Made by a program: the position numbers and the translations under genes
Notes under the pieces: model-generated
Seen by the model: the letters and a program-made list of their open reading frames with translations, nothing else
What the model was told of the DNA's origin: nothing
Databases searched by the model: none
Origin: Prochlorococcus sp. AG-355-I04
Lineage (GTDB): Bacteria; Cyanobacteriota; Cyanobacteriia; PCC-6307; Cyanobiaceae
Assembly: GCA_003280915.1 (NCBI GenBank)
Contig: QCDL01000001.1
Span: 124,001 to 188,000 of the forward strand
DNA: 64,000 nucleotides
Reading direction: 5' to 3'
Shown: positions 1 through 64,000 of the stretch, piece by piece
Position numbering within the stretch: position 1 is the first letter of the stretch
How the letters are laid out: each line of letters opens with the position of its first letter

Positions 1-186
1 TTCATAAAAGAGGATCTAATAACAGATATAAAAATTACAATAATTCCACAAATTATTGGAGGTAAATATACATGGATCCCTCCAGAAAAAACAAATGAGA
101 TTTTTAATCTCAAAAGACTATGGGAAATAAAATCAGTTCAAAATTTAATGAATAATGAAATCCATATTCATTACAAAAAAATTTGA
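1..186 (+). CDS. RibD C-terminal-type reductase, 3' fragment
   Basis: The window opens inside an open frame that runs from base 1 to a TGA at 184-186; the start lies outside. The visible 61 residues (DLITDIKITIIPQIIGG, then a hydrophilic tail ending in HYKKI) resemble the end of RibD_C/dihydrofolate-reductase-fold proteins, where a D-(E)-(I/L)-x-(I/L)-T-I-x-P-x-(I/L)-x-GG strand precedes the last helix and strand. In full-length relatives this fold uses NADPH to reduce pteridine- or riboflavin-type intermediates. The next gene begins 17 bp downstream on the same strand, suggesting co-transcription. The family call rests on a short tail, so it is moderate. Confidence 0.6.
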   Translation, partial: FIKEDLITDIKITIIPQIIGGKYTWIPPEKTNEIFNLKRLWEIKSVQNLMNNEIHIHYKKI

Positions 187-203
187 AATAAATTCAATAT
201 TAA

Positions 204-1358
204 ATGAACCAAAAAATACATAAAGTTGAAGTCAAATTGTCAATTAAGGAAATCTCCAAGGAGATATGGAATGAATTAACAAATGAAATCAATAATCCAT
301 TCTATGAATGGACTTGGCTTAAAAACCTTGAAATATCAAAAAGTGTCTCAAGAGAAACTGGTTGGCAACCTCTATATTTTGTTGCTTATAAAAATGAAGA
401 AATATTAGGAATTGCTCCACTTTTTTTAAAAAATCATAGCTATGGAGAATTCATTTTTGATCAATCATTTGCAAGATTGTCTCAAGAGCTGAATTTAAAT
501 TATTACCCTAAATTAATTGGAATGAGTCCTTATAGTCCTGTAAATGGATATCAATTTCTTTATAAAAAAAATGAAGATAAGAAAGAAATTACAAATTTAC
601 TCATAAACCATATCGAAAGCTTCGCAATTACAAACAAAATTTTAAGTTGTAATTTTTTATATATTGATGAAAGCTGGGGCGACCATCTTAAATCTTTGGG
701 ATACCATGAATGGATAAATTCCAGCAGTGAATGGAGGAGTAATGGAGAAAAAACGTTTGATGATTTTCTTTCAAGATTTAACTCTAATCAGAGAAAAAAT
801 ATAAAAAAAGAGAGGAAATCAATTACTAAACAAGATATTAAAATAAAAATTTTTAATGAAATTGATATCAACCAAGAAATACTCGAAAAAATGCATGATT
901 TTTATGAACAGCATTGTTCGAGGTGGGGAGTCTGGGGAAGTAAATATTTAACTCCTACATTTTTCGAAAAAATTCTTGATAATAAAAAAAATCTTTTACT
1001 TTTTAGCGCATCAAAAAATGATTCAAATGATATTTTTGCTATGTCTATGTGCGTTAAAAATAAAAACAACTTATGGGGTAGATATTGGGGTAGTCAAGAA
1101 GAAATATCTAATTTACATTTTGAATTATGCTACTACCAGCCAATTGAATGGGCAATAAAAAATAGTATCCATTTGTTTGATCCTGGAGCAGGCGGGAAAC
1201 ATAAAAGAAGGAGGGGGTTTTTTGCGAAAAGCACCATTAGCTTGCATAAGTGGTTTGATAAAAATATGGAAAATATAATTTATCCTTGGCTAAATGAAGT
1301 TAATAAACAAACTAAGATGGAAATTGATATTGAAAATAAATCTATACCATTTAAATAA
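204..1358 (+). CDS. FemAB-like GNAT-fold acyltransferase (PF04339/COG3146 type)
   Basis: A 384-residue soluble protein with the layout of the FemAB_like/DUF482 family: an N-terminal half containing W-x-(N/S)-L motifs and a phrase of the form FVAYKNEEILGIAPLFLK (residues about 54-71), then a second GNAT-like half with FNSNQRKNIKKERK around residues 190-203 and a closing FDPGAGGKHKRRRGF block near 323-337. Members are thought to transfer acyl or aminoacyl groups to cell-envelope acceptors; the substrate is unknown. It starts with ATG 17 bp after the preceding reductase fragment. No signal peptide is visible, so it is probably cytoplasmic. Family assignment is fairly firm, function is not. Confidence 0.75.
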   Translation: MNQKIHKVEVKLSIKEISKEIWNELTNEINNPFYEWTWLKNLEISKSVSRETGWQPLYFVAYKNEEILGIAPLFLKNHSYGEFIFDQSFARLSQELNLNYYPKLIGMSPYSPVNGYQFLYKKNEDKKEITNLLINHIESFAITNKILSCNFLYIDESWGDHLKSLGYHEWINSSSEWRSNGEKTFDDFLSRFNSNQRKNIKKERKSITKQDIKIKIFNEIDINQEILEKMHDFYEQHCSRWGVWGSKYLTPTFFEKILDNKKNLLLFSASKNDSNDIFAMSMCVKNKNNLWGRYWGSQEEISNLHFELCYYQPIEWAIKNSIHLFDPGAGGKHKRRRGFFAKSTISLHKWFDKNMENIIYPWLNEVNKQTKMEIDIENKSIPFK

Positions 1359-1418
1359 AAAATTATTTAGCTTTACCAAAGATTATATTAGTAATATAGT
1401 TTTTATTAACTTCTAAGA

Positions 1419-1802
1419 ATGGATTCTAGTAAAAGTTTCGACGAAATAAATATTGATGATAATCTATCCAACCGATATATAGACTTAGATCCAAACGGTT
1501 ATTTTATTATAAAAGTAGATTTTGTAGAAAATAAAATAATTTTGGAGCACTATCTAAATAATATTAATGATGATGGATATGCGCTTGACCCAGAAACAAA
1601 TGAACCAATTAAATGCGACTCTGAAAATAAAAGAGTTAGTAATGAAGTGTTTGAAGGTATTAGTGCAAAACAACTTGGAATATTCATCACTGAAGAAAGA
1701 AACGACTTAATCACCAGATTCGACCATGCTCTATATTTAGGCCGGGAACTACAAAAAGCAGAAGAATGTTTATACAAAAGATTACCCTACATACAAGATT
1801 AA
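1419..1802 (+). CDS. DUF4346-type cyanobacterial protein
   Basis: A 127-residue soluble protein. The core, with YIDLDPNGYFIIKVD at about 22-36, EHYLNN around 44-49, DPETNEPI near 57-64 and AKQLGIFI near 83-90, fits the cyanobacterial DUF4346 family. That domain is sometimes annotated as dihydropteroate-synthase related because it is fused to such a domain in larger cyanobacterial proteins; here it stands alone. The ATG lies 60 bp after the acyltransferase. No catalytic residues can be named. The pteridine link suggested by the RibD-like fragment upstream is only contextual. Confidence 0.6.
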   Translation: MDSSKSFDEINIDDNLSNRYIDLDPNGYFIIKVDFVENKIILEHYLNNINDDGYALDPETNEPIKCDSENKRVSNEVFEGISAKQLGIFITEERNDLITRFDHALYLGRELQKAEECLYKRLPYIQD

Positions 1803-1866
1803 GAAATTAAACGAAAAAATCTAATCTTTCCATCTGATGTTAAATTAAATAAAAATAAAAAATTTA

Positions 1867-1959
1867 ATGAACATCATTTTCTATTTTGCATTTATTGGTT
1901 TTGGTTTTGGAGCTGCTTTCGCATTAGATAAACTCTTAAGAGCAGTTAAATTAATTTAA
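1867..1959 (+). CDS. PetL-like small membrane peptide (cytochrome b6f subunit candidate)
   Basis: ATG at 1867 opens a 30-residue frame ending at a TAA at 1957-1959. The peptide is one transmembrane helix (residues 3-20, rich in F, G and A) followed by a short basic tail ending in LRAVKLI. Cyanobacterial and plastid PetL subunits are about 31 residues, single-spanning, and end in a similar (I/V)(R/K)LI tail, so PetL of the cytochrome b6f complex is the best guess. It lies in the 162 bp between the DUF4346 gene and the convergent rimO, five bases from the rimO stop. Tiny subunits are weakly diagnostic, so the name is tentative. Confidence 0.5.
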   Translation: MNIIFYFAFIGFGFGAAFALDKLLRAVKLI

Positions 1960-1964
1960 AAAAA

Positions 1965-3329
1965 CTACAAAATTTTAATAGTCTCTCCATACAAATCATA
2001 TTCATCAGCAAAAGAAATATTTGCTTCAACAAATTTACCAATATATTTTTTCAAATCAATTTTATCTTTAAAAGATAGAAACACAGTTCCGTCAATTTCA
2101 GGAGCAAAATTATAGGACCGACCTATTAATTCGTTATTGTCTGATATTTTTTCTACCAAAATCTTCATTTTTGAACCAACATATGTCTGATTTTTATCTT
2201 TAGAGATATTTTGTTGAACTGCAATAACGTTATCTTTTCTTGCCTCTGCAACCTCTGGAGATACTTTATTTGGCAAATGAAAAGCTGCAGTTCCTTCCTC
2301 AGGAGAAAAAATAAACACTCCCACATGATCAAATTTGTGCCTATCCAAAAATTTGAGAAGATGTTCAAAATGTTCTTTTTTTTCTCCTGGGAAACCAACA
2401 ATGAGACTAGTTCTCAATACAGCAGATGGAATTTCCTCTCTAATTTTCTCCAAAATTGATTCATTTAAGGAAGCTTGCCAAGGTCTATTCATACTCTTCA
2501 AGACATCTGGATGACTATGCTGAAGTGGCAAATCAAAGTAAGGAACTATATTCTTTGAATCTTTAAAAGCTCTAATAACTTCATCAGTTAAACCTGTTGG
2601 ATAAGCATAATGTATCCTTATCCAAGGAATTGGAACGTTAGAAAGCTCATTCAATAGTTTGGATAATGATGGTTTTCCATAAATATCTTGACCATAATTA
2701 GTTGTTATTTGGCTAATTAATATGATTTCTTGAATACCCTTTTTTGCAAGACTTTTGGCTTCTGAAACTATAGATTCTATTGTTCTACTTCTTTGAGGAC
2801 CTCTCAACTTAGGAATAATACAAAAAGCGCAATTATAATTGCAGCCTTCAGCAATGCGAAGATAAGCAACAAATTTATTTTTATTTACAAAACGAGGCAT
2901 TTGCTCATCTGCAATAAATTCCGGTATTTTTGAAACTTCATTAACGATTTCCCCTTTTTCTACTCTGTCTAAAACCTTTGCTATCTTTTGATAATCTCCT
3001 GTTCCAACCAAACCTTTTATTTCAGGAATTTCTTTTATAAGCTCATCTTTAAAATGCTGAGCCATACAGCCTGCAACTATTACTTCCTTTCCTTGATTTG
3101 TATATTCTAGAATTTTTCTAATAGATTCTTGTCTAGCTGTTTCAATAAAACTGCAAGTATTTACAACAACAACATTTGCATCATTTATATTGCTGTCAAC
3201 TTCATAACCCTCTTTATCTAATAAGCCTTGCATATGTTCAGTATCAACAAGATTTTTCTCACAACCAACATGACTGAATGCAATCTTAGATAGTGTTTTT
3301 TCTTTTAAATTGAGGCTATTTTGTTTCAC
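1965..3329 (-). CDS. rimO: Ribosomal protein S12 methylthiotransferase RimO
   Basis: A 454-residue radical-SAM methylthiotransferase. The N-terminal UPF0004 domain has its three cluster cysteines at C23 ([12 protein letters not shown]), C59 ([10 protein letters not shown]) and C88 (VAGCMAQ). The radical-SAM CxxxCxxC motif is C163, C167, C170. A TRAM-like RNA/protein-binding domain occupies the last 65 residues or so. The motif VGCEKNLVD and the total length favour RimO, which thiomethylates an aspartate of ribosomal protein S12, over MiaB. It is transcribed leftward, convergent with the PetL-like gene, and divergent from the VKOR gene across about 105 bp. Confidence 0.95.
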
Positions 3330-3434
3330 AACTTGAAAAATAAGAATTAAAAGATTTAAATAGCATTTCGTATATAACTCTCATGCCAAAATAATATTAG
3401 GATAGATAATGTAAATAACAAACTTTCTTTTAGT

Positions 3435-4370
3435 ATGGCCCTTAAGACTTTAACCAGAAGAAATAAAAAAGATTTGAAATGGGCAAAAATAATAATCGCA
3501 ATTCTTAGCACTATAGGCATAGTAGATACAGGTTCGATTACTTTAAAAAACTGGGGATTATTTAGTTCGCTTTCATGCCCAGGGACACAAAATGGTTGTG
3601 AAACAGTTTTAAATAGTCCCTGGGGTACTTTATTTGCAAATAATCAAGTTAATATCCCTCTCTCATTAGCTGGATTTATAACATATTTATCAATATTAGT
3701 TATCACAATAATACTCTCGCTTAATTTAGTTTCCCCAAAAGAAAGACTAAATAAGTTTTTGTGGTGGTTAGTATTTCTAATTTCATGTGCGTCATCATCA
3801 TTTAGCTTTTTATTAATAAATATAATGTTTTTTAAGATTCAAGCATATTGCTTTTTTTGTATACTTTCAGCAATTTTATCGTTTTCTATCTTTATAATTT
3901 CTATGATTGGAGCAAAGTTCGAAAGTAGAGAACCTATGATTTTTAGAGGTTTCATTGTATCAATAAGTGTCCTGTTGGGTGGACTAATTTGGTCAACAAA
4001 CGTTGACCCTTCTAATGCCATTGATGTTGCAAACCCCACTGAAAATGTATCTCCAATAATTACTACTTCAAGCTCTCCCCAGAAGGTAAAGTTTGCAAAA
4101 TTTTTAAGTGAAAACAATATTGTGATGTATAGTGCATACTGGTGCCCGCATTGCCACGATCAGAAACAATTATTTGGTGAGGAAGCAGTTAAAGAATTAA
4201 AAGTAGTTGAGTGTGCTAAAGATGGTAAAGATAATGAGTATAAGCTTTGCCAAACAAAAGGAATCAGTGGATTTCCTTCTTGGGAAATAAATGGAGAAAT
4301 AATTAGTGGTACTCGTGACTTGAATGAATTAGCAACAAAAACCGACTATCAGGGAGATCTTAATTTTTAA
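3435..4370 (+). CDS. Vitamin K epoxide reductase-thioredoxin fusion protein
   Basis: A 311-residue membrane oxidoreductase. Residues 15-190 form a VKOR domain of several transmembrane helices, with the loop cysteines C48 and C55 and the active-site pair C139-F-F-C142. A linker leads to a thioredoxin-like domain (about 215-311) with C237-P-H-C240 and further cysteines at 260 and 272. In cyanobacteria such fusions oxidise dithiols on the lumenal or periplasmic side and pass electrons to quinone, replacing DsbA/DsbB. The 3' end overlaps the 3' end of convergent nadB by 11 bp. All redox cysteines expected of the fusion are present. Confidence 0.93.
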   Translation: MALKTLTRRNKKDLKWAKIIIAILSTIGIVDTGSITLKNWGLFSSLSCPGTQNGCETVLNSPWGTLFANNQVNIPLSLAGFITYLSILVITIILSLNLVSPKERLNKFLWWLVFLISCASSSFSFLLINIMFFKIQAYCFFCILSAILSFSIFIISMIGAKFESREPMIFRGFIVSISVLLGGLIWSTNVDPSNAIDVANPTENVSPIITTSSSPQKVKFAKFLSENNIVMYSAYWCPHCHDQKQLFGEEAVKELKVVECAKDGKDNEYKLCQTKGISGFPSWEINGEIISGTRDLNELATKTDYQGDLNF

Positions 4371-6027
4371 TAAATCTTTTTTGAATTTTTTGATCTAATT
4401 GTTGTCTAGTATGGCATTCCCAATTTTTATCTTTATCAGGGAAATCATCTCTATAATGACCTCCTCTACTTTCTTCTCTAAATAGACAAGCTTTTAATAA
4501 AGTTAAGGTGGTTATTTGTCTATTCTTTAAATCAAGTAAAAGATTTAATGCTCTCCTGTTGCGTTCACTAAGTTTTATTTTTTGATTAAATTTTATTTTT
4601 TCAAGACTATTTAATAAATCATTTTTATGTAATTTATCTATATCATTTTGAATATAATTTAAAAATTTGCTCATATTTCCCTTATTTCGAGATACACCTA
4701 AATTTAACCAACATAGTTTTCTTAGTTCATCAATTTTTTCAGCAATTCTAGAAATTTGATCTTCTTTTGGATCTTCAATATCAAACTCTTGAAATGATCT
4801 ATCAAATTTCTCAAATTTATAAAGGTCATTCAAAACAATTGAAGACATTTTTCTTGCGAAAACAAGACACTCCATTAGTGAATTACTTGCCAGTCTATTA
4901 GCACCATGCACACCTGTAGATGCAACTTCTCCAACGGCATATAATCCTTTTCTTGTTGAAGATGCATTTAGATCAGTTTTAACACCTCCCATCCAATAAT
5001 GAGCTGCAGGAGCTACGGGAATAACCTCATTTAAGGGATTAACCCCATAATCCTGACATCGACTTATGATAGTTGGAAATCGCTCTACAATTTTTTCTGG
5101 ATCAATATACCGAAGATCTAAGCCAACATGATCTACATTATTGTCATGCATATTTTTCATAATTGCTCTACTTACCTGATCTCTAGTTGCTAAATCACGA
5201 TTTTTAAGATTTTTAACAGGGCTTTCACCATTTTTATCAATTAAAATCGCCCCTTCTCCTCTAAGTGCTTCAGATATTAAGAAGCAAGGTGCACCATAAA
5301 ATTTTAAAGCAGTTGGATGAAATTGAACAAACTCTAAATCTTCGATAGCAGCGCCTGCTTTCCATGCAAGAGCAATCCCTTCACCAGAGGATTGAGCAGG
5401 ATTTGTTGTATTAGTAAACAAGTGACCACCACCACCTGTGGCCAAAACAACAGCTCTAGATCGAATCCAATATAAATTTGCTCCATCAAGAACTTGGACT
5501 CCTCTACATTCTTTATTTTCAATAAGAAGTTCAGTTACTCTGACACCTCTACAGTGAAGAATATTTGTTTGATTCTCAATATGATCTTCTAGAACTTCAA
5601 CTAATGCTCTTCCTGTACGATCTTTAACATGTAAGACTCTTCTTCGTGAATGTGCTGCTTCCAAGGTAGTAGCTAGTTGATCAGAACTTTGATCAAAAAT
5701 CATCCCTAAATTCTGCAACCTATTTACACAGCCTGGGGCTTCTTTAACTAGCATTTCAACAGCTTGAAAATCACATAGTCCATCACCTGCTTTTAAAGTA
5801 TCTTCAGCATGAAGATCAAATGAATCATCTTGTCTAACAACAGATGCAATTCCTCCTTGAGCCCATCTACTGGAAGATACCTTACTAGTATTTCTATTTA
5901 AAAGAAGTACTTTTAAATTTGAGGGTAATTCAAGACAAGTCATAAGGCCAGCAGCTCCAGCTCCTATAACGATTACATCCCAATTATTTATTGGTATAGG
6001 TTCTTGCGAAAATGGAGGCCTTAACAT
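4360..6027 (-). CDS. nadB: L-aspartate oxidase
   Basis: A 555-residue flavoprotein of the fumarate reductase/succinate dehydrogenase family, catalysing aspartate to iminoaspartate, the first step of NAD synthesis. Visible landmarks are the FAD dinucleotide motif (IVIGAGAAGL, about 20-29), RWAQGGIA near 54-61, EFVQFHPTAL near 232-241, EALRGEGA near 253-260, and the HGANRLASNSLMECLVF segment near 374-390, followed by the helical C-terminal domain. Its ATG overlaps the stop of the upstream DUF3120 gene by one base (TAATG), so translation is probably coupled. It converges on the VKOR gene. Confidence 0.95.
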   Translation of the reverse strand: MLRPPFSQEPIPINNWDVIVIGAGAAGLMTCLELPSNLKVLLLNRNTSKVSSSRWAQGGIASVVRQDDSFDLHAEDTLKAGDGLCDFQAVEMLVKEAPGCVNRLQNLGMIFDQSSDQLATTLEAAHSRRRVLHVKDRTGRALVEVLEDHIENQTNILHCRGVRVTELLIENKECRGVQVLDGANLYWIRSRAVVLATGGGGHLFTNTTNPAQSSGEGIALAWKAGAAIEDLEFVQFHPTALKFYGAPCFLISEALRGEGAILIDKNGESPVKNLKNRDLATRDQVSRAIMKNMHDNNVDHVGLDLRYIDPEKIVERFPTIISRCQDYGVNPLNEVIPVAPAAHYWMGGVKTDLNASSTRKGLYAVGEVASTGVHGANRLASNSLMECLVFARKMSSIVLNDLYKFEKFDRSFQEFDIEDPKEDQISRIAEKIDELRKLCWLNLGVSRNKGNMSKFLNYIQNDIDKLHKNDLLNSLEKIKFNQKIKLSERNRRALNLLLDLKNRQITTLTLLKACLFREESRGGHYRDDFPDKDKNWECHTRQQLDQKIQKRFIKN

Positions 6028-6794
6028 TAAACCAATCCACTAAAAGTTGGTTGCAGAATTGCTAAAACAATAAAAATTCCATCAACAATTAATGTCGTTT
6101 GAATTACGTAACTAGAAACCAAGAGTGCTTTACCACTAGTGGTATTAATTGTGGCAGAATCTAAAATTTCTTTTGAAATAAACCAAAGTATAAGAGCAGC
6201 AAAAACGATAATAGATATTGATTTTATTTGGATAAGACTCTCTGAGGTTTTTTGAAGAATAATAGGTGCATTTTCAGAATCTGCTGTAATTACCTGCCTC
6301 CATTGATCCATGATTCCGACTAAAAAAATTGTAATATCGGTAACTGCGGTTCCAAATAAAGAAGAGATATAAAAACTTGAACCTATTTTCCAATTAGTAC
6401 CAAATCCAATTAAAGCTAATGGGAGAACGACAGCTTCAACAGGTATGTGTAGGATAGGAAATGGGCTTAACCATCCCCAGAATAAACATCCACCAAGCCA
6501 ACTACCTGATACACCAAGTAATAATGAACTGACTATAAACCACTTATTTGACCCTTTCTGATTCAAAACAATTGCCACTAATACAATAACAAAAGTAAAA
6601 CAAAGAGCACTTATTGGTTCTAATCTAACCCAAGGGGCTTGAACAAAAATAGGTAAAATTACAAAAAAAGATGACCACAATCTTAAAGATATAGGATTTG
6701 ATAAAAAACTATTTTCGAATGAATCAACTGTCTTATTAGATTCATAGTTGAATTTATCTTTTACTTCTAAATTTTTTGTAATTAATTCTTTCAA
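6027..6794 (-). CDS. DUF3120 cyanobacterial membrane protein
   Basis: A 255-residue polytopic membrane protein with about six hydrophobic helices after a 35-residue polar N-terminus. The sequence around 38-125 (FVQAPWVRLEP, then GGCLFWGWLSPFPILHIPVEA) is characteristic of the cyanobacterial DUF3120 family, which has been proposed in some annotations to be a transporter component; no substrate is evident here. It is co-transcribed with nadB through a one-base overlap. The 178 bp upstream are AT-rich and shared with the divergent DUF512 gene. Confidence 0.8.
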   Translation of the reverse strand: MKELITKNLEVKDKFNYESNKTVDSFENSFLSNPISLRLWSSFFVILPIFVQAPWVRLEPISALCFTFVIVLVAIVLNQKGSNKWFIVSSLLLGVSGSWLGGCLFWGWLSPFPILHIPVEAVVLPLALIGFGTNWKIGSSFYISSLFGTAVTDITIFLVGIMDQWRQVITADSENAPIILQKTSESLIQIKSISIIVFAALILWFISKEILDSATINTTSGKALLVSSYVIQTTLIVDGIFIVLAILQPTFSGLV

Positions 6795-6972
6795 TGAAAA
6801 AGGGTTATTTTAATTAATCTAAATCGTGTTTGAAAAAACTGCGAATGCTATATTTTAATAAATTAAAGGCCCGTAATTTAACATCTATATTTACTTTTTT
6901 AATGTATTTAATACACTTTGAGTTATGTATAAGTTTAGAATAAATATAAATAAGAGTATTTGGCCTTAAATT

Positions 6973-8349
6973 GTGTGGCAAGAAATTAATTTTAAAGATT
7001 CTAATGATCTTTTGGTTCCTAATATTACTTATAGAATAAACCCTGCAGAAATTGAAAGTATTGAAGCTAATTCCATTGCTCAGGAAATAGGATTTGAATC
7101 GGGTGATTCAATTATTAGTATTAATGGGAAAAAACCAAGAGATTTAATTGATTATCAGATTCTAATTAGTGACGAAATTTTAGACATATCAATTTTAGAT
7201 AGAAATCATGAAATTCATAATATAAATATTGAAAAAGATCAAGACGTTAATTTAGGTATAAATTTTAAAAATGCATTATTTGATTCAATAAAGCAATGCA
7301 ATAATAGATGTCCATTTTGTTTTATTGATCAACAGCCAAGTGGTAAAAGAAAAAGCCTTTATATAAAAGATGATGATTATAGATTAAGTTTCCTTTATGG
7401 CTCTTATTTAACTCTTACGAATTTAAAAAAAGAAGACTGGGAAAGAATTGCAACGCAAAAACTATCCCCACTTTTTATTTCAGTTCATGCGACTGATCCT
7501 GCTACAAGAGAAAAATTATTAAGAAATAAAGAAGCTGGAGTGATCCTTGATCAAATTTCCTGGTTTGAGAAAAACTCTATTCAAATACATGCTCAAATTG
7601 TTGTTTGTCCAGATATAAATGATAGGGATATTCTTGAGAAATCAATTTTAGAACTTTCTGAATTCTACAAAAAAACTTCTCAAACAGTACTTTCAGTTGC
7701 AATAGTGCCTGTAGGACTTACAAAATTTAGACCTGAAAATGATGGCTTGAAATCAATAACCCCAGAATACGCTATAAAAACTATTAAACAAGTTGAGAGA
7801 ATTCAAGCCTCTCTACAAATTACTCTTGGGACTCGCTTTTGTTGGCTAGCAGACGAATGGTATTTAATTGCTGGTAAAAATTTACCCAGTTACAAAACCT
7901 ACGAAAATATGCCACAAGAATCTAATGGAGTTGGGACTATTAGAAACTTTCTGGAAGCATTAAGAGAAAAGACTCAAAACTTACCTAAAAAAGTAAAAAA
8001 GCCAAAAACAGTTAGTTGGATTGTTGGTAAATTAGTTTATGAAGCCCTAATTCCTACAGTAAAAAAATTAAACTTGATTGATGGATTAACAATTAATTTA
8101 TATGGTTTACCAAGTATTTATTGGGGTCAAGATCAAGTTGTTACAGGTCTTCTTACCGGAGAAGATCTAATTCAGGGACTGAAAAATAAGGATTTAGGAG
8201 AAGCAGTTTATATCCCATCTATTATGTTAAAACTTAATACTGATTTATTTTTAGATGATAAAAATATTCAAGAAGTTGAAAATCGAATAAATGCTAAAAT
8301 TCACGTTCTGGATGATTCAAATGATATTATTAATACTTTGATTGGTTAA
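6973..8349 (+). CDS. DUF512 PDZ/radical-SAM-like FeS oxidoreductase
   Basis: A 458-residue protein starting at GTG. An N-terminal PDZ-like segment (about 15-95, including ANSIAQEIGFESGDSIISIN) is followed by a cysteine cluster CNNRCPFCFIDQ near 112-123 that matches a CxxxCxxC iron-sulfur or radical-SAM site, then a TIM-barrel-like region and a DUF512 C-terminus. Cyanobacterial members are annotated as FeS-containing oxidoreductases of unknown substrate (TIGR03279 type). The 3' end overlaps the longest possible reading of the TolC-like gene, so the two are likely co-transcribed. Confidence 0.88.
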   Translation: MWQEINFKDSNDLLVPNITYRINPAEIESIEANSIAQEIGFESGDSIISINGKKPRDLIDYQILISDEILDISILDRNHEIHNINIEKDQDVNLGINFKNALFDSIKQCNNRCPFCFIDQQPSGKRKSLYIKDDDYRLSFLYGSYLTLTNLKKEDWERIATQKLSPLFISVHATDPATREKLLRNKEAGVILDQISWFEKNSIQIHAQIVVCPDINDRDILEKSILELSEFYKKTSQTVLSVAIVPVGLTKFRPENDGLKSITPEYAIKTIKQVERIQASLQITLGTRFCWLADEWYLIAGKNLPSYKTYENMPQESNGVGTIRNFLEALREKTQNLPKKVKKPKTVSWIVGKLVYEALIPTVKKLNLIDGLTINLYGLPSIYWGQDQVVTGLLTGEDLIQGLKNKDLGEAVYIPSIMLKLNTDLFLDDKNIQEVENRINAKIHVLDDSNDIINTLIG

Positions 8350-8374
8350 TCGAATATTTTCGATACTAAAAAAT

Positions 8375-9808
8375 ATGCTTAGAAGAGTAATAAATCCTAT
8401 CTTATTCTTGCCACTTACTCTAAGTATCAACACTTTTAATGTACTCTCGAGCGAAACAAAAAATTACATTGATAATGTTTTAGAAGAAAAATCAAATATT
8501 ACTTTTATTGATTATCAAGAAATAGAAAAACTAATCTTAAAAAATCAAGAATTAAAGTCATTACAAAACTTAGTAGCCTCTGCAAGCTTTAATCTTTCCA
8601 GCCAAATTGCCAAAAGATATCCATCCTTAGATTTTCAAGCCAATGGGTTACCAAAATATGTCGCAGGTAAAAAGTACAATAGCAAGTCGCCCACTTTAAA
8701 AACATCACAGTTGACGGCTAATCCCTCCTTGAATATAAAATGGGATATAATTGCCCCGCTTAGAGGTTCCGACATTAAAATTGCCAAAACAAATTACAAA
8801 ATTGCAGAAAATAATTATGAGATCAAGAAAAAAGATTTAATTCAAGAAGCAAGAATCAGGTATCACAAATATAAAAAGTCATATCAAGATATTCAAAATA
8901 AACAATTCACACTTGATTTATCAATTACAAGTTTAGAAAATGCTAAAGCGAAACTAGATGCTGGAATTGGTACAAAATTTGAAGTTCTTGAAGCAGAAGC
9001 TCAATTATCCCGAGATAAACAATCACTGAATGAAAAGAAAATAGAACATGAAATTAATAAAATTTCTCTTAAGGAGATTCTCAATCTCAAGGAGGATTTT
9101 GAAACTAATAAAAAACAAAATCTTGTAGGATTTTGGAATCATAAATTGAATAAGAATATTGATGAAGGTTTAGATAAAAACCTTTCCTTAAAAAACCTTA
9201 TTCTTCAAAAATCAATCAAAAAGAGCCAAGCAAATAGTTTTTTAGCTCAAAATAAGCCAAATATCTATATCAGCAATTCATTATCTAGTACATTTTCAAA
9301 GGGTGACTCTCTAGCGACTAATATCGATTCTGAAAAATCTGGATCTAATTATACAAATACAATAAGCCTAAATTTTGCATGGAATATTTTTGATGGTGGA
9401 CAAAATAAGAACTCTTTCAAATCAAAAATAGCAGATGCAGAAGCTGAAAAATATGCTTATGAAAATCTAAAAAATGTTTTGACCACAAATATTAGTAAAG
9501 CCTACTTAAATCTTAAATTAAATGAAGAGAAAATAATTTCTTCTCTTAAAGAAATTGAATCTAGCAAGGAGTCTGTAAGACTTTCCAGACTTAGATACGA
9601 TGTTGGAATATCAACTCTAAAAGATGTCCTTATTAGACAAAGTGAGCTTAGTAATGCGAGATCTAAAAATATTAATGCAATATTTAATTACAATCTGAAT
9701 TTAGATGAATTAGAAAGATTAACTTTTCTTGATATAAGTAAAAATTGTTTGGGGAGTAATAATACTAAAATTAAAGAAAAAGAATCTATTTGCAATATAC
9801 AAAGATGA
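8375..9808 (+). CDS. TolC-family outer membrane efflux protein
   Basis: An outer membrane channel protein of about 477 residues. A hydrophobic signal peptide (LRRVINPILFLPLTLSINTF) is followed by two halves of long amphipathic helices, each with a LSRDKQSLNEKK- or LSRLRYDVG-type OEP repeat and a beta segment (SLNFAWNIFDGG near residue 340). TolC trimers bridge inner membrane exporters to the outside. An in-frame TTG at 8342 would overlap the DUF512 gene, but the ATG at 8375 gives a cleaner signal peptide. The stop overlaps the next ATG (ATGA), indicating coupling to the IMPase gene. Confidence 0.88.
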   Translation: MLRRVINPILFLPLTLSINTFNVLSSETKNYIDNVLEEKSNITFIDYQEIEKLILKNQELKSLQNLVASASFNLSSQIAKRYPSLDFQANGLPKYVAGKKYNSKSPTLKTSQLTANPSLNIKWDIIAPLRGSDIKIAKTNYKIAENNYEIKKKDLIQEARIRYHKYKKSYQDIQNKQFTLDLSITSLENAKAKLDAGIGTKFEVLEAEAQLSRDKQSLNEKKIEHEINKISLKEILNLKEDFETNKKQNLVGFWNHKLNKNIDEGLDKNLSLKNLILQKSIKKSQANSFLAQNKPNIYISNSLSSTFSKGDSLATNIDSEKSGSNYTNTISLNFAWNIFDGGQNKNSFKSKIADAEAEKYAYENLKNVLTTNISKAYLNLKLNEEKIISSLKEIESSKESVRLSRLRYDVGISTLKDVLIRQSELSNARSKNINAIFNYNLNLDELERLTFLDISKNCLGSNNTKIKEKESICNIQR

Positions 9809-10605
9809 ATCCACCAAATTTAACTAAGAAGCAACTAAGTGAGTTAGATTCTTTATTCGAATTAGTTAGTCAACGACAAAAAAAAGATTTTGGAAATATT
9901 AACGCCAGTAATAAAGCAGATGGATCATTATTAACAAGTTGCGATTTATGGAGCGACAAAACAATCGTAGATGGCTTAGCTTCAATAGCTCCAGGTGAGG
10001 GCGTACTTAGTGAAGAAGGGCAAAAGTTAATTCCAAACTCAAAAGCTTATTGGGTGGTCGATCCACTCGATGGGACAACAAATTTTGCTGCCGGTATTCC
10101 ATACTGGTCTATATCAGTGGCAAGGTTCGTTAATGGTAAACCGCAATCTTCTTTTTTAATAATTCCTACATTGAAAAAAAAGTTTGTATCCATTAAAGGT
10201 AAAGGGGTTTGGTTAAATAACGAGAAAATAGATCCTAACCTCAATAATCATCAAAGTGAATGCATTTCTTTGTGCAGTAGATCAATAAAAATTTTACAAA
10301 AAAACCCAAACTCAGTTTTTCCTGGGAAAATCAGACTCTTAGGTGTATCGAGTTTAAATCTTACGAGTGTAGCAATGGGACAAACATTCGGAGCAATAGA
10401 ATCAACCCCTAAGATATGGGATATTGCAGCAGCTTGGTTGCTACTAGAAGAACTCAATTGTTCTATAAACTGGTTAGAAACAGATCCTTTAAATTTAGTT
10501 TCAGGAGAAGACTTGAGCAATGTTAATTTTCCATTAATTGCATGTAGATCAATAGAAAAAGTTGAAATTTTAAAGCCATGGGGAAATTTATTATTGGAAA
10601 AATAG
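9805..10605 (+). CDS. Inositol monophosphatase family phosphatase
   Basis: A 266-residue Mg2+-dependent sugar-phosphate phosphatase. The catalytic signatures are present: LSEEG with E70/E71, WVVDPLDGTTNF with D86, D89 and T91, and WDIAAAWLLLEE near 207-218. Length and motifs fit the IMPase superfamily, which covers inositol-1-phosphatase, histidinol-phosphatase and similar enzymes; the substrate cannot be told from sequence. The ATG at 9805 sits in an ATGA overlap with the TolC-like gene. An alternative upstream TTG at 9790 is less likely. Confidence 0.9.
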   Translation: MNPPNLTKKQLSELDSLFELVSQRQKKDFGNINASNKADGSLLTSCDLWSDKTIVDGLASIAPGEGVLSEEGQKLIPNSKAYWVVDPLDGTTNFAAGIPYWSISVARFVNGKPQSSFLIIPTLKKKFVSIKGKGVWLNNEKIDPNLNNHQSECISLCSRSIKILQKNPNSVFPGKIRLLGVSSLNLTSVAMGQTFGAIESTPKIWDIAAAWLLLEELNCSINWLETDPLNLVSGEDLSNVNFPLIACRSIEKVEILKPWGNLLLEK

Positions 10606-10696
10606 TTTCACCATAGATAAAAAATTGCTTGAAAAATTTCTTAATCAGATACAATAAAACATAAGTAAATAAATAAAATATTTGAATAAAATTAAT

Positions 10697-11605
10697 ATGC
10701 AGCGAAGTTCAACATGGATACTGAAAAGTTTATGGGGAGCTTGCGAGCGATGGAGCAAATCTGATTGTGTTGATTTAAGCGCTGCGTTTGCATATTACAC
10801 ACTCCAATCATTTTTCCCTATCCTTCTAATTTCTCTTTCAATAGCTTCATGGTTCCTAGGAAAACAAGAAGGATTAGATCAACAAATAATTGCTATTGCT
10901 GCTCAGCTTTTACCTCCTTCAGTAGTTGAGTTGGTAGAAACAACATTATTTAATTTAATAGATCAAGGATTTGGGGCAGGTATTCTCGGGGCTATGTTTT
11001 TGCTTTTTACAGCAGGAAATGCATATCTATCTCTTCAAAGAGGTTCAGATAGGCTTTGGGAAGATGAAATTCCTTCTAAAAAAGTAAATGCTGCTTGGAG
11101 AGTGCAAGCTTCGAGGTTTCTCAGAAATAGAGTTGAAGCCTTTTTAATAGTATTCTTTATTGGTTTTTTAATGGTACTAGATCAGATTAGTGCAAATCTT
11201 AGGATGATACCAAGTACAGTTTTAGAAAATATTTCAAAATCAAATAATCTTGTTTCTGATTTTTTAGTAAAGTTACCTCTATTACAAGTTGGTCAGTTTG
11301 CAATACCCTTAATCGGATTTTCTTTAATGGCTCTTTTATTACAAGCTCTCTTGCCCAGTAGAAAAGTTCCTTTAAAACCACTATTACCTGGATCTTTGCT
11401 TATTGGAATTGGCCTAACCACTTTGAATTTAGCGGTAAGTAAAAGTATTCTCTCACTTGGAGCAAGATTTCAAGCATATGGTTTTATTGGAGGTTTTCTT
11501 GTTCTTACCTTGTGGGTATGGCTATTAGGAGTGATTTTATATTTTGGACAGTGCTGGAGCGTAGTTATTGCTAGTATGACTTTATTAAATAAAAAAAGAA
11601 ATTAA
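10697..11605 (+). CDS. YihY/virulence factor BrkB family membrane protein
   Basis: About 302 residues with six predicted transmembrane helices. Family features are the DLSAAFAYYTLQSFFPILLI segment near the N-terminus and the GSLLIGIGLTTLN and FIGGFLVLTLWVWL segments near the C-terminus, typical of YihY/BrkB (formerly mis-called RNase BN). Its role, possibly transport, is unresolved. The ATG at 10697 follows a purine-poor leader; a TTG at 10682 in the same frame is an alternative. The next gene starts 17 bp after the stop. Confidence 0.85.
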   Translation: MQRSSTWILKSLWGACERWSKSDCVDLSAAFAYYTLQSFFPILLISLSIASWFLGKQEGLDQQIIAIAAQLLPPSVVELVETTLFNLIDQGFGAGILGAMFLLFTAGNAYLSLQRGSDRLWEDEIPSKKVNAAWRVQASRFLRNRVEAFLIVFFIGFLMVLDQISANLRMIPSTVLENISKSNNLVSDFLVKLPLLQVGQFAIPLIGFSLMALLLQALLPSRKVPLKPLLPGSLLIGIGLTTLNLAVSKSILSLGARFQAYGFIGGFLVLTLWVWLLGVILYFGQCWSVVIASMTLLNKKRN

Positions 11606-11622
11606 AGATAACAAAAACTAAG

Positions 11623-11964
11623 ATGAATTATTTTCTTAAAGCTAATAAAAATCTTCTTACTTACTCATTAATCCTACTTATAGTTATTCCAATTTTTGGA
11701 ATAAACTTTTTCATAAGCTTTATCGGTAATATACTGCTTCTATTATTTTTAATTCCTTTACTATTAATAATTTTAGTCTTTATGGGTTTTAACTTTTACA
11801 AATCAAAAATTAATACATGTAATAGTTGTGGTGCAATATCCTTAGGCTTAAGTGAAACCTGCATGAATTGTGGAGCAAATCTAGAAAATATCATTAATAA
11901 TAATCAATTCAATGAAAGGCCAGCTGAAAGTACCATTGAAGTGAAGGCTGAAGAAGTAAAGTAA
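11623..11964 (+). CDS. Small membrane protein with zinc ribbon
   Basis: A 113-residue protein. Residues 10-58 form two closely spaced hydrophobic helices. A zinc-ribbon-like pair, CNSCG (about 66-70) and CMNCG (about 82-86), follows, then an acidic tail. Four-cysteine ribbons of this spacing usually bind zinc and face the cytoplasm. It follows the YihY gene by 17 bp in the same direction. I do not recognise a named family. Confidence 0.7.
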   Translation: MNYFLKANKNLLTYSLILLIVIPIFGINFFISFIGNILLLLFLIPLLLIILVFMGFNFYKSKINTCNSCGAISLGLSETCMNCGANLENIINNNQFNERPAESTIEVKAEEVK

Positions 11965-11973
11965 AATAAAATA

Positions 11974-12120
11974 CTAACCTATTCCAATTTGTCTAAGAAT
12001 ACTTTGCCCAGTGATTAATTCAGTGCCAAGTCCAATCAAAATACCCATCATTGCCATACGGCCATTCCAGGTTTCTGCAAAATTTACGAAGCCAAATCTT
12101 GGTTCATTGTTATTATTCAT
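11974..12120 (-). CDS. High-light-inducible protein (Hli/ELIP-like)
   Basis: ATG at 12118-12120 (complement) opens a 48-residue frame. The peptide has the Hli core: RFGFVNFAETWNGRMAMMG (residues 8-26), containing the chlorophyll-binding ExxNGR-like stretch TWNGRMAM, followed by a hydrophobic helix ending LITGQSIL. Single-helix Hli proteins bind chlorophyll and carotenoid in thylakoids and protect photosystems under excess light. It converges on the zinc-ribbon protein gene, with nine bases between stops. Prochlorococcus typically has many hli copies. Confidence 0.92.
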   Translation of the reverse strand: MNNNNEPRFGFVNFAETWNGRMAMMGILIGLGTELITGQSILRQIGIG

Positions 12121-12189
12121 AATTAACTAGATCATCTATCAAATTATTTTAACGTTTTAAGGAAGAATTTATGATAAATAATATATTAT

Positions 12190-12573
12190 TTATTTAACAT
12201 GTCTTACACCATCTACAGGTCGATACTCATCTCCAGTTAATTCTTCATACACAATAGCTGGTAATCCTGTATCAAACATTGTTTGCAATGCCTCTTTTAA
12301 CATAGGATTCCAACCTCCAGTACTAACTTTTCCATGTCTAACAGTCCAATCCCAAGTCCCTTGAAGATCTCTGGGTAATCTACCTTCTCTATCTCTTCGA
12401 GCGACTAAGTCTAAAGATTCAACGAGACCAACAATAACTGGATTTTTACCATAAGAGGGAGTAAGACTTAGTTCAAGTCTAACTGGATCTTCTTTAACCA
12501 TTTTCAAACGAAACCTTGGTGGTAATTTAAGAGATCTTATTACCGATGAGACAATTTTTGTTCTTAATTCCAA
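12190..12573 (-). CDS. Conserved cyanobacterial protein of unknown function
   Basis: A 127-residue soluble protein rich in charged residues. It begins MELRTKIVSSVIRSLKLPPRF and contains RDREGRLPRDLQGTWDWTVRH (about 60-80). The many W, G and R residues suggest a conserved structural domain, but I cannot assign a family. It lies 24 bp downstream of the DUF2973-like gene on the same strand, so the two are probably an operon. No membrane segment or signal peptide is visible. Confidence 0.7.
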   Translation of the reverse strand: MELRTKIVSSVIRSLKLPPRFRLKMVKEDPVRLELSLTPSYGKNPVIVGLVESLDLVARRDREGRLPRDLQGTWDWTVRHGKVSTGGWNPMLKEALQTMFDTGLPAIVYEELTGDEYRPVDGVRHVK

Positions 12574-12597
12574 TTTCTTTCCTTAAATGTAATTTGA

Positions 12598-12864
12598 TTA
12601 ATCAGTTGTTGAACCTTTTTCTTCTAATGTAGAGTCATTGTCATTAGAAAATCTTACTGTTAACAGCTCCTCTTCTGTTATGTTTCCTGATTTATCTAGA
12701 AGTTCTGGATGTATTGTGTATTTTTTTTGTTTAAAACTGGGAGTACTAAAACGTTTCTTTTGATTATCAGATATACCCCAGCCATTAGACATTACTTTAA
12801 AAGCTTTCCAGACTAAATAGGTTAAGGCTGCTGAATATACGATCGGAAAAAGGATAGTCATCAA
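12598..12864 (-). CDS. DUF2973-like single-span membrane protein
   Basis: An 88-residue protein. It has an N-terminal helix (about residues 3-24, LFPIVYSAALTYLVWKAF) and a soluble tail containing TIHPELLDKSGNITEEELLTV (about 50-70). The HPELLD-x-x-G-x-(I/V)-(T/D)-x-E-x-L-L-x-V-R-F pattern is that of cyanobacterial DUF2973 proteins, whose role is unknown. A second ATG directly after the first leaves the start ambiguous by one residue. Likely co-transcribed with the downstream 127-residue protein. Confidence 0.65.
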   Translation of the reverse strand: MMTILFPIVYSAALTYLVWKAFKVMSNGWGISDNQKKRFSTPSFKQKKYTIHPELLDKSGNITEEELLTVRFSNDNDSTLEEKGSTTD

Positions 12865-13032
12865 ACTTATAAATTAATTTATTATTTATTTAATATCATA
12901 GCCCGAAAAAAAGAAATTTAGCTAATTTAAATTAATAATTTATTCTCTAGATTAAAATTATTTATTCATATAGTTATATTTTAATTACAATGATAGGGCG
13001 TATTGATTTTCCGAAATACATAAAAAACAAAA

Positions 13033-14154
13033 TTGACAAGATTCATCCAAAAACTAGTACTACTTGCCTCATTAACTACACTGAGTATTACATTACCTGC
13101 AAAGGAAATTTACCAACCATTAAGTAAACCAAAAATTAATGAGATTAATATATATTCAAAAAAATCTTTCATAACAAAAGCTGTTGAAAAAACCGGTCCA
13201 TCTGTAGTGACAATTGATACTCAAAGATACATTAAAAAAAGAAAATTTCCAAGCAATTCTCAACTATTTCTAGACCCATATTTTGAAAGATTTTTTGGAT
13301 TAGATTTACAAAATGACAACCGACCAAGAATAGAGCAAAACCAAGGGAGCGGATTTATATTTGCAGATGGACTTGTAATGACCAATGCTCATGTTGTGAA
13401 TGGATCAGATAAGGTGATTGTTGGTTTAACCAATGGCAAAAAATTAAACGCAAAACTTGTAGGGCAAGACTTCTTTACTGATTTAGCTGTGCTAAAAATT
13501 GAAGGAAAGGGACCTTGGCCAAAAGCAAAATTGGGCGATTCGGCAAAGATTAAAGTTGGTGATTGGGCTATAGCAGTTGGAAATCCATTCGGACTGGAAA
13601 ACACAGTTACTCTAGGTATTATTAGTAATCTAAATAGAAACGTCACTCAATTAGGAATATATGATAAAAAACTTGAACTGATACAAACAGACGCTGCTAT
13701 TAATCCTGGCAATTCTGGAGGTCCACTGTTGAATAGCGATGGAGAAGTAATTGGTATTAATACCTTGATTAGATCAGGCCCAGGGGCGGGTTTAAGTTTC
13801 GCAATCCCAATTAATAAAGCTAAGGAAATTTCGTATCAACTTTTAAAAAATGGAAAGGTAATACACCCTATGATTGGGATAAGCTTAATAGTAGAAAGTA
13901 ATTCTGAGAGAAAAGATAATGTCGTAAAAGTTGGATATATAGTACCTAACAGTCCAGCGGAAAAGAGTGGAATCAAAATAGATGATATTTTAATTAAAGT
14001 AGGCAATAAAGATATTAAAACTGCATCAGAAGTTATAGACCAAATAACTAGAAATGGTATCAAGAAACCAATCAATATATTATTAAAGCGTAAAAATAAA
14101 TTTATAAAATTAAAAGTAATACCCACTGATATAACTAATCTAGAAAATAGCTAA
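13033..14154 (+). CDS. HtrA/Deg-type trypsin-like serine protease with PDZ domain
   Basis: A 373-residue exported protease. A short hydrophobic signal peptide (residues 5-23) precedes a trypsin-like domain with the full triad: H120 in MTNAHVV, D150 in FFTDLAVLK and S228 in NPGNSGGPL. One PDZ domain (about 280-365) closes the protein. Such enzymes degrade damaged periplasmic or lumenal proteins. The only start giving an intact signal peptide is a TTG at 13033; the ATG at 12990 is in another frame. It is divergent from the DUF2973-like gene across about 170 bp. Confidence 0.93.
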   Translation: MTRFIQKLVLLASLTTLSITLPAKEIYQPLSKPKINEINIYSKKSFITKAVEKTGPSVVTIDTQRYIKKRKFPSNSQLFLDPYFERFFGLDLQNDNRPRIEQNQGSGFIFADGLVMTNAHVVNGSDKVIVGLTNGKKLNAKLVGQDFFTDLAVLKIEGKGPWPKAKLGDSAKIKVGDWAIAVGNPFGLENTVTLGIISNLNRNVTQLGIYDKKLELIQTDAAINPGNSGGPLLNSDGEVIGINTLIRSGPGAGLSFAIPINKAKEISYQLLKNGKVIHPMIGISLIVESNSERKDNVVKVGYIVPNSPAEKSGIKIDDILIKVGNKDIKTASEVIDQITRNGIKKPINILLKRKNKFIKLKVIPTDITNLENS

Positions 14155-14159
14155 AAAGT

Positions 14160-14303
14160 TTATTTATCATTCTGTTTAAGTATTTCCACACACCTAGAAA
14201 TACATCCACCATAATTAAGATCAAAAGTTGAAATGCATTCAAAATAACTTTCAATAAGATCAGAAATTAGAAACTGTTTTTCTTGAAAATCATAATTTTT
14301 CAT
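14160..14303 (-). CDS. Small conserved-looking protein, 47 residues
   Basis: ATG at 14301-14303 (complement) to a TAA at 14160-14162 encodes a 47-residue soluble peptide. It has four aromatic residues and three cysteines in the middle (YFECISTFDLNYGGCISRC). It fills the otherwise empty gap between the convergent HtrA gene and the upstream ABC-F gene; its stop lies five bases beyond the HtrA stop. I do not recognise a family. The composition looks coding rather than random AT-rich translation, but support is limited. Confidence 0.45.
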   Translation of the reverse strand: MKNYDFQEKQFLISDLIESYFECISTFDLNYGGCISRCVEILKQNDK

Positions 14304-14412
14304 ATAAATAATTTAAACTTATTTTACATTTTTTAGAGGCATCAAGGACGGTAAACTATGGAAATACAAAAAAGTGAACTTACTTAGCCAAATACACGGT
14401 TATTTAAAGAAA

Positions 14413-16041
14413 TCAATATTTTTTTTTGCTTTGAGTTTTTTCTAAAAAATATTCGTAGTTACCATCATATGAAAATAATTTTGAATCTTTTATTTCTACA
14501 ATTCTATTTGCAACCTTTGAGATAAAATACCTATCATGAGAAATAATTAATAAAGAACCTTTATAATTTTTAATTGCTAATTCTAAGTTTTCCTTAGATT
14601 GCAGATCCAAATGATTAGTTGGCTCGTCTAAAAGAAGAAAATTACTAGGATTAATAATCATGAGCGCCAATGCTAATCTTGCCTTTTCTCCCCCACTAAG
14701 TTGTTTAATATATTTAAAAACAGTTTCATTTTGAAAGCCAAAACCACCTAAAAATGTTCTAACTTTTTTTTGGGACCATTCAGGAGACTTATCACATATT
14801 AAATCAATAACCCTTTCCTCAAGTAAGAGAGCTTCAGACTGATTCTGTTCATAATAACTAGTAATTATATTGTGTTTACCAAGATTAATTTCTCCAATTT
14901 CAGGACATATTTTTTTCATAATAATTTTAAGCAATGTAGATTTACCACAGCCATTAGGTCCTAATATTGCTATTTTATCCCCCGAAGAAACCTTTAAATT
15001 AACATCTAAAAAAAGAATTTTATCCTCAAAACTATGAGACAAATTTTTTATATTTAGCACTAATTTTCCTGAGCGAGGGCACTCTGGAAAATTAAAAACA
15101 GGACTATTTGATTTTGCTATTGGAGCTTCAATTTTAGAAATCTTTTTTAATTGTTTTTCTCTACTCTTTGCTTGAGAACTTCTTGTTGCACTGGCTCTAA
15201 ATCGATCAATATACCTTTTCTGTAACTCAATTTCTTTTTGTTGTAATTGATATGCCTTATTTTGTGATTCTTCATTTAAAGATTTCTGTTCGACAAAAAA
15301 AGAATAGTTCCCATTATATATTTCAGATGTTCCTCTATCTACAAAAATTATTTTTTTGCATAATTTGTCTAAGAAATATCTATCATGACTAATCATAATA
15401 ACCGCAATCTTAAGCGAAGATAGATATTCTTCCAGCCATAAAATAGTATCCAAATCTAAATGATTGGTTGGTTCATCCAGCAGAAGTAAATCAGGTTTTT
15501 GTAAGATTATTTTTCCAAGTGCAACTTTCATCTGCCAACCACCTGAAAAATTACCAACTAATTTATCAGCATCTTCTAAAGAAAAGCCTAATTTCGGTAA
15601 TATTTTTTCTACATCAGATTGCATTTTATAACCACCTAATGCTTCGAATTTTGCCTGATATTTTGCGAGTTGATTTACTAATGTTTCAAATTCATCGGAA
15701 TTTTTTTTTATATCCAATGATTTCATTTTATTCTCAATTTCTAAAAGTTTAATGGCAACATTTTGTATATCTTTAAAAGAACTTTCTAATTCCTGTCTAA
15801 CCGAAAAATTGAAATTACAATCAAACTCCTGTTTTAAATGAGCAATTTTAGGATTTCCCTCTTTAATTATCGTTCCACTTGTTTGCTCTTCCTCTCCGAT
15901 TAAAATTTTAAATTGGGTTGATTTACCTGCACCATTAGAACCAACTAAGCCAACTTTTTCTCCTCTCTTAATTTCCCAATTGATATTTTTTAAAACAACA
16001 TCTGTAGAATAAATTTTGCTTACACCTTCAAATCTAATCAT
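14413..16041 (-). CDS. ABC-F family ATPase (Uup/EttA type)
   Basis: A 542-residue protein with two ABC ATPase domains and no membrane segments, the ABC-F layout. The first domain has Walker A GSNGAGKST (about 34-42), signature NFSGGWQMK and Walker B LLLLDEPTNHLD. The second has Walker A GPNGCGKST near 357-365, signature LSGGEKARLAL and a second DEPTNHLD. The charged inter-domain linker (about 255-320) is where ABC-F proteins contact the ribosome. Members relieve stalled translation or act in antibiotic resistance; the subtype is not resolved. It starts at ATG with no adjacent partner on its strand. Confidence 0.92.
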   Translation of the reverse strand: MIRFEGVSKIYSTDVVLKNINWEIKRGEKVGLVGSNGAGKSTQFKILIGEEEQTSGTIIKEGNPKIAHLKQEFDCNFNFSVRQELESSFKDIQNVAIKLLEIENKMKSLDIKKNSDEFETLVNQLAKYQAKFEALGGYKMQSDVEKILPKLGFSLEDADKLVGNFSGGWQMKVALGKIILQKPDLLLLDEPTNHLDLDTILWLEEYLSSLKIAVIMISHDRYFLDKLCKKIIFVDRGTSEIYNGNYSFFVEQKSLNEESQNKAYQLQQKEIELQKRYIDRFRASATRSSQAKSREKQLKKISKIEAPIAKSNSPVFNFPECPRSGKLVLNIKNLSHSFEDKILFLDVNLKVSSGDKIAILGPNGCGKSTLLKIIMKKICPEIGEINLGKHNIITSYYEQNQSEALLLEERVIDLICDKSPEWSQKKVRTFLGGFGFQNETVFKYIKQLSGGEKARLALALMIINPSNFLLLDEPTNHLDLQSKENLELAIKNYKGSLLIISHDRYFISKVANRIVEIKDSKLFSYDGNYEYFLEKTQSKKKY

Positions 16042-16113
16042 TTTTTAAAAATAGAATTTACAAAATCTGTGGCTTATTTACTAAAAAAATATTTTCTAGA
16101 ATAAAATTAAATC

Positions 16114-16290
16114 ATGAAAAGAATAGAACAAATTGTAGTGATTTTCATAGCTGCAGCTCTTGCAATTCCAAGTTACTGGTTTTTTTGGACTTTAGCTGGC
16201 GGAGGTGGCTACAACAAAAGAATAAAACCTATTACTAATCCAAGTAATAATTATTCGAAACCTTTTTCTAAAGACCTCCTCGAGCCTTGA
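16114..16290 (+). CDS. Small single-span membrane protein, 58 residues
   Basis: ATG at 16114 to TGA at 16288-16290. One transmembrane helix (about 7-28, VVIFIAAALAIPSYWFFWTL) is followed by a glycine run and a basic/polar tail. It is divergent from the ABC-F gene (72 bp apart), and its last 23 bp overlap the 3' end of the convergent Nif11-like gene. The helix with two tryptophans resembles picocyanobacterial thylakoid or envelope micropeptides, but I cannot name it. Confidence 0.6.
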   Translation: MKRIEQIVVIFIAAALAIPSYWFFWTLAGGGGYNKRIKPITNPSNNYSKPFSKDLLEP

Positions 16291-16498
16291 TTAACCACAT
16301 TTTAGTTGCCTCATCATCAATAGTGCTCAAATATTCAATAACCTCCTCTTTAGTTACAGAAATATTTAACTCTTTGCCAATGTCGCATATTTTGTCTAAG
16401 GCTTTTTTGGGATTAGTTAAGGCAGTCATAAACAAACTTTGCTTCTTTTTGGAGTCGTTGGCTATTAACTTATAGAGCTTTTCTGCATTACTGGACAT
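16268..16498 (-). CDS. Nif11-like small protein ending in a double glycine
   Basis: A 76-residue helical protein. Its start (MSSNAEKLYKLIANDSK) and the middle segment KALDKICDIGKELNISVTKEEVIEYL match the layout of Nif11-type domains: an M-S-x3-5-(A/L) helix, a D/S-x-K turn, then a helix containing G-x-x-(F/L)-(T/S)-x-E-E. In Prochlorococcus, Nif11 leaders precede lanthipeptide cores and end in GG. Here the frame ends in ARGGL, right where a leader would be cut, with no core peptide. It might instead be a stand-alone Nif11 protein. The 3' end overlaps the small membrane protein gene by 23 bp. Confidence 0.6.
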   Translation of the reverse strand: MSSNAEKLYKLIANDSKKKQSLFMTALTNPKKALDKICDIGKELNISVTKEEVIEYLSTIDDEATKMWLIKARGGL

Positions 16499-16532
16499 GT
16501 TTTTAAAATCTATTTATTAATAGATTATTACT

Positions 16533-16904
16533 TCAAGCTACATTTTGTTCATTATATTTATTAATAGATAAATCATTATCGGCATCTTTTATTTCTTTTG
16601 CAGAGGCATCTGCCATACTTCTAGCGTCTAAACATAACACCTTTCTTAATTTAGCAAAATTAGCTGCATGAGATTTTCTTCCATCTTTTTGAGCATAGTA
16701 CTCAGACTGCTGAAGAATATGGTGAAGATGAGTTAACAAATATGGACTAATTACAGCTGACACCAAAACATCACTATTTTCATTATCGAGAGAATCAGAA
16801 TTAACTAATCTTTTTTTCTTTTTATCAATTATAGACCTTTTAGGAGAATCAAGTTTTCTTGAATTTTTCATGGGGCAATAAAAACAATTGATTGATGCGG
16901 ACAT
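16533..16904 (-). CDS. Unknown Prochlorococcus-type protein, 123 residues
   Basis: The frame can be read from a TTG at 16931, but an ATG at 16902-16904 preceded by an AAGGAAA ribosome-binding site is the better start. The protein has a Lys/Arg-rich N-terminal stretch (about 20-35) and a helical middle (VLVSAVISPYLLTHLHHILQ near 60-79) followed by YYAQKDGRKSHAANFAKLRKV. No family is recognised; an RNA- or DNA-associated role would be guesswork. It is divergent from the ribbon-helix-helix gene across an 85 bp region holding an inverted repeat. Confidence 0.65.
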   Translation of the reverse strand: MSASINCFYCPMKNSRKLDSPKRSIIDKKKKRLVNSDSLDNENSDVLVSAVISPYLLTHLHHILQQSEYYAQKDGRKSHAANFAKLRKVLCLDARSMADASAKEIKDADNDLSINKYNEQNVA

Positions 16905-16922
16905 AAATTTCCTTATTAATAA

Positions 16923-16959
16923 TATACACAAAGATAGTATCCTTGACTAACTGTGTATA
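16923..16959. promoter_or_regulatory. Inverted repeat in a divergent promoter region
   Basis: TATACACA at 16923-16930 is matched by its exact reverse complement TGTGTATA at 16952-16959, with 21 bp between. The right arm also forms an extended -10 element (TGTGTATACT) pointing to the ribbon-helix-helix gene. The spacing puts the arm centres nearly three helical turns apart. Autoregulation by the adjacent DNA-binding protein is an inference. Confidence 0.5.
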
Positions 16960-16989
16960 CTTAGAAGTAACAGTTATCAACTTTGACTC

Positions 16990-17292
16990 ATGGCTACCCG
17001 GCAAAACTCAACTAATGGGAAGCCGAAATCCCCCAGAATTCAAGTAGTTCTTCCTGAATTAATTTGTGAGCAATTGAGTACTTTAGCTAACAACGAATCT
17101 AGGACAGTTAGCAATATGGCGAAAGTATTAATACAAGAAGGTATAAAAAAATACTTTGAAAAGGACGGGAAATCTTTTATCTCAGAAAATAATTTAAATA
17201 CCGATAAATTTAGAGACGAACTTGAGAAAAAAAGTGTCAGGAGATTAAAAAGAGCCCCTCAAAGGATTCATTACTATAAAAAAACTGATTAA
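16990..17292 (+). CDS. Ribbon-helix-helix (CopG/Arc-like) DNA-binding protein
   Basis: A 100-residue basic protein. Residues 16-57 (PRIQVVLPELICEQLSTLAN, then SRTVSNMAKVLIQEGIKKY) match the ribbon-helix-helix fold: a beta strand that reads the major groove, then two helices. The C-terminal 40 residues are basic (KKSVRRLKRAPQR) and may add DNA contacts. Such proteins are usually dimeric repressors or antitoxins. No obvious toxin follows it; instead the downstream neighbour is the convergent ktrA. The gene is divergent from the 123-residue unknown, which could be its regulatory target. Confidence 0.82.
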   Translation: MATRQNSTNGKPKSPRIQVVLPELICEQLSTLANNESRTVSNMAKVLIQEGIKKYFEKDGKSFISENNLNTDKFRDELEKKSVRRLKRAPQRIHYYKKTD

Positions 17293-17296
17293 AAAA

Positions 17297-18001
17297 TTAA
17301 TTTTGAGGCAATTTTTGTAAATCTGCAGTTTTTCCCATAACTACCAGAATATTTCCCCTTTCCAAAATATATTTTGCTGGAGGATTAACTGTTAACTCTT
17401 CAGCAGGTCCCGCTGCAAGAACATTTACTAAATAATTTTTCCTCAAATTTAGATCTCTTAAAGATCTTCCAATAAATTCCTCTGGAACAGTTATTTCATC
17501 TATACCAGTTTGATTATCTAGTTCTAATCTTTCAATTAAATTTGGTCTAACTAGTTCTAAACCTAATCTTTCTCCCTGCATTCTGGAAGGAAAGACAACT
17601 TTATCAGCACCCACCCTTTTTAACATTTTTTCGTGCAAATCGCTCGTAGCTCTTGCTATGACTCTTTTAACTTTGCTACCCTCGCTATCCTTTGCAATAA
17701 GTGTTGTTGTGATACTTGCCTCAATAGGTTCACTTATACCTACTACAACAGTATTCATTTCAAGAATTCCAGATTCCTTCATAGACTCTTCATCAGTACA
17801 GTCTACTACTCTAGCTTCTATTGAAGGTTCCAATTGTCTCAAATCATCAATTGCTTTTTCCGAATAATCTGCAGCCAAAACATCTGCACCATTGCTAATA
17901 AGTTCTCTGCAAACAGCTGTTCCGAATCTTCCAACACCAACAACTGCAAAAGTGAGGGCTTCTTTTTCGCTCTTTTGAGACCACTGCCACCAATCAGCCA
18001 T
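17297..18001 (-). CDS. K+ uptake regulatory subunit, RCK/TrkA family
   Basis: A 234-residue cytoplasmic protein. Residues 18-140 form an RCK_N Rossmann domain with the nucleotide motif VVGVGRFGTAVCREL and the acidic ribose-binding residue in AADYSEKA. A TrkA_C domain occupies about 150-230. KtrA-type proteins form an octameric ring that gates the KtrB channel in response to ATP/ADP or NAD(H). It lies 18 bp after the ktrB-like gene on the same strand, the classic pairing. Confidence 0.92.
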   Translation of the reverse strand: MADWWQWSQKSEKEALTFAVVGVGRFGTAVCRELISNGADVLAADYSEKAIDDLRQLEPSIEARVVDCTDEESMKESGILEMNTVVVGISEPIEASITTTLIAKDSEGSKVKRVIARATSDLHEKMLKRVGADKVVFPSRMQGERLGLELVRPNLIERLELDNQTGIDEITVPEEFIGRSLRDLNLRKNYLVNVLAAGPAEELTVNPPAKYILERGNILVVMGKTADLQKLPQN

Positions 18002-18019
18002 AATAAAACTCAGTCAATC

Positions 18020-19423
18020 TTAAACATAAAGATCAGCCCTAGGATAGCCAATTCTCTTTTGTCTATCTATTCTACTCTTGTAAAGAGCCTGCCAAAGCGC
18101 ACTCAATAATAAAAGAATACCAAGTCTTCCCACAAACATACCAACAATAAGAATAAATTGGCCGAAATGATTTAATTTTGCAGTTAAACCAATATCAAAA
18201 CCAACTGTTGCAAATGCAGAGATGCAAGTGAACAAAATTTCTAGGAATGTAAAAGATTCTTTTTTAATAAACGTATTAGTTGTACTCAGCAGCATTGCCA
18301 TTAAAAGAACAAAAAGCAAAGACCCAACTGTAATACCAACTGCCTTTAAGATAACTTTATCTGAAATTAATCTACTGCTAATAATTACATCTTTCTGACC
18401 TCTCAAGGTTGATCTAGTTGCAGCCATTAAAGCAATAAATGTAGTGGTTTTAATACCTCCACCAGTACCGCCAGAACTTGCACCAATAAACATCAGAGAC
18501 ATTAATAACAAGAGACCCGTATCTGAGATAGAGTTCAAGGAAATTGGATAATTTGTGAAACCTGCAGTTCTTGCACTCACTGTTTCAAAAATTGATGATA
18601 ATAACCTTTCAAACAAATTCAAATCATTAAAAAATTGACTACTTAGCAATGATTCAGTGATAAAGAATCCTAATGATCCGAATAATATTAGAGAAAAACT
18701 TGTCCTAATAACTAGTCTGGAATGAAGGCTCAATTTTTTATAAGAAAGATTGTTTTTATTACTCCAAATATCATCAATAACCCGCCATCCCAGTCCACCC
18801 ATGACAATGAGAAAAACAAACACAGCATTAACCAAAAAATTTGTTCTGTAGTCTTGAAGACTATTTGACCATAAAGAAAACCCCGCATTGTTATATGCAG
18901 ATATGCTGTGAAAAATAGAGGACCAAAGTCTTTCCCAATTATTTTGAATATCTACGAATCCAAAAGAATATAAAACAATTGCGCCAAAGGATATGATACA
19001 AGTTGCAGTTATCGCAATGCTTTGAAAAGTTCGACCAATTCCTCCAACTCCGAATTCATCAAGAGTTTTTCCTTTATCTAATCTAGTTCTTAGCTTTGTC
19101 CCCTTTACAACGAAACCTTGTAGAAATGTGGTAATCGCCATCAATCCAAGACCACCTGATAAAAGCATAAAAGCCAAGAAAACTTGGCCAAAGAAATTCA
19201 AATCAACACCAATATCAATAATGGTCAAACCAGTAACCGTTATGGCAGAGGTCGATGTAAAAAACGCCTCCCACAAACCAACCTTTGAAGATGAACATAA
19301 AGGGGAACTTAAAATTAAAGTCCCAAAGAAAATAATAACCAACCCTGTAACGATAGTAAATTGAGGTACAGATAGTTTTCTGTAAGTATCTTTTAACCTG
19401 TAAACTTGACTTCTAAATTTCAC
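18020..19423 (-). CDS. K+ transporter, TrkH/KtrB family
   Basis: A 467-residue membrane protein with four membrane-pore-membrane repeats. Selectivity-filter-like segments with conserved glycines are visible: TSTSAITVTGLTIID in the first, SAYNNAGFSLWSN in the second, SARTAGFTNYP in the third and SAFATVGFDIGL in the fourth. Cyanobacterial KtrB mediates Na+-dependent K+ uptake important in osmotic adaptation. It lies between the SLC13 carrier gene upstream (5 bp) and ktrA downstream (18 bp), implying one three-gene operon. Confidence 0.92.
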   Translation of the reverse strand: MKFRSQVYRLKDTYRKLSVPQFTIVTGLVIIFFGTLILSSPLCSSSKVGLWEAFFTSTSAITVTGLTIIDIGVDLNFFGQVFLAFMLLSGGLGLMAITTFLQGFVVKGTKLRTRLDKGKTLDEFGVGGIGRTFQSIAITATCIISFGAIVLYSFGFVDIQNNWERLWSSIFHSISAYNNAGFSLWSNSLQDYRTNFLVNAVFVFLIVMGGLGWRVIDDIWSNKNNLSYKKLSLHSRLVIRTSFSLILFGSLGFFITESLLSSQFFNDLNLFERLLSSIFETVSARTAGFTNYPISLNSISDTGLLLLMSLMFIGASSGGTGGGIKTTTFIALMAATRSTLRGQKDVIISSRLISDKVILKAVGITVGSLLFVLLMAMLLSTTNTFIKKESFTFLEILFTCISAFATVGFDIGLTAKLNHFGQFILIVGMFVGRLGILLLLSALWQALYKSRIDRQKRIGYPRADLYV

Positions 19424-19428
19424 TTTAT

Positions 19429-21237
19429 TTATCTGAAATTGAAAATTATCAATGCTGGCACTATAAGTGACATTATAAGTGTTAATCCAGCTCCGTATTT
19501 TGCAATATCAAAAAATCTATATCTTCCAGGACCATAAACCATTAAATTTGTTTGATATCCCATTGGAGTCAAAAAAGATTGACTTGCTCCAAATAAAACA
19601 AGCATTATTAAAGCACTAGGTGAAATGCCTAAAACATTTGAAAATTCAATAGCAACGGGCAAAATCAAAGCAACCGAAGCAGCATTACTAATAAATTGAG
19701 TAAGGATTACAGTCGATACGAAAATTACGACAAGTGCAAAATACAAGGGCAACCCATCAAGAACAAAATTAAGATTGAATGCAATTAAATCTGCCAATCC
19801 TGTTACCTGCATAGCAACACTAAAACAGGATAAGGATCCCAGCAACAAAATAACGTCTAACCTAATTGATTTTTGGATCTCTGCAGGTCTTAAACATCCA
19901 AAAGCAACCATTGCAATAACTGCTAAAAGAACTGAACCTACTAAGGGAATATTTGTAAAAGAAGGTAAAACAACCATCCCTATTGCAATTGCAATCGATA
20001 TAGGTTTTTTTATCAAAACGGGTAAATCATCTTCGAATTGATCTAAAACAAGCAAATCATTACTGGCTTGCAAACCTCTTATTGAATCTAACGGAGCTTG
20101 CAATAATAAAACATCTCCAGCCCGTAAAACAGCTTGACCTAATCTCTCCTGAACAGTTTGTTGTCCTCTCCTTAGTGCCAAAACTGTTGCATTATGACGC
20201 TGCCTAAATCTTAATTCTCTCAAACTTGCACCAGCCAAAGTTGAGCCAGCTGGTAAAAGAGCTTCAAACGTTTTAGTACCTTCATCATCTGAGAAAATAT
20301 TAGCTCCGTCAAAAGATGTTTTATTTTCTCCCAACAGAATGGTGTGTTCCTGCTGCAACCTAAATAAATCAGCCCTTGTAACGCGGATTATTAATCTATC
20401 ATCAGGTTCAATCTTTATATCAGCCAATGGTGGAAGAATAACTTTTCCATTTCGTTGCAATTCGAGAACATCAACATCAAATCGTCTTTGCAATCTACTA
20501 TTTCTGACAGATTGTCCAACTAATTCTGAAGAAGAGGGAATAGTAACTTCAGTAAAGTATATATTCATATCCCCATTTTTAATAAACTCCTTATCTCTTC
20601 CTCTATCTGGCAAAAGTACGTCAGAAACAAGGATCATATAGGTTGTACCTATAAGCCACACAGGAATTCCAATTGAAGTAAGACTAAATAATTCCAAAGC
20701 GCCATAACCTAATTGTTGACTAATATCGCTTACAAGAAGATTTACTGAGCTACCTAATAATGTCAGAGTTCCACCTAGTAAAGTTGCAAAAGAAAGAGGT
20801 AATAAAACTTTTGATGGCGATATATTTCTCCGCTCGCACCAACCTTCAATTAAAGGTAACAAAGATGCTACTACTGGCGTATTAGGGACAATTCCAGATA
20901 TTGGAGCAATCAAAAAAGCGATTAAAGAAATTAACTTCCTTGGCGTTCTAATACTTTCAGAAGAAATCAATTCTCTTACTCTATCTAAAGCACCACTTTT
21001 GAATAATGCAGAGGAAACTGCAAACAAACCCATAAGGGTGATTAAGGAAGGGCTACCAAATCCAGCTAAAGCTTTTTCAGGAGAAAGAACCCCTGTAGCT
21101 ATAAATATTCCAACACATAACAAACCAGTCAATTCTGGGGCAATAGTATTTTTGATAAACAAAATTATTGACATTATTAAAACAACTACCGTTATTAACG
21201 CATCAAAATTATTACTAACTACTGAAAATAGATTCAT
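19429..21237 (-). CDS. SLC13/DASS-family anion carrier with two TrkA-C domains
   Basis: A 602-residue transporter. The N-terminal helices include GIVPNTPVVASLLPLIEGW and SFATLLGGTLTLLGSSVNLL, the hairpin and helix typical of the divalent anion:Na+ symporter family. A cytoplasmic insert (about 215-395) holds two RCK_C/TrkA_C modules, each with a L-x-(D/G)-(A/L)-x(5)-RxxxxVxVLxLxRxG pattern. The second carrier half has QFISNAASVALILPVAI and QSFLTPMGYQTNLMVY. Substrate may be sulfate or dicarboxylate. First gene of the operon with ktrB and ktrA, which suggests linked ion control. Confidence 0.88.
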   Translation of the reverse strand: MNLFSVVSNNFDALITVVVLIMSIILFIKNTIAPELTGLLCVGIFIATGVLSPEKALAGFGSPSLITLMGLFAVSSALFKSGALDRVRELISSESIRTPRKLISLIAFLIAPISGIVPNTPVVASLLPLIEGWCERRNISPSKVLLPLSFATLLGGTLTLLGSSVNLLVSDISQQLGYGALELFSLTSIGIPVWLIGTTYMILVSDVLLPDRGRDKEFIKNGDMNIYFTEVTIPSSSELVGQSVRNSRLQRRFDVDVLELQRNGKVILPPLADIKIEPDDRLIIRVTRADLFRLQQEHTILLGENKTSFDGANIFSDDEGTKTFEALLPAGSTLAGASLRELRFRQRHNATVLALRRGQQTVQERLGQAVLRAGDVLLLQAPLDSIRGLQASNDLLVLDQFEDDLPVLIKKPISIAIAIGMVVLPSFTNIPLVGSVLLAVIAMVAFGCLRPAEIQKSIRLDVILLLGSLSCFSVAMQVTGLADLIAFNLNFVLDGLPLYFALVVIFVSTVILTQFISNAASVALILPVAIEFSNVLGISPSALIMLVLFGASQSFLTPMGYQTNLMVYGPGRYRFFDIAKYGAGLTLIMSLIVPALIIFNFR

Positions 21238-21286
21238 ATAAAACTTATTTAACTCAATATACCCAAAAACAATATTTCAAAAAAGT

Positions 21287-22480
21287 TTAATTTGAATTAT
21301 CTTTTTTAAGAAAATTTTTAAAAATAGATTTTTTTTGGAATATCCATGAAGATGCAGATTTTAAGCTCTCTGTAATATCAGGCAACTTAGAAGCATATAT
21401 CAGTCTTCTTGCTTCAAAAGCCAATTTCCCAGATAAAGTCAACCCAAGCCCAGAAATTGAAGCTTCGCCTATTCCTAAGCTAATCATTTCACCATTATCT
21501 TGAAATTCAAAGGGTAAAGGATCTTTTCCTTTAATTAAAAGTTCTAAATTATTTGCAAGATGATTTCCTTCCTGCATAGCGACCTGAGCAGTTATGGGTA
21601 AATCCTCCATTCCTTCAATAACTGAAATATCACCAATAGCAAAACAGTTTTTATGGTTTTCTATTTGCAAATTATTATTCACTAAAATTCGTCCAAATTT
21701 TTTTGTTATTTGATCAGTTTCTAAGTAAGACAAATTAGGTTTAACACCTGCAGTCCAAATGACAATATCTTTATCCAAGGAAGTTATTCCAACCTCACTA
21801 GAAATACTAATCTTAGTTTCTGAGACTTCTTTAACTGTGGAATTCAAAAGAACGTTGATTTTTCTTTTTTCTAATGCCTTCTCTGCTTGTTCTCTATTAA
21901 AAATTGTGTTTTTATTGAGAATTTCATTTGATTTTTCTATTATATTAATTTCAAATTGATCTACAAATATATCTTTAATTTTGCATGCCAACTCGATCCC
22001 AGAGGGACCCCCTCCAACTATGTATAACTTTGTATGCAACCCAGTAGCTTGTGATTTTTTTAAAAAAGAATTTAATTTATTTAGATCGTGAACATCATTA
22101 AAAAAATAACAATTTTCATCTACACCTTTTATAAAAAAACTATTTGGAATAGATCCTGTACAGATAACAAGATACTGATAACTTAATTTCAAATCGTCAC
22201 TAAATTCAAGAATATTTTCATTGAAGGAGATTTTAGTTAAACAATTTCTTAAAAAAGTTATACCCGCATCAGAAAAAATACTTGCAAATTTTGGGGTGGC
22301 TTCCCAACTTCTTATTTCTTTACTTAAAACTTCATACATTAAAGGTTTAAATATAAAGTTAGTTTCAGAATCAACCACAAGAATCGGTAAAGAAGGATTA
22401 AGGTTCTTTAAATTCAAAGCAAATGTCATACCTGCAAAACCTGCTCCAACTATTACTATTGGTTTTTGTATTGATTTCAT
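21287..22480 (-). CDS. Type II NADH dehydrogenase-like FAD oxidoreductase
   Basis: A 397-residue flavoprotein with two Rossmann motifs: IVGAGFAGMTFALNL (about 10-24) for FAD and IVGGGPSGIELACKI (about 154-168) for NAD(P)H. A third landmark is CFAIGDISVIEGME near 276-289. The non-proton-pumping NDH-2 family passes electrons from NAD(P)H to quinone. There is no clear membrane helix, but the C-terminal 35 residues are basic and amphipathic and could bind the membrane. It is divergent from cysH across 95 bp. Confidence 0.87.
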   Translation of the reverse strand: MKSIQKPIVIVGAGFAGMTFALNLKNLNPSLPILVVDSETNFIFKPLMYEVLSKEIRSWEATPKFASIFSDAGITFLRNCLTKISFNENILEFSDDLKLSYQYLVICTGSIPNSFFIKGVDENCYFFNDVHDLNKLNSFLKKSQATGLHTKLYIVGGGPSGIELACKIKDIFVDQFEINIIEKSNEILNKNTIFNREQAEKALEKRKINVLLNSTVKEVSETKISISSEVGITSLDKDIVIWTAGVKPNLSYLETDQITKKFGRILVNNNLQIENHKNCFAIGDISVIEGMEDLPITAQVAMQEGNHLANNLELLIKGKDPLPFEFQDNGEMISLGIGEASISGLGLTLSGKLAFEARRLIYASKLPDITESLKSASSWIFQKKSIFKNFLKKDNSN

Positions 22481-22575
22481 TAGAGATATATTGTTGTGCG
22501 TAAATGTATTATTAAACTATACGAATAATTTTTAAATTGAGCGAAATAAAATTAAACTCATAACCAAACTGAAGA

Positions 22576-23298
22576 ATGATTGAAAAAATCCACAAAGATA
22601 TTCAAACTAACTTGAGGAAATATAATCAAGAGCTAGTAGATATGAAGCCTCAAGAAATGCTTACATGGGGTTATGAAAAGTTTGATAATCAATTTGCTAT
22701 TACAACAAGTTTTGGTATACAGTCATCAGTCCTTTTAGATATGGTCAGTAAATTATGTCTTCAAAAAAAAATCAAAATATTTTGGATAGATACAGGTTAC
22801 CTTCCTCCAGAAACATACCATTACGCTGAAAAGCTTATTGATAATTTATCCTTAGAAATTGAAGTTCTGCAAAGTGAATTATCTCCAGCAAGAATGGAGG
22901 CCAAATACGGAAAACTTTGGGAAACAAATAAAGAGAGTGATTTAGATAAGTATCATGAATTGAGAAAGATAACACCTTTAGAAAATGGTCTAGAAAAATA
23001 TGATATTTTCTGCTGGGCAAGCGGTGTTAGATCAGGTCAAACAGAAAATAGAAACAAAATGAAATTCATAGACGTAATTCGTCAAAGACTCTCTTTAAGG
23101 CCTTTACTAAATTGGACAAATAAAGATATTTTTTATTATATGGAAGAGAATCATTTACCTGCCCATCCACTTTTTATCAAAGGTTATTCTTCTGTAGGAG
23201 ATTGGCATTCAAGCAGTCCCGATGGTATTGAAACAAAGGGCAGAGATACAAGATTTGGGGGGATTAAACAAGAATGTGGAATACACACTAATAATTAA
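22576..23298 (+). CDS. cysH: Phosphoadenosine phosphosulfate reductase
   Basis: A 240-residue enzyme reducing PAPS to sulfite in assimilatory sulfate reduction. The PP-loop-like region is TTSFGIQSSVLLDM (about 43-56). The single redox cysteine sits in the C-terminal motif KQECGIH (C234), as in E. coli CysH. The CC pair that binds an iron-sulfur cluster in APS-type enzymes is absent (FCWASGVRSGQ instead), so the PAPS-type, thioredoxin-dependent enzyme is favoured. The coaX gene follows by 15 bp. Confidence 0.93.
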   Translation: MIEKIHKDIQTNLRKYNQELVDMKPQEMLTWGYEKFDNQFAITTSFGIQSSVLLDMVSKLCLQKKIKIFWIDTGYLPPETYHYAEKLIDNLSLEIEVLQSELSPARMEAKYGKLWETNKESDLDKYHELRKITPLENGLEKYDIFCWASGVRSGQTENRNKMKFIDVIRQRLSLRPLLNWTNKDIFYYMEENHLPAHPLFIKGYSSVGDWHSSSPDGIETKGRDTRFGGIKQECGIHTNN

Positions 23299-23313
23299 AT
23301 TGATCATAAAATA

Positions 23314-24009
23314 ATGGTCTCAGATATAAATTTTTTATTAGTAGGCAATAGTAGGCTTCATTGGGCAAAATATTCTAAAAATCAATCTAAATTCTTCCAT
23401 ACCAAAAAAGACCAAAAAGTTCCCGAAAATATAGATCTTGATCAATTAATTTGGGCTTCTGTAGGAAAACTACCAAATTTTTTTCTGAAAAAAGAAAATG
23501 AAATAAAAACTAAAGATATTCAATTATCAAATCTTCCTGATTATTTTGGAGTTGATAGAGCTCTTGCCTGTATTGCCGCTTTAAAAGTTATTGAAAACCC
23601 TTTCAAAAAAGATTTGCTAATTGCAGATTGTGGAACAATATTATCAATAACAAAATTGAATTCAAATGGATCTATTATTGGAGGTCAACTTCTTCCAGGT
23701 TTTCTTACACAATTAAAATCTATGGAACAAAATACAAAAAATCTTAAAGTTCCCAAAAAATATGATATTCCAATCAAAGAATTTTTAATTAATACAGAAG
23801 AAGCAATCTTAAAAGGAGTAATCAACTCTCTTAGTAGCGTGATTAATAGTTTATTTAATCCCGAAAACGATATTTTAATAATCTGTGGAGGAGACTATCA
23901 ATTACTCACAAAATCTCTAAAGAATCAAAAAGAAAATATTATCAATGCTCCTAATTTGGTTATGGAGGGAATGATTATTCACCACCTTTCCGCAAAAAAA
24001 TTAGCTTAA
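23314..24009 (+). CDS. coaX: Type III pantothenate kinase
   Basis: A 231-residue ASKHA-fold kinase that phosphorylates pantothenate in coenzyme A synthesis. The P-loop equivalent is VGNSRLHWAKY near the N-terminus, where CoaX usually has a D-x-G-N-(T/S) motif; here the aspartate position is occupied by V (LLVGNSR). Further motifs are DYFGVDRALACIAA near 76-89 and ADCGTILSI near 106-114, with ICGGDY near 191-196. Its length is slightly short for the family. The stop overlaps the convergent prxQ gene by nine bases. Confidence 0.87.
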   Translation: MVSDINFLLVGNSRLHWAKYSKNQSKFFHTKKDQKVPENIDLDQLIWASVGKLPNFFLKKENEIKTKDIQLSNLPDYFGVDRALACIAALKVIENPFKKDLLIADCGTILSITKLNSNGSIIGGQLLPGFLTQLKSMEQNTKNLKVPKKYDIPIKEFLINTEEAILKGVINSLSSVINSLFNPENDILIICGGDYQLLTKSLKNQKENIINAPNLVMEGMIIHHLSAKKLA

Positions 24010-24468
24010 CCCAAGGTCTGCAATTATATGATCAGCCATTATTGCTGCTTTTACCTTTAAGTAAATTTTTTCGATGTTACCTTTAGTATCAATTAAAAAA
24101 GTATTTCTCATCATACCCATATATTCTTTTCCCATGAATTTTTTCAGTCCATAGCTATCATAATCAGAAGAAACTTTGAAAGGTTCAGGATCAGTTAAAA
24201 GAATAAAAGGTAAATTAAATTTTTCTATAAACTTCTGATGAGAGGATGCATTATCTTTACTAATACCAAGCACAATAATATTATTTTTTTGGAGTAAATC
24301 CCAATTTTCTTTAAAATTACATGCTTCTTTAGTACATCCTGGAGTATTATCTTTAGGATAAAAATATAGTATTATTCTTTTACCTTTAAAATCACTAAGA
24401 GAAACTTCTTTCTCAAAAGAATCTTTTAATTTAAATTCTGGTGCTTTGTCGCCAACCTTAAGAGCCAT
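24001..24468 (-). CDS. Peroxiredoxin Q/Bcp
   Basis: A 155-residue thiol peroxidase. The peroxidatic and resolving cysteines are C45 and C50 in TPGCTKEAC, the spacing of the two-cysteine Bcp/PrxQ class. The thioredoxin fold is otherwise complete (ILYFYPKDNT, then GISKDNASSH). The frame extends 12 codons upstream, but the ATG at 24466-24468 gives the normal family N-terminus MALKVGDKAPEF. That start shares base 24468 with the TTG start of the divergent phosphopantetheinyl transferase. Confidence 0.94.
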   Translation of the reverse strand: MALKVGDKAPEFKLKDSFEKEVSLSDFKGKRIILYFYPKDNTPGCTKEACNFKENWDLLQKNNIIVLGISKDNASSHQKFIEKFNLPFILLTDPEPFKVSSDYDSYGLKKFMGKEYMGMMRNTFLIDTKGNIEKIYLKVKAAIMADHIIADLGLS

Positions 24469-25124
24469 TGAAATTATTAAATGAGTATGAATATAAAATA
24501 CCAAAAATTTGGTTTTATGAGATTAAAGGTGTGCAAGATGTCGCAACTGTAGAAGAAATTAAAACTGCAAAAAAACTAACAAATTCAAGATCAAAGATTT
24601 TCTTAGAAACAAGAGCTTATTTGCGAAAATCACTTTCAACACTTTTTGATTTAGACCCCCTCGAAATTCCAATTAATGCTCATCCAGGAAAACCTCCAAG
24701 TTTACCCTCTGGCATGGGAAATATCAGTTTAAGTCATTGTAAAGATGCCATTACTATAGTCTGGCATAAAGGGAGAATAGGAATTGATATTGAGAGAATA
24801 GATAGAGATTTTAATTATTTAAAATTTGCAGAAAAATATTTTTTTCATACCAATAAATCAATGCATAATAATTATCTGACAAAAAATATGATATTAAATC
24901 AATGGTGTGCTGTTGAAGCGGCTATAAAATGGGATCATGGAAAATTAGCTAAAGACATTAACCATTGGCAATTTTTTGAAAAGCCAAAAAAGTTAATTCA
25001 TAAGAAGAGAAATATACATTTAAGTTATTCACAGATTAACTTCCATAATTGGACTATCTCTTTAGCCTACGCAGAAAAACCTTCTTTTAATCCTGAGATT
25101 ATTTGTTGTTCGAAAAATTTTTAG
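24468..25124 (+). CDS. 4'-phosphopantetheinyl transferase (Sfp/HetI type)
   Basis: A 218-residue protein that moves phosphopantetheine from CoA onto acyl- or peptidyl-carrier proteins. Key motifs are NISLSHCKDA (about 84-93), IGIDIERID (about 103-111, Mg2+-binding D and E) and WCAVEAAIKWDHGK (about 145-158, the W-x-x-(K/V)-E-A-x-x-K signature). No ATG gives a full domain; translation probably begins at the TTG at 24468. The gene starts on the same base as the opposing peroxiredoxin ATG and ends inside the convergent rarA by four bases. Confidence 0.86.
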   Translation: MKLLNEYEYKIPKIWFYEIKGVQDVATVEEIKTAKKLTNSRSKIFLETRAYLRKSLSTLFDLDPLEIPINAHPGKPPSLPSGMGNISLSHCKDAITIVWHKGRIGIDIERIDRDFNYLKFAEKYFFHTNKSMHNNYLTKNMILNQWCAVEAAIKWDHGKLAKDINHWQFFEKPKKLIHKKRNIHLSYSQINFHNWTISLAYAEKPSFNPEIICCSKNF

Positions 25125-26410
25125 TTTTCTTTTCTTCTTAGTAGTTCTTCATATTTAGTTTTTTCCCATCCATTATTATTTGGTTCCCATATTTTTAAAC
25201 CTCTCAAAGATTTGGGAAGATATTCTTGTACGACCCAATTATCTGGATAATTATGAGGATTGACATAACTATTAGAATTATTTTTTAAATTAAGTGGAAC
25301 ATCAAAAGCATTGATAGATTTGATTGTTTCGACAGCTTTAAAAATACTTTTCGTACTATTACTTTTTGGAGATAAAGCTAAGTATAAAGAAGCCTGCGTT
25401 AGAAAATATAATCCTTCTGGAAAACCAACTCGATCAAAAGCATCACAACAGGATTGTACAACTACTATGGCATTAGGATCAGCTATTCCAATATCTTCGC
25501 TGGCAGAGATAAGTAGTCTTCTAAAAATAAAATTAGGATCTTCACCAGCCTCCAGCATATTCGCAAGCCAGAATAAAGTTGCATCTGGATCAGAACCTCT
25601 TATGGACTTGATAAAGGCACTTATCACATCGTAATGATTTTGACCATTTTTATCGTAAACAATATTTTTCTTTTGAATTGCATCCTCTGCTATTGAGAGA
25701 TTAATGTTGATTTCTTTAGCATCATTTTCAGAAGTTGTTTCTATGGCCATCTCTAGCGCATTGATTAATGTTCTTGCATCTCCTGCAGAAAATTTAATTA
25801 AATGACTAATAGCCTCTTGAGTTAAATAAACTTTTTTTGAATCTTGTTTTTTAGAATAGTGAGTTATAACTTTTTGTATTATTTTCTGCAAATCATTTTC
25901 TGCCAAAGGAAGTAATGTAAAAATACGAGACCTACTAACAAGCGCTTTATTAACTGCAAAGAAAGGGTTTTCAGTTGTAGCACCAATAAAAGTTATAGTT
26001 CCATTTTCTATTGAAGGTAACAATGCATCTTGCTGAACAGATGTAAATCTATGAACCTCATCAATAAATAAAATTGTTTTTCTTTTGGAACTTATTAATC
26101 TATCTTTTGCATTAGCGATTTCATTTCTTAATTCTTTGACACTGGATAATACTGCATTTAACTTTATTAATTTTGAACGAGTATTAGAAGAAATAATTTC
26201 AATTAGAGTAGTTTTTCCAACACCAGGAGGGCCAGAAAAAATAAAATTACTAATCTTATCGTTTAATATTGCACTTCTTAAAAGCGACTTCTCATTCAGG
26301 ATTGGTTGCTGACCAAAAAAATCTTCCAAATTCTTTGGTCTTAATTTATCTGCCAAAGGTGCATTATTTTCTATTTGAGAATAATTAGTAAATAAATTTT
26401 CTGAATGCAT
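25121..26410 (-). CDS. rarA: Replication-associated recombination protein A, AAA+ ATPase
   Basis: A 429-residue clamp-loader-like AAA+ protein (RarA/MgsA/WRNIP1 family), acting at stalled replication forks. Walker A is GPPGVGKTTL (about 59-68), Walker B is ILFIDEVHRF (about 113-122), sensor 1 is FIGATTENP, and SAGDARTLINALE is the sensor 2 region. The C-terminal MgsA domain (about 245-425) includes IRGSDPDATLFWLANMLEAGEDP and LLISASEDIGIADP. Four-base overlap with the convergent phosphopantetheinyl transferase; 34 bp after pgm on the same strand. Confidence 0.95.
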   Translation of the reverse strand: MHSENLFTNYSQIENNAPLADKLRPKNLEDFFGQQPILNEKSLLRSAILNDKISNFIFSGPPGVGKTTLIEIISSNTRSKLIKLNAVLSSVKELRNEIANAKDRLISSKRKTILFIDEVHRFTSVQQDALLPSIENGTITFIGATTENPFFAVNKALVSRSRIFTLLPLAENDLQKIIQKVITHYSKKQDSKKVYLTQEAISHLIKFSAGDARTLINALEMAIETTSENDAKEININLSIAEDAIQKKNIVYDKNGQNHYDVISAFIKSIRGSDPDATLFWLANMLEAGEDPNFIFRRLLISASEDIGIADPNAIVVVQSCCDAFDRVGFPEGLYFLTQASLYLALSPKSNSTKSIFKAVETIKSINAFDVPLNLKNNSNSYVNPHNYPDNWVVQEYLPKSLRGLKIWEPNNNGWEKTKYEELLRRKEN

Positions 26411-26444
26411 ATAAATAAAATCAAAAAAATCATAGATTCCAATT

Positions 26445-28082
26445 CTATGTAATTACTGTAGGAGTTTCCATTTGAGTAAGTTTTGAAATATTTAATAAAG
26501 CATCTAAATCATTTATAAGAGGTTTCAAAGCGATCTGAGGATTTAATGAAAGATTCTGTTGAGGATTAAAAAACTTCTCAAAGTAAAGTCTTAATGTTGC
26601 ACCCTTAGTTCCAGTGCCAGAAAGGCGCAAAATTACTCGAGAATCATCATCAAGGACCAATCTTAAACCTTGATTCTTACTTATGGAATTATCAACCGGA
26701 TCTAAATATGAAAAATTATCTGCAACTTTAACTAAATGGCCAGCAAAACTATTTCCTTTTAAATTTTCGAGCATAGCAGTTAAATTACCAAAAATTTCAT
26801 TAGCAATATTTAAGGGGATTGCCTCATAATCATGTCTTGAGTAATAATTCCTACCAAATTGTTTCCAATGATTCTGCATCAAGTCACTTACCGAACATTT
26901 TTTCTCAGCTAAAACTTGTAACCAATACAAAACTGCCCATAGTCCATCTTTCTCTCTCACATGATTACTACCTGTTCCGAAACTTTCTTCTCCACATAAA
27001 GTAATTAAATTAGAATCTAAAAGATTTCCAAAAAACTTCCAACCAGTAGGTGTCTCAAAACAAGGTATATTTAATGCTCGAGCAACATTATCAACCGCAG
27101 AGCTGGTTGGCATAGATCTTGCCACACCCGTAATACCATCTTTATAACCAGGGACACATTTTGTGTTAGCAGTGATAACTGCAAGGCTATCACTAGGATT
27201 TACAAAACATCCACTACCTAAAATCATATTCCTATCTCCATCTCCATCGCATGCAGCACCAAAACTGTAAGATTTTTTATTGAGTAACAAATCAGCCAAG
27301 TGGGATGCATAAGTAAGATTAGGATCAGGATGTAAACCTCCAAAATCTTTCAACGGGGTACCATTCATGACAGAATCATGTGCAAGACCCATTTTTTCAA
27401 CAAAAATATTTTCTGCATATGGACCGGTAACCGCATTCATTGCATCAAAGATTAATGAGAAGTCTTTTTTTAGAAAATCGCTAATTTGATCAAAATCAAA
27501 AATTTTCTCCATCAAATCAGAATAATCTTTTAATCCATCAATAATTTCTAAGGTAGTTTCACCGTAAGAATAAGTTCCATATTCACTAAAATCAGGTAAT
27601 TGAATTTTACAAATTTTATAACTAGTTAGTAATTGTGAGGCCTTGAAAATCTTATTAGTAATTATCTCAGGAGCTGGGCCTCCATTAGAGATATTCAATT
27701 TTACTCCAAAGTCGCCATCAATCCCACCAGGATTATGGCTTGCAGAAAGAATAATTCCACCAATAGCGTTTTCTTTTCTAATTAAGTGTGATGTCGCAGG
27801 AGTAGATAATAAACCGTATTTTGGAACAATAACCTTTTGAACTTTATGAGCAATGCATATTTGAACAATTTTTTCTATTGCTTCATTATTGCCATATCTA
27901 CCATCGCCACCAACAACTAATGTTGAACCTTTTAAATCTTCCAATGATTGCAAGATTGCTTCAATAAAAATTTCTAAATAATGTTCTTCCTGAAACTTTA
28001 ATGTACTTTTTCTTAAACCAGAAGTTCCTGGTTTTTGATCCAGAAAAGGAGAATTAATATCAATTACATTAACTTGAGTCAT
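26445..28082 (-). CDS. pgm: Phosphoglucomutase
   Basis: A 545-residue alpha-D-phosphohexomutase interconverting glucose-1- and glucose-6-phosphate, linking glycogen and glucosylglycerol pools to central metabolism. The catalytic serine is S115 in LSASHNPGG. The metal-binding loop is GDGDRNM near 282-288, the sugar-binding loop is CGEESFG near 366-372, and the phosphate-binding loop is RLSGTGTKG near 485-493. The length and these loops fit the eukaryote-like PGM1 class found in cyanobacteria. Operon-like spacing to rarA (34 bp). Confidence 0.95.
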   Translation of the reverse strand: MTQVNVIDINSPFLDQKPGTSGLRKSTLKFQEEHYLEIFIEAILQSLEDLKGSTLVVGGDGRYGNNEAIEKIVQICIAHKVQKVIVPKYGLLSTPATSHLIRKENAIGGIILSASHNPGGIDGDFGVKLNISNGGPAPEIITNKIFKASQLLTSYKICKIQLPDFSEYGTYSYGETTLEIIDGLKDYSDLMEKIFDFDQISDFLKKDFSLIFDAMNAVTGPYAENIFVEKMGLAHDSVMNGTPLKDFGGLHPDPNLTYASHLADLLLNKKSYSFGAACDGDGDRNMILGSGCFVNPSDSLAVITANTKCVPGYKDGITGVARSMPTSSAVDNVARALNIPCFETPTGWKFFGNLLDSNLITLCGEESFGTGSNHVREKDGLWAVLYWLQVLAEKKCSVSDLMQNHWKQFGRNYYSRHDYEAIPLNIANEIFGNLTAMLENLKGNSFAGHLVKVADNFSYLDPVDNSISKNQGLRLVLDDDSRVILRLSGTGTKGATLRLYFEKFFNPQQNLSLNPQIALKPLINDLDALLNISKLTQMETPTVIT

Positions 28083-28114
28083 ATTTTTAAAAAACTTCCA
28101 AAAATCTAACTAAA

Positions 28115-28285
28115 TTAATGAGGCATTTCGGATGTTCTTAACATAGCGATAAACCATAATGAAGATATTAATAATGCACTAAGGATTCCATAGTTAACAC
28201 CAAATTTAGAAATTGTAATTGGAACTATTAGTGGAAACGTTAATGCCCCAAACAATGGTGTAAAAGCTACAATTTTTTTCAGCAT
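28115..28285 (-). CDS. Small two-span membrane protein, 56 residues
   Basis: ATG at 28283-28285 (complement) to TAA at 28115-28117. Two hydrophobic segments (about 5-25 and 30-50, containing ALTFPLIVPITISKFG and SALLISSLWFIAML) are joined by a short loop. It sits between pgm and the DUF4912 gene on the same strand: 12 bp after the DUF4912 stop and 32 bp before pgm. That placement supports a real gene in a co-transcribed run. No family recognised. Confidence 0.6.
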   Translation of the reverse strand: MLKKIVAFTPLFGALTFPLIVPITISKFGVNYGILSALLISSLWFIAMLRTSEMPH

Positions 28286-28297
28286 TAATTTAATTTA

Positions 28298-29383
28298 TTA
28301 AAACCATTCAGTCTCAGCATTATCTTTTTCATTAGTATCGTCAAGTGGTGTAGTTCTATCAAATTTCATTGATATACTTTTTTCTTGCTCACCAGATACA
28401 TCAACAGCTTTAATATCATATTTTTGAGTCCCATCCCTAAATGGAACTTGAATTCTAAAGGTACCATCTGCTGCAAGGGGTACATCTTCTCCACCTATTG
28501 TCAGTTTGGCAGAAGGCTCAGTAGCTCCATAGACAATTAACTCAGCATCAGCGACGAGCCAAAAAGATCTATTTTTAACAATTCCGGTTCCAGAATCATT
28601 TAAACCTGATGACCATTTACCAGCACCTGAGTCTGTGAGATTATCATTAAGGTTTGTTGAATTTACATTTTCCATGAATTCTTCAGAACCAACTTTTCTT
28701 CTGAGTGGAATATTAGTTGCTGCTTGGTATAACCTTTCATGCATACCATTTTGTTCTGAAATAACTGGATTTGAAATATCTGGGATTGATTCAGAAGTAG
28801 AGTCCAAATTAAAAGGGACAAATTTATCAAGAATTTGCTCAGAGGGATGGGAGCCAGGAACGTGACTAACAGAAGAAAATGCTAATGACATCCAATTAAA
28901 ACCATATTTATAACCCAGTTCAACTTTATAATCTCTATCTGCTAGAGGGATTGGCAAGTACCACTCAGTGCTGTAACTATCAACTGCTATCTCCCTTAGT
29001 GTTCCTTGATTAAAATTGCTTCCTTCAGAACCAGATGCATCAAATAATCGTAAACATAATTTATTCGCTCCCAATGATTGTGCTTTTTCTCGATCTGCAT
29101 CAGAAATTTGCCAAAAAACATAAGCCCAATCAGGATCTCGGGGTAAGAATACTACATTTGTTTTAACTTCTTCACTGCTGTTGAAAGCATTGGACTCAAA
29201 AGTTGCTTCAGATTTTGACTGGGATGGAGTAATGCTTGTTTTTTGTATAGATTTTTCTTGATATTTAAGTATTAAATCAACTAAAACAGCTTTTGTTTTG
29301 CGACTGTATAGCGGGACTGATAATTTACTTGCTTCTTGACGTAATTGTCTGAGGGTAAGTGAGAGTAATTCATCTTTATTCAT
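28298..29383 (-). CDS. DUF4912 protein with Rho-N/SAP-like N-terminus
   Basis: About 361 residues. The N-terminus (KDELLSLTLRQLRQEASKL, about 3-21 from the ATG) looks like the Rho_N/SAP helix-extended-loop-helix that binds nucleic acid. The middle (VVFLPRDPDWAYVFWQISDA, about 77-96, through WYLPIPLADRDYKVELGY) is the DUF4912 domain. The C-terminus (about 270-345) looks like a small beta-sandwich (EPSAKLTIGGEDVPLAADGTF). The frame extends to a GTG at 29396-29398, but the ATG at 29381-29383 is preferred. Role unknown. Upstream, 269 bp without a gene hold a hairpin (GTCAG-N6-CTGAC) around 29474-29489. Confidence 0.82.
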   Translation of the reverse strand: MNKDELLSLTLRQLRQEASKLSVPLYSRKTKAVLVDLILKYQEKSIQKTSITPSQSKSEATFESNAFNSSEEVKTNVVFLPRDPDWAYVFWQISDADREKAQSLGANKLCLRLFDASGSEGSNFNQGTLREIAVDSYSTEWYLPIPLADRDYKVELGYKYGFNWMSLAFSSVSHVPGSHPSEQILDKFVPFNLDSTSESIPDISNPVISEQNGMHERLYQAATNIPLRRKVGSEEFMENVNSTNLNDNLTDSGAGKWSSGLNDSGTGIVKNRSFWLVADAELIVYGATEPSAKLTIGGEDVPLAADGTFRIQVPFRDGTQKYDIKAVDVSGEQEKSISMKFDRTTPLDDTNEKDNAETEWF

Positions 29384-29667
29384 GATCCCATCAGCCACTT
29401 TAAATTCTCCGTTTTTGTTTGGGATCAGTATGTTCTTTTTTTTTGGGAATTGCGTGTCTTTTTTCCCTGTCGTCAGGATCCTCTGACTACTAAAAAATTC
29501 TCAAAATTAATATTTATCTTCAAAACAGTTGGTATAAAAGCAATTAATTAATTTTCAGATCTTTTTTAAATGTAAATTAATTTTCTTTTTTTTTAAATTT
29601 TATTACCTAAATTTGTTAACGACTCAACAAAAATATATTTTTTCTTCGGGATCAATAAAAGGGAAGT

Positions 29668-30021
29668 TCAGCGTTGTTCTATTAAAAGTACTAAATCATC
29701 TATCTCTAAATCCTCAATATTTTTTCCAATTTTTTTTGAGAAATTACTTAATTTTTTCGAGGTAGATTCTAACTGCTCATAAAAAAGATCACTAAATTTT
29801 TTATCATCAAATTTTTTGGATTGGTTATCACACCATTCTCTCAGGGAATTTTTATTTTGATATTCCAAATTATTATCTGCATTGATAGTTTTTAAAATCT
29901 GGAGGCAATGAGCGAGTATTCTTAAATGATGTTTCTGCATCATAGGTAGATCGAGATTATCAATTTCTTGAATAATTTCTATATTTAATGGGTTAGAAGA
30001 GGGATCAAGATGGTTAGACAT
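29668..30021 (-). CDS. Unknown helical protein divergent from suf operon
   Basis: A 117-residue acidic, all-helical soluble protein with Leu/Ile heptads through most of its length, for example LRILAHCLQILKTI (about 33-46) and KKLSNFSKKIGKNIEDLEIDD. It is divergently placed from sufB, with 95 bp between starts. In many cyanobacteria that position is held by the SufR repressor, but this protein lacks a helix-turn-helix and the SufR cysteines, so it is not SufR. I do not recognise a family. Confidence 0.65.
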   Translation of the reverse strand: MSNHLDPSSNPLNIEIIQEIDNLDLPMMQKHHLRILAHCLQILKTINADNNLEYQNKNSLREWCDNQSKKFDDKKFSDLFYEQLESTSKKLSNFSKKIGKNIEDLEIDDLVLLIEQR

Positions 30022-30116
30022 TAATTTTTAGTTTTAATAAAGGAAAAAAACTCAATATTGGGGGTATCTTTCGTTAAAGTATATAAAGCTAATTGTAATG
30101 AGTTATTTTTAATAAC

Positions 30117-31559
30117 ATGGTCAACGAAAATTTAGTTAAAGATGTAGTAAAAGAGCCTTACAAATATGGTTTCGTTACCGATATTGAAACTGAAAAAATA
30201 GCAAAGGGATTAAATGAAGATATCATTAGATTAATTTCACAGAAAAAAGAAGAACCAAAATATCTTCTTGATTTTAGACTAAAAGCCTTTAAAAAATGGC
30301 AAAAAATGAAAGAGCCTGATTGGGCAGGATTAGGATATAAACAAATTGACTATCAAGATATAATTTATTACTCTGCACCTAAGCAAAAAGAGAAAATTTC
30401 CAGTTTAGATGAAGTGGATCCCAAACTGCTTGAGACTTTTGACAAATTGGGGATACCCCTTACGGAGCAAAAAAAACTAACTAATGTAGCAGTAGATGCT
30501 GTCTTTGATAGTGTTTCTATAGCAACAACTTTTAGAGAAGAACTTGCTCAACATGGAGTTATATTTTGCTCAATCAGTGAAGCAGTAAAAAATCACTCGA
30601 ATTTGATTGAACAATATTTAGGTACAGTAGTTCCAGCTAGTGATAATTATTTTGCAGCACTAAATTCTGCTGTTTTTAGTGATGGTTCTTTTGTTTATAT
30701 ACCAAAAGGTGTTACTTGTCCTATGGATCTATCTTCATACTTCAGAATTAATAGTGGCGATTCAGGACAATTCGAGAGAACACTAATCATTGCCGAAGAA
30801 TCAAGTTCTGTAAGTTATCTAGAAGGCTGTACAGCTCCAATGTTTGATACTAATACCCTACATGCAGCAGTTGTGGAACTCATAGCGCTTGACGATGCTT
30901 CAATAAAATATTCAACAGTACAAAATTGGTATGCTGGTGATGAAGAAGGTGTTGGCGGTATTTTTAATTTTGTCACCAAGAGAGGAAAATGTTTAGGTAA
31001 GAGAAGTAAAATTAGCTGGTCTCAAGTTGAAACAGGCTCTGCAATTACATGGAAATATCCTAGCTGTCTTCTTTTAGGAGAAGAATCCGTGGGCGAATTT
31101 TATTCAGTAGCACTCACCAATAATCTTCAGCAAGCTGATACAGGCACTAAGATGATTCACATTGGCCCAAAAACCAAATCAACTATTGTTAGTAAAGGTA
31201 TAAGTGCAGGTAATTCTAATAATAGCTACAGAGGCCTTGTCAAAATGGGAACTAAAGCTACTGGATCAAGAAATTACAGTCAATGTGATTCAATGTTAAT
31301 AGGGGATCAAGCTTCTGCAAATACATTCCCTTACATCAAATCTCAACAACCCAATTCTGAAATTGAGCATGAAGCAAGTACATGTAGAATCTCAGAAGAC
31401 CAGCTTTTTTATCTCCAAAGCAGAGGTATAGAATTTGAGGAGGCAGTATCTATGATGGTCAGCGGCTTTTGCAGAGATGTCTTTAATCAACTACCTATGG
31501 AATTTGCTGCTGAAGCAGATAAATTACTAGCGCTGAAACTAGAGGGATCAGTAGGTTAA
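30117..31559 (+). CDS. sufB: Fe-S cluster assembly protein SufB
   Basis: A 480-residue scaffold subunit of the SufBC2D complex, in which iron-sulfur clusters are assembled. Characteristic stretches are [19 protein letters not shown] near 74-92, [11 protein letters not shown] near 188-198, SYLEGCTAP near 233-241, and the C-terminal [21 protein letters not shown] near 422-442, containing the conserved C428. The beta-helix core is complete. First gene of a tight sufB-sufC-sufD-sufS operon; the 95 bp upstream include a TATAAA-like box before an AT-rich leader. Confidence 0.97.
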
Positions 31560-31580
31560 TGAATCAATTTTTAAACTGAA

Positions 31581-32366
31581 ATGCAAAGTAAAATGAAAGA
31601 ATTAGATCCAATTTTAGAAGTTGAAAATCTTTCTGCATCTACTGATAATCTTCCAATTTTAAAAGGGGTTTCACTTACTGTCTATCCTGGAGAAATTCAT
31701 GCCATTATGGGGAGAAATGGATGTGGCAAAAGCACTCTTTCGAAAATCATTGCAGGACATCCCTCGTATAATATTACAGATGGCGACATAAAATTTTTAG
31801 GTGAAAATATCAAATCTCAAGAACCTGAAGAGAGAGCTCAATCAGGAATTTTTCTTGGTTTTCAATATCCAATAGAGATTCCAGGTGTTAGTAATCTTGA
31901 GTTTCTTAGAGTTTCAACTAATGCTAGAAGAAAATTCCTGAACAAAGAAGAATTAGATACTTTTGATTTCGAGGAATTAGTTAAAGAAAAGTTAGAACTT
32001 GTGAAAATGGATCATGCTTTCCTATCAAGAAGTGTAAACCAAGGATTTTCGGGGGGTGAAAAAAAAAGAAATGAAATTCTGCAAATGGCTTTACTCGAGC
32101 CTAAGATAGCGATATTAGATGAGACAGATTCTGGTCTTGATATTGATGCTCTAAGAATAGTGGCATCAGGAATTAAAAAAATTTCTAATTCACAAACTGG
32201 AGTTATATTAATTACCCATTACCAAAGATTACTAGATGAAATTAAACCAAATTATGTCCATGTTATGTCAGACGGACAAATCATAAAAACTGGTGGAAGT
32301 GATCTTGCTCTAGAGCTTGAGAAAAAAGGTTATGAATGGACAGATAACTTTATAAAAGAGATCTAA
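31581..32366 (+). CDS. sufC: Fe-S cluster assembly ATPase SufC
   Basis: A 261-residue ABC-type ATPase. Walker A is GRNGCGKST (about 43-51), signature is [12 protein letters not shown] near 157-168, and Walker B is [16 protein letters not shown] near 180-195, a form typical of SufC. It energises SufBD during cluster assembly. It lies 21 bp after sufB and 5 bp before sufD. An internal ATG 10 codons in is a possible alternative start. Confidence 0.97.
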
Positions 32367-32371
32367 ATATT

Positions 32372-33589
32372 ATGGAAATTATTGAAAAAATAAAAACCAA
32401 TAAATCAATTGATAATCAAACAGAAATACAAAAAATCTGTCTAAATAAATTACAATCAAGTCCCCTCCCTAATCCTAAAAGTGAACCATGGAGACTATCA
32501 AATAAATCTAAATTTTCAGACTTATTAGACTACTCCCTTAATGAAAAAGATACAAAATTTGATACACCCTATCCGAATACATCTCAAAACATTATCAGGT
32601 TAGTAATTGGTGATAATTGCCAAATTAAGTTAATAGAAGAAAATTATTCAATAAAGGAACTAAGTGAGGACGAATTAGTTAAATATATCAAGAAACAGAT
32701 ATCTTGTTTTGATCAAAACGAAAATTGGAGTGAATTACTAAATCTGTCTTTAAGCTGTAAAAAGAATATCTTGGGATTAAAAATAAACGGATCAAAAATC
32801 CCGCCTATTGAAATCTTTAGTCATGCATCAAGTAATTCTTTAAACGCAAAAACCTTGGTAATATTTTTAGAGAAGAATTGTGATATTGATTTATTACAAG
32901 TAAATCTTGGCAAAGACAACTCTTCGTTATCTCAATCAACGTTCTTTTGTTTAGAAGAAAATTGTTCTGTAAACCATGGTGTTGTGTCTTACGGTGAAAG
33001 CAAATCAAATCTATTAAATTCTCTCAATGTAATTCAAGAAAAAAATAGTGAATACAATTTGGGATCTTTACATTTCAAATTCAATTACGCAAGATTTGAA
33101 ATTAGTATTAAACAATCTGCGGGAAACGCTAAAACAAATATCAAAGGTATGCAAATAACAAAAAAAGATGAGCAAATTTCAACCTATACAAAAATAGAAT
33201 TTAAGGGCCCAAATGGATTTTTAGATCAAATTAATAAATCACTTGCTGATGATAAATCACATGCAATATTTGAAGGTTCAATAATAGTTCCGAAAATTGC
33301 CCAGAGAACTGATGCTTCCCAATTAAGCAGAAATTTACTTTTATCAAATCTCGCACAAATAGATACCAAACCTCAATTAGAAATAATTGCTGATGATGTC
33401 AAATGTAAACATGGAGCTACAATTTCGCAACTAAATGAAGAAGAACTTTTTTATATGCGAACAAGGGGAATCACATTAACAGAAGCAAGTAAACTACAAT
33501 TGAGTTCTTACTTTCAAGAAATAATTACATTTATTCCCGTTTCAAAAGATAGATGGGATTTGCTTGATAAACTTTTAAATGAAAATTAA
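32372..33589 (+). CDS. sufD: Fe-S cluster assembly protein SufD
   Basis: A 405-residue paralogue of SufB. The N-terminus has the PLPNPKSEPWRLSNKSKF motif (about 31-48) and the C-terminus has IADDVKCKHGATISQLNEEELFYMRTRGI (read as two stretches near 340-368), with the conserved histidine in KCKHGA. The middle is a less conserved right-handed beta-helix. It forms the SufBC2D scaffold with the two upstream products. The final base of its stop overlaps the sufS ATG (TAATGG). Confidence 0.94.
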   Translation: MEIIEKIKTNKSIDNQTEIQKICLNKLQSSPLPNPKSEPWRLSNKSKFSDLLDYSLNEKDTKFDTPYPNTSQNIIRLVIGDNCQIKLIEENYSIKELSEDELVKYIKKQISCFDQNENWSELLNLSLSCKKNILGLKINGSKIPPIEIFSHASSNSLNAKTLVIFLEKNCDIDLLQVNLGKDNSSLSQSTFFCLEENCSVNHGVVSYGESKSNLLNSLNVIQEKNSEYNLGSLHFKFNYARFEISIKQSAGNAKTNIKGMQITKKDEQISTYTKIEFKGPNGFLDQINKSLADDKSHAIFEGSIIVPKIAQRTDASQLSRNLLLSNLAQIDTKPQLEIIADDVKCKHGATISQLNEEELFYMRTRGITLTEASKLQLSSYFQEIITFIPVSKDRWDLLDKLLNEN

Positions 33590-34842
33590 TGGAAACGATT
33601 CAAAATTTTTCTGAAATAACGAAGAAAGACTTTCCTCTTTTGAATAAGAACTTAAAAAGTAATGAGCAAATTATTTACTTAGACCATGCTGCAACCACTC
33701 AAAAACCACTACAAGTTTTAAAAAAAATTGATGAATATTACAGAAACTTTAATGCCAATGTACATAGAGGCGCACATCAATTAAGTGCTAAAGCAACAGA
33801 AGAATTTGAAAATGCAAGATATTCAATTAGCAAATATATAAAAGCGAATTCAGCAAAAGAAATTATTTTTACAAGAAATGCTACAGAGGCAATCAATCTA
33901 GCAGCTAGATCATGGGGCGAATCTTCATTAAGAGAAAACGATGAAATTCTCTTATCAATAATGGAGCATCATAGCAATATTGTTCCGTGGCAAATGGTTG
34001 CAGCGAAAAATAAATGCAAATTAAAATTTATCGGTATTGATAAAGATGGGAAATTAGATATGGACGACTTTAAGTCAAAACTAACATCTAGAACTAAGCT
34101 TGTTAGCCTAGTACATATTAGTAATACACTAGGTTGCTGTAATCCAATCAAAGATATAACTAAATTAGCTAAACAAAAAGGTTCTTTAGTTTTAGTAGAT
34201 GCTTGTCAAAGTTTGGCTCATCAAAAATTGGATGTGATTGATCTTGATATAGATTTTTTAGCGGGATCAGGACATAAACTTTGCGGACCTACTGGTATTG
34301 GTTTCCTTTGGTCAAGAAAAGAAATCCTAGAACAAATTCCTCCTCTCTTTGGAGGGGGCGAAATGATTCAAGATGTTTTTGAAGAAACAAGTACTTGGGC
34401 AGAACTGCCACATAAGTTTGAAGCTGGAACTCCAGCCATTGCAGAAGCAATAGGTCTTTCTGAAGCGATTAATTATATTAACAATATTGGATTGAACGAA
34501 ATTCATGAATATGAAAAGACTATTACTAAATATTTATTTGAAAAATTAAATCAAATAGAAAATGTTGAAATTATAGGTCCATCTCCTGAGATAGATCCAG
34601 ACAGAGCATCACTTGCCACCTTTTATATAAAAAACATACATTCAAACGATATTGCTGAAATTCTTGATTCAAAAGGAATTTGTATCAGAAGTGGACATCA
34701 TTGCTGTCAACCTCTTCACAGATACATAGGCATTAAATCAACGGCTAGAATTAGCATGAATTTCACAACCAATAAGGAAGAAATTGATATCTTTATAGAA
34801 AAATTAAAAGATACTATTAATTTTCTAAACATCAATTCTTAA
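33589..34842 (+). CDS. sufS: Cysteine desulfurase SufS
   Basis: A 417-residue PLP enzyme that releases sulfur from cysteine for SufBCD. PLP is bound by K230 in AGSGHKLCGPTG, and the catalytic cysteine is C372 in IRSGHHCCQPLH; EHHSNIVPW (about 126-134) and LVDACQSLAH (about 202-211) are further group II desulfurase signatures. Start overlaps the sufD stop by one base. The 3' end overlaps the convergent S9 peptidase by four bases. No sufE is seen in the window. Confidence 0.96.
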   Translation: METIQNFSEITKKDFPLLNKNLKSNEQIIYLDHAATTQKPLQVLKKIDEYYRNFNANVHRGAHQLSAKATEEFENARYSISKYIKANSAKEIIFTRNATEAINLAARSWGESSLRENDEILLSIMEHHSNIVPWQMVAAKNKCKLKFIGIDKDGKLDMDDFKSKLTSRTKLVSLVHISNTLGCCNPIKDITKLAKQKGSLVLVDACQSLAHQKLDVIDLDIDFLAGSGHKLCGPTGIGFLWSRKEILEQIPPLFGGGEMIQDVFEETSTWAELPHKFEAGTPAIAEAIGLSEAINYINNIGLNEIHEYEKTITKYLFEKLNQIENVEIIGPSPEIDPDRASLATFYIKNIHSNDIAEILDSKGICIRSGHHCCQPLHRYIGIKSTARISMNFTTNKEEIDIFIEKLKDTINFLNINS

Positions 34843-36764
34843 ATATTCAAAGCATTTTTTAGGAATTCCTGAGATTTTTGCATTACAAATTCTTTGTTTT
34901 CAATATTTTGAAACCCATGCCCTTCATTTTCAAAAAAAATAACTTCTGAATATTTATTATTCTGAATCAAAATTTCTTGAATTTTTAAAGTTTGTTTATA
35001 AGAAATAACTTTATCTTTTTTTCCATGAAACATTAATATAGGTTTTTTGATTTTATTTAAATGACTTATCGGTGATCTATTTATAAAGTCATTATAATTT
35101 TTTAAATAATTTCCTACCAAAGAATTTAAATAATCTTTTTCAAACCTATGAGTGTTATAGTGCATATCCTTCAAATCAATAACAGGATATTTACAAATCG
35201 CTGCTGTAAAAATAGTCCCATATAATAAACAATTTAGAGCAGTTAACCCACCAGCACTATTACCAAAAATTACTACTTTATCATTATTAACTAGATTCGA
35301 TTTGATTAATTCAAGAGCTAGTGCTTTACAGTCATAAGAATCAACAATACCCCACTTATAATGCAACCTCTCTCTATATGCTTTGCCAAACCCTGATGAT
35401 CCTCCATAATTAACTTCAGCAACAAAAAATCCCTTCGAAGTCCAATATTGAACTTCAGAATTATATGATCCATCAAAAAATGAAGTTGGTCCACTATGTG
35501 CTCTAACAAGGAGCGGTGGCTTTCTAAAATTTTCGACAAGCGGCCTGTAAAGAAAAGAATGAGTAGGTTGATCTTCAAAACCTTTAAACCAAAATGTTTC
35601 AGGTTTTGAACAATCCTTTATATATTCAACATTTATTTGCTCTACAAAATTTGATAAAAGTCTTTCTGCAAAATCAATTTCAAGTACAATTCCCAAAAAG
35701 TCAGATCCATAACCTTTTAAAAGAACTTTTTCCCGAAAAATACTGAAATCACTTATTGAGGTAAAAGGAGTGGAAAATTCTTTGACGAATTGAAGATCTT
35801 TATATTGTTCAACGATTAAATTATTTTCTTTTTTTGCTATGCAAAATAAATTTTTTATAGTCCCTGAAAAAAATGTTATTCCTGAGACCCATTGTGGTGC
35901 TCCATATTCAATCAAATTTCTCTCTACTCTTTTCTTAATATAAATATTCTCAATTTCACTAACATCTAAAAACAATAAGTTCCACCATCCAGAACTATCT
36001 TCAGAACATACTAAGATTGTTTCACTTATCCAATAGGGTTGAAAAAAAGAAACGTTTTTTTTGGCATTTATCAGCTTATTTGAGAATTTCTTTATTTTTT
36101 GTATCTCTCCAGTTAAATCTATTTGAGCAAAAAAAAGATCATTTCTCTCCCAGGGCATGTAGGGAGAATCCCACTCTATCCAAGAAAGTAAGTCAGTAGA
36201 GTTATTAGAAGATAATTCGCCAGCAAAATTTTTAAATTTTTTTATTAGATGAATATCTTGTTTAGATTTTTTTAAGTTTAAAGAAAATAAATAATCTCTA
36301 TTATTAATTTCGCAAATACCATACAAAATATTTTCTTCAGAAATGACAAATGAAGAATCAAAATTTCCATCAATTGATTTAGATAGTTGTCTAGGTTCTT
36401 GAACTGAATCGAGATATTTATTTTGACTTCTATAAGTTGACTCTGCCTCTTTAAAAATTTCAAACCATACTGCCTTGGTAATCTGATCTATCCATAACAA
36501 ATAAAAATTATTTTTTAAATTTATACATTTATAAGATTTACCACCATATCCATGAAAATTATTTTTAATATTATATTTTTTTCGTGTTAATTTCTGAGGA
36601 AACGCTTCTTTATCATTAAATGGCCTTGCAAAAATGGCATTCTCATTTTTACCTTCACCAACAACATCAATCCAAAAAATGGTATCCCTAATAATAGTTA
36701 ATTCCTTAAAAGGTTCTTTTTTAGATTCAGTTTGCCTGACTTTTAATTTATCATCATTACTCAT
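34839..36764 (-). CDS. S9-family prolyl oligopeptidase-like peptidase
   Basis: A 641-residue two-domain protein. Residues 30-390 form a beta-propeller with several D/E-W repeats (LLWID, LLSWIEWDSPYMPWERNDLF, ISETILVCSEDSSGWWNLL). The C-terminal alpha/beta hydrolase has LLVRAHSGPTSFFDG near 412-426, the nucleophile elbow VVIFGNSAGGLTALN near 505-519, an acid residue in MFHGKKDKVI and the histidine in FENEGHGF near the end. It likely trims short peptides in the cytoplasm. No signal peptide. Convergent with sufS (four-base overlap) and divergent from def. Confidence 0.9.
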   Translation of the reverse strand: MSNDDKLKVRQTESKKEPFKELTIIRDTIFWIDVVGEGKNENAIFARPFNDKEAFPQKLTRKKYNIKNNFHGYGGKSYKCINLKNNFYLLWIDQITKAVWFEIFKEAESTYRSQNKYLDSVQEPRQLSKSIDGNFDSSFVISEENILYGICEINNRDYLFSLNLKKSKQDIHLIKKFKNFAGELSSNNSTDLLSWIEWDSPYMPWERNDLFFAQIDLTGEIQKIKKFSNKLINAKKNVSFFQPYWISETILVCSEDSSGWWNLLFLDVSEIENIYIKKRVERNLIEYGAPQWVSGITFFSGTIKNLFCIAKKENNLIVEQYKDLQFVKEFSTPFTSISDFSIFREKVLLKGYGSDFLGIVLEIDFAERLLSNFVEQINVEYIKDCSKPETFWFKGFEDQPTHSFLYRPLVENFRKPPLLVRAHSGPTSFFDGSYNSEVQYWTSKGFFVAEVNYGGSSGFGKAYRERLHYKWGIVDSYDCKALALELIKSNLVNNDKVVIFGNSAGGLTALNCLLYGTIFTAAICKYPVIDLKDMHYNTHRFEKDYLNSLVGNYLKNYNDFINRSPISHLNKIKKPILMFHGKKDKVISYKQTLKIQEILIQNNKYSEVIFFENEGHGFQNIENKEFVMQKSQEFLKNALNI

Positions 36765-36840
36765 TTAAAAAACTATAAAGAAAGTAAATTAAAGTGCTAG
36801 TATTTTTATAGCTAAACTCTTAATTAAAAACTTTTTTAAC

Positions 36841-37446
36841 GTGGCAAACCATTTTTCACAACTTGCAAAAAAGTCAAGATCAAATGGAAGCTCAGAAAAA
36901 ATTTCAAAAGAACAATCAGGTAAGCCATCTCTAGACATTTATAAACTTGGTGATGATGTACTAAGACAAAATTCCAAAAGAATAACTAAAGTTGACGAAT
37001 CGATTAGAAAACTTGCTAGAGAAATGCTTCAAAGCATGTATGCAGCTAAAGGAATTGGACTTGCAGCACCTCAAATTGGTATTAATAAAGAGCTTCTTGT
37101 CATAGACGTAAATTTTGAAGATTCAGCAGCAGAGCCTCTCATATTAATCAATCCAGAAATTACAGACTTTGGTACAACCCTTAATTCATACGAAGAAGGT
37201 TGCTTGAGTATACCTGGCGTCTATTTGAATGTAGTAAGACCATCAACTATTAAATTAAAATTTAGAGATGAAATGGGGAGACCACGTAAAATGAAAGCAG
37301 ATGGAATTCTGGCGAGATGTATTCAACACGAAATGGATCACTTAAACGGAATATTATTTGTTGATAGAGTTACATCAAAAGATGATTTGAGCAAAGAACT
37401 AATAAAGGAAGGGTTTAACGAAAAAGACGTAATTTCTATTAATTAA
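36841..37446 (+). CDS. def: Peptide deformylase
   Basis: A 201-residue metalloenzyme removing the N-formyl group from nascent proteins. All three motifs are present: GIGLAAPQIG (71-80), EEGCLSIPG with metal ligand C121, and QHEMDHLNG with H163, E164 and H167. The CLSIPG form (not CLSVP) is common in cyanobacteria. It begins at GTG and has a 30-residue Ser/Lys-rich N-terminal extension. The HIT gene follows four bases after the stop. Confidence 0.97.
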   Translation: MANHFSQLAKKSRSNGSSEKISKEQSGKPSLDIYKLGDDVLRQNSKRITKVDESIRKLAREMLQSMYAAKGIGLAAPQIGINKELLVIDVNFEDSAAEPLILINPEITDFGTTLNSYEEGCLSIPGVYLNVVRPSTIKLKFRDEMGRPRKMKADGILARCIQHEMDHLNGILFVDRVTSKDDLSKELIKEGFNEKDVISIN

Positions 37447-37450
37447 TCTA

Positions 37451-37792
37451 ATGACTGAAACTACAATATTTCAAAAAATAATTAATGATGAAATACCCTG
37501 CGATAAACTTTATGAAGATGAATTTTGTATTGCGTTTAATGATATCCAAGCGCAAGCACCAGTTCACTTTTTAGTTATTCCAAAAAAACCTATTATTAGC
37601 TTACTAGATTGTATTGAAGAAGATGCAAATTTATTAGGGCATTTACTTTTTGTAGGTAGCAAAATAGCTAAATCAAAAAATTTAACTAATTGGAGAACAG
37701 TAATTAATACTGGAAAAGAATCGGGACAAACAGTTTTTCATTTACATATTCATTTTTTATCTGGAAGAAAAATGAAATGGCCCCCAGGTTAA
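37451..37792 (+). CDS. HIT-family nucleotide-binding protein (HinT-like)
   Basis: A 113-residue histidine-triad protein. The C-terminal HLHIHFLSGR motif (about 97-106) carries the catalytic triad H-x-H-x-H, and the N-terminal IFQKIINDEIPCDKLYEDE block is typical of HinT purine-nucleoside phosphoramidases. It follows def by four bases and is probably co-transcribed. The substrate in the cell is not known. Confidence 0.93.
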   Translation: MTETTIFQKIINDEIPCDKLYEDEFCIAFNDIQAQAPVHFLVIPKKPIISLLDCIEEDANLLGHLLFVGSKIAKSKNLTNWRTVINTGKESGQTVFHLHIHFLSGRKMKWPPG

Positions 37793-37838
37793 AACTCTCG
37801 AAAGAAATGTTTATGGGTTATAAATAAATAAAAACAAC

Positions 37839-38117
37839 ATGAATACTCCAGATTCCTTAAATTCAGAGTCCAAAAATTTATTCAATTTAATATCGAAAAA
37901 CTGGGAAGCCCTAGACGATTCACTCAAAACTAAGTTAATAAAAATTTGGAGAGTTTTAACTTATAAATGGCAATTACAAATTTTATTTAATCTCCCTTTT
38001 CTTTTATGGTGGGTATTAGATAAATCTTTTCCAAAAGTTCATGAATTTGATGCAAAAATCTTGAATTACTTGAATTTACCTGACTGGGCACTTTCCTTTA
38101 TTGGCTTTAGTCAATAG
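37839..38117 (+). CDS. Unknown small membrane-associated protein, 92 residues
   Basis: The N-terminal 45 residues are polar. A W-rich amphipathic to hydrophobic stretch follows (LTYKWQLQILFNLPFLLWWVLD, about 46-67), then a short tail ending in LPDWALSFIGFSQ. One membrane segment is likely. It lies between hinT-like and the ABC exporter gene on the same strand (46 and 41 bp gaps), which supports a role in this operon. No family recognised. Confidence 0.65.
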   Translation: MNTPDSLNSESKNLFNLISKNWEALDDSLKTKLIKIWRVLTYKWQLQILFNLPFLLWWVLDKSFPKVHEFDAKILNYLNLPDWALSFIGFSQ

Positions 38118-38158
38118 ACTTCTAAAAGTTATAATTTATCTTATAAAACTTTTGAGTA

Positions 38159-40141
38159 ATGAATACAGTAGTTAATAATAAATCCAAATTTATATTGCAA
38201 TTACAAAAACTAAGGAAGTTATCTCAGCCGTTTTTTCTTCCCATAGATCAATGTAATGGATTTCAATTCATATGGCTTTTGATTTCTCTTTTATTTTGTG
38301 TTGGTGGAATTGTTCTTGTTGGTCTTACAGGAATAATAAGTTTTTTTGAAAGCTTTCAACCAATTTTTCTTGAAAAGTATTTCGGAGGTGTAGTAAGTAC
38401 TGTCAATTCAATTTGGGCTGGGAGTTGGGGATTGCTTTTCTCTGCATTATTTCTAATTGGATCAGGAAGCTTTTTTAGCTTAAGACGTCAATTAAAAAAC
38501 CGTAGATGGTTACATTGGTTATTCCTTGCGATAATTGTATTAATGCTTTTAGCTGTAAACGGAATAAACGCAGGTATTGGATTCATTGCAAGAGATTTAA
38601 CAAATGCTTTAGTAGAAAAACAAGAAGAAGGATTTTATCGGATATTGGGGATTTACGCTTGTTGTTTCGCTGTGGCTTTACCAATACGGGTTTCCCAAAT
38701 ATTTTTTACATATAAGTTAGGAATAATTTGGAGAGAATGGCTTTCAAAAAGTCTAGTCAAAGATTATATGACTAATAAAGCTTATTACCAGTTAAATCCC
38801 AATGATGAAGAACAAACCGATGTAGATAATCCCGATCAAAGAATCACAGATGATACCCGAGCTTTTACTGGGCAAAGTCTCTCTTTCACATTAGGTATTT
38901 TTGATGCTCTACTAACATTTTCGCTTAATATTCTTATTTTATGGAGTATTAGTACAACACTTACTTTTTCTTTATTTGGTTACGCCGCATTTGCAACTTC
39001 TATTCTCTTAATTGCTGGAAAAAATCTTGTAAAGATTGACTTTGATCAACTCAGATATGAAGCAGATTTTCGATATGGCTTAGTACATATTCGCGATAAT
39101 GCAGAATCAATAGCCTTTTACTCTGGGGAGAATCCTGAGCGAAGTGAAACTGAAAGACGCTTAGGAGAAGTGGTGAGAAACTTTAATTTACTGATTATAT
39201 GGAGAGTAATAATAGACGTCATGAGAAGATCCATTAATTATGCTGGAAATTTCTTTCCATATTTAATAATGGCAATCCCTTACTTTAAAGGTGATATTGA
39301 TTATGGACGCTTTATTCAGGCAAGCTTTGCATTTGGAATGGTTGAAGGTTCGTTATTTTTCATTGTTAATCAAATCGAAGAACTTGCAAAATTTACCGCT
39401 GGTATTGGCAGATTAGAAGGATTCCAATCAAAAGTTGAATCCATTAGTCAAACCAACCCGACAAGCAATCAAAACGTTATTTCAGATTACCCCTCAATTC
39501 TTATTAATAATGCTGACCTTTGCCCACCAGGATCAAATAAAACAATAATTAAAAATTTAAATTTGAGCATCGACAATAATCAATCACTTTTGGTAGTTGG
39601 GCCATCTGGATGCGGAAAAACATCTTTACTAAGAATGATTAGTGGTTTATGGGAACCCGATCAGGGAATAATTAAAAAACCAAAAATTGGGGAATTATTA
39701 TTCATACCTCAAAAACCATATATGCTACTTGGTTCTTTAAGAGAACAATTATGTTATCCTACAGAAGTCAAGAAATTTAGTGATGAACATCTTACTTCTG
39801 TACTTCATGAAGTAAATTTAAAAACTTTAGTGGACCGGTATCCTAATCTTGATATCAAACAAGATTGGCCACGAATTCTTTCTTTAGGCGAGCAACAAAG
39901 ATTGGCTTTTGCAAGACTCTTACTAAATTCTCCAAGATTTGCAGTACTTGATGAAGCAACAAGTGCTTTAGATATTAACACTGAAAAAAAACTATATAGT
40001 TTACTTAAGGAAAGAGAACTTTCTCTAATTAGTGTTGGACATAGACCTAGCTTAAAAGATTTTCACGAAAATATTTTAGAATTAAATGGACAGGGAGACT
40101 GGAAATTATTGACTTCTGATAAGTATAATTTTAAGGATTAA
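38159..40141 (+). CDS. SbmA/BacA-like (ABCD-type) ABC transporter, fused permease-ATPase
   Basis: A 660-residue half-transporter. The N-terminal transmembrane domain has about six helices and the SbmA/BacA/ABCD-like features REWLSKSLVKDYMTNKAYYQL (read in two parts near 197-217) and DNPDQRITDDTRAF (about 223-236). The C-terminal ATPase has Walker A GPSGCGKTS near 481-489, signature LSLGEQQRLAFARLLL near 577-592 and Walker B FAVLDEATSALD. Related proteins move peptides, B12-like compounds or long acyl chains; the cargo is unknown. Eight bases separate it from the downstream Hli gene. Confidence 0.88.
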   Translation: MNTVVNNKSKFILQLQKLRKLSQPFFLPIDQCNGFQFIWLLISLLFCVGGIVLVGLTGIISFFESFQPIFLEKYFGGVVSTVNSIWAGSWGLLFSALFLIGSGSFFSLRRQLKNRRWLHWLFLAIIVLMLLAVNGINAGIGFIARDLTNALVEKQEEGFYRILGIYACCFAVALPIRVSQIFFTYKLGIIWREWLSKSLVKDYMTNKAYYQLNPNDEEQTDVDNPDQRITDDTRAFTGQSLSFTLGIFDALLTFSLNILILWSISTTLTFSLFGYAAFATSILLIAGKNLVKIDFDQLRYEADFRYGLVHIRDNAESIAFYSGENPERSETERRLGEVVRNFNLLIIWRVIIDVMRRSINYAGNFFPYLIMAIPYFKGDIDYGRFIQASFAFGMVEGSLFFIVNQIEELAKFTAGIGRLEGFQSKVESISQTNPTSNQNVISDYPSILINNADLCPPGSNKTIIKNLNLSIDNNQSLLVVGPSGCGKTSLLRMISGLWEPDQGIIKKPKIGELLFIPQKPYMLLGSLREQLCYPTEVKKFSDEHLTSVLHEVNLKTLVDRYPNLDIKQDWPRILSLGEQQRLAFARLLLNSPRFAVLDEATSALDINTEKKLYSLLKERELSLISVGHRPSLKDFHENILELNGQGDWKLLTSDKYNFKD

Positions 40142-40148
40142 AAAAAAA

Positions 40149-40424
40149 ATGAATTCGAAAGAAGAACAAACTAACTCAGAAGACACTAATCTAGAAAATG
40201 AGAGTTTTTTAGAACAGCAGAAAGATCCAAATTATATGAATGAACAAATTGGAGATAATCAATTAGATGAAAAATCGATAGAAATTAAAGATGAATATAA
40301 ATTTGGATGGAGTAGTTATTCTGAAAAAACTAATGGAAGATTTGCAATGATTGGCTTTCTTTCAATAATATTGATTGAACTATTTAGTAAACAATCGTTT
40401 TTAAAATGGGCAGGAATCCTATAA
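40149..40424 (+). CDS. High-light-inducible-type protein with acidic N-terminal extension
   Basis: A 91-residue protein. The first 50 residues are acidic and low in complexity. The C-terminal part (FGWSSYSEKTNGRFAMIGFL, about 53-72, then IILIELFSKQ) is a chlorophyll-binding Hli helix with E-K-x-N-G-R-x-A-M. It follows the SbmA-like exporter by eight bases. The extension makes it longer than the 48-residue Hli at 11,974-12,120. Convergent with ycf66, stops abutting. Confidence 0.88.
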   Translation: MNSKEEQTNSEDTNLENESFLEQQKDPNYMNEQIGDNQLDEKSIEIKDEYKFGWSSYSEKTNGRFAMIGFLSIILIELFSKQSFLKWAGIL

Positions 40425-41354
40425 TTAATCATCAAATCTAGAACTGTTATCTCTAGGTTTTTTCTTGTTTGTTCCAACGTTATATCTACTATTTTGGTTT
40501 TTTGAACTTGATCTAGCTGAAGAGCTTACTCTACGAGTCTCACGTGGTTTTTTAGCTTGATTAGCATCTTTAAATGAAGCATCTTCTACTTGAGCTGTTG
40601 AAGATTGCTGCCTAATAGGGGGTCTAGTAGGTTGCTTTCTTAATGGAGAGGAATCAGCAGGAGGAGAAATATTATCTTGTCTAGAAACTGTCCGATTCAT
40701 TCTGGGTCTTGACCCTGTTTTAACTTCATCGCGAGATAAATTTCTTCTTTCACCAAAGTTATTTGTTTCTGGTTGTTTCCTATTTCTGTCTTCAGAAGTC
40801 TTTCTTCTCCTTCTTATAGGCTCGTCATTGTCAAACTGACTTATTTCCCGTGTAGATGGCCTACTTCTACTTGCTGCAGCAGAAGGTATGGCTCTTGAAG
40901 CATTCCTCCTACGAGATCTCCCCTCCGTATAATCTTCTTCAAATTCATCTTCTTGAGGTTTAAATCTTCTTGATGGTCTTTCAGATTCTTCAAACCTATC
41001 ATAATCGTCATTAAATCGACCTCTAGAATTTCTTGGAACATCAGGAATAGGATCATCATCAAAATAAGATGACCTTCTAGCTTGATCAGTAGCAACTCCC
41101 CTCAATCGCACACTTTCATATGCGAAAAAAACTGTAGTTCCTGCTAATAAAAACTGACCAAACTGAAGGATAGGATCTAACCTCCAGCCTTGAAAAAATA
41201 ATATTCCTCCGCACAAAAGTCCAATCGCTGCGAAGAAAACATCATAATCTCTCGCCAAAGCAGGCTTAAAGGACCTCAAAAAGTAAAGGCCTCCTCCACA
41301 TACTGCGAGAACTATACCAACAATACTGGCCCAATTTAGACTAGCATTGACCAC
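40425..41354 (-). CDS. ycf66: Ycf66-family membrane protein
   Basis: A 309-residue protein. The first 95 residues match Ycf66: three membrane segments including IVGIVLAVCGGGLYFLRSF and LCGGILFFQGWRLDPILQFGQ, then SVRLRGVATDQARRSSYF. The rest (about 96-309) is a disordered, Arg/Ser/Pro/Asp-rich tail with net positive charge. Plastid ycf66 is of unknown function but is conserved in photosynthetic lineages. Placed 80 bp downstream of psbX on the same strand. Confidence 0.88.
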   Translation of the reverse strand: MVNASLNWASIVGIVLAVCGGGLYFLRSFKPALARDYDVFFAAIGLLCGGILFFQGWRLDPILQFGQFLLAGTTVFFAYESVRLRGVATDQARRSSYFDDDPIPDVPRNSRGRFNDDYDRFEESERPSRRFKPQEDEFEEDYTEGRSRRRNASRAIPSAAASRSRPSTREISQFDNDEPIRRRRKTSEDRNRKQPETNNFGERRNLSRDEVKTGSRPRMNRTVSRQDNISPPADSSPLRKQPTRPPIRQQSSTAQVEDASFKDANQAKKPRETRRVSSSARSSSKNQNSRYNVGTNKKKPRDNSSRFDD

Positions 41355-41434
41355 ATTCTTTCTCCAAAAAATTATTTTTTAAAGGGTTACTTAAATCCCC
41401 TATATATATAGTGTACTTAAAACTTCTACAAAAA

Positions 41435-41620
41435 CTAGCGTCTTCCAGTAGAAGTACGATCGAGGGAATCTTTCTGGCTTACAAAAATCAAAAATGCAGT
41501 GGCCGGAATAACGATAAGTAAGGCAGCCGCAATAAAACTACCTATCATTCCCACTGCGGAATTATTTGCAACTTCAGCAGAAAAATCTGCGGCTAGTAAT
41601 AAATTTGAGATTTGAAACAC
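41435..41620 (-). CDS. psbX: Photosystem II reaction centre protein X
   Basis: A 61-residue thylakoid protein. A short N-terminal stretch ([20 protein letters not shown]) precedes a single helix (about 23-47, [20 protein letters not shown]) and a charged stromal tail [16 protein letters not shown]. The helix and the SQKD tail are typical of PsbX in Prochlorococcus, which carries a longer N-terminus than freshwater cyanobacteria. PsbX lies at the periphery of photosystem II near cytochrome b559. Divergent from the yggT gene. Confidence 0.88.
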
Positions 41621-41701
41621 TTTTTAAATATTTAATTCTCAATTTATAATACGAATTAAATACGTTTCAATGGGTTATTTATTAAGATGAATTAAATATT
41701 T

Positions 41702-42016
41702 GTGATTTCCTTGCTTGTAAACTCTCTTCAAATTTTAGATATTAGTTTGGGAATTTCTCTTTCATACCTAACTATAGTTTTTCTAATAAGATTAATACTT
41801 ACTTGGTACCCAAAAATTGATTTAAGTAAAGGTTTATGGTTATTAGTTTCAATACCATCAAGCTCTATTCTTAATTTAACAAGAAAACTAATTCCTCCTA
41901 TTGGAGGCGTTGATGTTGGACCCGTAATTTGGATCGGATTTATAAGCTTTTTAAGAGAAATATTAGTCGGTCAGCAAGGGCTTATAAAACTTGCATTGCA
42001 TACACATATTTCATAG
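41702..42016 (+). CDS. YggT-family membrane protein
   Basis: A 104-residue protein with two hydrophobic segments and the YggT signature LIRLILTWYPKIDLSKGLW near 28-46, then LTRKLIPPIGGVDVGPVIWI. Family members are linked to chloroplast-type membrane biogenesis, cytochrome b6 assembly or division in different lineages; the role here is unknown. Starts at GTG at 41702. Convergent with accC, 18 bp apart. Confidence 0.9.
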   Translation: MISLLVNSLQILDISLGISLSYLTIVFLIRLILTWYPKIDLSKGLWLLVSIPSSSILNLTRKLIPPIGGVDVGPVIWIGFISFLREILVGQQGLIKLALHTHIS

Positions 42017-42034
42017 AAATCTTTTAATTATTTC

Positions 42035-43381
42035 TCAGTAATTTGGCAATAATTCTTCTTCTACATATTTAGTATGTATTTTACCCTGCTTAAATTTAGA
42101 TTTATTCAGCAAGGTTAGATGAAAGTTAATTGTTGTAGGAATACCAGTTACTGCACATTCATTTAAAGCCCTATTCATACGTTTAATTGCAGTATTACGA
42201 TCCTTTCCCCAGACTATTAATTTACCAATTAATGAGTCATAGAAAGGAGGAATTTCATAGCCTGTATAGACATGACTATCCACCCTAACACCAGGACCAC
42301 CAGGAGGAAGCCACCCAGTTATTTTCCCAGGTGATGGTCGAAAATTGTGAGAAGGATCTTCAGCATTGATTCTACATTCAATAGCATGACCGTTTAAATG
42401 GATATCATCCTGATTAAATTCCAAGTTTGCTCCGCTTGCGATTTTAATTTGCTCAGCTATTAAATCAACTCCTGTAACCATTTCAGTAACAGGATGTTCA
42501 ACTTGAATCCTAGTATTCATCTCCATAAAATAAAAATTATCATCATCAACTAAAAATTCAACTGTCCCCGCCCCTTCGTAGCCGATACTTTTTGCAGCAG
42601 CAATAGCTGCATTCCCCATTTTTTTTCTTAGCTCAGTATTAATTGCAGGACTAGGAGACTCCTCTAGTAACTTCTGATGTCTTCTTTGAACTGAACAATC
42701 TCGCTCTCCTAAATGAACAACATTACCCGATCTGTCGGCCAAAATTTGAATTTCTACATGTCTAGGCTTCTTTATAAATTTCTCCATATATAACCCGTCA
42801 TTACCAAAAGCTGCTTCTGCTTCTCCCTGAGCTGCTTTAAACATTTTTTCTAGATTATCAGAGTTTTCAACCAACCGCATACCTCTTCCACCTCCTCCAG
42901 CAGTGGCTTTAATAATTACCGGATAGCCAATATCATCTGCCAATTTATAAGCCTCATCAACATTTGATAACAAGCCTTTACTACCAGGTACTGTTGGAAC
43001 TCCAACTGCTTCCATAGTTTCTTTAGCTGTAGATTTATCTCCCATAGATCTAATAGCTTTTGGAGATGGGCCAATAAAAACTATGCCGTGATCATTGCAC
43101 ATCTCAGCAAATTTATCATTTTCCGCAAGAAAGCCATAGCCAGGATGAATAGCATCAACTCCTCTCGATGTAGCAGCGGCAAGTATATTTGGAATATTTA
43201 AATAACTCTTATTACTTAATGAATCTCCTACACAAACCGCCTCATCAGCAAGCTGAACATGCAATGCTTTTTTATCTACAGTGCTAAAAACTGCAACGGT
43301 TGCAATACCTAGTTCTCTACAACTTCTGACAATTCGTAAAGCTATTTCTCCACGATTAGCAATTAAAACTTTTTCAACCAT
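42035..43381 (-). CDS. accC: Acetyl-CoA carboxylase, biotin carboxylase subunit
   Basis: A 448-residue ATP-grasp enzyme carboxylating biotin on AccB in fatty acid synthesis. Landmarks are the N-terminal [19 protein letters not shown], the glycine-rich ATP loop [13 protein letters not shown] near 159-171, HVEIQILAD near 209-217, [18 protein letters not shown] near 288-305 with the catalytic E288/R292/V-E region, and the C-terminal biotin carboxylase domain. Complete. About 260 bp upstream are AT-rich and without a clear gene up to the tRNA. Confidence 0.97.
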
Positions 43382-43644
43382 TATGAAAATAAAATTGAAG
43401 AAATGAAATGACTTAAAATAAAAAATTATTTGCCAAAGTATTCAACAAAATTTTTTAGTGATCAGAGGACATTTTTTACAATACAACCTAAAACGTTATA
43501 TATGTATAAATATTTGTTTTATGCAATAGAAAAATTATTCATCATATTCAAAAAAACTCTTTTTGAACTACATTCTTAATTCAGCCAATAATGTATGATA
43601 TTTTTAAGGTTTAAGCATCCCCCCCCTGCTGCTGAAAACCCTTT

Positions 43645-43726
43645 GCGGACGTGGCGGAATTGGTAGACGCGCACGTCTAAGGAGCGTGTGGCTTCGGCCT
43701 TGCGAGTTCAAGTCTCGCCGTCCGCA
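43645..43726 (+). tRNA. tRNA-Leu (anticodon AAG)
   Basis: A class II tRNA. The acceptor stem GCGGACG (43645-43651) pairs with CGTCCGC (43719-43725), discriminator A at 43726, and CCA is not encoded. The anticodon stem CACGT/GCGTG (43672-76, 43684-88) closes the loop CTAAGGA, which places anticodon AAG at 43679-43681. A variable arm (TGGC-TTCG-GCCT) and a T arm (GCGAG-TTCAAGT-CTCGC) complete it. A34 would be expected to be deaminated to inosine. The 3' end is 25 bp before the next gene's likely ATG. A run of eight C residues lies at 43619-43626. Confidence 0.95.
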
Positions 43727-43751
43727 TTTAATGTATTCTGGTTTAACTGCA

Positions 43752-45017
43752 ATGAAAAAAGAAACAGTTGCAGTAGTTATAATTTCCAATGGTCCTGGTG
43801 AATTAACTACATGGGTAAATCCTGTAGTGGATGAGTTAAACAAAATAAATAAATCACTATGTGATGAAGATAAACAAGATTTCACTCTTAGGTTAGTCCT
43901 TGTTCCTTGCCCAAATGCCACTGGTAAAGAATTTTTAGTTGCAAATTCATGGAATAAATTCGAATTAATTACAAAAGCCAAAAGTTTTTGGAAATTATTA
44001 ATAAAGCCACATTCTTTTGCTGATTGGCCCAAAAAAGGAGTAGTTATTTTCCTTGGTGGGGATCAATTTTGGAGCATTTTATTAGCTAAAAGATTAGGTT
44101 ATTTAAACATCACATATGCTGAATGGGTTTCACGATGGCCTAAATGGACCAATGAAATTGCTGCTATGAATATAAAAGTAAAAGAGTTAATACCTAAAAG
44201 ATATAAATATAAATGTAAAGTAATTGGCGATTTGATGGCAGATATCAAACTTAATAGCGAAATATCATTAAGAAATAAAGAAAAACACTACATTGCATTA
44301 TTACCTGGTTCAAAGAAAGCAAAGCTTTCTATTGGAATTCCTTTCTTCTTAGAAGTTGCAGATCATATCGCTAAAGAAAATCAAAATATAAATTTTATAA
44401 TCCCCATTGCACCAACTACTGATAAAAGTGAATATTTATTTTTTCAAAGCAACAAAAATCCAATTGCTAAATATTACTCATCAAAAATCAAAACAATTAA
44501 AAACTTCAAAGACTCTAGTTTTGATTATGTAATTGAAACATCCAAAAAAACAAAGATTTATCTAATCAAGAAACATCCTTGCTATGAAATATTAAAAGAA
44601 TGTGATCTTGCAATTACAACTGTAGGAGCAAATACTGCAGAATTAGCAGCAATTAGTCTTCCAATGTTAGTTGTTCTGCCAACTCAACATTTAAATATGA
44701 TGAACGCTTGGGATGGTATTTTTGGAGTAGTTGGAAAAATTTCATTCATAAATAGATTCCTAACTTTTATAATTAAAAATTTCTATTTTAAAAAAAAGAA
44801 GTTTTTTGCTTGGCCAAATATTAAGGCTAAAAGAATGATTGTCCCTGAAAGGATAGGTAATATTTCGACAATAAAAATTGCAAGAGAAGTACTATTTCTT
44901 ATTAAAAATAGAGATCAATTAAAAAGTATTAGGGATAATCTAAACAAAGAAAGAGGCGATAAAGGCGCTGCAAAAAAACTTGCTTCTATAGTTGTTAATT
45001 CAATAAAAAAACTTTAA
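43752..45017 (+). CDS. LpxB-related glycosyltransferase-like protein of cyanobacteria
   Basis: About 421 residues. The N-terminus VAVVIISNGPGELTTWVNPV (about 6-25) and AITTVGANTAELAAISLPMLVVLPTQ near 297-322 resemble lipid-A-disaccharide synthase-related proteins that cyanobacteria keep in addition to LpxB; the latter motif sits where LpxB-type GT-B enzymes bind nucleotide sugar. Reaction and substrate are unknown. The ATG at 43752 is preferred; one at 43731 would begin four bases after the tRNA. The stop is four bases before that of the PRC-barrel gene. Confidence 0.78.
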   Translation: MKKETVAVVIISNGPGELTTWVNPVVDELNKINKSLCDEDKQDFTLRLVLVPCPNATGKEFLVANSWNKFELITKAKSFWKLLIKPHSFADWPKKGVVIFLGGDQFWSILLAKRLGYLNITYAEWVSRWPKWTNEIAAMNIKVKELIPKRYKYKCKVIGDLMADIKLNSEISLRNKEKHYIALLPGSKKAKLSIGIPFFLEVADHIAKENQNINFIIPIAPTTDKSEYLFFQSNKNPIAKYYSSKIKTIKNFKDSSFDYVIETSKKTKIYLIKKHPCYEILKECDLAITTVGANTAELAAISLPMLVVLPTQHLNMMNAWDGIFGVVGKISFINRFLTFIIKNFYFKKKKFFAWPNIKAKRMIVPERIGNISTIKIAREVLFLIKNRDQLKSIRDNLNKERGDKGAAKKLASIVVNSIKKL

Positions 45018-45020
45018 CAA

Positions 45021-46076
45021 TTACCAAGGATCATCAATTTCAAACTTTTCTGATTTTTTATTATCTTGAACTAAATTTTGTTCGTTAAGTGGTTCAATAT
45101 CTAAAGTTTCAGTTGCATTTTGAATTGGTCTTTTCGAAGCTAAATTATTAGTTGATTGTTTTTTTTGCTTTAAATCAATATTGTTTTTTTCATCTATTTG
45201 ATTAACACTATTTTGATTCTGGATCTGATCAGCATCATCATTATCCATGTATAGCTTTTTTCTATTATTTATTTCTTCTTCAGAACCTTTTAATTCAACA
45301 TATTCAAGTTCATCTTCATAATCATCTTCATAATCATCTTCATAATCATCCTGTTCAACAACTTCTTCATATTCCTCGACCAAATTGTTTTGCTGTTCTG
45401 ATTCAGAACCTGAAAGTAACTGATTTTCAACAGGTACAAGATTTGCTGAGTATCCATTTACTTCCCTTTCATCCCATGAAGAACCCCCGACTCCAAGTTT
45501 CTCAAGTAATCCACTGCTTAGTTGCTTCAATTTCTCTTCAGCACCTTCATAAACAATAATCCTATCGGTACCACTACTTACAATTTCCTCTACAGGTATT
45601 TCCCAAGTACTTAAAACTCCCTCGCCTAAAAGCGGAACACCAACAGCACCCATAACAAGAGATATCAAATCCCCAGTCTCAATATCAAAAGAAAAGCCAA
45701 GAACTCTTCCCAGAAGTTGTCCAGATTCTGTGATCACTTGACAATTAATTACCTTCCCATACCTTTCTGGAGAAAAACTTTCACTCAAAGAATCTAGGGA
45801 GTCAACTAATATGACATCTCCAACTTGCTTTATACTTTCTAAAGGCATCCATTTTGGCAAACCTGGTAAAAATCTTGTAAGTGGATTATCTCTTAGTCCC
45901 AAAGCTACCACCTCTCTTCTATCAATATCAACAACAACTTCGCCAACTACGCCTAGCCGCCTTCCAGTATCAGTAGTTATCACTTGTGTTCCCATTAATT
46001 CTGACCTTAACCATAAACGATCAATAGGGACCGAGTTAGGGAGATTCTTATTAGCAGATGTGTTAGACAAGCTCAT
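45021..46076 (-). CDS. PRC-barrel domain protein with acidic tail
   Basis: A 351-residue protein. Two PRC-barrel-like units occur at about 18-90 (LMGTQVITTDTGRRLGVVGE, then VDSLDSLSESF) and about 110-180 (QVITESGQLLGRVLGFSFD). The C-terminal half is acidic and low in complexity, including a DDYE run near 243-257 produced by a 12 bp DNA tandem repeat. PRC barrels occur in photosynthetic reaction centre H subunits and RimM. In cyanobacteria such proteins are abundant and uncharacterised. No membrane segment. 45 bp downstream of smc. Confidence 0.83.
   Translation of the reverse strand: MSLSNTSANKNLPNSVPIDRLWLRSELMGTQVITTDTGRRLGVVGEVVVDIDRREVVALGLRDNPLTRFLPGLPKWMPLESIKQVGDVILVDSLDSLSESFSPERYGKVINCQVITESGQLLGRVLGFSFDIETGDLISLVMGAVGVPLLGEGVLSTWEIPVEEIVSSGTDRIIVYEGAEEKLKQLSSGLLEKLGVGGSSWDEREVNGYSANLVPVENQLLSGSESEQQNNLVEEYEEVVEQDDYEDDYEDDYEDELEYVELKGSEEEINNRKKLYMDNDDADQIQNQNSVNQIDEKNNIDLKQKKQSTNNLASKRPIQNATETLDIEPLNEQNLVQDNKKSEKFEIDDPW
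45311..45350. repeat. 12-bp tandem repeat within the PRC-barrel gene
   Basis: The unit CATCTTCATAAT is repeated three times and partly a fourth time. On the coding strand it gives E-D-D-Y repeats (EDDYEDDYEDDYEDE). Such repeats can change copy number by slippage without shifting the reading frame, because the unit is a multiple of three. Confidence 0.85.
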
Positions 46077-46121
46077 AAATTTCTTTTTATCATTCTGACG
46101 TATAAATTTAAAAAAGTGTGT

Positions 46122-49100
46122 TTATGCAGCATTTGGTAACCCAAGAACTTGAGTATTAGCACCTCTTGCTTGCGCAACCCCAATTGTTCGTTCAGATGCA
46201 CTAATCATAGGCCTTCTATGACTTACGACTATAAATTGAGCATTTGATGACTGATTTGATATTAGTTTTGACAACCTTTCAACATTAATACCATCTAAAA
46301 AACTATCAACCTCGTCTAATGCATAAAAAGGTGAAGGCTTATACTTTTGCAAAGCAAATAAAAAACTTAAAGCAGTTAACGATTTTTCACCACCTGACAT
46401 AGACGCTAATCTTCTGACATTTTTTCCCTTAGGATGAGCCACTAAAGTTAATCCTCCTTCTAAAGGAGAATTAGGATTTTCAAGTTGAAGAAATCCATCT
46501 CCATCAGATAAATTTGCAAAAATTTCTCTAAAATGTTTATCAACCTCTGTAAATGCTTGCATAAAAGCTTCTTGACGCATCGTAGATACAGTTTCTATTC
46601 TCAGCAATAATTCAGATCTTTCATTAGATAGAATTTGTAATTTTTCTCGCAAACCATTTAATCTCTCAATTAATTCTTCAAGTTCATCAAGAGCCAACAT
46701 ATTGACAGGTTCTAAGCTTTCTAGTTTTGCATTTATAATCGAAATTTCTGATTGCAAAGATTCAAGACTCTTCCCTTCATATTCTCCAAACTCCGGGGAA
46801 GGATTAGGGAGATCTTTTTTATAATTTTCTAATTTTATTTTCTCGCTCCTCATCTCTTCTTTAAGGGAATGCATATCCCTTTCAAGATATTCAAGCTTTA
46901 ACAGATAGTTATTATATTCTTGCCTTTTATTTGAAATTGAAGAGTTTAATTCATCTCTCTTCCTTCTCAATAAACCTAAATTCTTCTCTAGAGAATTTTT
47001 TTGATTATCGAGATCTGAAAGCTCTTTTTTAAATTGATCTCTTTTTTCTATCCATTCACTATGAGCAATTGCTAGTTGTTTAATAGATTCCTGCAAGTTT
47101 TTTTCTTGTAGTAAAGTAATTTTTAATGAATTATTGATACGCTCTTTATTTAAAGCAAATTGATTCTTTTTATCTAGTAATGTATTTCTCTCTTTAATAA
47201 GTAATTCAAGTTTTTTATCAAGATTATTAAAATCGTCATTAAAAGCTATTAATGATGATTTTTGATTTTTTTCATAATTTGCCTTTTGAATGGTTTGAAG
47301 TTGATCAAACTTATCGTGATAAGGCTTCAATTGATTTTTTAAATGATCTAACTCTTTAACTAATAAATTATTAGCAGTATCAAGTTTATTTAATCTCGAT
47401 TTACAATCTTCAATTCTTTGCGAGGCAGCTTTAAGAGCATCTTGATTTACTTCAATTTCTTTATTAGATGAGGCACAATCCTCAATAATTTGACTGCGGT
47501 TAGAATTTAATATACTAAGTCTATTATTTTTTAGTATCAAATCATTATTTGACTCTTTTAAAGCTTCTTCGATAACTAATAATCTTTCTTTTATAGGACT
47601 GGAATCATCAATATCATTATTAATTCCAAACCTATAAGCCAAATCTTTATTTAACTTACTGCCTCCTGTAATAGCACCACTTGCTTCTAATAATTCACCA
47701 CTTAAGGTAACCAACCTATTTTTTTGTGTAGATAACCTAGCTGAGGATAAATCTGAAAAAACCAAAGTATCTCCAAAAACATATCGAAAAACATCTGAAT
47801 AAACTTCATCAAAAGTAATTAAATTAATAGCTTTATCAATAAATCCATTCTCCCTGTTATTTTCAAATCTTGAAATTGCATAATTCTTTTTTTGACTTTT
47901 AATTCTATTTAAAGGTAAAAAAGTTAATCTTCCGGCTTTCTTCTTTTTAAGAATTTCAATTGCTTTGGCAGCAATATGATCATTATCAACAACAATTTGT
48001 CCTAACCTATTTCCAGCAGCAATTTCTAATGCATATCTATTTTTCTCACTGACCTCTCCAAGTTGAGCCACATAACCATGTATACCCTCTAACCCTGCCT
48101 CTAAGAGAATTCTGAGAGCATATGAACCTCTAGATTCGTTTAAAGCTTCCTTCCTGCTTTCGAATCTGGATAAGTCCTTTTCAAGCCTTAATTGCTCGGT
48201 GTTTAGCCTTGATTTAGTTTTAATTAATAAATCGATTTCATTTTTTAAAGAATTAATTTCTGCGCTATTACTTGCCAAGTTTTTATTCTTTGTATCGGAT
48301 GTCTCTTTTTTTCTTTGATTTCCCTGAAAAAGTTTCTGCTTTTCTAAGTCTAAGGATTCGATCTGTAACAAAATCTCATCTTTTTGAATATTATTTTGGA
48401 TAGTTTCTTCTTCAATTTTCCTTTTTTTTATTTCCAAAGGATTAATTTGATTTTTTATACTTTCAAGTTCAGCATTTAATAATATGCTTTGTTTTGAGAA
48501 TTCTCCAGATTCTCCAGCCGCATCAGAAAGTTTTTTTCTAGATAGTTTGTGTCTTAAAGTGAGTTCATCAATTTGCAAGTTCAATTGATTTAAAAATTTA
48601 TCATCAAAATTTTCTTGTTTCATCTTTTCTGACTCAATATTTCTCTTTGAAATTGCAATTTCATCTCTCTGCTTTTGTAATTTAATACCTTCTTCTTTAT
48701 TCAAACTTGATATCCTGTCAAGTTCTCTCAAGCTAGAGTTAATACTTCCAATATCAGAATTCACTTTTATCAATTTATCCTCTCCTTTCTCCTTAAGCTC
48801 ATCAACCAGTATTTTCAAAGCATCTTCTAAGACTGATATTTCTTTACTAATAGATTCTTTTTGTTTATTAAATAATATTTTATTTTTTTCAATTTCACTT
48901 TCTTTTTTTACTATTGATTCAACATGCTTAACTTGTTTATCAAAAATAAGAACTTTCTCTAATTCTGTTATTTGTAGTAGTTTTTCCTTTAACTCTTTAT
49001 AACGCTTTGCTTTTTCACATTCTTTTTCAAGTTTACTCTTACTAGATTGCAATTCATTTTCTAAAATTTCACATCTTTCTTGTCTTTCGAAAACGTCATT

Positions 49101-49712
49101 TAATTTTGCATTAGTTTGTTCTATTCTTGTATCAAAAAGTGCGACTCCTGCTAATTCATCAATAAGATTTCTCCTCTCTTTATTATTCATTGATACTATT
49201 CTTGTTACATCACCCTGCATAACAACATTGCTGCCCTCAGGATCAACACTAATATCTCTTAATATTCTCTGTATTTGTTGCAAGGTACATTGTTTTCCAT
49301 CAGAAGTATAAGTAGAAGCATAAGAGCCTCCTGGCATAAGCCTTAATTTTCTAGAAACTACCCATTCTTTTTGACCTTTATTAAGGACAATTTCTTCTTC
49401 TTCTAGTTCCAAAGGCGGAAGGTCCGATCTGGGAGACCAATCTTCAATATTAAATTTTACCGATACACATGTTTCTGATGACTTACCCTCTTTAACTTTG
49501 GAGTTATTTATTAGATCTGGTAATCTTTCCGCCCTCATCCCTCTACTATTAGCTAAACCTAAACAGAATAAAATTCCATCCAAAATATTACTTTTCCCAG
49601 AACCGTTAGGACCTGTAACCACCGTAAAACCTTCTTCAAGAGGAATTTTTACATTTCCCCCAAAAGATTTAAAATTTTCAAACTCGACCTGATTGATATG
49701 TACCAATCTCAA
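46122..49712 (-). CDS. smc: Chromosome segregation protein SMC
   Basis: A 1196-residue condensin ATPase. The N-terminal head has Walker A GPNGSGKSN (about 34-42) and RAERLPDLINNSKVK; two long coiled coils flank a hinge at about 525-680 (YAVQLGEV-type GIHGYVAQLGEVSEKNRYALE and a flavoprotein-like fold ending SGAITGGSKLNK). The C-terminal head carries the signature SMSGGEKSLTALSFLFALQ near 1102-1120, Walker B YALDEVDSFLDG and the FIVVSHRRPMI switch. It compacts DNA and helps segregate replication origins. No scpA or scpB in the window. The LigD_N-like gene is 76 bp upstream on the same strand. Confidence 0.96.
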   Translation of the reverse strand: MRLVHINQVEFENFKSFGGNVKIPLEEGFTVVTGPNGSGKSNILDGILFCLGLANSRGMRAERLPDLINNSKVKEGKSSETCVSVKFNIEDWSPRSDLPPLELEEEEIVLNKGQKEWVVSRKLRLMPGGSYASTYTSDGKQCTLQQIQRILRDISVDPEGSNVVMQGDVTRIVSMNNKERRNLIDELAGVALFDTRIEQTNAKLNDVFERQERCEILENELQSSKSKLEKECEKAKRYKELKEKLLQITELEKVLIFDKQVKHVESIVKKESEIEKNKILFNKQKESISKEISVLEDALKILVDELKEKGEDKLIKVNSDIGSINSSLRELDRISSLNKEEGIKLQKQRDEIAISKRNIESEKMKQENFDDKFLNQLNLQIDELTLRHKLSRKKLSDAAGESGEFSKQSILLNAELESIKNQINPLEIKKRKIEEETIQNNIQKDEILLQIESLDLEKQKLFQGNQRKKETSDTKNKNLASNSAEINSLKNEIDLLIKTKSRLNTEQLRLEKDLSRFESRKEALNESRGSYALRILLEAGLEGIHGYVAQLGEVSEKNRYALEIAAGNRLGQIVVDNDHIAAKAIEILKKKKAGRLTFLPLNRIKSQKKNYAISRFENNRENGFIDKAINLITFDEVYSDVFRYVFGDTLVFSDLSSARLSTQKNRLVTLSGELLEASGAITGGSKLNKDLAYRFGINNDIDDSSPIKERLLVIEEALKESNNDLILKNNRLSILNSNRSQIIEDCASSNKEIEVNQDALKAASQRIEDCKSRLNKLDTANNLLVKELDHLKNQLKPYHDKFDQLQTIQKANYEKNQKSSLIAFNDDFNNLDKKLELLIKERNTLLDKKNQFALNKERINNSLKITLLQEKNLQESIKQLAIAHSEWIEKRDQFKKELSDLDNQKNSLEKNLGLLRRKRDELNSSISNKRQEYNNYLLKLEYLERDMHSLKEEMRSEKIKLENYKKDLPNPSPEFGEYEGKSLESLQSEISIINAKLESLEPVNMLALDELEELIERLNGLREKLQILSNERSELLLRIETVSTMRQEAFMQAFTEVDKHFREIFANLSDGDGFLQLENPNSPLEGGLTLVAHPKGKNVRRLASMSGGEKSLTALSFLFALQKYKPSPFYALDEVDSFLDGINVERLSKLISNQSSNAQFIVVSHRRPMISASERTIGVAQARGANTQVLGLPNAA

Positions 49713-49788
49713 GTCTCAATAGCTAAATAAGAATAACTAATTTGCAAAAATTCTCAATAGAAATATTACGTTTATTTATAAATGAATA

Positions 49789-50151
49789 TTAATGATTTTT
49801 GCTCAATCTACAAGAATTACCCGAAATTTCAAGCAAACCATAAAGAAGTTCACCATCCAAAATGAATCGATAATCTTCAGAGTCCAATTCATCAGAAACG
49901 TTTTTTAATGTTCCATGATCAATTCTTTTTACAAACCCTCTATTATCAGAAAGTTCGTGTTCTATCCTGGATAGCCATACAAGTCTATGATTCGGCTGCT
50001 TATAAATTTCTATAAAAGCTTGATTTAATAATGGTAGTTTTAAAAATTTCCAAGTTAAACAATCAATGCCATTATCAACAAGAAAATCATAATGAATATC
50101 AAAAGAGTTGGCAGAGAAAACTTTATGTTCTAGCAAAACCCATTTATTCAT
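49789..50151 (-). CDS. Stand-alone LigD N-terminal (3'-phosphoesterase)-like domain protein
   Basis: A 120-residue protein. It has the layout of LigD_N domains: VLLEHKV (about 5-11), FDIHYDFLVDN (about 17-27), W-x-(F/L) near 34-36, HRLVWLSRIEHELSDNRGFV near 54-73, RIDHGTL and a closing GELLYGLLEISG strand. The catalytic H-x-D of phosphoesterases is preserved in IHYDF (H20-Y-D22). In bacterial NHEJ ligases this domain trims 3' ends; here it stands alone without ligase or polymerase. A DNA-end processing role is plausible but unproven. Confidence 0.6.
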   Translation of the reverse strand: MNKWVLLEHKVFSANSFDIHYDFLVDNGIDCLTWKFLKLPLLNQAFIEIYKQPNHRLVWLSRIEHELSDNRGFVKRIDHGTLKNVSDELDSEDYRFILDGELLYGLLEISGNSCRLSKNH

Positions 50152-50233
50152 TACCTATTTGATAATTAAATCGAATCTATTTGCAAAACAAAGTTTAGAT
50201 AAAGATATATTTTCTTAAAGAAAGACCCTGTAT

Positions 50234-50371
50234 TTAATTACTTGCATCAGGAACAAATCTTAAAGCAATGAATAACAAACTTCCGGCTCCAGCGATAGCT
50301 GCAGCAACTAATCCAAAATCTGTAGGGATTGTGCGAGATGCAAAAAATAATGATGCAAATGTAATATCCAT
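50234..50371 (-). CDS. Small single-span membrane protein, 45 residues
   Basis: ATG at 50369-50371 (complement) to TAA at 50234-50236. One transmembrane helix (about 18-38, TDFGLVAAAIAGAGSLLFIAL) follows an amphipathic N-terminus (FASLFFASRTIP) and ends in RFVPDASN. It resembles the many thylakoid-type micropeptides of picocyanobacteria, but I cannot name it. It lies in a gap between the LigD_N-like gene and the divergent 153-residue membrane protein. Confidence 0.6.
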   Translation of the reverse strand: MDITFASLFFASRTIPTDFGLVAAAIAGAGSLLFIALRFVPDASN

Positions 50372-50559
50372 GATGAAATTTAAGTTTATTTAATAAATTC
50401 AGTAATAGCTTAACAAAACCTTCTTACAGAACAGAGTAGATAAATAAAATGTAAATAAACTTTTATATGTTTTTATTTTATATAAATCGCACAAATCTTT
50501 AGCTAAGGGTTCCAAATTAAGAAAATAGGGTCTAATCTTAAAATAAATAAGATTAAATA

Positions 50560-51021
50560 ATGGAGACTTACAATCCTCCCAAAGAAGTAGAAGAAAAAGA
50601 AGATAACTCTGAACTTCCTGAAAAAGAAGTTATCTCGGAAAAATGGTTACTTGAAAAGATTGATAGTTTAATACCTTTAATAAAAGAAAAATGGCCTAAC
50701 GTTGCACAACAAACCCTTGAAGCTACAAAAGGGAGTATTGATGATTTAGTTGAAGTAATAGCTAGCCATAGTGGAACCTCAGCAATTGGAATTAAACGCC
50801 AACTATTTGAAATTATTGATTCAATAAAAGAAAACAATTGGGAAATATCAGAAAAAATTGAACCTATTGAAAGTCAATTAGAAGAGTTATTAGAAGAACT
50901 GAACAATACTCTCAGACCAAAAATAGAAAATCCAATAAGAAACAAACCATTATTATCTATTGCTATAGCAGCTGGTATTGGTTTACTAATAGGCACTCTC
51001 CTAAATAGTGGCAGAAAATAA
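50560..51021 (+). CDS. Membrane-anchored helical protein (DUF883/YqjD-like layout)
   Basis: A 153-residue protein. An acidic N-terminus and helical middle (about 28-115) precede a C-terminal anchor: RNKPLLSIAIAAGIGLLIGTLLN (about 127-149). That order, with a P-L-x-S-(L/I)-x-x-A-x-G-x-G-x-L-x-G-x-L-L motif, resembles the ElaB/YqjD/DUF883 family of tail-anchored proteins that can bind ribosomes or stabilise the envelope. It is coupled to the next gene, whose ATG is one base after its stop. Confidence 0.7.
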   Translation: METYNPPKEVEEKEDNSELPEKEVISEKWLLEKIDSLIPLIKEKWPNVAQQTLEATKGSIDDLVEVIASHSGTSAIGIKRQLFEIIDSIKENNWEISEKIEPIESQLEELLEELNNTLRPKIENPIRNKPLLSIAIAAGIGLLIGTLLNSGRK

Positions 51022-51022
51022 T

Positions 51023-51409
51023 ATGGAAAAACCAAAAAATAAAAACTTTGCAAATACTGCTTCAAGAATTTCAGCTATTGCAAGCTCAGTTATGGATTTG
51101 CATGTAAGAATAGCTCTTCAAGAAGTAGATAGAGAAAAAAGAAGATTAATAAGTGGTGGAATATTTTTAGCAATTGGAAGCACATTACTATTTTTAGTAC
51201 TAATTTGCATCCATATTATTTTTTATCTTTTTCTAACAAGATATAATAATTTGAATATTGAATATAATTTATTGATCATAATATTTATCGATTTATTTCT
51301 TGCAGGATTAAGTTTGAAGCTTGGAGGAAAATTATCAAAAGGACCTTATCTTCCTCAAACATTAGAGGGTTTAGGTAAGACAACAAAGGCAGTTTTAGGC
51401 AAAAAATAA
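51023..51409 (+). CDS. Phage holin-like superfamily membrane protein (PF07332 type)
   Basis: About 128 residues. An N-terminal amphipathic helix (about 12-48, DLHVRIALQEVDREKRRLIS) precedes two transmembrane helices (about 50-77 and 86-107). It matches the layout of the Phage_holin_3_6/DUF1469 superfamily, which sits beside DUF883-like genes in many bacteria and is not phage-derived there. The ATG at 51023 is one base after the previous stop; an overlapping GTG at 51008 is an alternative. Its stop is one base from that of the convergent methyltransferase. Confidence 0.7.
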   Translation: MEKPKNKNFANTASRISAIASSVMDLHVRIALQEVDREKRRLISGGIFLAIGSTLLFLVLICIHIIFYLFLTRYNNLNIEYNLLIIIFIDLFLAGLSLKLGGKLSKGPYLPQTLEGLGKTTKAVLGKK

Positions 51410-51410
51410 A

Positions 51411-52535
51411 TTACCGTATTAAATACTTTATCCATCTGCAATCTATCCCCCCATTACTAACAGGAATTTTCAATGAAGATTTCATTTTCAAATATTTTGT
51501 TAGTTTTGGATTTCCACTTAGCAGCCAAAATTCCCAACCTGAAAAATTATTCTTTAGAAAGATTCCCATTTGTTCATATAAACAAATCAATTCATTTTCA
51601 TAGCCTAATTTTTTGCCGTATGGAGGATTACATATGATTATCCCAGGTGTGCAACTTAATTGGAGTGCTAAAAAATCATTATTTATAAGCTCAATATAAT
51701 TTTCGAGTCCAGCTAATGATATGTTTACTTTCGCCTGCTCAAAAACCCTTTTATTAATTTCACAACCTATTATTGTTGGTAATTTTTCATAATTTATAAT
51801 TTTATTTTTTGCCTTATTTTTTTCATTTAGAAAAATATCTTTCCTAAAGTCCAACCAATTCTCAAAAAGATATACTTGATCAATATTTATAGGAACTCCA
51901 AGAAATTGGTTGACTGCCTCAATTAAAAAAGTTCCTGAGCCACACATAAAATCTATTAATGGAACTTTGCCATTCCATTGAGTCATATTTATCAATCCAG
52001 AAGCTAAATTTTCTTTTAATGGAGCATTTCCAATTGCGGGTCTATAGCCTCTTTTGTGTAAGCTTTCTACGGTGCTTTGAAGACTGAGAATTGCTTTATT
52101 ATTATTTAAATGCAGATGAATTACAAAATCAGGATTATTTAGAGAAATATTTGATCTTTTATTCCAAACTGCCTGTTGCAAATCAGTTATAGAATTTTTT
52201 ACTTCAAGAGCAGTGAAATGAGAATGACTTAAAGAAGATGTTCTCCCAGTTACTTGAACATTAAACGTTTTATCAAAGTGCAACCAATTTAACCAATCAA
52301 ATGATTCTCTAACCCCGGCATATAAGGATTGCTTGTCATAGCAATTAAAACTTGCAATTTCTCTATAAAAACGAAAAGCTAACCTGGAATAGAAATGAAC
52401 TCTATAAAAAGTTTCAAAATCACATTCAAAACTAATAAATCTTTTATAAGTATTAATATTAAAGCCGCCTAAATTTGAAATTTCTTCTGCTAAAGATTTC
52501 TCTAGTCCCTCCGGAGATGATGCCACCACATTCAT
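51411..52535 (-). CDS. THUMP-domain class I RNA methyltransferase (RlmL-like)
   Basis: A 374-residue enzyme. Residues 1-160 form a ferredoxin-like plus THUMP RNA-binding part (MNVVASSPEGLEKSLAEEISNLGG, read in two pieces). The methyltransferase domain has FMCGSGTFLIEA near 198-209 (motif I), GCEINKRVFEQAKVN near 254-268 and the N6-adenine or N2-guanine catalytic motif IICNPPYGKKLG near 302-313. RlmL/YcbY relatives methylate 23S rRNA; the target nucleotide here is not certain. Divergent from ssrA. Confidence 0.88.
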   Translation of the reverse strand: MNVVASSPEGLEKSLAEEISNLGGFNINTYKRFISFECDFETFYRVHFYSRLAFRFYREIASFNCYDKQSLYAGVRESFDWLNWLHFDKTFNVQVTGRTSSLSHSHFTALEVKNSITDLQQAVWNKRSNISLNNPDFVIHLHLNNNKAILSLQSTVESLHKRGYRPAIGNAPLKENLASGLINMTQWNGKVPLIDFMCGSGTFLIEAVNQFLGVPINIDQVYLFENWLDFRKDIFLNEKNKAKNKIINYEKLPTIIGCEINKRVFEQAKVNISLAGLENYIELINNDFLALQLSCTPGIIICNPPYGKKLGYENELICLYEQMGIFLKNNFSGWEFWLLSGNPKLTKYLKMKSSLKIPVSNGGIDCRWIKYLIR

Positions 52536-52599
52536 ATACGATAAAACTTAATGAAAAAAACTATTCAATAACCATTTTGCCTGTCAGAATATAAATGTC

Positions 52600-52837
52600 C
52601 AATTGGACTAGGTGATCTCAACCGATGTTTCGGACAGCGGTTCGATTCCGCTCAACTCCACTATTTGGGGTTGTAATGGTTTCGACGGGGCATAAGGAAG
52701 GTGACTGAAGCCGGCTCGGTTAGAGCAAAAACACAAATGCTAACAAAATCGTTAGTTTCTCCCGTCAAACAGCACTAGTTGCTGCTTGATCCTAAAGGAG
52801 ATGGGGTTATATCAGCCTTATCAACCAAATGATACGA
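52600..52837 (+). ncRNA. ssrA: Two-piece (circularly permuted) tmRNA
   Basis: The acceptor piece comes first: T stem AGCGG/CCGCT (52636-40, 52648-52) around TTCGATT, then CAACTCC at 52653-52659 and A660. The coding piece follows after six bases and opens with GGGGTTG (52667-52673), which pairs with CAACTCC. The tag starts at GCT 52739 and ends at TGA 52787-52789: ANKIVSFSRQTALVAA. This permuted order with two mature pieces is known from marine picocyanobacteria. tmRNA rescues stalled ribosomes and tags the peptides for proteolysis. The outer boundaries are approximate; the exact 5' end of the acceptor piece is not visible. Confidence 0.95.
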
Positions 52838-52867
52838 GGAGTCTGGAAGGACTCCATTTTTTTAAAT
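52838..52867 (+). terminator. Rho-independent terminator of ssrA
   Basis: A perfect 6 bp stem GGAGTC/GACTCC (52838-52843, 52850-52855) with a 6-base loop is followed by A and a run of at least seven T. It closes the tmRNA coding piece. Confidence 0.85.
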
Positions 52868-53015
52868 AACTAAGAAGTTGTAATAGATAATTTATTAGTG
52901 TGTAAATATTGCTGCAAATGCTTGTATTAAAAAGAATTTTTTTAATTTTATAAGTATAAATACTGAGAAGATAAGTTTTAAATTAATTTATCTTATTAAA
53001 AATGCATCTTGCAAA

Positions 53016-53153
53016 ATGGAATCTAATAAAAAACTGAATGACTTGATAATAAATCTTAAACCAAAAATTATTAGATTCACTGGCGAAAAATTTCCCAATG
53101 AACTATGGAATAGTGGTTTTCAAATAAAAAAAAATAAGAAAATATCTAGCTAA
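53016..53153 (+). CDS. Possible small protein, 45 residues
   Basis: ATG at 53016 to TAA at 53151-53153. The peptide is basic, with an ordered-looking middle (RFTGEKFPNELWNSGF), and ends KKNKKISS. It occupies the gap between ssrA and the convergent aldo/keto reductase, and its stop is eight bases before the reductase stop. The composition (W, G, P) favours coding over noise, but there is no recognised family. Confidence 0.4.
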   Translation: MESNKKLNDLIINLKPKIIRFTGEKFPNELWNSGFQIKKNKKISS

Positions 53154-53161
53154 AAATTTAA

Positions 53162-54124
53162 TTAAATACTTGAAAAAGGATTTTTAGGCATTTTTTTTAA
53201 ACATTTTTTTGACAATTCCTGAAGTACTTTAAATTCATTTTTATTTAAATTCCACTTGAATACATTCGATACATCTATAACTTGAGATTTTTTTCTCATT
53301 CCAACGAGTGGAATAGCTCCTTGATAACAACACCAATTAATTGCTACTTGCGCTTGGGAAACTGATCTTTGATTTGCAATTCTTTTTAAACACCTCCGCA
53401 ATTCATATGTTGATTTTTTATAATTTTCAAATAATACACTGCGAATAAGACTTTTTTCTTTATTTTCTTCTTTATCTGGATCAATACAAAGTATTCCAAA
53501 GGACAAAGGACTGTAAGCAAAGAAATCAATATTATTTTCTTCACAAATTTTTTTTACCTGATATTGTTTTCCTAAATCGGGAGCAAGCAAAGAAAACTGT
53601 ATCTGAACACTCTTTAGGGTCTGATCTCTTTTTGCTAGGAAATTAATTAATTTAATCAATCTTTTAGGGCCTATATTTGATAAGCCTATTTGAAAATCAA
53701 AGCCTTCATCTTTTAAATCGCAAAGATTATTCAACAGCCCTAATTCCTGCCAAGGATTGTATTTTGCAGTTGACCAATGTAATTGCACTATATCTAATTT
53801 GTTATTAAGTCTTTCTAAACTTTTCAAAAAAGGTTTATTAAAACCTCTTTTACCTATTCTCCAGGGATAAGGTGCAAGTTTGGTTGCTACCTGAATTCTT
53901 TTTTTCTTTGCTGAAGGAGTATTTTTTAAAAATTTTCCTATCAAAAATTCACTTCTACCCTGAAGATTCCCAGTACCGTAAGAATCTGCAGTATCAATTA
54001 GATCGAAACCTCTTCGTAACGCTTCATTATATGTCTCGCGTAAATCTTCGTCATTTGTAGATTGGTAATTCCAGAAAAGCTTATTCCCCCAAGACCACGT
54101 ACCTAATCCAATTCTTTTCTTCAC
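53162..54124 (-). CDS. Aldo/keto reductase
   Basis: A 320-residue NADPH-dependent TIM-barrel oxidoreductase. The catalytic tetrad is visible: D43 and Y48 in LIDTADSYG, a lysine in VATKLAPYPW near 78-87 and histidine in IVQLHWS near 117-123. Other signatures are IGLSNIG and VGMRKKSQV near the C-terminus. Cyanobacterial members reduce sugar or aldehyde substrates; the substrate is unknown. It is divergent from the ParA-like gene across 151 bp. Confidence 0.92.
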   Translation of the reverse strand: MKKRIGLGTWSWGNKLFWNYQSTNDEDLRETYNEALRRGFDLIDTADSYGTGNLQGRSEFLIGKFLKNTPSAKKKRIQVATKLAPYPWRIGKRGFNKPFLKSLERLNNKLDIVQLHWSTAKYNPWQELGLLNNLCDLKDEGFDFQIGLSNIGPKRLIKLINFLAKRDQTLKSVQIQFSLLAPDLGKQYQVKKICEENNIDFFAYSPLSFGILCIDPDKEENKEKSLIRSVLFENYKKSTYELRRCLKRIANQRSVSQAQVAINWCCYQGAIPLVGMRKKSQVIDVSNVFKWNLNKNEFKVLQELSKKCLKKMPKNPFSSI

Positions 54125-54275
54125 TAGCCAATTTAAATAAGGAACTTTATAAGGTTATCTAAAAATATTAACTTCTTTAAAATATTTCAAAAAATAAGTT
54201 TTTAAAGCATTAAAAACAAATTTCTCTTGACATTAAGAAATTTTTCTCCAAAGTAAGATAAATAAAAATAAAAAA

Positions 54276-54947
54276 TTGTTCATTACCGTTTGCGGACAAA
54301 AAGGGGGTGTGGCCAAAACCTGCACAAGTATTCACCTTGCTAGTGTTTGGCATTCTGAAGGTAAAAAAGTTTGTATAGTCGATGCCGACAAGAATAGATC
54401 TGCTTTAGCATACGCATCAAGAGGCAATCTTCCATTTCCAGTTTTCCCCGTCAGTTCAGCTGCTAAAGCATCAAGATCATCAGAAATTGTAATAACTGAT
54501 GGCCAGGCTAGCAGTGATAAAGAAGAACTTAAACACTTAGCTTATGGTTCAGATTTAGTTATATTACCTACAACTGCAAAAGCAAGATCAGTCGAATTAA
54601 CTGTTGAACTAGCTAATTTATTAAGCAACTTAAAAGTTAACCATGCAGTAGTAATAGTAAAAGTTGATTTTAGACAGAAAAAAGCAGCGCAACAAGCAAA
54701 AGCAGCTCTAGAAAATTTTGGTTTGTATGTTTTTGATACATTTATACCCTTACTTTCAGCATTTGATAAAGCAGAAGCCTCGGGTAATGCTGTATTTGAA
54801 GCTGTAGACGATTTAGGTAGATCAGATCCTCGTCGAATGACGGGCTGGTCTGCTTATTGTTCAATTGCCTCACAAATTCCATGCCTGATTTCGAAGCCCT
54901 CATCCGACACCAACAACTTAAACAACCAACAACCAATCAGCGCTTAA
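54276..54947 (+). CDS. Orphan ParA/MinD-family ATPase
   Basis: A 223-residue deviant-Walker ATPase. The P-loop K9-G-G-V-A-K14-T has both lysines typical of ParA/Soj, and VDADKNRSAL (about 38-47) and VIVKVDFRQKKAA are switch regions. ParA proteins position DNA or protein cargo on the nucleoid. There is no parB in the window; the only neighbour is the membrane protein overlapping its end. The start is TTG (no in-frame ATG near the P-loop). Residues after 200 are Ser/Asn-rich and poorly conserved. Confidence 0.88.
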   Translation: MFITVCGQKGGVAKTCTSIHLASVWHSEGKKVCIVDADKNRSALAYASRGNLPFPVFPVSSAAKASRSSEIVITDGQASSDKEELKHLAYGSDLVILPTTAKARSVELTVELANLLSNLKVNHAVVIVKVDFRQKKAAQQAKAALENFGLYVFDTFIPLLSAFDKAEASGNAVFEAVDDLGRSDPRRMTGWSAYCSIASQIPCLISKPSSDTNNLNNQQPISA

Positions 54948-55123
54948 AAGTAGTTGATTCTCCTAATTTTGAAGCAGAAAAAAACGAAAAAGCAATAATT
55001 AGACGATCTGGATTATTAGTTAATTTTTTTGGAGGTTTTATAGGCTCTGTAATTGGAACTTTAACAATACTGTTTCTTTATATGAATGAATATCTACCAT
55101 TAGAATTACTAAAACTAAAATAG
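54881..55123 (+). CDS. Small membrane protein coupled to ParA
   Basis: An 80-residue protein. The first 50 residues are polar (MPDFEALIRHQQLKQPTTNQ at the start). A glycine-containing transmembrane helix follows (about 47-71, LLVNFFGGFIGSVIGTLTIL). The ATG lies inside the parA-like gene, giving a 67 bp overlap, so it is translationally linked and may tether the ParA to the membrane. Its stop TAG (55121-55123) overlaps the first argJ-end-like core repeat by one base. Confidence 0.6.
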   Translation: MPDFEALIRHQQLKQPTTNQRLKVVDSPNFEAEKNEKAIIRRSGLLVNFFGGFIGSVIGTLTILFLYMNEYLPLELLKLK

Positions 55124-55148
55124 TATATTCGCTATTAATTTCCACCTA
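55123..55148. repeat. Core repeat copy 1, eroded argJ 3' end
   Basis: GTATATTCGCTATT at 55123-55136, extended to the right by AATTTCCAC, which has two differences from the argJ copy. In reverse the segment reads V-E-I-N-S-E-Y-T, as at the end of ArgJ (VEINSEYTT), but without a stop codon at the expected place. It abuts the small membrane protein's stop and is probably the original attachment-site half. Confidence 0.75.
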
Positions 55149-55157
55149 GGGCAAATA

Positions 55158-55332
55158 GTATATACACCTTGCTGTAATCAATTGCTATCACTTAGGTTAA
55201 TTTTTAAAAATAATGACACCATAATCACAGTCGGGCAAATAATAATCACAGTTTTAGATTTTTAAATAAAAACCATTGAAATAATTAGGATTAATTTCTG
55301 TGATCTTAAACGTAATCACAGAATAATCACAT
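55158..55332. repeat. Left-end ATCACAG repeats of cassette A
   Basis: ATCACAG occurs at 55224, 55245 and 55315, with ATCACAT at 55326 and an inverted copy CTGTGAT at 55298. Copies at 55298 and 55315 form a perfect inverted repeat TCTGTGAT-N10-ATCACAGA. Spacings of 21 and 11 bp put sites on the same DNA face. Further left, ATATACACCTTG (55160-55171) is inverted relative to CAAGGTGTGTAT at 56786-56797 (11 of 12). The rest of the 375 bp gap up to 55498 holds no gene and ends in an AT-rich promoter-like leader. Confidence 0.75.
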
Positions 55333-55498
55333 TTCTATAAAAAGTGAGTATTCAGCACTGAGAAGGGAGATAGAAATTTCTTATTACTTTTTTTCCTAGA
55401 TAAAACAACAAATAATTAAGATTTTCAGGATTTTATAAGTAAAAATACTTATTAAAACAAGTATTTTTATATGATCCTTTGAATAAAACTTTTTTAAA

Positions 55499-56746
55499 AT
55501 GAAAAAAATAACCAAAAATCTCTTTCATACTTTTATTGCATCATCTATAGTTTTCTCCCCTTTTACCTCAACAAAAGCAGATACTATTGATACAATTACA
55601 AGAGCATTTTCATATGCAGTTGCAGAAGATCCAACTAAAACAATTAGTGGTGGCGGTTCCCAAATAAATATTTATAAAATTGATAGCACTGGTGCAGCAT
55701 CATTGGTAGTTGAAAATCTTTACCCAGATGGCGGACCAGGAACTTTTAGTGCAGATCAATATGCCATAGATTCTGCTGAAGGAAAGATTTACTTTAGAGA
55801 ACCGCCAAGGGGTGGAGGCCTTCCATTACGTGCAAGAGTGTTTGATATTAAAACAGAAACTCTGGCAGATGATTGGGTAACTATTACTGGAATGCCAGAT
55901 GGAGCAATGCCTATATTCGTTACTATGCCTACTGCTACAAAAGATCAAATTAATAAACAGTGTGAATCTGATGATGGAACTACTTGTAACGCTAATTCAA
56001 ATGAAATAACACTTGGAGGAACTGGCACGGACGAATTAATGAAAGTTGATGCAAATGGAATAAGCACTGGGGGAACTTCCGGAAAAAGTTTAGTTAAATA
56101 TGTTGGAGATGAATTACATATTGGACAAAACTCATGGATAACAAAAGAAGAGAATGGGAGGCAGAAAGTATATGCAAAAGATGCTGCAGGCAAACCAATT
56201 CCAATCGACTACACTAACGGAACTAAATTACTGATTAATGGAAGAGATGTAGAACAATCAATTAATAATGTAGGAGCATTAAGTGCTGCTTTAACTGGAT
56301 TACCAACAGTTCCTACAGATACAACTCTTGCTTGCGGTTTAGGAAGTGGAACTCACGGAGGAAATTTTGCATTATCAGGTGGTTGCGCTTCGAAAGTCAA
56401 CGATCAATTATCAATTAACTATGCGGCATCTATGACTATTCCAGGTCAAGATTATGCTGGTGATTTTGAAGATACTTTCTCTGCAAGAGCAGGATTTGTT
56501 TGGAAATTAGGAAAGTCAGTTAAACCCACTTTGATAAGTATGAAAGAAAAAGAAAAAATGGAAGAAAAAATTTACTCTCTTGAAGAAAACAACAAAAAAA
56601 TTATTTCCCAAAATACAGACTTAAAACAAAAAAATCAATCAATAATTTCTCAAAATAAAGAACTTTTAGCAAGACTAGAAAGACTAGAAAAAATAGCACT
56701 TGGAGAGTCTAAATCAAAAGATTTAGCAACTATAAAACTGCCATAA
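55499..56746 (+). CDS. Exported YadA-anchor-like surface protein with C-terminal coiled coil
   Basis: A 415-residue secreted protein. The signal peptide covers residues 1-27 (cleavage near KA/DT). Residues 30-250 are G, T, D-rich beta structure. Residues 252-338 (INNVGALSAALTGLPTVP, then the GSGTHGGNFALSGGCASKV and INYAASMT strands and ARAGFVWKLGK) match a trimeric-autotransporter membrane anchor. Unlike textbook YadA, where the anchor ends the protein, a 50-residue coiled coil (about 348-400, with two ISQN repeats) follows. Possible role: cell-surface adhesin or recognition protein. It is the only gene of cassette A, and its codon use looks richer in G and C than its neighbours. Confidence 0.7.
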   Translation: MKKITKNLFHTFIASSIVFSPFTSTKADTIDTITRAFSYAVAEDPTKTISGGGSQINIYKIDSTGAASLVVENLYPDGGPGTFSADQYAIDSAEGKIYFREPPRGGGLPLRARVFDIKTETLADDWVTITGMPDGAMPIFVTMPTATKDQINKQCESDDGTTCNANSNEITLGGTGTDELMKVDANGISTGGTSGKSLVKYVGDELHIGQNSWITKEENGRQKVYAKDAAGKPIPIDYTNGTKLLINGRDVEQSINNVGALSAALTGLPTVPTDTTLACGLGSGTHGGNFALSGGCASKVNDQLSINYAASMTIPGQDYAGDFEDTFSARAGFVWKLGKSVKPTLISMKEKEKMEEKIYSLEENNKKIISQNTDLKQKNQSIISQNKELLARLERLEKIALGESKSKDLATIKLP

Positions 56747-56755
56747 TTTAGAAGA

Positions 56756-56797
56756 AATAATAATCACAGTATTATCACAGTCGCACAAGGTGTGTAT
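56756..56797. repeat. Right-end ATCACAG repeats of cassette A
   Basis: ATCACAG at 56763 and 56774, 11 bp apart. AATAATAATCACAGT at 56756-56770 is identical to 55238-55252, and ATTATCACAGTCG at 56771-56783 matches 55221-55233 at 12 of 13 bases. CAAGGTGTGTAT at 56786-56797 is the inverted partner of the left-end ATATACACCTTG. The repeats lie 60 to 100 bp inside the second core copy. Confidence 0.75.
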
Positions 56798-56853
56798 TCT
56801 TTTTGGAATTTTATATAGTCATATCAAACGATCCCAGAAATCGCAAAAACTAC

Positions 56854-56873
56854 GTCGTATATTCGCTATTGAT
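56854..56873. repeat. Core repeat copy 2 with argJ-like stop
   Basis: GTATATTCGCTATT at 56857-56870. Read in reverse, the segment gives N-S-E-Y-T-T and a TAG. The 17 bases GTCGTATATTCGCTATT (56854-56870) are identical to the argJ terminus at 61402-61418. It separates cassettes A and B. Confidence 0.8.
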
Positions 56874-56890
56874 ACATATATAAATCCAAA

Positions 56891-57008
56891 TCCATTGGTA
56901 TCACTGGACTCTGACTTCTAAAATTAGTGTTATATAGGTGTTACAAACCTTTCTCCACAGGGTCAAACCAATTGGTATCACTAAATTAGCGTTATAAAAG
57001 TGCTACAA
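56891..57008. repeat. Left-end repeats of cassette B
   Basis: Two direct copies of a compound repeat. TTGGTATCACT occurs with one change at 56895-56905 (ATTGGTATCACTG) and at 56972-56982. Each is followed by AAATTAG and then GTTATA-N5-G(T/C)TACA at 56929-56945 and 56991-57007. The first copy has a 14 bp insertion between its two halves. The rest of the gap from 56747 to 57057 holds no gene. Confidence 0.75.
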
Positions 57009-57057
57009 CAACATGAAATTAAATATTATTTAGCGTCAGTTATCTTTATTTAATTAA

Positions 57058-57291
57058 TTATTCTTTGTTATCAATATCTTCTAATAATGTTGAATCAAAT
57101 AATTCAATAATCTTACCTTCGTCGTTAACTAATCTATGAGCAGTATGTGTTGCAAAATATTTATTTACTCCATAATTAATTGCTGTTGAATAATCATAAA
57201 AAGTATCTAATCTTTTCCATTCACCATTAATAGTCAACATTTCAAGGTGCACTTTATTTTTTTCAAAAAATTCTTTATCAGGTACTTTCAT
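57058..57291 (-). CDS. Unknown small protein, 77 residues (cassette B)
   Basis: A soluble acidic protein of alternating beta/alpha character (HLEMLTINGEWKRLDTFYDY, then AINYGVNKYFATHTAHRLV). Its ATG overlaps the stop of the upstream 50-residue gene (ATGA), so the pair is translationally coupled. No family is recognised. Two short overlapping genes beside a large effector-like gene could be accessory or toxin-antitoxin-like components, but nothing in the sequence proves it. Confidence 0.6.
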   Translation of the reverse strand: MKVPDKEFFEKNKVHLEMLTINGEWKRLDTFYDYSTAINYGVNKYFATHTAHRLVNDEGKIIELFDSTLLEDIDNKE

Positions 57292-57440
57292 TTCTTAAAT
57301 AAATCTTGAATGACATAAATATCCTCTGCGTTTGGATATTTTTGTTTAAAGACGCTTATCGCACTATTTGGCGAAATAGCAAATAAATTTATTTTGATCC
57401 TGTATGAATCAACTAAACCTGATATCAAATATTTTTTCAT
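57288..57440 (-). CDS. Unknown small protein, 50 residues (cassette B)
   Basis: The frame opens at 57473, but the ATG at 57438-57440 (MKKYLISGLVDSYRIKINLF) is the better start. The product is a beta-alpha-beta-like peptide containing FAISPNSAISVFKQKYPNAED, a pattern seen in small domains that contact a partner's edge strand. Overlaps the next ATG by four bases. No family recognised. It is divergent from the secreted TPR gene, 86 bp between starts. Confidence 0.5.
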   Translation of the reverse strand: MKKYLISGLVDSYRIKINLFAISPNSAISVFKQKYPNAEDIYVIQDLFKK

Positions 57441-57526
57441 GTTTAAATAATTTAGAGATAAGCCCAATAGCATTATTCTGCATCTGCTCTAAATTAAATA
57501 AATAAGATCTTTATATTTTTTGAAGT

Positions 57527-58285
57527 ATGAAAATCAATCCTTATTTAATTGCTTGCACCTTAGCAATAGCACCATGCACATTTTTACAAAAACTAGAAGC
57601 AAAAAATATATCAGTCAATATAGATCAGATTGATAAATCAAATAAATTAGAAGAAGAGGGTGCAAAGAAATGGCGTGCAAAAGATAATCATGGCGCAATT
57701 AAAGACTATACAGAGGCATTAGAATTAAACCCTAAAAATATTGGCGCATTATTTGGAAGAGCATATTCAAAATGGGAATTAAAAGACTATGAAGGTGCCC
57801 ATTCGGATTTTAATAAAATCTTAAAAACAGAACCTGATAAGATTCATCTTTATACCCTACATAATCTTTCATTACTAAATTTCGAAACAAAAAATTTTAA
57901 AGAGGGAATAGAAGTAACGACAAAATTAATATCACAAAACTTTCAACTAAATAATTCTTACACAAATAGAGGTCTTTACAAAGAAAAATTAGGCAATGCA
58001 AAAGGAGCATGCGCTGATTATCGAAAAGGGAGTGAAAATGGAAATGATATAGCAACTTTACGAGTAAAAGAAAGTTGTGAACCAAGTTTATTTAAAGCAT
58101 TTGAGAAAAAAACTAAAAATAATATGTTGATGAATAGGGCAAGAGAAAAATATGCTTTAGGAGATGGGAGAGGTTCTTGTGAGGATTATGAATTAGCGAA
58201 AAGTAATGGTTTTATTCCACCAAAAAAACATAGACTATTTTATAAGGTATTTACAGAACCTTACTGTTTTTTAAGGACGATTTAA
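57527..58285 (+). CDS. Exported TPR-repeat protein (cassette B)
   Basis: A 252-residue protein. A signal peptide (LIACTLAIAPCTFLQKLEA, about 5-23) precedes three TPR-like units (about 40-170): AKKWRAKDNHGAIKDYTEAL, then ALFGRAYSKWELKDYEGAHS and YTNRGLYKEKLGNAKGACADY. The C-terminal part (about 175-252) includes GDGRGSCEDYELAKSNG, a degenerate repeat. TPRs bind partner proteins. The location is probably periplasmic or lumenal. Convergent with the 962-residue fusion gene, whose own C-terminus also carries TPRs, so the two may interact. Confidence 0.75.
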   Translation: MKINPYLIACTLAIAPCTFLQKLEAKNISVNIDQIDKSNKLEEEGAKKWRAKDNHGAIKDYTEALELNPKNIGALFGRAYSKWELKDYEGAHSDFNKILKTEPDKIHLYTLHNLSLLNFETKNFKEGIEVTTKLISQNFQLNNSYTNRGLYKEKLGNAKGACADYRKGSENGNDIATLRVKESCEPSLFKAFEKKTKNNMLMNRAREKYALGDGRGSCEDYELAKSNGFIPPKKHRLFYKVFTEPYCFLRTI

Positions 58286-58332
58286 ATAAATATTTCTTGC
58301 GAAATCTTTTTTAAAATATCTTTATAGTTTGA

Positions 58333-61221
58333 TTAATCCTCAAGATATTTTTTAATTAATTGTTTAATATCATCAGATATCGGTTCTGATGGTGGGTATT
58401 CCTTTAATAGTTTTTTTGCTTGCTCGATATCATACCCTTGCCCCTTTGTATCGCCTATAGAATCTTTCATTCTGAATCTGGTTAAATAGTTTAAAAAGTT
58501 TTTAGGATCGAGTTTAATTGCTTGATTTAAATCTTCCAAAGCATTTTGAAAATTCTCAAAATAGTAAAACAATAAAATACCCCTTAGTGCATAACATTTT
58601 GAATTTTTTGGGTTCCTCTTCAAAGAAAGATTAAAATCATTTAAAGAATCTTGAATAAGTCCTAATTCCATTTTTAAAAAACCCCTATTTGCGAGCAAAG
58701 AAGGATCTTCTGGACTATATTTCAAACCCAAATCATAATATTTAAGAGCACTATTTTTATCACCAATAAAAAACATAATTAAGCCTAAATTATTATAAGC
58801 ACCTGGAAAAGATGGATCTAATTTAATTACATTGAGATAATCATTTATTGCTCCTTGTTTATCGTCAAGTGCTTCTTTTATCTTTGCTCTATAGAAAAAA
58901 GAAACATGAGAATTAGGATCATAATCGATAATTTGATTAAATCTCGATAAGGCTTCTTTATATTTTTTATCAATAAACTCTTGTATTCCTGAATTAATAA
59001 AACTAATTATCTCTTCTGACTTTTGATCTTGTGAAATCTCTACTCCTGTGAAGTGTTCAATTGCAATTCCAAAATTAATTCCAGTTTCAATTTGAATATC
59101 TTTTCTAGGGTCCAGAAATACTCCTAAATTTATACCAACTATTTGACCATTTGAGTTAAGAACAGGTCCTCCGCTTGAACCAAATCTTGTAGGGTTGTTA
59201 TAGATAAGAATATTGCCATCTTTTGAGGAGTTAGTCCTACCCATTAATTTACCGGGATAAAGTAAATGAGTTTGTTTAAGAATATCAGAATAACCTGAAA
59301 TCCAAATATCATTTCCTTGATTTAAAAGTGATGAGTCACCAATAGATGCATTTAAATAATTATTTTGAGATATAAATTCTAAAGATGCTAAATCAAGATC
59401 ACCAAATAAACGAATACTATGTTTATCAACGATATAAACAATATTATCAATTTCAGTTCTGACTAAAATATCCTCCTTGAAATCATGATTTTGAATTACA
59501 TGTCTAGCAGTTAAAACTGTATGTATATTATTCTTGCTTTTGATTAATACTCCAGTACCTGAAGAATTACCTGAAAGAGTTTGTATCGCCACCGTAATTG
59601 ATTTAGAAATACTATGAATATCTTTTTCATCTCTGGCCTGATTAGGATCACTTTTACTTAAAAAATAATCTGCAAGTTCTTTTGCTTGCACAAAGTTTTT
59701 TCTTTTTGGGTGATTTTTAAGTGGATATGGACCTTTCTCATCAAAAAATTCAGCAATATAATCTGCTAGCAGATTCGGATCTGTAAGAAGTTTACGATAT
59801 GCTTTAATTTGCTGCTTAAGTTTTAAGACTTCATCTTCAGTATTTTTTAACTTGTCATTTATTTGTTTATAAGAATTATTTTTAATAAATAAATCTGCTG
59901 CTATTTTTGCATCCTGTAGATTCAATTTTGATTGATAATCGTTTATGGGATAAGGACCATCTTTTCCAAAAAAACTTAATACATATTCTGATAAAACATC
60001 AGGATTCGTTAAAATTTCTTCCCAGGATTTATGTTCTTTTGACATTTCCTGTAATAAAGATACTGCTTCTGTTAATTTCTCTTTTGTTTCTCGATAAGTT
60101 TCTTTTAATTGCTCATTATCCTTTATTGAATCTTCATCAATTCTTTCCTTACCAAAAAATTGTTCATAATATTCCTTTAGGAGTTGCGGGTCAGAAAGAA
60201 TTTCTGCATACGATTCACTGCGAGACCTTAACTCTTGAATAGATGTATTAAGTGAATTTATTGTTTCTTCATCATCAATATTATCTTGACTTTTTTTTTC
60301 ATTATTTAACTTTTCCAAAGACTCTTCCATAACTCTAATTCTCTCCTTTGCCTCTGTTAATTCTTTATTGTTTTCTAAATTGGATAGAGGATCAAATTGC
60401 CCTTTGTTAGTATTTCCATTTGCGATAGCGTATTGATTTGAATAGGCACAATTATTACAACTTTTATTGGGTAATGGAATTCTTAATTGATTCATCAAAT
60501 CAATCATTTCATTAACTTTTGGATCAATCCATTTCATGCTCCAGTGATAAGGAATCAAATATTCATCAAATTCCATTTGTCCATAAAATCCATCTTTACT
60601 TCTTTTCGCATTACAAACCAAAAAATAAGCAGTATCTTTAACCTTGAAACCCATATTGGTTAATAGATAAGCATAAAAATCCATTTGGATTTTATATCCC
60701 TCATGATAAGGATCTTCCAAATACTCTTTTTGCTCAACATATCCTCCCTTCGCCTGAGATTTATAATCAACAACTATCAGTTCATTGGTATTGAGGTCAA
60801 TCCAAACATCATCTATACCACCAGTCAAAATTATATTTGAATTCTTATATCTAACTTGTAAACCTGCGCTTAGTGAGTTTCTCCATTTATCAATATCCTT
60901 ATGATTAAAAGGTATTACATGATTTAATCCAAACTTAGAGAATAATCTATGGGGAATCTTTTTTTTTCTACAATCATCAAACTCTTTTTTAAGCAAAAAG
61001 TCTGTAGTTTCATTGAGACTCCAACCAGGTGTACCTGGAGGTTTTAAACCTATTACCCTATCAAGATAAAAGCACCTTGGACATGACAAAAAGTCTGAAA
61101 ACCTACCTCTACTAATTTTAAAATCTCCCTTTTGATTAGGTCTATAAATTGATGATTCTCTAGTTCTCTTTCCTTTTGCCTCGACTAATTGCTTCTTCGA
61201 ATTACGGTCTAAATCAATCAT
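58333..61221 (-). CDS. PD-(D/E)XK nuclease / trypsin-like protease / TPR fusion protein
   Basis: A 962-residue multidomain protein. Residues 35-262 form a Cas4/RecB-like PD-(D/E)XK nuclease: acidic residues in GGIDDVW (134-140), VDYK (D152, K154) and Q179-x3-Y183, with cysteine pairs C47/C50 and C255/C258 that could hold an Fe-S cluster. A coiled-coil region (285-525) carries three repeats of the type (D/N)PxLLxxYxxxFF at 344, 406 and 481, the last two followed by GPYP. A trypsin-like protease (about 540-725) has H574 (TARHV), D610 (DLASL) and S683 (GSSGGPV). Four or so TPRs (735-940) end it. No signal peptide, so probably cytoplasmic. I know no described system with this exact order; defence is an inference. 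Confidence 0.85.
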   Translation of the reverse strand: MIDLDRNSKKQLVEAKGKRTRESSIYRPNQKGDFKISRGRFSDFLSCPRCFYLDRVIGLKPPGTPGWSLNETTDFLLKKEFDDCRKKKIPHRLFSKFGLNHVIPFNHKDIDKWRNSLSAGLQVRYKNSNIILTGGIDDVWIDLNTNELIVVDYKSQAKGGYVEQKEYLEDPYHEGYKIQMDFYAYLLTNMGFKVKDTAYFLVCNAKRSKDGFYGQMEFDEYLIPYHWSMKWIDPKVNEMIDLMNQLRIPLPNKSCNNCAYSNQYAIANGNTNKGQFDPLSNLENNKELTEAKERIRVMEESLEKLNNEKKSQDNIDDEETINSLNTSIQELRSRSESYAEILSDPQLLKEYYEQFFGKERIDEDSIKDNEQLKETYRETKEKLTEAVSLLQEMSKEHKSWEEILTNPDVLSEYVLSFFGKDGPYPINDYQSKLNLQDAKIAADLFIKNNSYKQINDKLKNTEDEVLKLKQQIKAYRKLLTDPNLLADYIAEFFDEKGPYPLKNHPKRKNFVQAKELADYFLSKSDPNQARDEKDIHSISKSITVAIQTLSGNSSGTGVLIKSKNNIHTVLTARHVIQNHDFKEDILVRTEIDNIVYIVDKHSIRLFGDLDLASLEFISQNNYLNASIGDSSLLNQGNDIWISGYSDILKQTHLLYPGKLMGRTNSSKDGNILIYNNPTRFGSSGGPVLNSNGQIVGINLGVFLDPRKDIQIETGINFGIAIEHFTGVEISQDQKSEEIISFINSGIQEFIDKKYKEALSRFNQIIDYDPNSHVSFFYRAKIKEALDDKQGAINDYLNVIKLDPSFPGAYNNLGLIMFFIGDKNSALKYYDLGLKYSPEDPSLLANRGFLKMELGLIQDSLNDFNLSLKRNPKNSKCYALRGILLFYYFENFQNALEDLNQAIKLDPKNFLNYLTRFRMKDSIGDTKGQGYDIEQAKKLLKEYPPSEPISDDIKQLIKKYLED

Positions 61222-61335
61222 TTCTTACGAAGAAGTTCTACAAAATATCTTATCATTGCAAAATTATTTAAAAAAAATTGTTTGATCTTTTACCCAAATA
61301 ACTAAAAGTTTTCTAATTTTATGTGGAAATCCAGG

Positions 61336-61369
61336 GTTATAACATAGTTACATATAATTTAGATCACTG
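61336..61369. repeat. Right-end repeats of cassette B
   Basis: GTTATA-N5-GTTACA at 61336-61352, with the same spacing as the two left-end copies, and ATCACTG at 61363-61369 followed by AAATCGACT, resembling the left-end ATCACTGGACTCTGACT. They lie 35 to 70 bp inside the third core copy. Confidence 0.65.
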
Positions 61370-61397
61370 AAATCGACTGTCCTGCAATGGATTTAAA

Positions 61398-62636
61398 TCA
61401 AGTCGTATATTCGCTATTTATTTCAACATACTTTTTAGAAAGATCGCACCCCCAAGCTGTACCTTTCGATTCGCCAGAATTTAGATTAATCACAATTTTT
61501 ACAATATCATCCACTAAATATCTCCCTTTCATTCTGGACTTAATATAATCTGCAACTTTTTGTGGATCATATTTATTTAACTTGCCGTTTTCCAAAATCT
61601 GAGCGTTTCCTATATACAAGTCAACGTCATGAAGATTAAATTTAACTCCAGAATTACCAGCAGCAGAAATGATTCGTCCCCAATTCGGATCACAACCATG
61701 TATCGCAGTTTTTACCAAGGCAGAATTACAAATAGATTTCGCGAGCATAATTGCATCATCTGTATTTTTTGCTCCTTGAACCAAAACTTCTAATAAACAA
61801 TTTGCTCCCTCTCCATCCCTTGCGATATTTTTTGCCAAGTTTTGACATACAATATCAATCCCTTGTTGGATAATTGGAAAAAACCTTTTTTCAATTTTCT
61901 CTCCTGCATTTATTGCAACAAAAGAATCATTTGTGCTTGTCTCTCCATCAACTGATATTGCATTAAAAGATTTTTTAACTGCAATAGCAATCATTTTGTC
62001 CCATTCTTCTTTTTGAATGCCCGCATCACAGGTTAGAAAAGCAAGCATTGTAGCCATATTGGGGTAAATCATTCCTGAACCTTTTGCAAATCCTGCTATT
62101 TTTATTTTTCTACCTTTAATAATCGTCTCTATTGACACTTTTTTCAAAGTCAAATCGGTAGTTAAAATTGCTTCTGCTGCATTTTGAAAATTTTTACCCT
62201 TTAAATCATTAACTAAATTCGGTAAATTTTTTACTAAATCATTTATTTGTATTGGAACACCAATCACACCAGTCGAGCACATTAAAACTTCTTCTTCTTT
62301 TATTCCTAAAAGTTCCGCAATCTTTCCTGTAGCAATTTGAAAATGTTGAACACCAAGATTTCCCGTACAAGCATTAGCTTGACCAGAATTAATTAATATT
62401 GCCCTTACAAAACCTGAAGTTATTTTAATCCTTTCCTCACAAATATCCACACAAGAAGCGCGAACTATTGATTGGGTAAACATCCCACTAAAAACACTTC
62501 CTTCTGGAGCGAGTATTAGTGCTAAATCTTTTTTATTAGAAGCTTTTAAACCAGCAGATATCCCAGCAAAAAGAAACCCCTTTGGTGTTACCTTTCTGTC
62601 ATCAACAAACGACCAATTGGAATCTGGCTGGCTCAA
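61398..62636 (-). CDS. argJ: Glutamate N-acetyltransferase / amino-acid acetyltransferase ArgJ
   Basis: A 412-residue bifunctional arginine-pathway enzyme that transfers acetyl groups from N-acetylornithine to glutamate. It is made as a precursor that cleaves itself before T196 in PNMATMLAF (A195/T196), and oxyanion residues lie in CSTGVIG (120-126); DGEGANCLLEV and the C-terminal DLSKKYVEINSEYTT are family features. The last residues (NSEYTT) are encoded by the core repeat shared with two downstream sites, so the gene end appears to be an integration site that is restored on each insertion. Divergent from coaE. Confidence 0.95.
   Translation of the reverse strand: MSQPDSNWSFVDDRKVTPKGFLFAGISAGLKASNKKDLALILAPEGSVFSGMFTQSIVRASCVDICEERIKITSGFVRAILINSGQANACTGNLGVQHFQIATGKIAELLGIKEEEVLMCSTGVIGVPIQINDLVKNLPNLVNDLKGKNFQNAAEAILTTDLTLKKVSIETIIKGRKIKIAGFAKGSGMIYPNMATMLAFLTCDAGIQKEEWDKMIAIAVKKSFNAISVDGETSTNDSFVAINAGEKIEKRFFPIIQQGIDIVCQNLAKNIARDGEGANCLLEVLVQGAKNTDDAIMLAKSICNSALVKTAIHGCDPNWGRIISAAGNSGVKFNLHDVDLYIGNAQILENGKLNKYDPQKVADYIKSRMKGRYLVDDIVKIVINLNSGESKGTAWGCDLSKKYVEINSEYTT
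61401..61424. repeat. Core repeat copy 3, the 3' end of argJ
   Basis: GTATATTCGCTATT at 61405-61418 lies inside argJ and in reverse encodes N-S-E-Y-T before the last Thr and TGA (61398-61400). It is the live member of the three core copies. Confidence 0.85.
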
Positions 62637-62712
62637 ACTTTTTGATAATTTAATTCATACTAACTACTCTTTAATACTAAAGAAACTAAGTAATTAGATT
62701 ATTATTAATTAT

Positions 62713-63330
62713 ATGGATATTCTTCAAAAATCAAAAAACAACCAAAGAAGGATTGGTTTAACAGGAGGTATTGCAAGTGGGAAGACAACCATAACCAATT
62801 ACATTAGAAAACATAAAAACATACCAATATTAGATGCAGATCATTTTTCAAGAGAATTAATCAAACCAAACACATATGGATATAAGAAAATTTTAGATTA
62901 TTTTGGCAATACAATTATCGATAATAAGAGCAATTCAGAAAGGGAAATAAACAGAAAACTTTTAAGGAAAATTATTTTTAAACATTCATCAAGCAAGGAA
63001 TGGATTGAAAAACTACTGCACCCCTTAATTAAAGAAAGAATGATAAATGAATGCAGTCAATACAAAAATAATCAAACCATAGTATTGGTTATTCCATTAT
63101 TGTTTGAAGCAAAATTTGAAGATATTTGCACTGAAATATGGTTAGTTAAATGTCCTAAAGAACTACAAAAAAACAGACTTATCACAAGAGATAAAATTAG
63201 CGAAAAAGAAGCATATGAATTGATAAATTTTCAATTAAGTTTTGAAGAAAAAAGAAAATTTTCAGATATTATTTTAGATAATTCGGATGATCAAAATAAG
63301 TGGGTCAATACGATAAAAGAGCTTCTTTAA
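62713..63330 (+). CDS. coaE: Dephospho-CoA kinase
   Basis: A 205-residue P-loop kinase that completes coenzyme A synthesis. Walker A is GLTGGIASGKTTI (about 15-27), the substrate-binding motif is ILDADHFSRELI (about 39-50), and VLVIPLLFEAKFED near 116-129 is the CoaE core. Complete. Together with coaX it places two CoA-pathway steps in the window, in separate operons. Converges on gatB, three bases apart. Confidence 0.94.
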   Translation: MDILQKSKNNQRRIGLTGGIASGKTTITNYIRKHKNIPILDADHFSRELIKPNTYGYKKILDYFGNTIIDNKSNSEREINRKLLRKIIFKHSSSKEWIEKLLHPLIKERMINECSQYKNNQTIVLVIPLLFEAKFEDICTEIWLVKCPKELQKNRLITRDKISEKEAYELINFQLSFEEKRKFSDIILDNSDDQNKWVNTIKELL

Positions 63331-63333
63331 GCT

Positions 63334-64000
63334 TTAGCTATTTAATTTTTCCATAAGAAGTTTATTTGCAAGTTTAGGGTCAGCTTTACCTTTTGTTCTT
63401 TTCATAAGTTGACCCACAAAAAAACCAAGCAACTTAGTTTTGCCATTTTTAAATGCTTGAACTTCATTTGGATGTTCGTTTATAAGTTCATCAATTATTG
63501 GCAAAATACTTGAAGAATCAGATATCATTGCCAACCCTTTTTCTTCAACTAATTTTTTCGGAGAAATATTTTTTTGAATAAGTTCAGGTAAAATTTCTTT
63601 TGCAATTTTTCCACTAATTATATTTTTTGAAATCATGCTAATCATTTCAGCAAGATTTTCAGGACTAAGCTTTAATTCACTAAAACTTAGTTTGTTTGAT
63701 TTTAAATAGCCCACAATATCACTTGTTACCCAATTTGAAGCTAGTTTGGCCTCGGCACCATTTGCGACTGTTTCTTCAAAAAAGTTTGCCATGCTTATTT
63801 CATCAGAAATTACCCTTGCATCATATGCAGACAACCCAAATTGACTTACATATTTATTTCTTTTCTTTGATGGTAATTCTGGTAATTCTTTAAACCATAT
63901 TTCTTTTTGGGCTTTTGTTATTTCAATTGGACCTAAGTCAGGATCAGGAAAATATCTATAGTCACTACTACCTTCTTTTAATCTCATACTTTTCGTTAAT
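63334..64000 (-). CDS. gatB: Asp-tRNA(Asn)/Glu-tRNA(Gln) amidotransferase subunit B, C-terminal part
   Basis: The visible 222 residues are the C-terminal half of GatB; the frame continues past the window edge. MRLKEGSSDYRYFPDPDLGPI (split here as MRLKEGSSDYRY and FPDPDLGPI) is the conserved junction, and the YqeY-like tail includes GFFVGQLMKRTKGKADP and NKLLMEKLNS. GatB, with GatA and GatC, converts Glu-tRNA(Gln) to Gln-tRNA(Gln) in cyanobacteria. The 5' end is missing only because of the window boundary. Confidence 0.94.
   Translation of the reverse strand, partial: LTKSMRLKEGSSDYRYFPDPDLGPIEITKAQKEIWFKELPELPSKKRNKYVSQFGLSAYDARVISDEISMANFFEETVANGAEAKLASNWVTSDIVGYLKSNKLSFSELKLSPENLAEMISMISKNIISGKIAKEILPELIQKNISPKKLVEEKGLAMISDSSSILPIIDELINEHPNEVQAFKNGKTKLLGFFVGQLMKRTKGKADPKLANKLLMEKLNS

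Follow-up and report, generated by a model that had tools for sequence, protein, structure and literature searches.

The window, a stretch of 64,000 nucleotides from Prochlorococcus sp. AG-355-I04, contains argJ (412 aa) on the minus strand at 61398–62636 and, on the plus strand, a parA-like gene (54276–54947) and the ORF of a small ParA partner (54857–55123). The parA-like gene is a conserved flank of the site by comparison across relatives. A 14-bp core, GTATATTCGCTATT, is present in three exact direct copies, assigned to the minus strand and read on the argJ strand as AATAGCGAATATAC: copy 1 at 55123–55136, overlapped by the stop codon of the ParA partner ORF, copy 2 at 56857–56870, and copy 3 at 61405–61418. 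The copies bound two cassettes, a distal one of 1720 bp (55137–56856, end class B) and a proximal one of 4534 bp (56871–61404, end class A), neither assigned a strand. Copy 3 forms the proximal junction between argJ and the proximal cassette, and the last 7 argJ bases (61398–61404) fall on the cassette side of it; copy 2 forms the internal junction. Copies 2 and 3 share an identical stretch of 17 bp (GTCGTATATTCGCTATT), and the minus strand of both encodes NSEYTT-stop (at copy 2 together with 56850–56856), which bears out the match of copy 2 to the ArgJ end that had been described for this DNA. No RNA genes were called at the block by ARAGORN, whose only calls in the window were a tRNA-Leu at 43644 and a tmRNA at 52571. 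The target is a protein-coding gene, as proposed earlier.

The proximal cassette carries four ORFs. A 962-aa protein (58333–61221, minus strand) combines a PD-(D/E)XK nuclease, a trypsin-like protease, and TPR (Pfam). The RT-Protease and Cas4 models of PADLOC matched only its protease and nuclease parts, and because these matches were partial, a defence role of the protein is a guess. The others are a 252-aa TPR protein (57527–58285, plus strand; 87% identical relatives in L057 and L066) and two minus-strand ORFs without a Pfam family, of 61 aa (57288–57473; relatives in L010, L033, L057, L066, and L075) and 77 aa (57058–57291; relatives in L057 and L066, and a similar ORF in L179 by eye). In the distal cassette, a 415-aa protein (55499–56746, plus strand) had a weak C-terminal match to the YadA anchor (Pfam, E 6e-4, below Pfam's cut-off). 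Ten proteins scanned at other loci included Z1-domain, DUF4379, HNH, methyltransferase, DnaB-like, CobO-like, and PEBP proteins. No conjugation genes were found among the cargo proteins scanned, and defence and surface roles of the cargo remain guesses. No recombinase domain was found by Pfam, PF00589 included, in the proteins of the window block, in line with the earlier claim that no recombinase is present locally.

The core was searched for in the whole genome of the window (G000, 1,559,003 bases), and with up to one mismatch allowed, no match was found beyond the three copies at the argJ site. Matches to the ends of the cassettes elsewhere in the genome were short only (up to 34 bases). 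In shuffled windows, core matches with up to two mismatches averaged 0.62, and three or more were obtained in 6 of 100 shuffles; all three matches in the real window are exact. The exact core was present in 79 of 115 genus genomes, against 3 hits for a reversed control pattern. At least two exact copies occurred in 19 of the 115 (list read by eye), spaced within about 8 kb except in G042, whose copies are 22 kb apart and on both strands. The core together with the ArgJ ending was found in 13 of 201 family genomes, all of them in the genus of the window (1 of 40 genera). A chance repeat was ruled out by the three exact copies, their uniqueness in the genome, and the control-pattern counts. That the core might be a common scattered motif, named in the preliminary description as a refutation of its reading, was ruled out by the counts in the genus and family genomes. 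In G042 (L124 and L125), argJ and its cores face the opposite way and lie about 21 kb from the distal core and the ParA partner. This arrangement reflects either an inversion that has one breakpoint within the argJ array or a faulty assembly.

Relatives were compared at the 80 loci with the best tblastn matches to argJ, which belong to Prochlorococcus or near kin and are thus close relatives, not a random sample. The site was empty in 38, where the small ParA partner directly follows argJ, and filled in another 38, where the insert was at least 146 bp; the window was added as a 39th filled site. The remaining four were cut by contig ends and left undetermined, two of them (L012 and L063) with cargo-like matches and no far flank. 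The empty sites, which had been asked for as a check, rule out a conserved syntenic block. Occupancy was scattered on a tree of the flanks (L077 omitted, its flank being too short), with 24 changes against a mean of 25.6 in shuffles, 159 of 500 of which were as low. That the same spot is empty or holds other cassettes in relatives points to a site of fast gene swapping.

NSEYTT-stop is encoded at all 38 empty sites and at all 39 proximal junctions of filled sites, where the threonine codons and the stop vary and are supplied by the cassette. At the internal junctions, which end no gene, exact NSEYTT-stop was retained in 12 of 18; the junctions in L008 and L078 and the second one in L035 could be distal junctions that have been displaced, and with these excluded, the count is 11 of 15. 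Distal junctions had it in 20 of 39, and L013, L035, L078, and L082 had no distal core at the expected position. By this comparison, the attP of each element would be the core AATAGCGAATATAC with NACNTRR after it, so that insertion would replace the last two argJ codons and the stop with a synonymous copy and leave the convergent ParA partner intact. The window would then hold two such elements in tandem, both without a recombinase. Site-specific integration at the gene end, the central claim made earlier, is upheld by the empty and filled sites, the restored NSEYTT-stop, and the confinement of the core to the site.

Copy 1 had been taken for an eroded restored argJ terminus. Its reading, V-E-I-N-S-E-Y-T without an ArgJ stop, was reproduced, and decay as the cause was not: the left flank of copy 1 corresponds to the chromosome-side sequence of the empty site, which is TACTTAAG in most relatives and TATTTTAG in the window. 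In this chromosomal half the ArgJ stop is lost, and the opposite strand still codes the LLKLK-stop of the small ParA partner. The stretch read as VEI (GGTGGAAATT) is the usual end of its cassette class. Judged by the empty sites, copy 1 is the old chromosomal junction (a putative attR), where a cassette end meets the former chromosomal terminus.

In the 38 filled relatives, the cores delimit 52 units (a 23-bp false unit in L008 omitted): one in 25 loci, two in 12, and three in a single locus. Core-to-core length ranged from 142 to 9043 bp with a median of 1688 bp, and 47 of the 52 units were no longer than 3 kb. Two extra genomes held longer arrays, with four cores and three cassettes in L122 and five cores (one with a mismatch) and four cassettes, including a 185-bp unit (6800–6985), in L123. 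Minimal cassettes of 142–274 bp core to core were seen in L026, L083, L009, the second unit of L035, and L123 (6800–6985); by analogy, they may be little more than attachment ends, like MITEs in an integrase system. In L071, the distal cassette of the window stands alone (92% identical), and in L073 it has a counterpart in distal position (88%). Segments of the proximal cassette are found again in L057, there distal, and in L066, there proximal. Since the two occur apart in these relatives, they are separate units, and their description as two tandem cassettes holds.

The order of the two insertions, previously considered undecidable, can be argued from relatives. L010, L017, and L032 (strain MIT 9314), a supported clade on the flank tree, share one distal cassette (98–99%) and carry three different proximal cassettes. 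On the simplest reading of this trio, newer cassettes seem to enter next to argJ, and under such a rule the distal cassette of the window would be the older one; the inference rests on that one trio.

Each cassette class has its own short repeat near both ends, TGTGATTA in class B and GTGTTATA in class A. In the distal cassette of the window, class B repeats on the minus strand lie at 55211–55250 (copies at 55211, with one mismatch, 55222, and 55243; spacings 11 and 21 bp), at 55313–55331 (two copies spaced 11 bp), and, at the other end, at 56761–56779 (11 bp apart, the second with one mismatch). The proximal cassette has arm-like class A repeats at 56927–56945 on the plus strand (11 bp apart, the first exact, the second with one mismatch) and at its argJ-side end (61334–61345, no strand assigned, one mismatch each). 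The class A repeat was defined from other class A units; in the window it is exact once and otherwise mismatched, and it was omitted by the automatic repeat listing. Exact 7-mer pairs spaced 11 bp apart numbered 136 in 14,350 bp of terminal sequence versus 12 in 54,775 bp of interior, and 1.5 in shuffled cassette ends; a spacing of 32 bp was also raised, and one of 21 bp was only twofold over the interior. The count was based on 41 of 47 units after removal of near-copies, with several members of one class remaining; in one count, units above 600 bp numbered 46. The 11-bp-phased repeats near both ends meet the criterion of arm-type repeats flanking the core in a lambda-type attP. By analogy with lambda-type integrases, they are inferred to be integrase arm sites, for which there are no binding data.

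It is also conceivable that the cassettes are immobile, decayed relics, long without an integrase, and that homologous recombination of the argJ–parA flanks is now their sole means of spread. The window units lack a recombinase, distal cores have decayed, and frequent homologous recombination would likewise scatter occupancy on the tree. Set against these points, L010, L017, and L032 have closely related flanks with different proximal cassettes over a shared distal one, the phased end repeats have been kept, and the spare argJ ends are exact at 12 of 18 internal junctions; the relic explanation is regarded as unlikely. The argJ 3' end is preferred here as a real integration hotspot, apparently active, with stacked recombinase-less cassettes.

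The position of the exchange was examined through codon variants in the core. The ArgJ serine is TCG or TCA in 6 of 38 empty hosts. Among filled loci, L026, L057, and L068 had the host TCN codon at the proximal junction, L015, L033, L037, L066, and L083 had it at the distal one, and no locus had it at both. A staggered exchange with a heteroduplex overlap of 6–8 bp would predict such reciprocal placement; the argument is based on these 8 loci. Position 9 of the core was G in 10 of 39 proximal and 3 of 18 internal cores and in none of 38 empty or 27 distal cores (proximal versus empty, Fisher p 0.001), and since this G is absent from empty and distal cores, position 9 seems not to be part of the overlap. 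The position-9 counts omit distal cores that had over two mismatches; the TCN comparison kept all 39 distal rows, several of which are not recognisable cores (e.g., L013, L035, L078, and L082). The overlap is accordingly given only as an inference without biochemical data, 6–8 bp long and bounded to about core positions 1–8. An inverted arm pattern, TAnGTnG, was seen on both sides of the core, with the unshifted register scoring best and all scores below zero.

Serine recombinases exchange strands across a 2-bp overlap. A serine recombinase as the enzyme behind the insertions is suggested by a Resolvase family match in L035 and a 179-aa ORF in L156 that is resolvase-like by eye. The TCN codon (core positions 3–6) is found on one or the other side of the exchange depending on the locus, so the overlap would be wider than 2 bp; the L037 element encodes a tyrosine recombinase; and when 124 cargo ORFs were searched by phmmer with the serine recombinase of L035, only the query itself was recovered. 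This alternative is therefore held to be very unlikely. Judged from the codon pattern, a tyrosine recombinase fits the exchange, and a 2-bp serine exchange fits less well.

In G000, which is 99.93% complete, a single PF00589 match was obtained at E 0.001, a chromosomal gene of 389 aa (G000:C3:57642), and one resolvase-type match lies elsewhere than the block. The 389-aa gene (L084, G000:C3) adjoins ORFs resembling ferrochelatase, CobO, and PyrH by eye. An integron-like cassette array, of which small stacked cassettes with the newest apparently beside a fixed gene are reminiscent, is considered extremely improbable: no integron integrase was found in G000, where the sole PF00589 match is this 389-aa protein (not compared directly with IntI), and both ends of the cassettes show inverted core arms together with phased repeats. 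A further candidate is the 389-aa recombinase itself, which could mobilise the cassettes much as happens with Xer-dependent elements. No other PF00589 match was obtained in this nearly complete genome, and 97 of 100 genus genomes have such a match, with a frame of about 389 aa in many among the matches listed (by eye). The end repeats differ between cassette classes, which argues for several integrases rather than this one enzyme, and recombinase-bearing elements occupy the argJ site itself; action of the 389-aa enzyme is thus judged quite unlikely.

Tyrosine recombinases at argJ were found in the 9-kb element of L037 and in the 6.5-kb element of L035, where the protein is below Pfam's cut-off and a clear PHROG integrase. 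A third, in L156 (G068), is the first ORF after argJ and is 58% identical to that of L035; the same locus has the 179-aa ORF mentioned above. No further tyrosine recombinase was detected among the 124 cargo ORFs with a profile of four such proteins, including the 389-aa gene. A structure model of the L035 recombinase had a mean pLDDT of 40 and was left unused.

The two window elements would depend for their movement on tyrosine integrases supplied in trans by related elements that use the argJ site, such as those of L035, L037, and L156. Trans action is plausible because attachment ends are shared between L035 or L156 and recombinase-less cassettes: the L073 cassette matches the end of the L035 element at 56 of 60 bases, and a start motif, AAAGTGTGATTTAT, is common to L026, L073, and L156. 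A recombinase is present in only 2 of the 38 filled loci of the best-80 set (L035 and L037), so the case for this step comes from the ends and repeats and not from an enzyme at the same locus. The end repeats of recombinase-bearing L035 and L156 are TGTGATTT, those of class B TGTGATTA, and no recombinase-bearing element with class A or class B repeats was found. Mobilisation in trans, already implied in the preliminary description, has thus gained recombinase-bearing elements at the site and shared ends, and is the most likely route for the window cassettes, inferred and not demonstrated. Excision, circles, and transfer were not observed, and the route between cells is likewise an inference.

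A phage origin, or packaging as a phage satellite in helper virions, gained no support from the searches made. The core with the ArgJ end had no match in IMG/VR viral contigs (exact pattern only), and the 415-aa protein had none in viral contigs. The recombinase searches were negative too: that of L035 in phage records, and those of L035 and L156 in viral contigs, the latter a weak search with two peptide patterns only.

The site, its empty and filled states, the synonymous restoration, the independence of the units, the phased end repeats, and the recombinase-bearing elements at the same argJ site are established by sequence comparison. On this basis, the argJ 3' end is proposed to serve as an attB for integrative elements of Prochlorococcus, and the whole model, including tyrosine integrases acting in trans, is regarded as highly likely.

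A second site of this kind may lie at a flavodiiron-like gene (identity by eye, without a family search). The L157 element (8820–14391), which contains a tyrosine recombinase, a ParB-methyltransferase relative, and a 219-aa protein, sits between two flavodiiron-like genes, and its far end repeats the 3' end of the first gene, AAAGTTGCTAATCACTAT, with 3 mismatches (4 in L159, 3 in L161). These three loci were met through their recombinases and hence give no information on frequency. In 15 relatives matching the end of the flavodiiron-like gene, the two genes were 20–21 bp apart in 10; the other five comprised gaps of 307 (the genome of the window), 640, and 1352 bp and two that could not be determined. 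The L035 element at argJ has a ParB-methyltransferase related to that of L157 (33%). From the flavodiiron-like site and this related protein, protein-gene ends seem to have been used as sites more than once here.

A broader proposal, which could equally well prove right or wrong, is that protein-gene 3' ends (argJ, the flavodiiron-like gene, and perhaps more) are communal docking sites. A few integrase elements would circulate several tiny recombinase-less families with arm repeats of their own, some of only 142–274 bp; these would stack last-in beside argJ and exchange genes related to defence or the cell surface at a pace that the lineage tree cannot follow. If right, this would explain, by a mechanism open to laboratory tests, how single flexible genes are exchanged quickly outside tRNA islands in a very abundant ocean phototroph. 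The attP sites, which combine a single core with several sets of repeats, would form a natural series for studies of divergence in integrase specificity and of the persistence of elements that lack a recombinase.

No report of an argJ integration site was found in the literature, which was available mostly as titles and abstract openings, the original tycheposon description being outside the scope. In E. coli, phage 21 and e14 at icd restore the 3' coding end of a metabolic gene; they are single prophages with their own integrase, whereas stacks of small recombinase-less cassettes are found at argJ. By analogy, the argJ array is best filed under tandem accretion at an integrase site, as in the cis-mobilizable elements (CIMEs) that accrete in tandem at ICE/IME sites according to the accessible part of PMC5704250. 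One of the CIME criteria holds for the window block, which is flanked by attL and attR without integration or transfer genes. Compared with what that part of the source covers, the argJ units are small (median about 1.7 kb), the proteins scanned lack conjugation genes, the phased repeats are kept, and the site is filled in 38 of 80 relatives (PMC5704250). As to a CIME-like origin by ICE/IME decay, an end is shared between L073 and L035 (56 of 60 bases), and no ICE ancestor was seen.

Islands at ssrA in Dehalococcoides, several in tandem at the gene 3' end and some with an integration module, resemble the argJ array in being stacked at one 3' end with and without that module, as far as they are described in the accessible part of PMC3146451; they differ in having a tmRNA target and a serine recombinase, as opposed to a protein gene and tyrosine recombinases (PMC3146451). 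Tycheposons, given in the accessible part of PMC10872708 as elements of 4–200 kb at seven tRNA genes with a tyrosine recombinase, share with the argJ elements their occurrence in Prochlorococcus, the carriage of cargo, and the type of recombinase in those argJ relatives that have one. On the same partial description, the tRNA-target criterion is unmet, argJ not being a tRNA gene and the block having no tRNA, and size differs, 47 of 52 argJ units being no longer than 3 kb (PMC10872708). The recombinase criterion is unmet as well, with no PF00589 in the window block and its presence in L035, L037, and L156. An additive flexible genomic island in Methylopumilus, with multiple tRNA-Lys ends as its markers, is similar in that repeated gene ends mark stacked insertions; it differs in its tRNA target, and no cassette-level att anatomy is described for it in the part of PMC10872708 that was accessible.

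Some further features were noted around these elements. In L154, L155, L159, and L162, the region about 11 kb upstream of argJ contains a tyrosine recombinase gene or a remnant of one, and in L159 this recombinase is the one at the flavodiiron-like site. A tandem repeat whose period is 69 bp (17 overlapping copies listed) is located at L162:17408–18811, near the recombinase remnant of G111. HUH-like motifs were seen by eye in the 219-aa protein of the L157 element (FHSHLYL; L157:11315–11974, plus strand) and at L035:13532–14377 on the minus strand (YHSHLIL; no Pfam or PHROG match). The 307-bp gap between the flavodiiron-like genes in the window's own genome (G000:C13, after 2530) contains TTGAAA repeats 11 bp apart.
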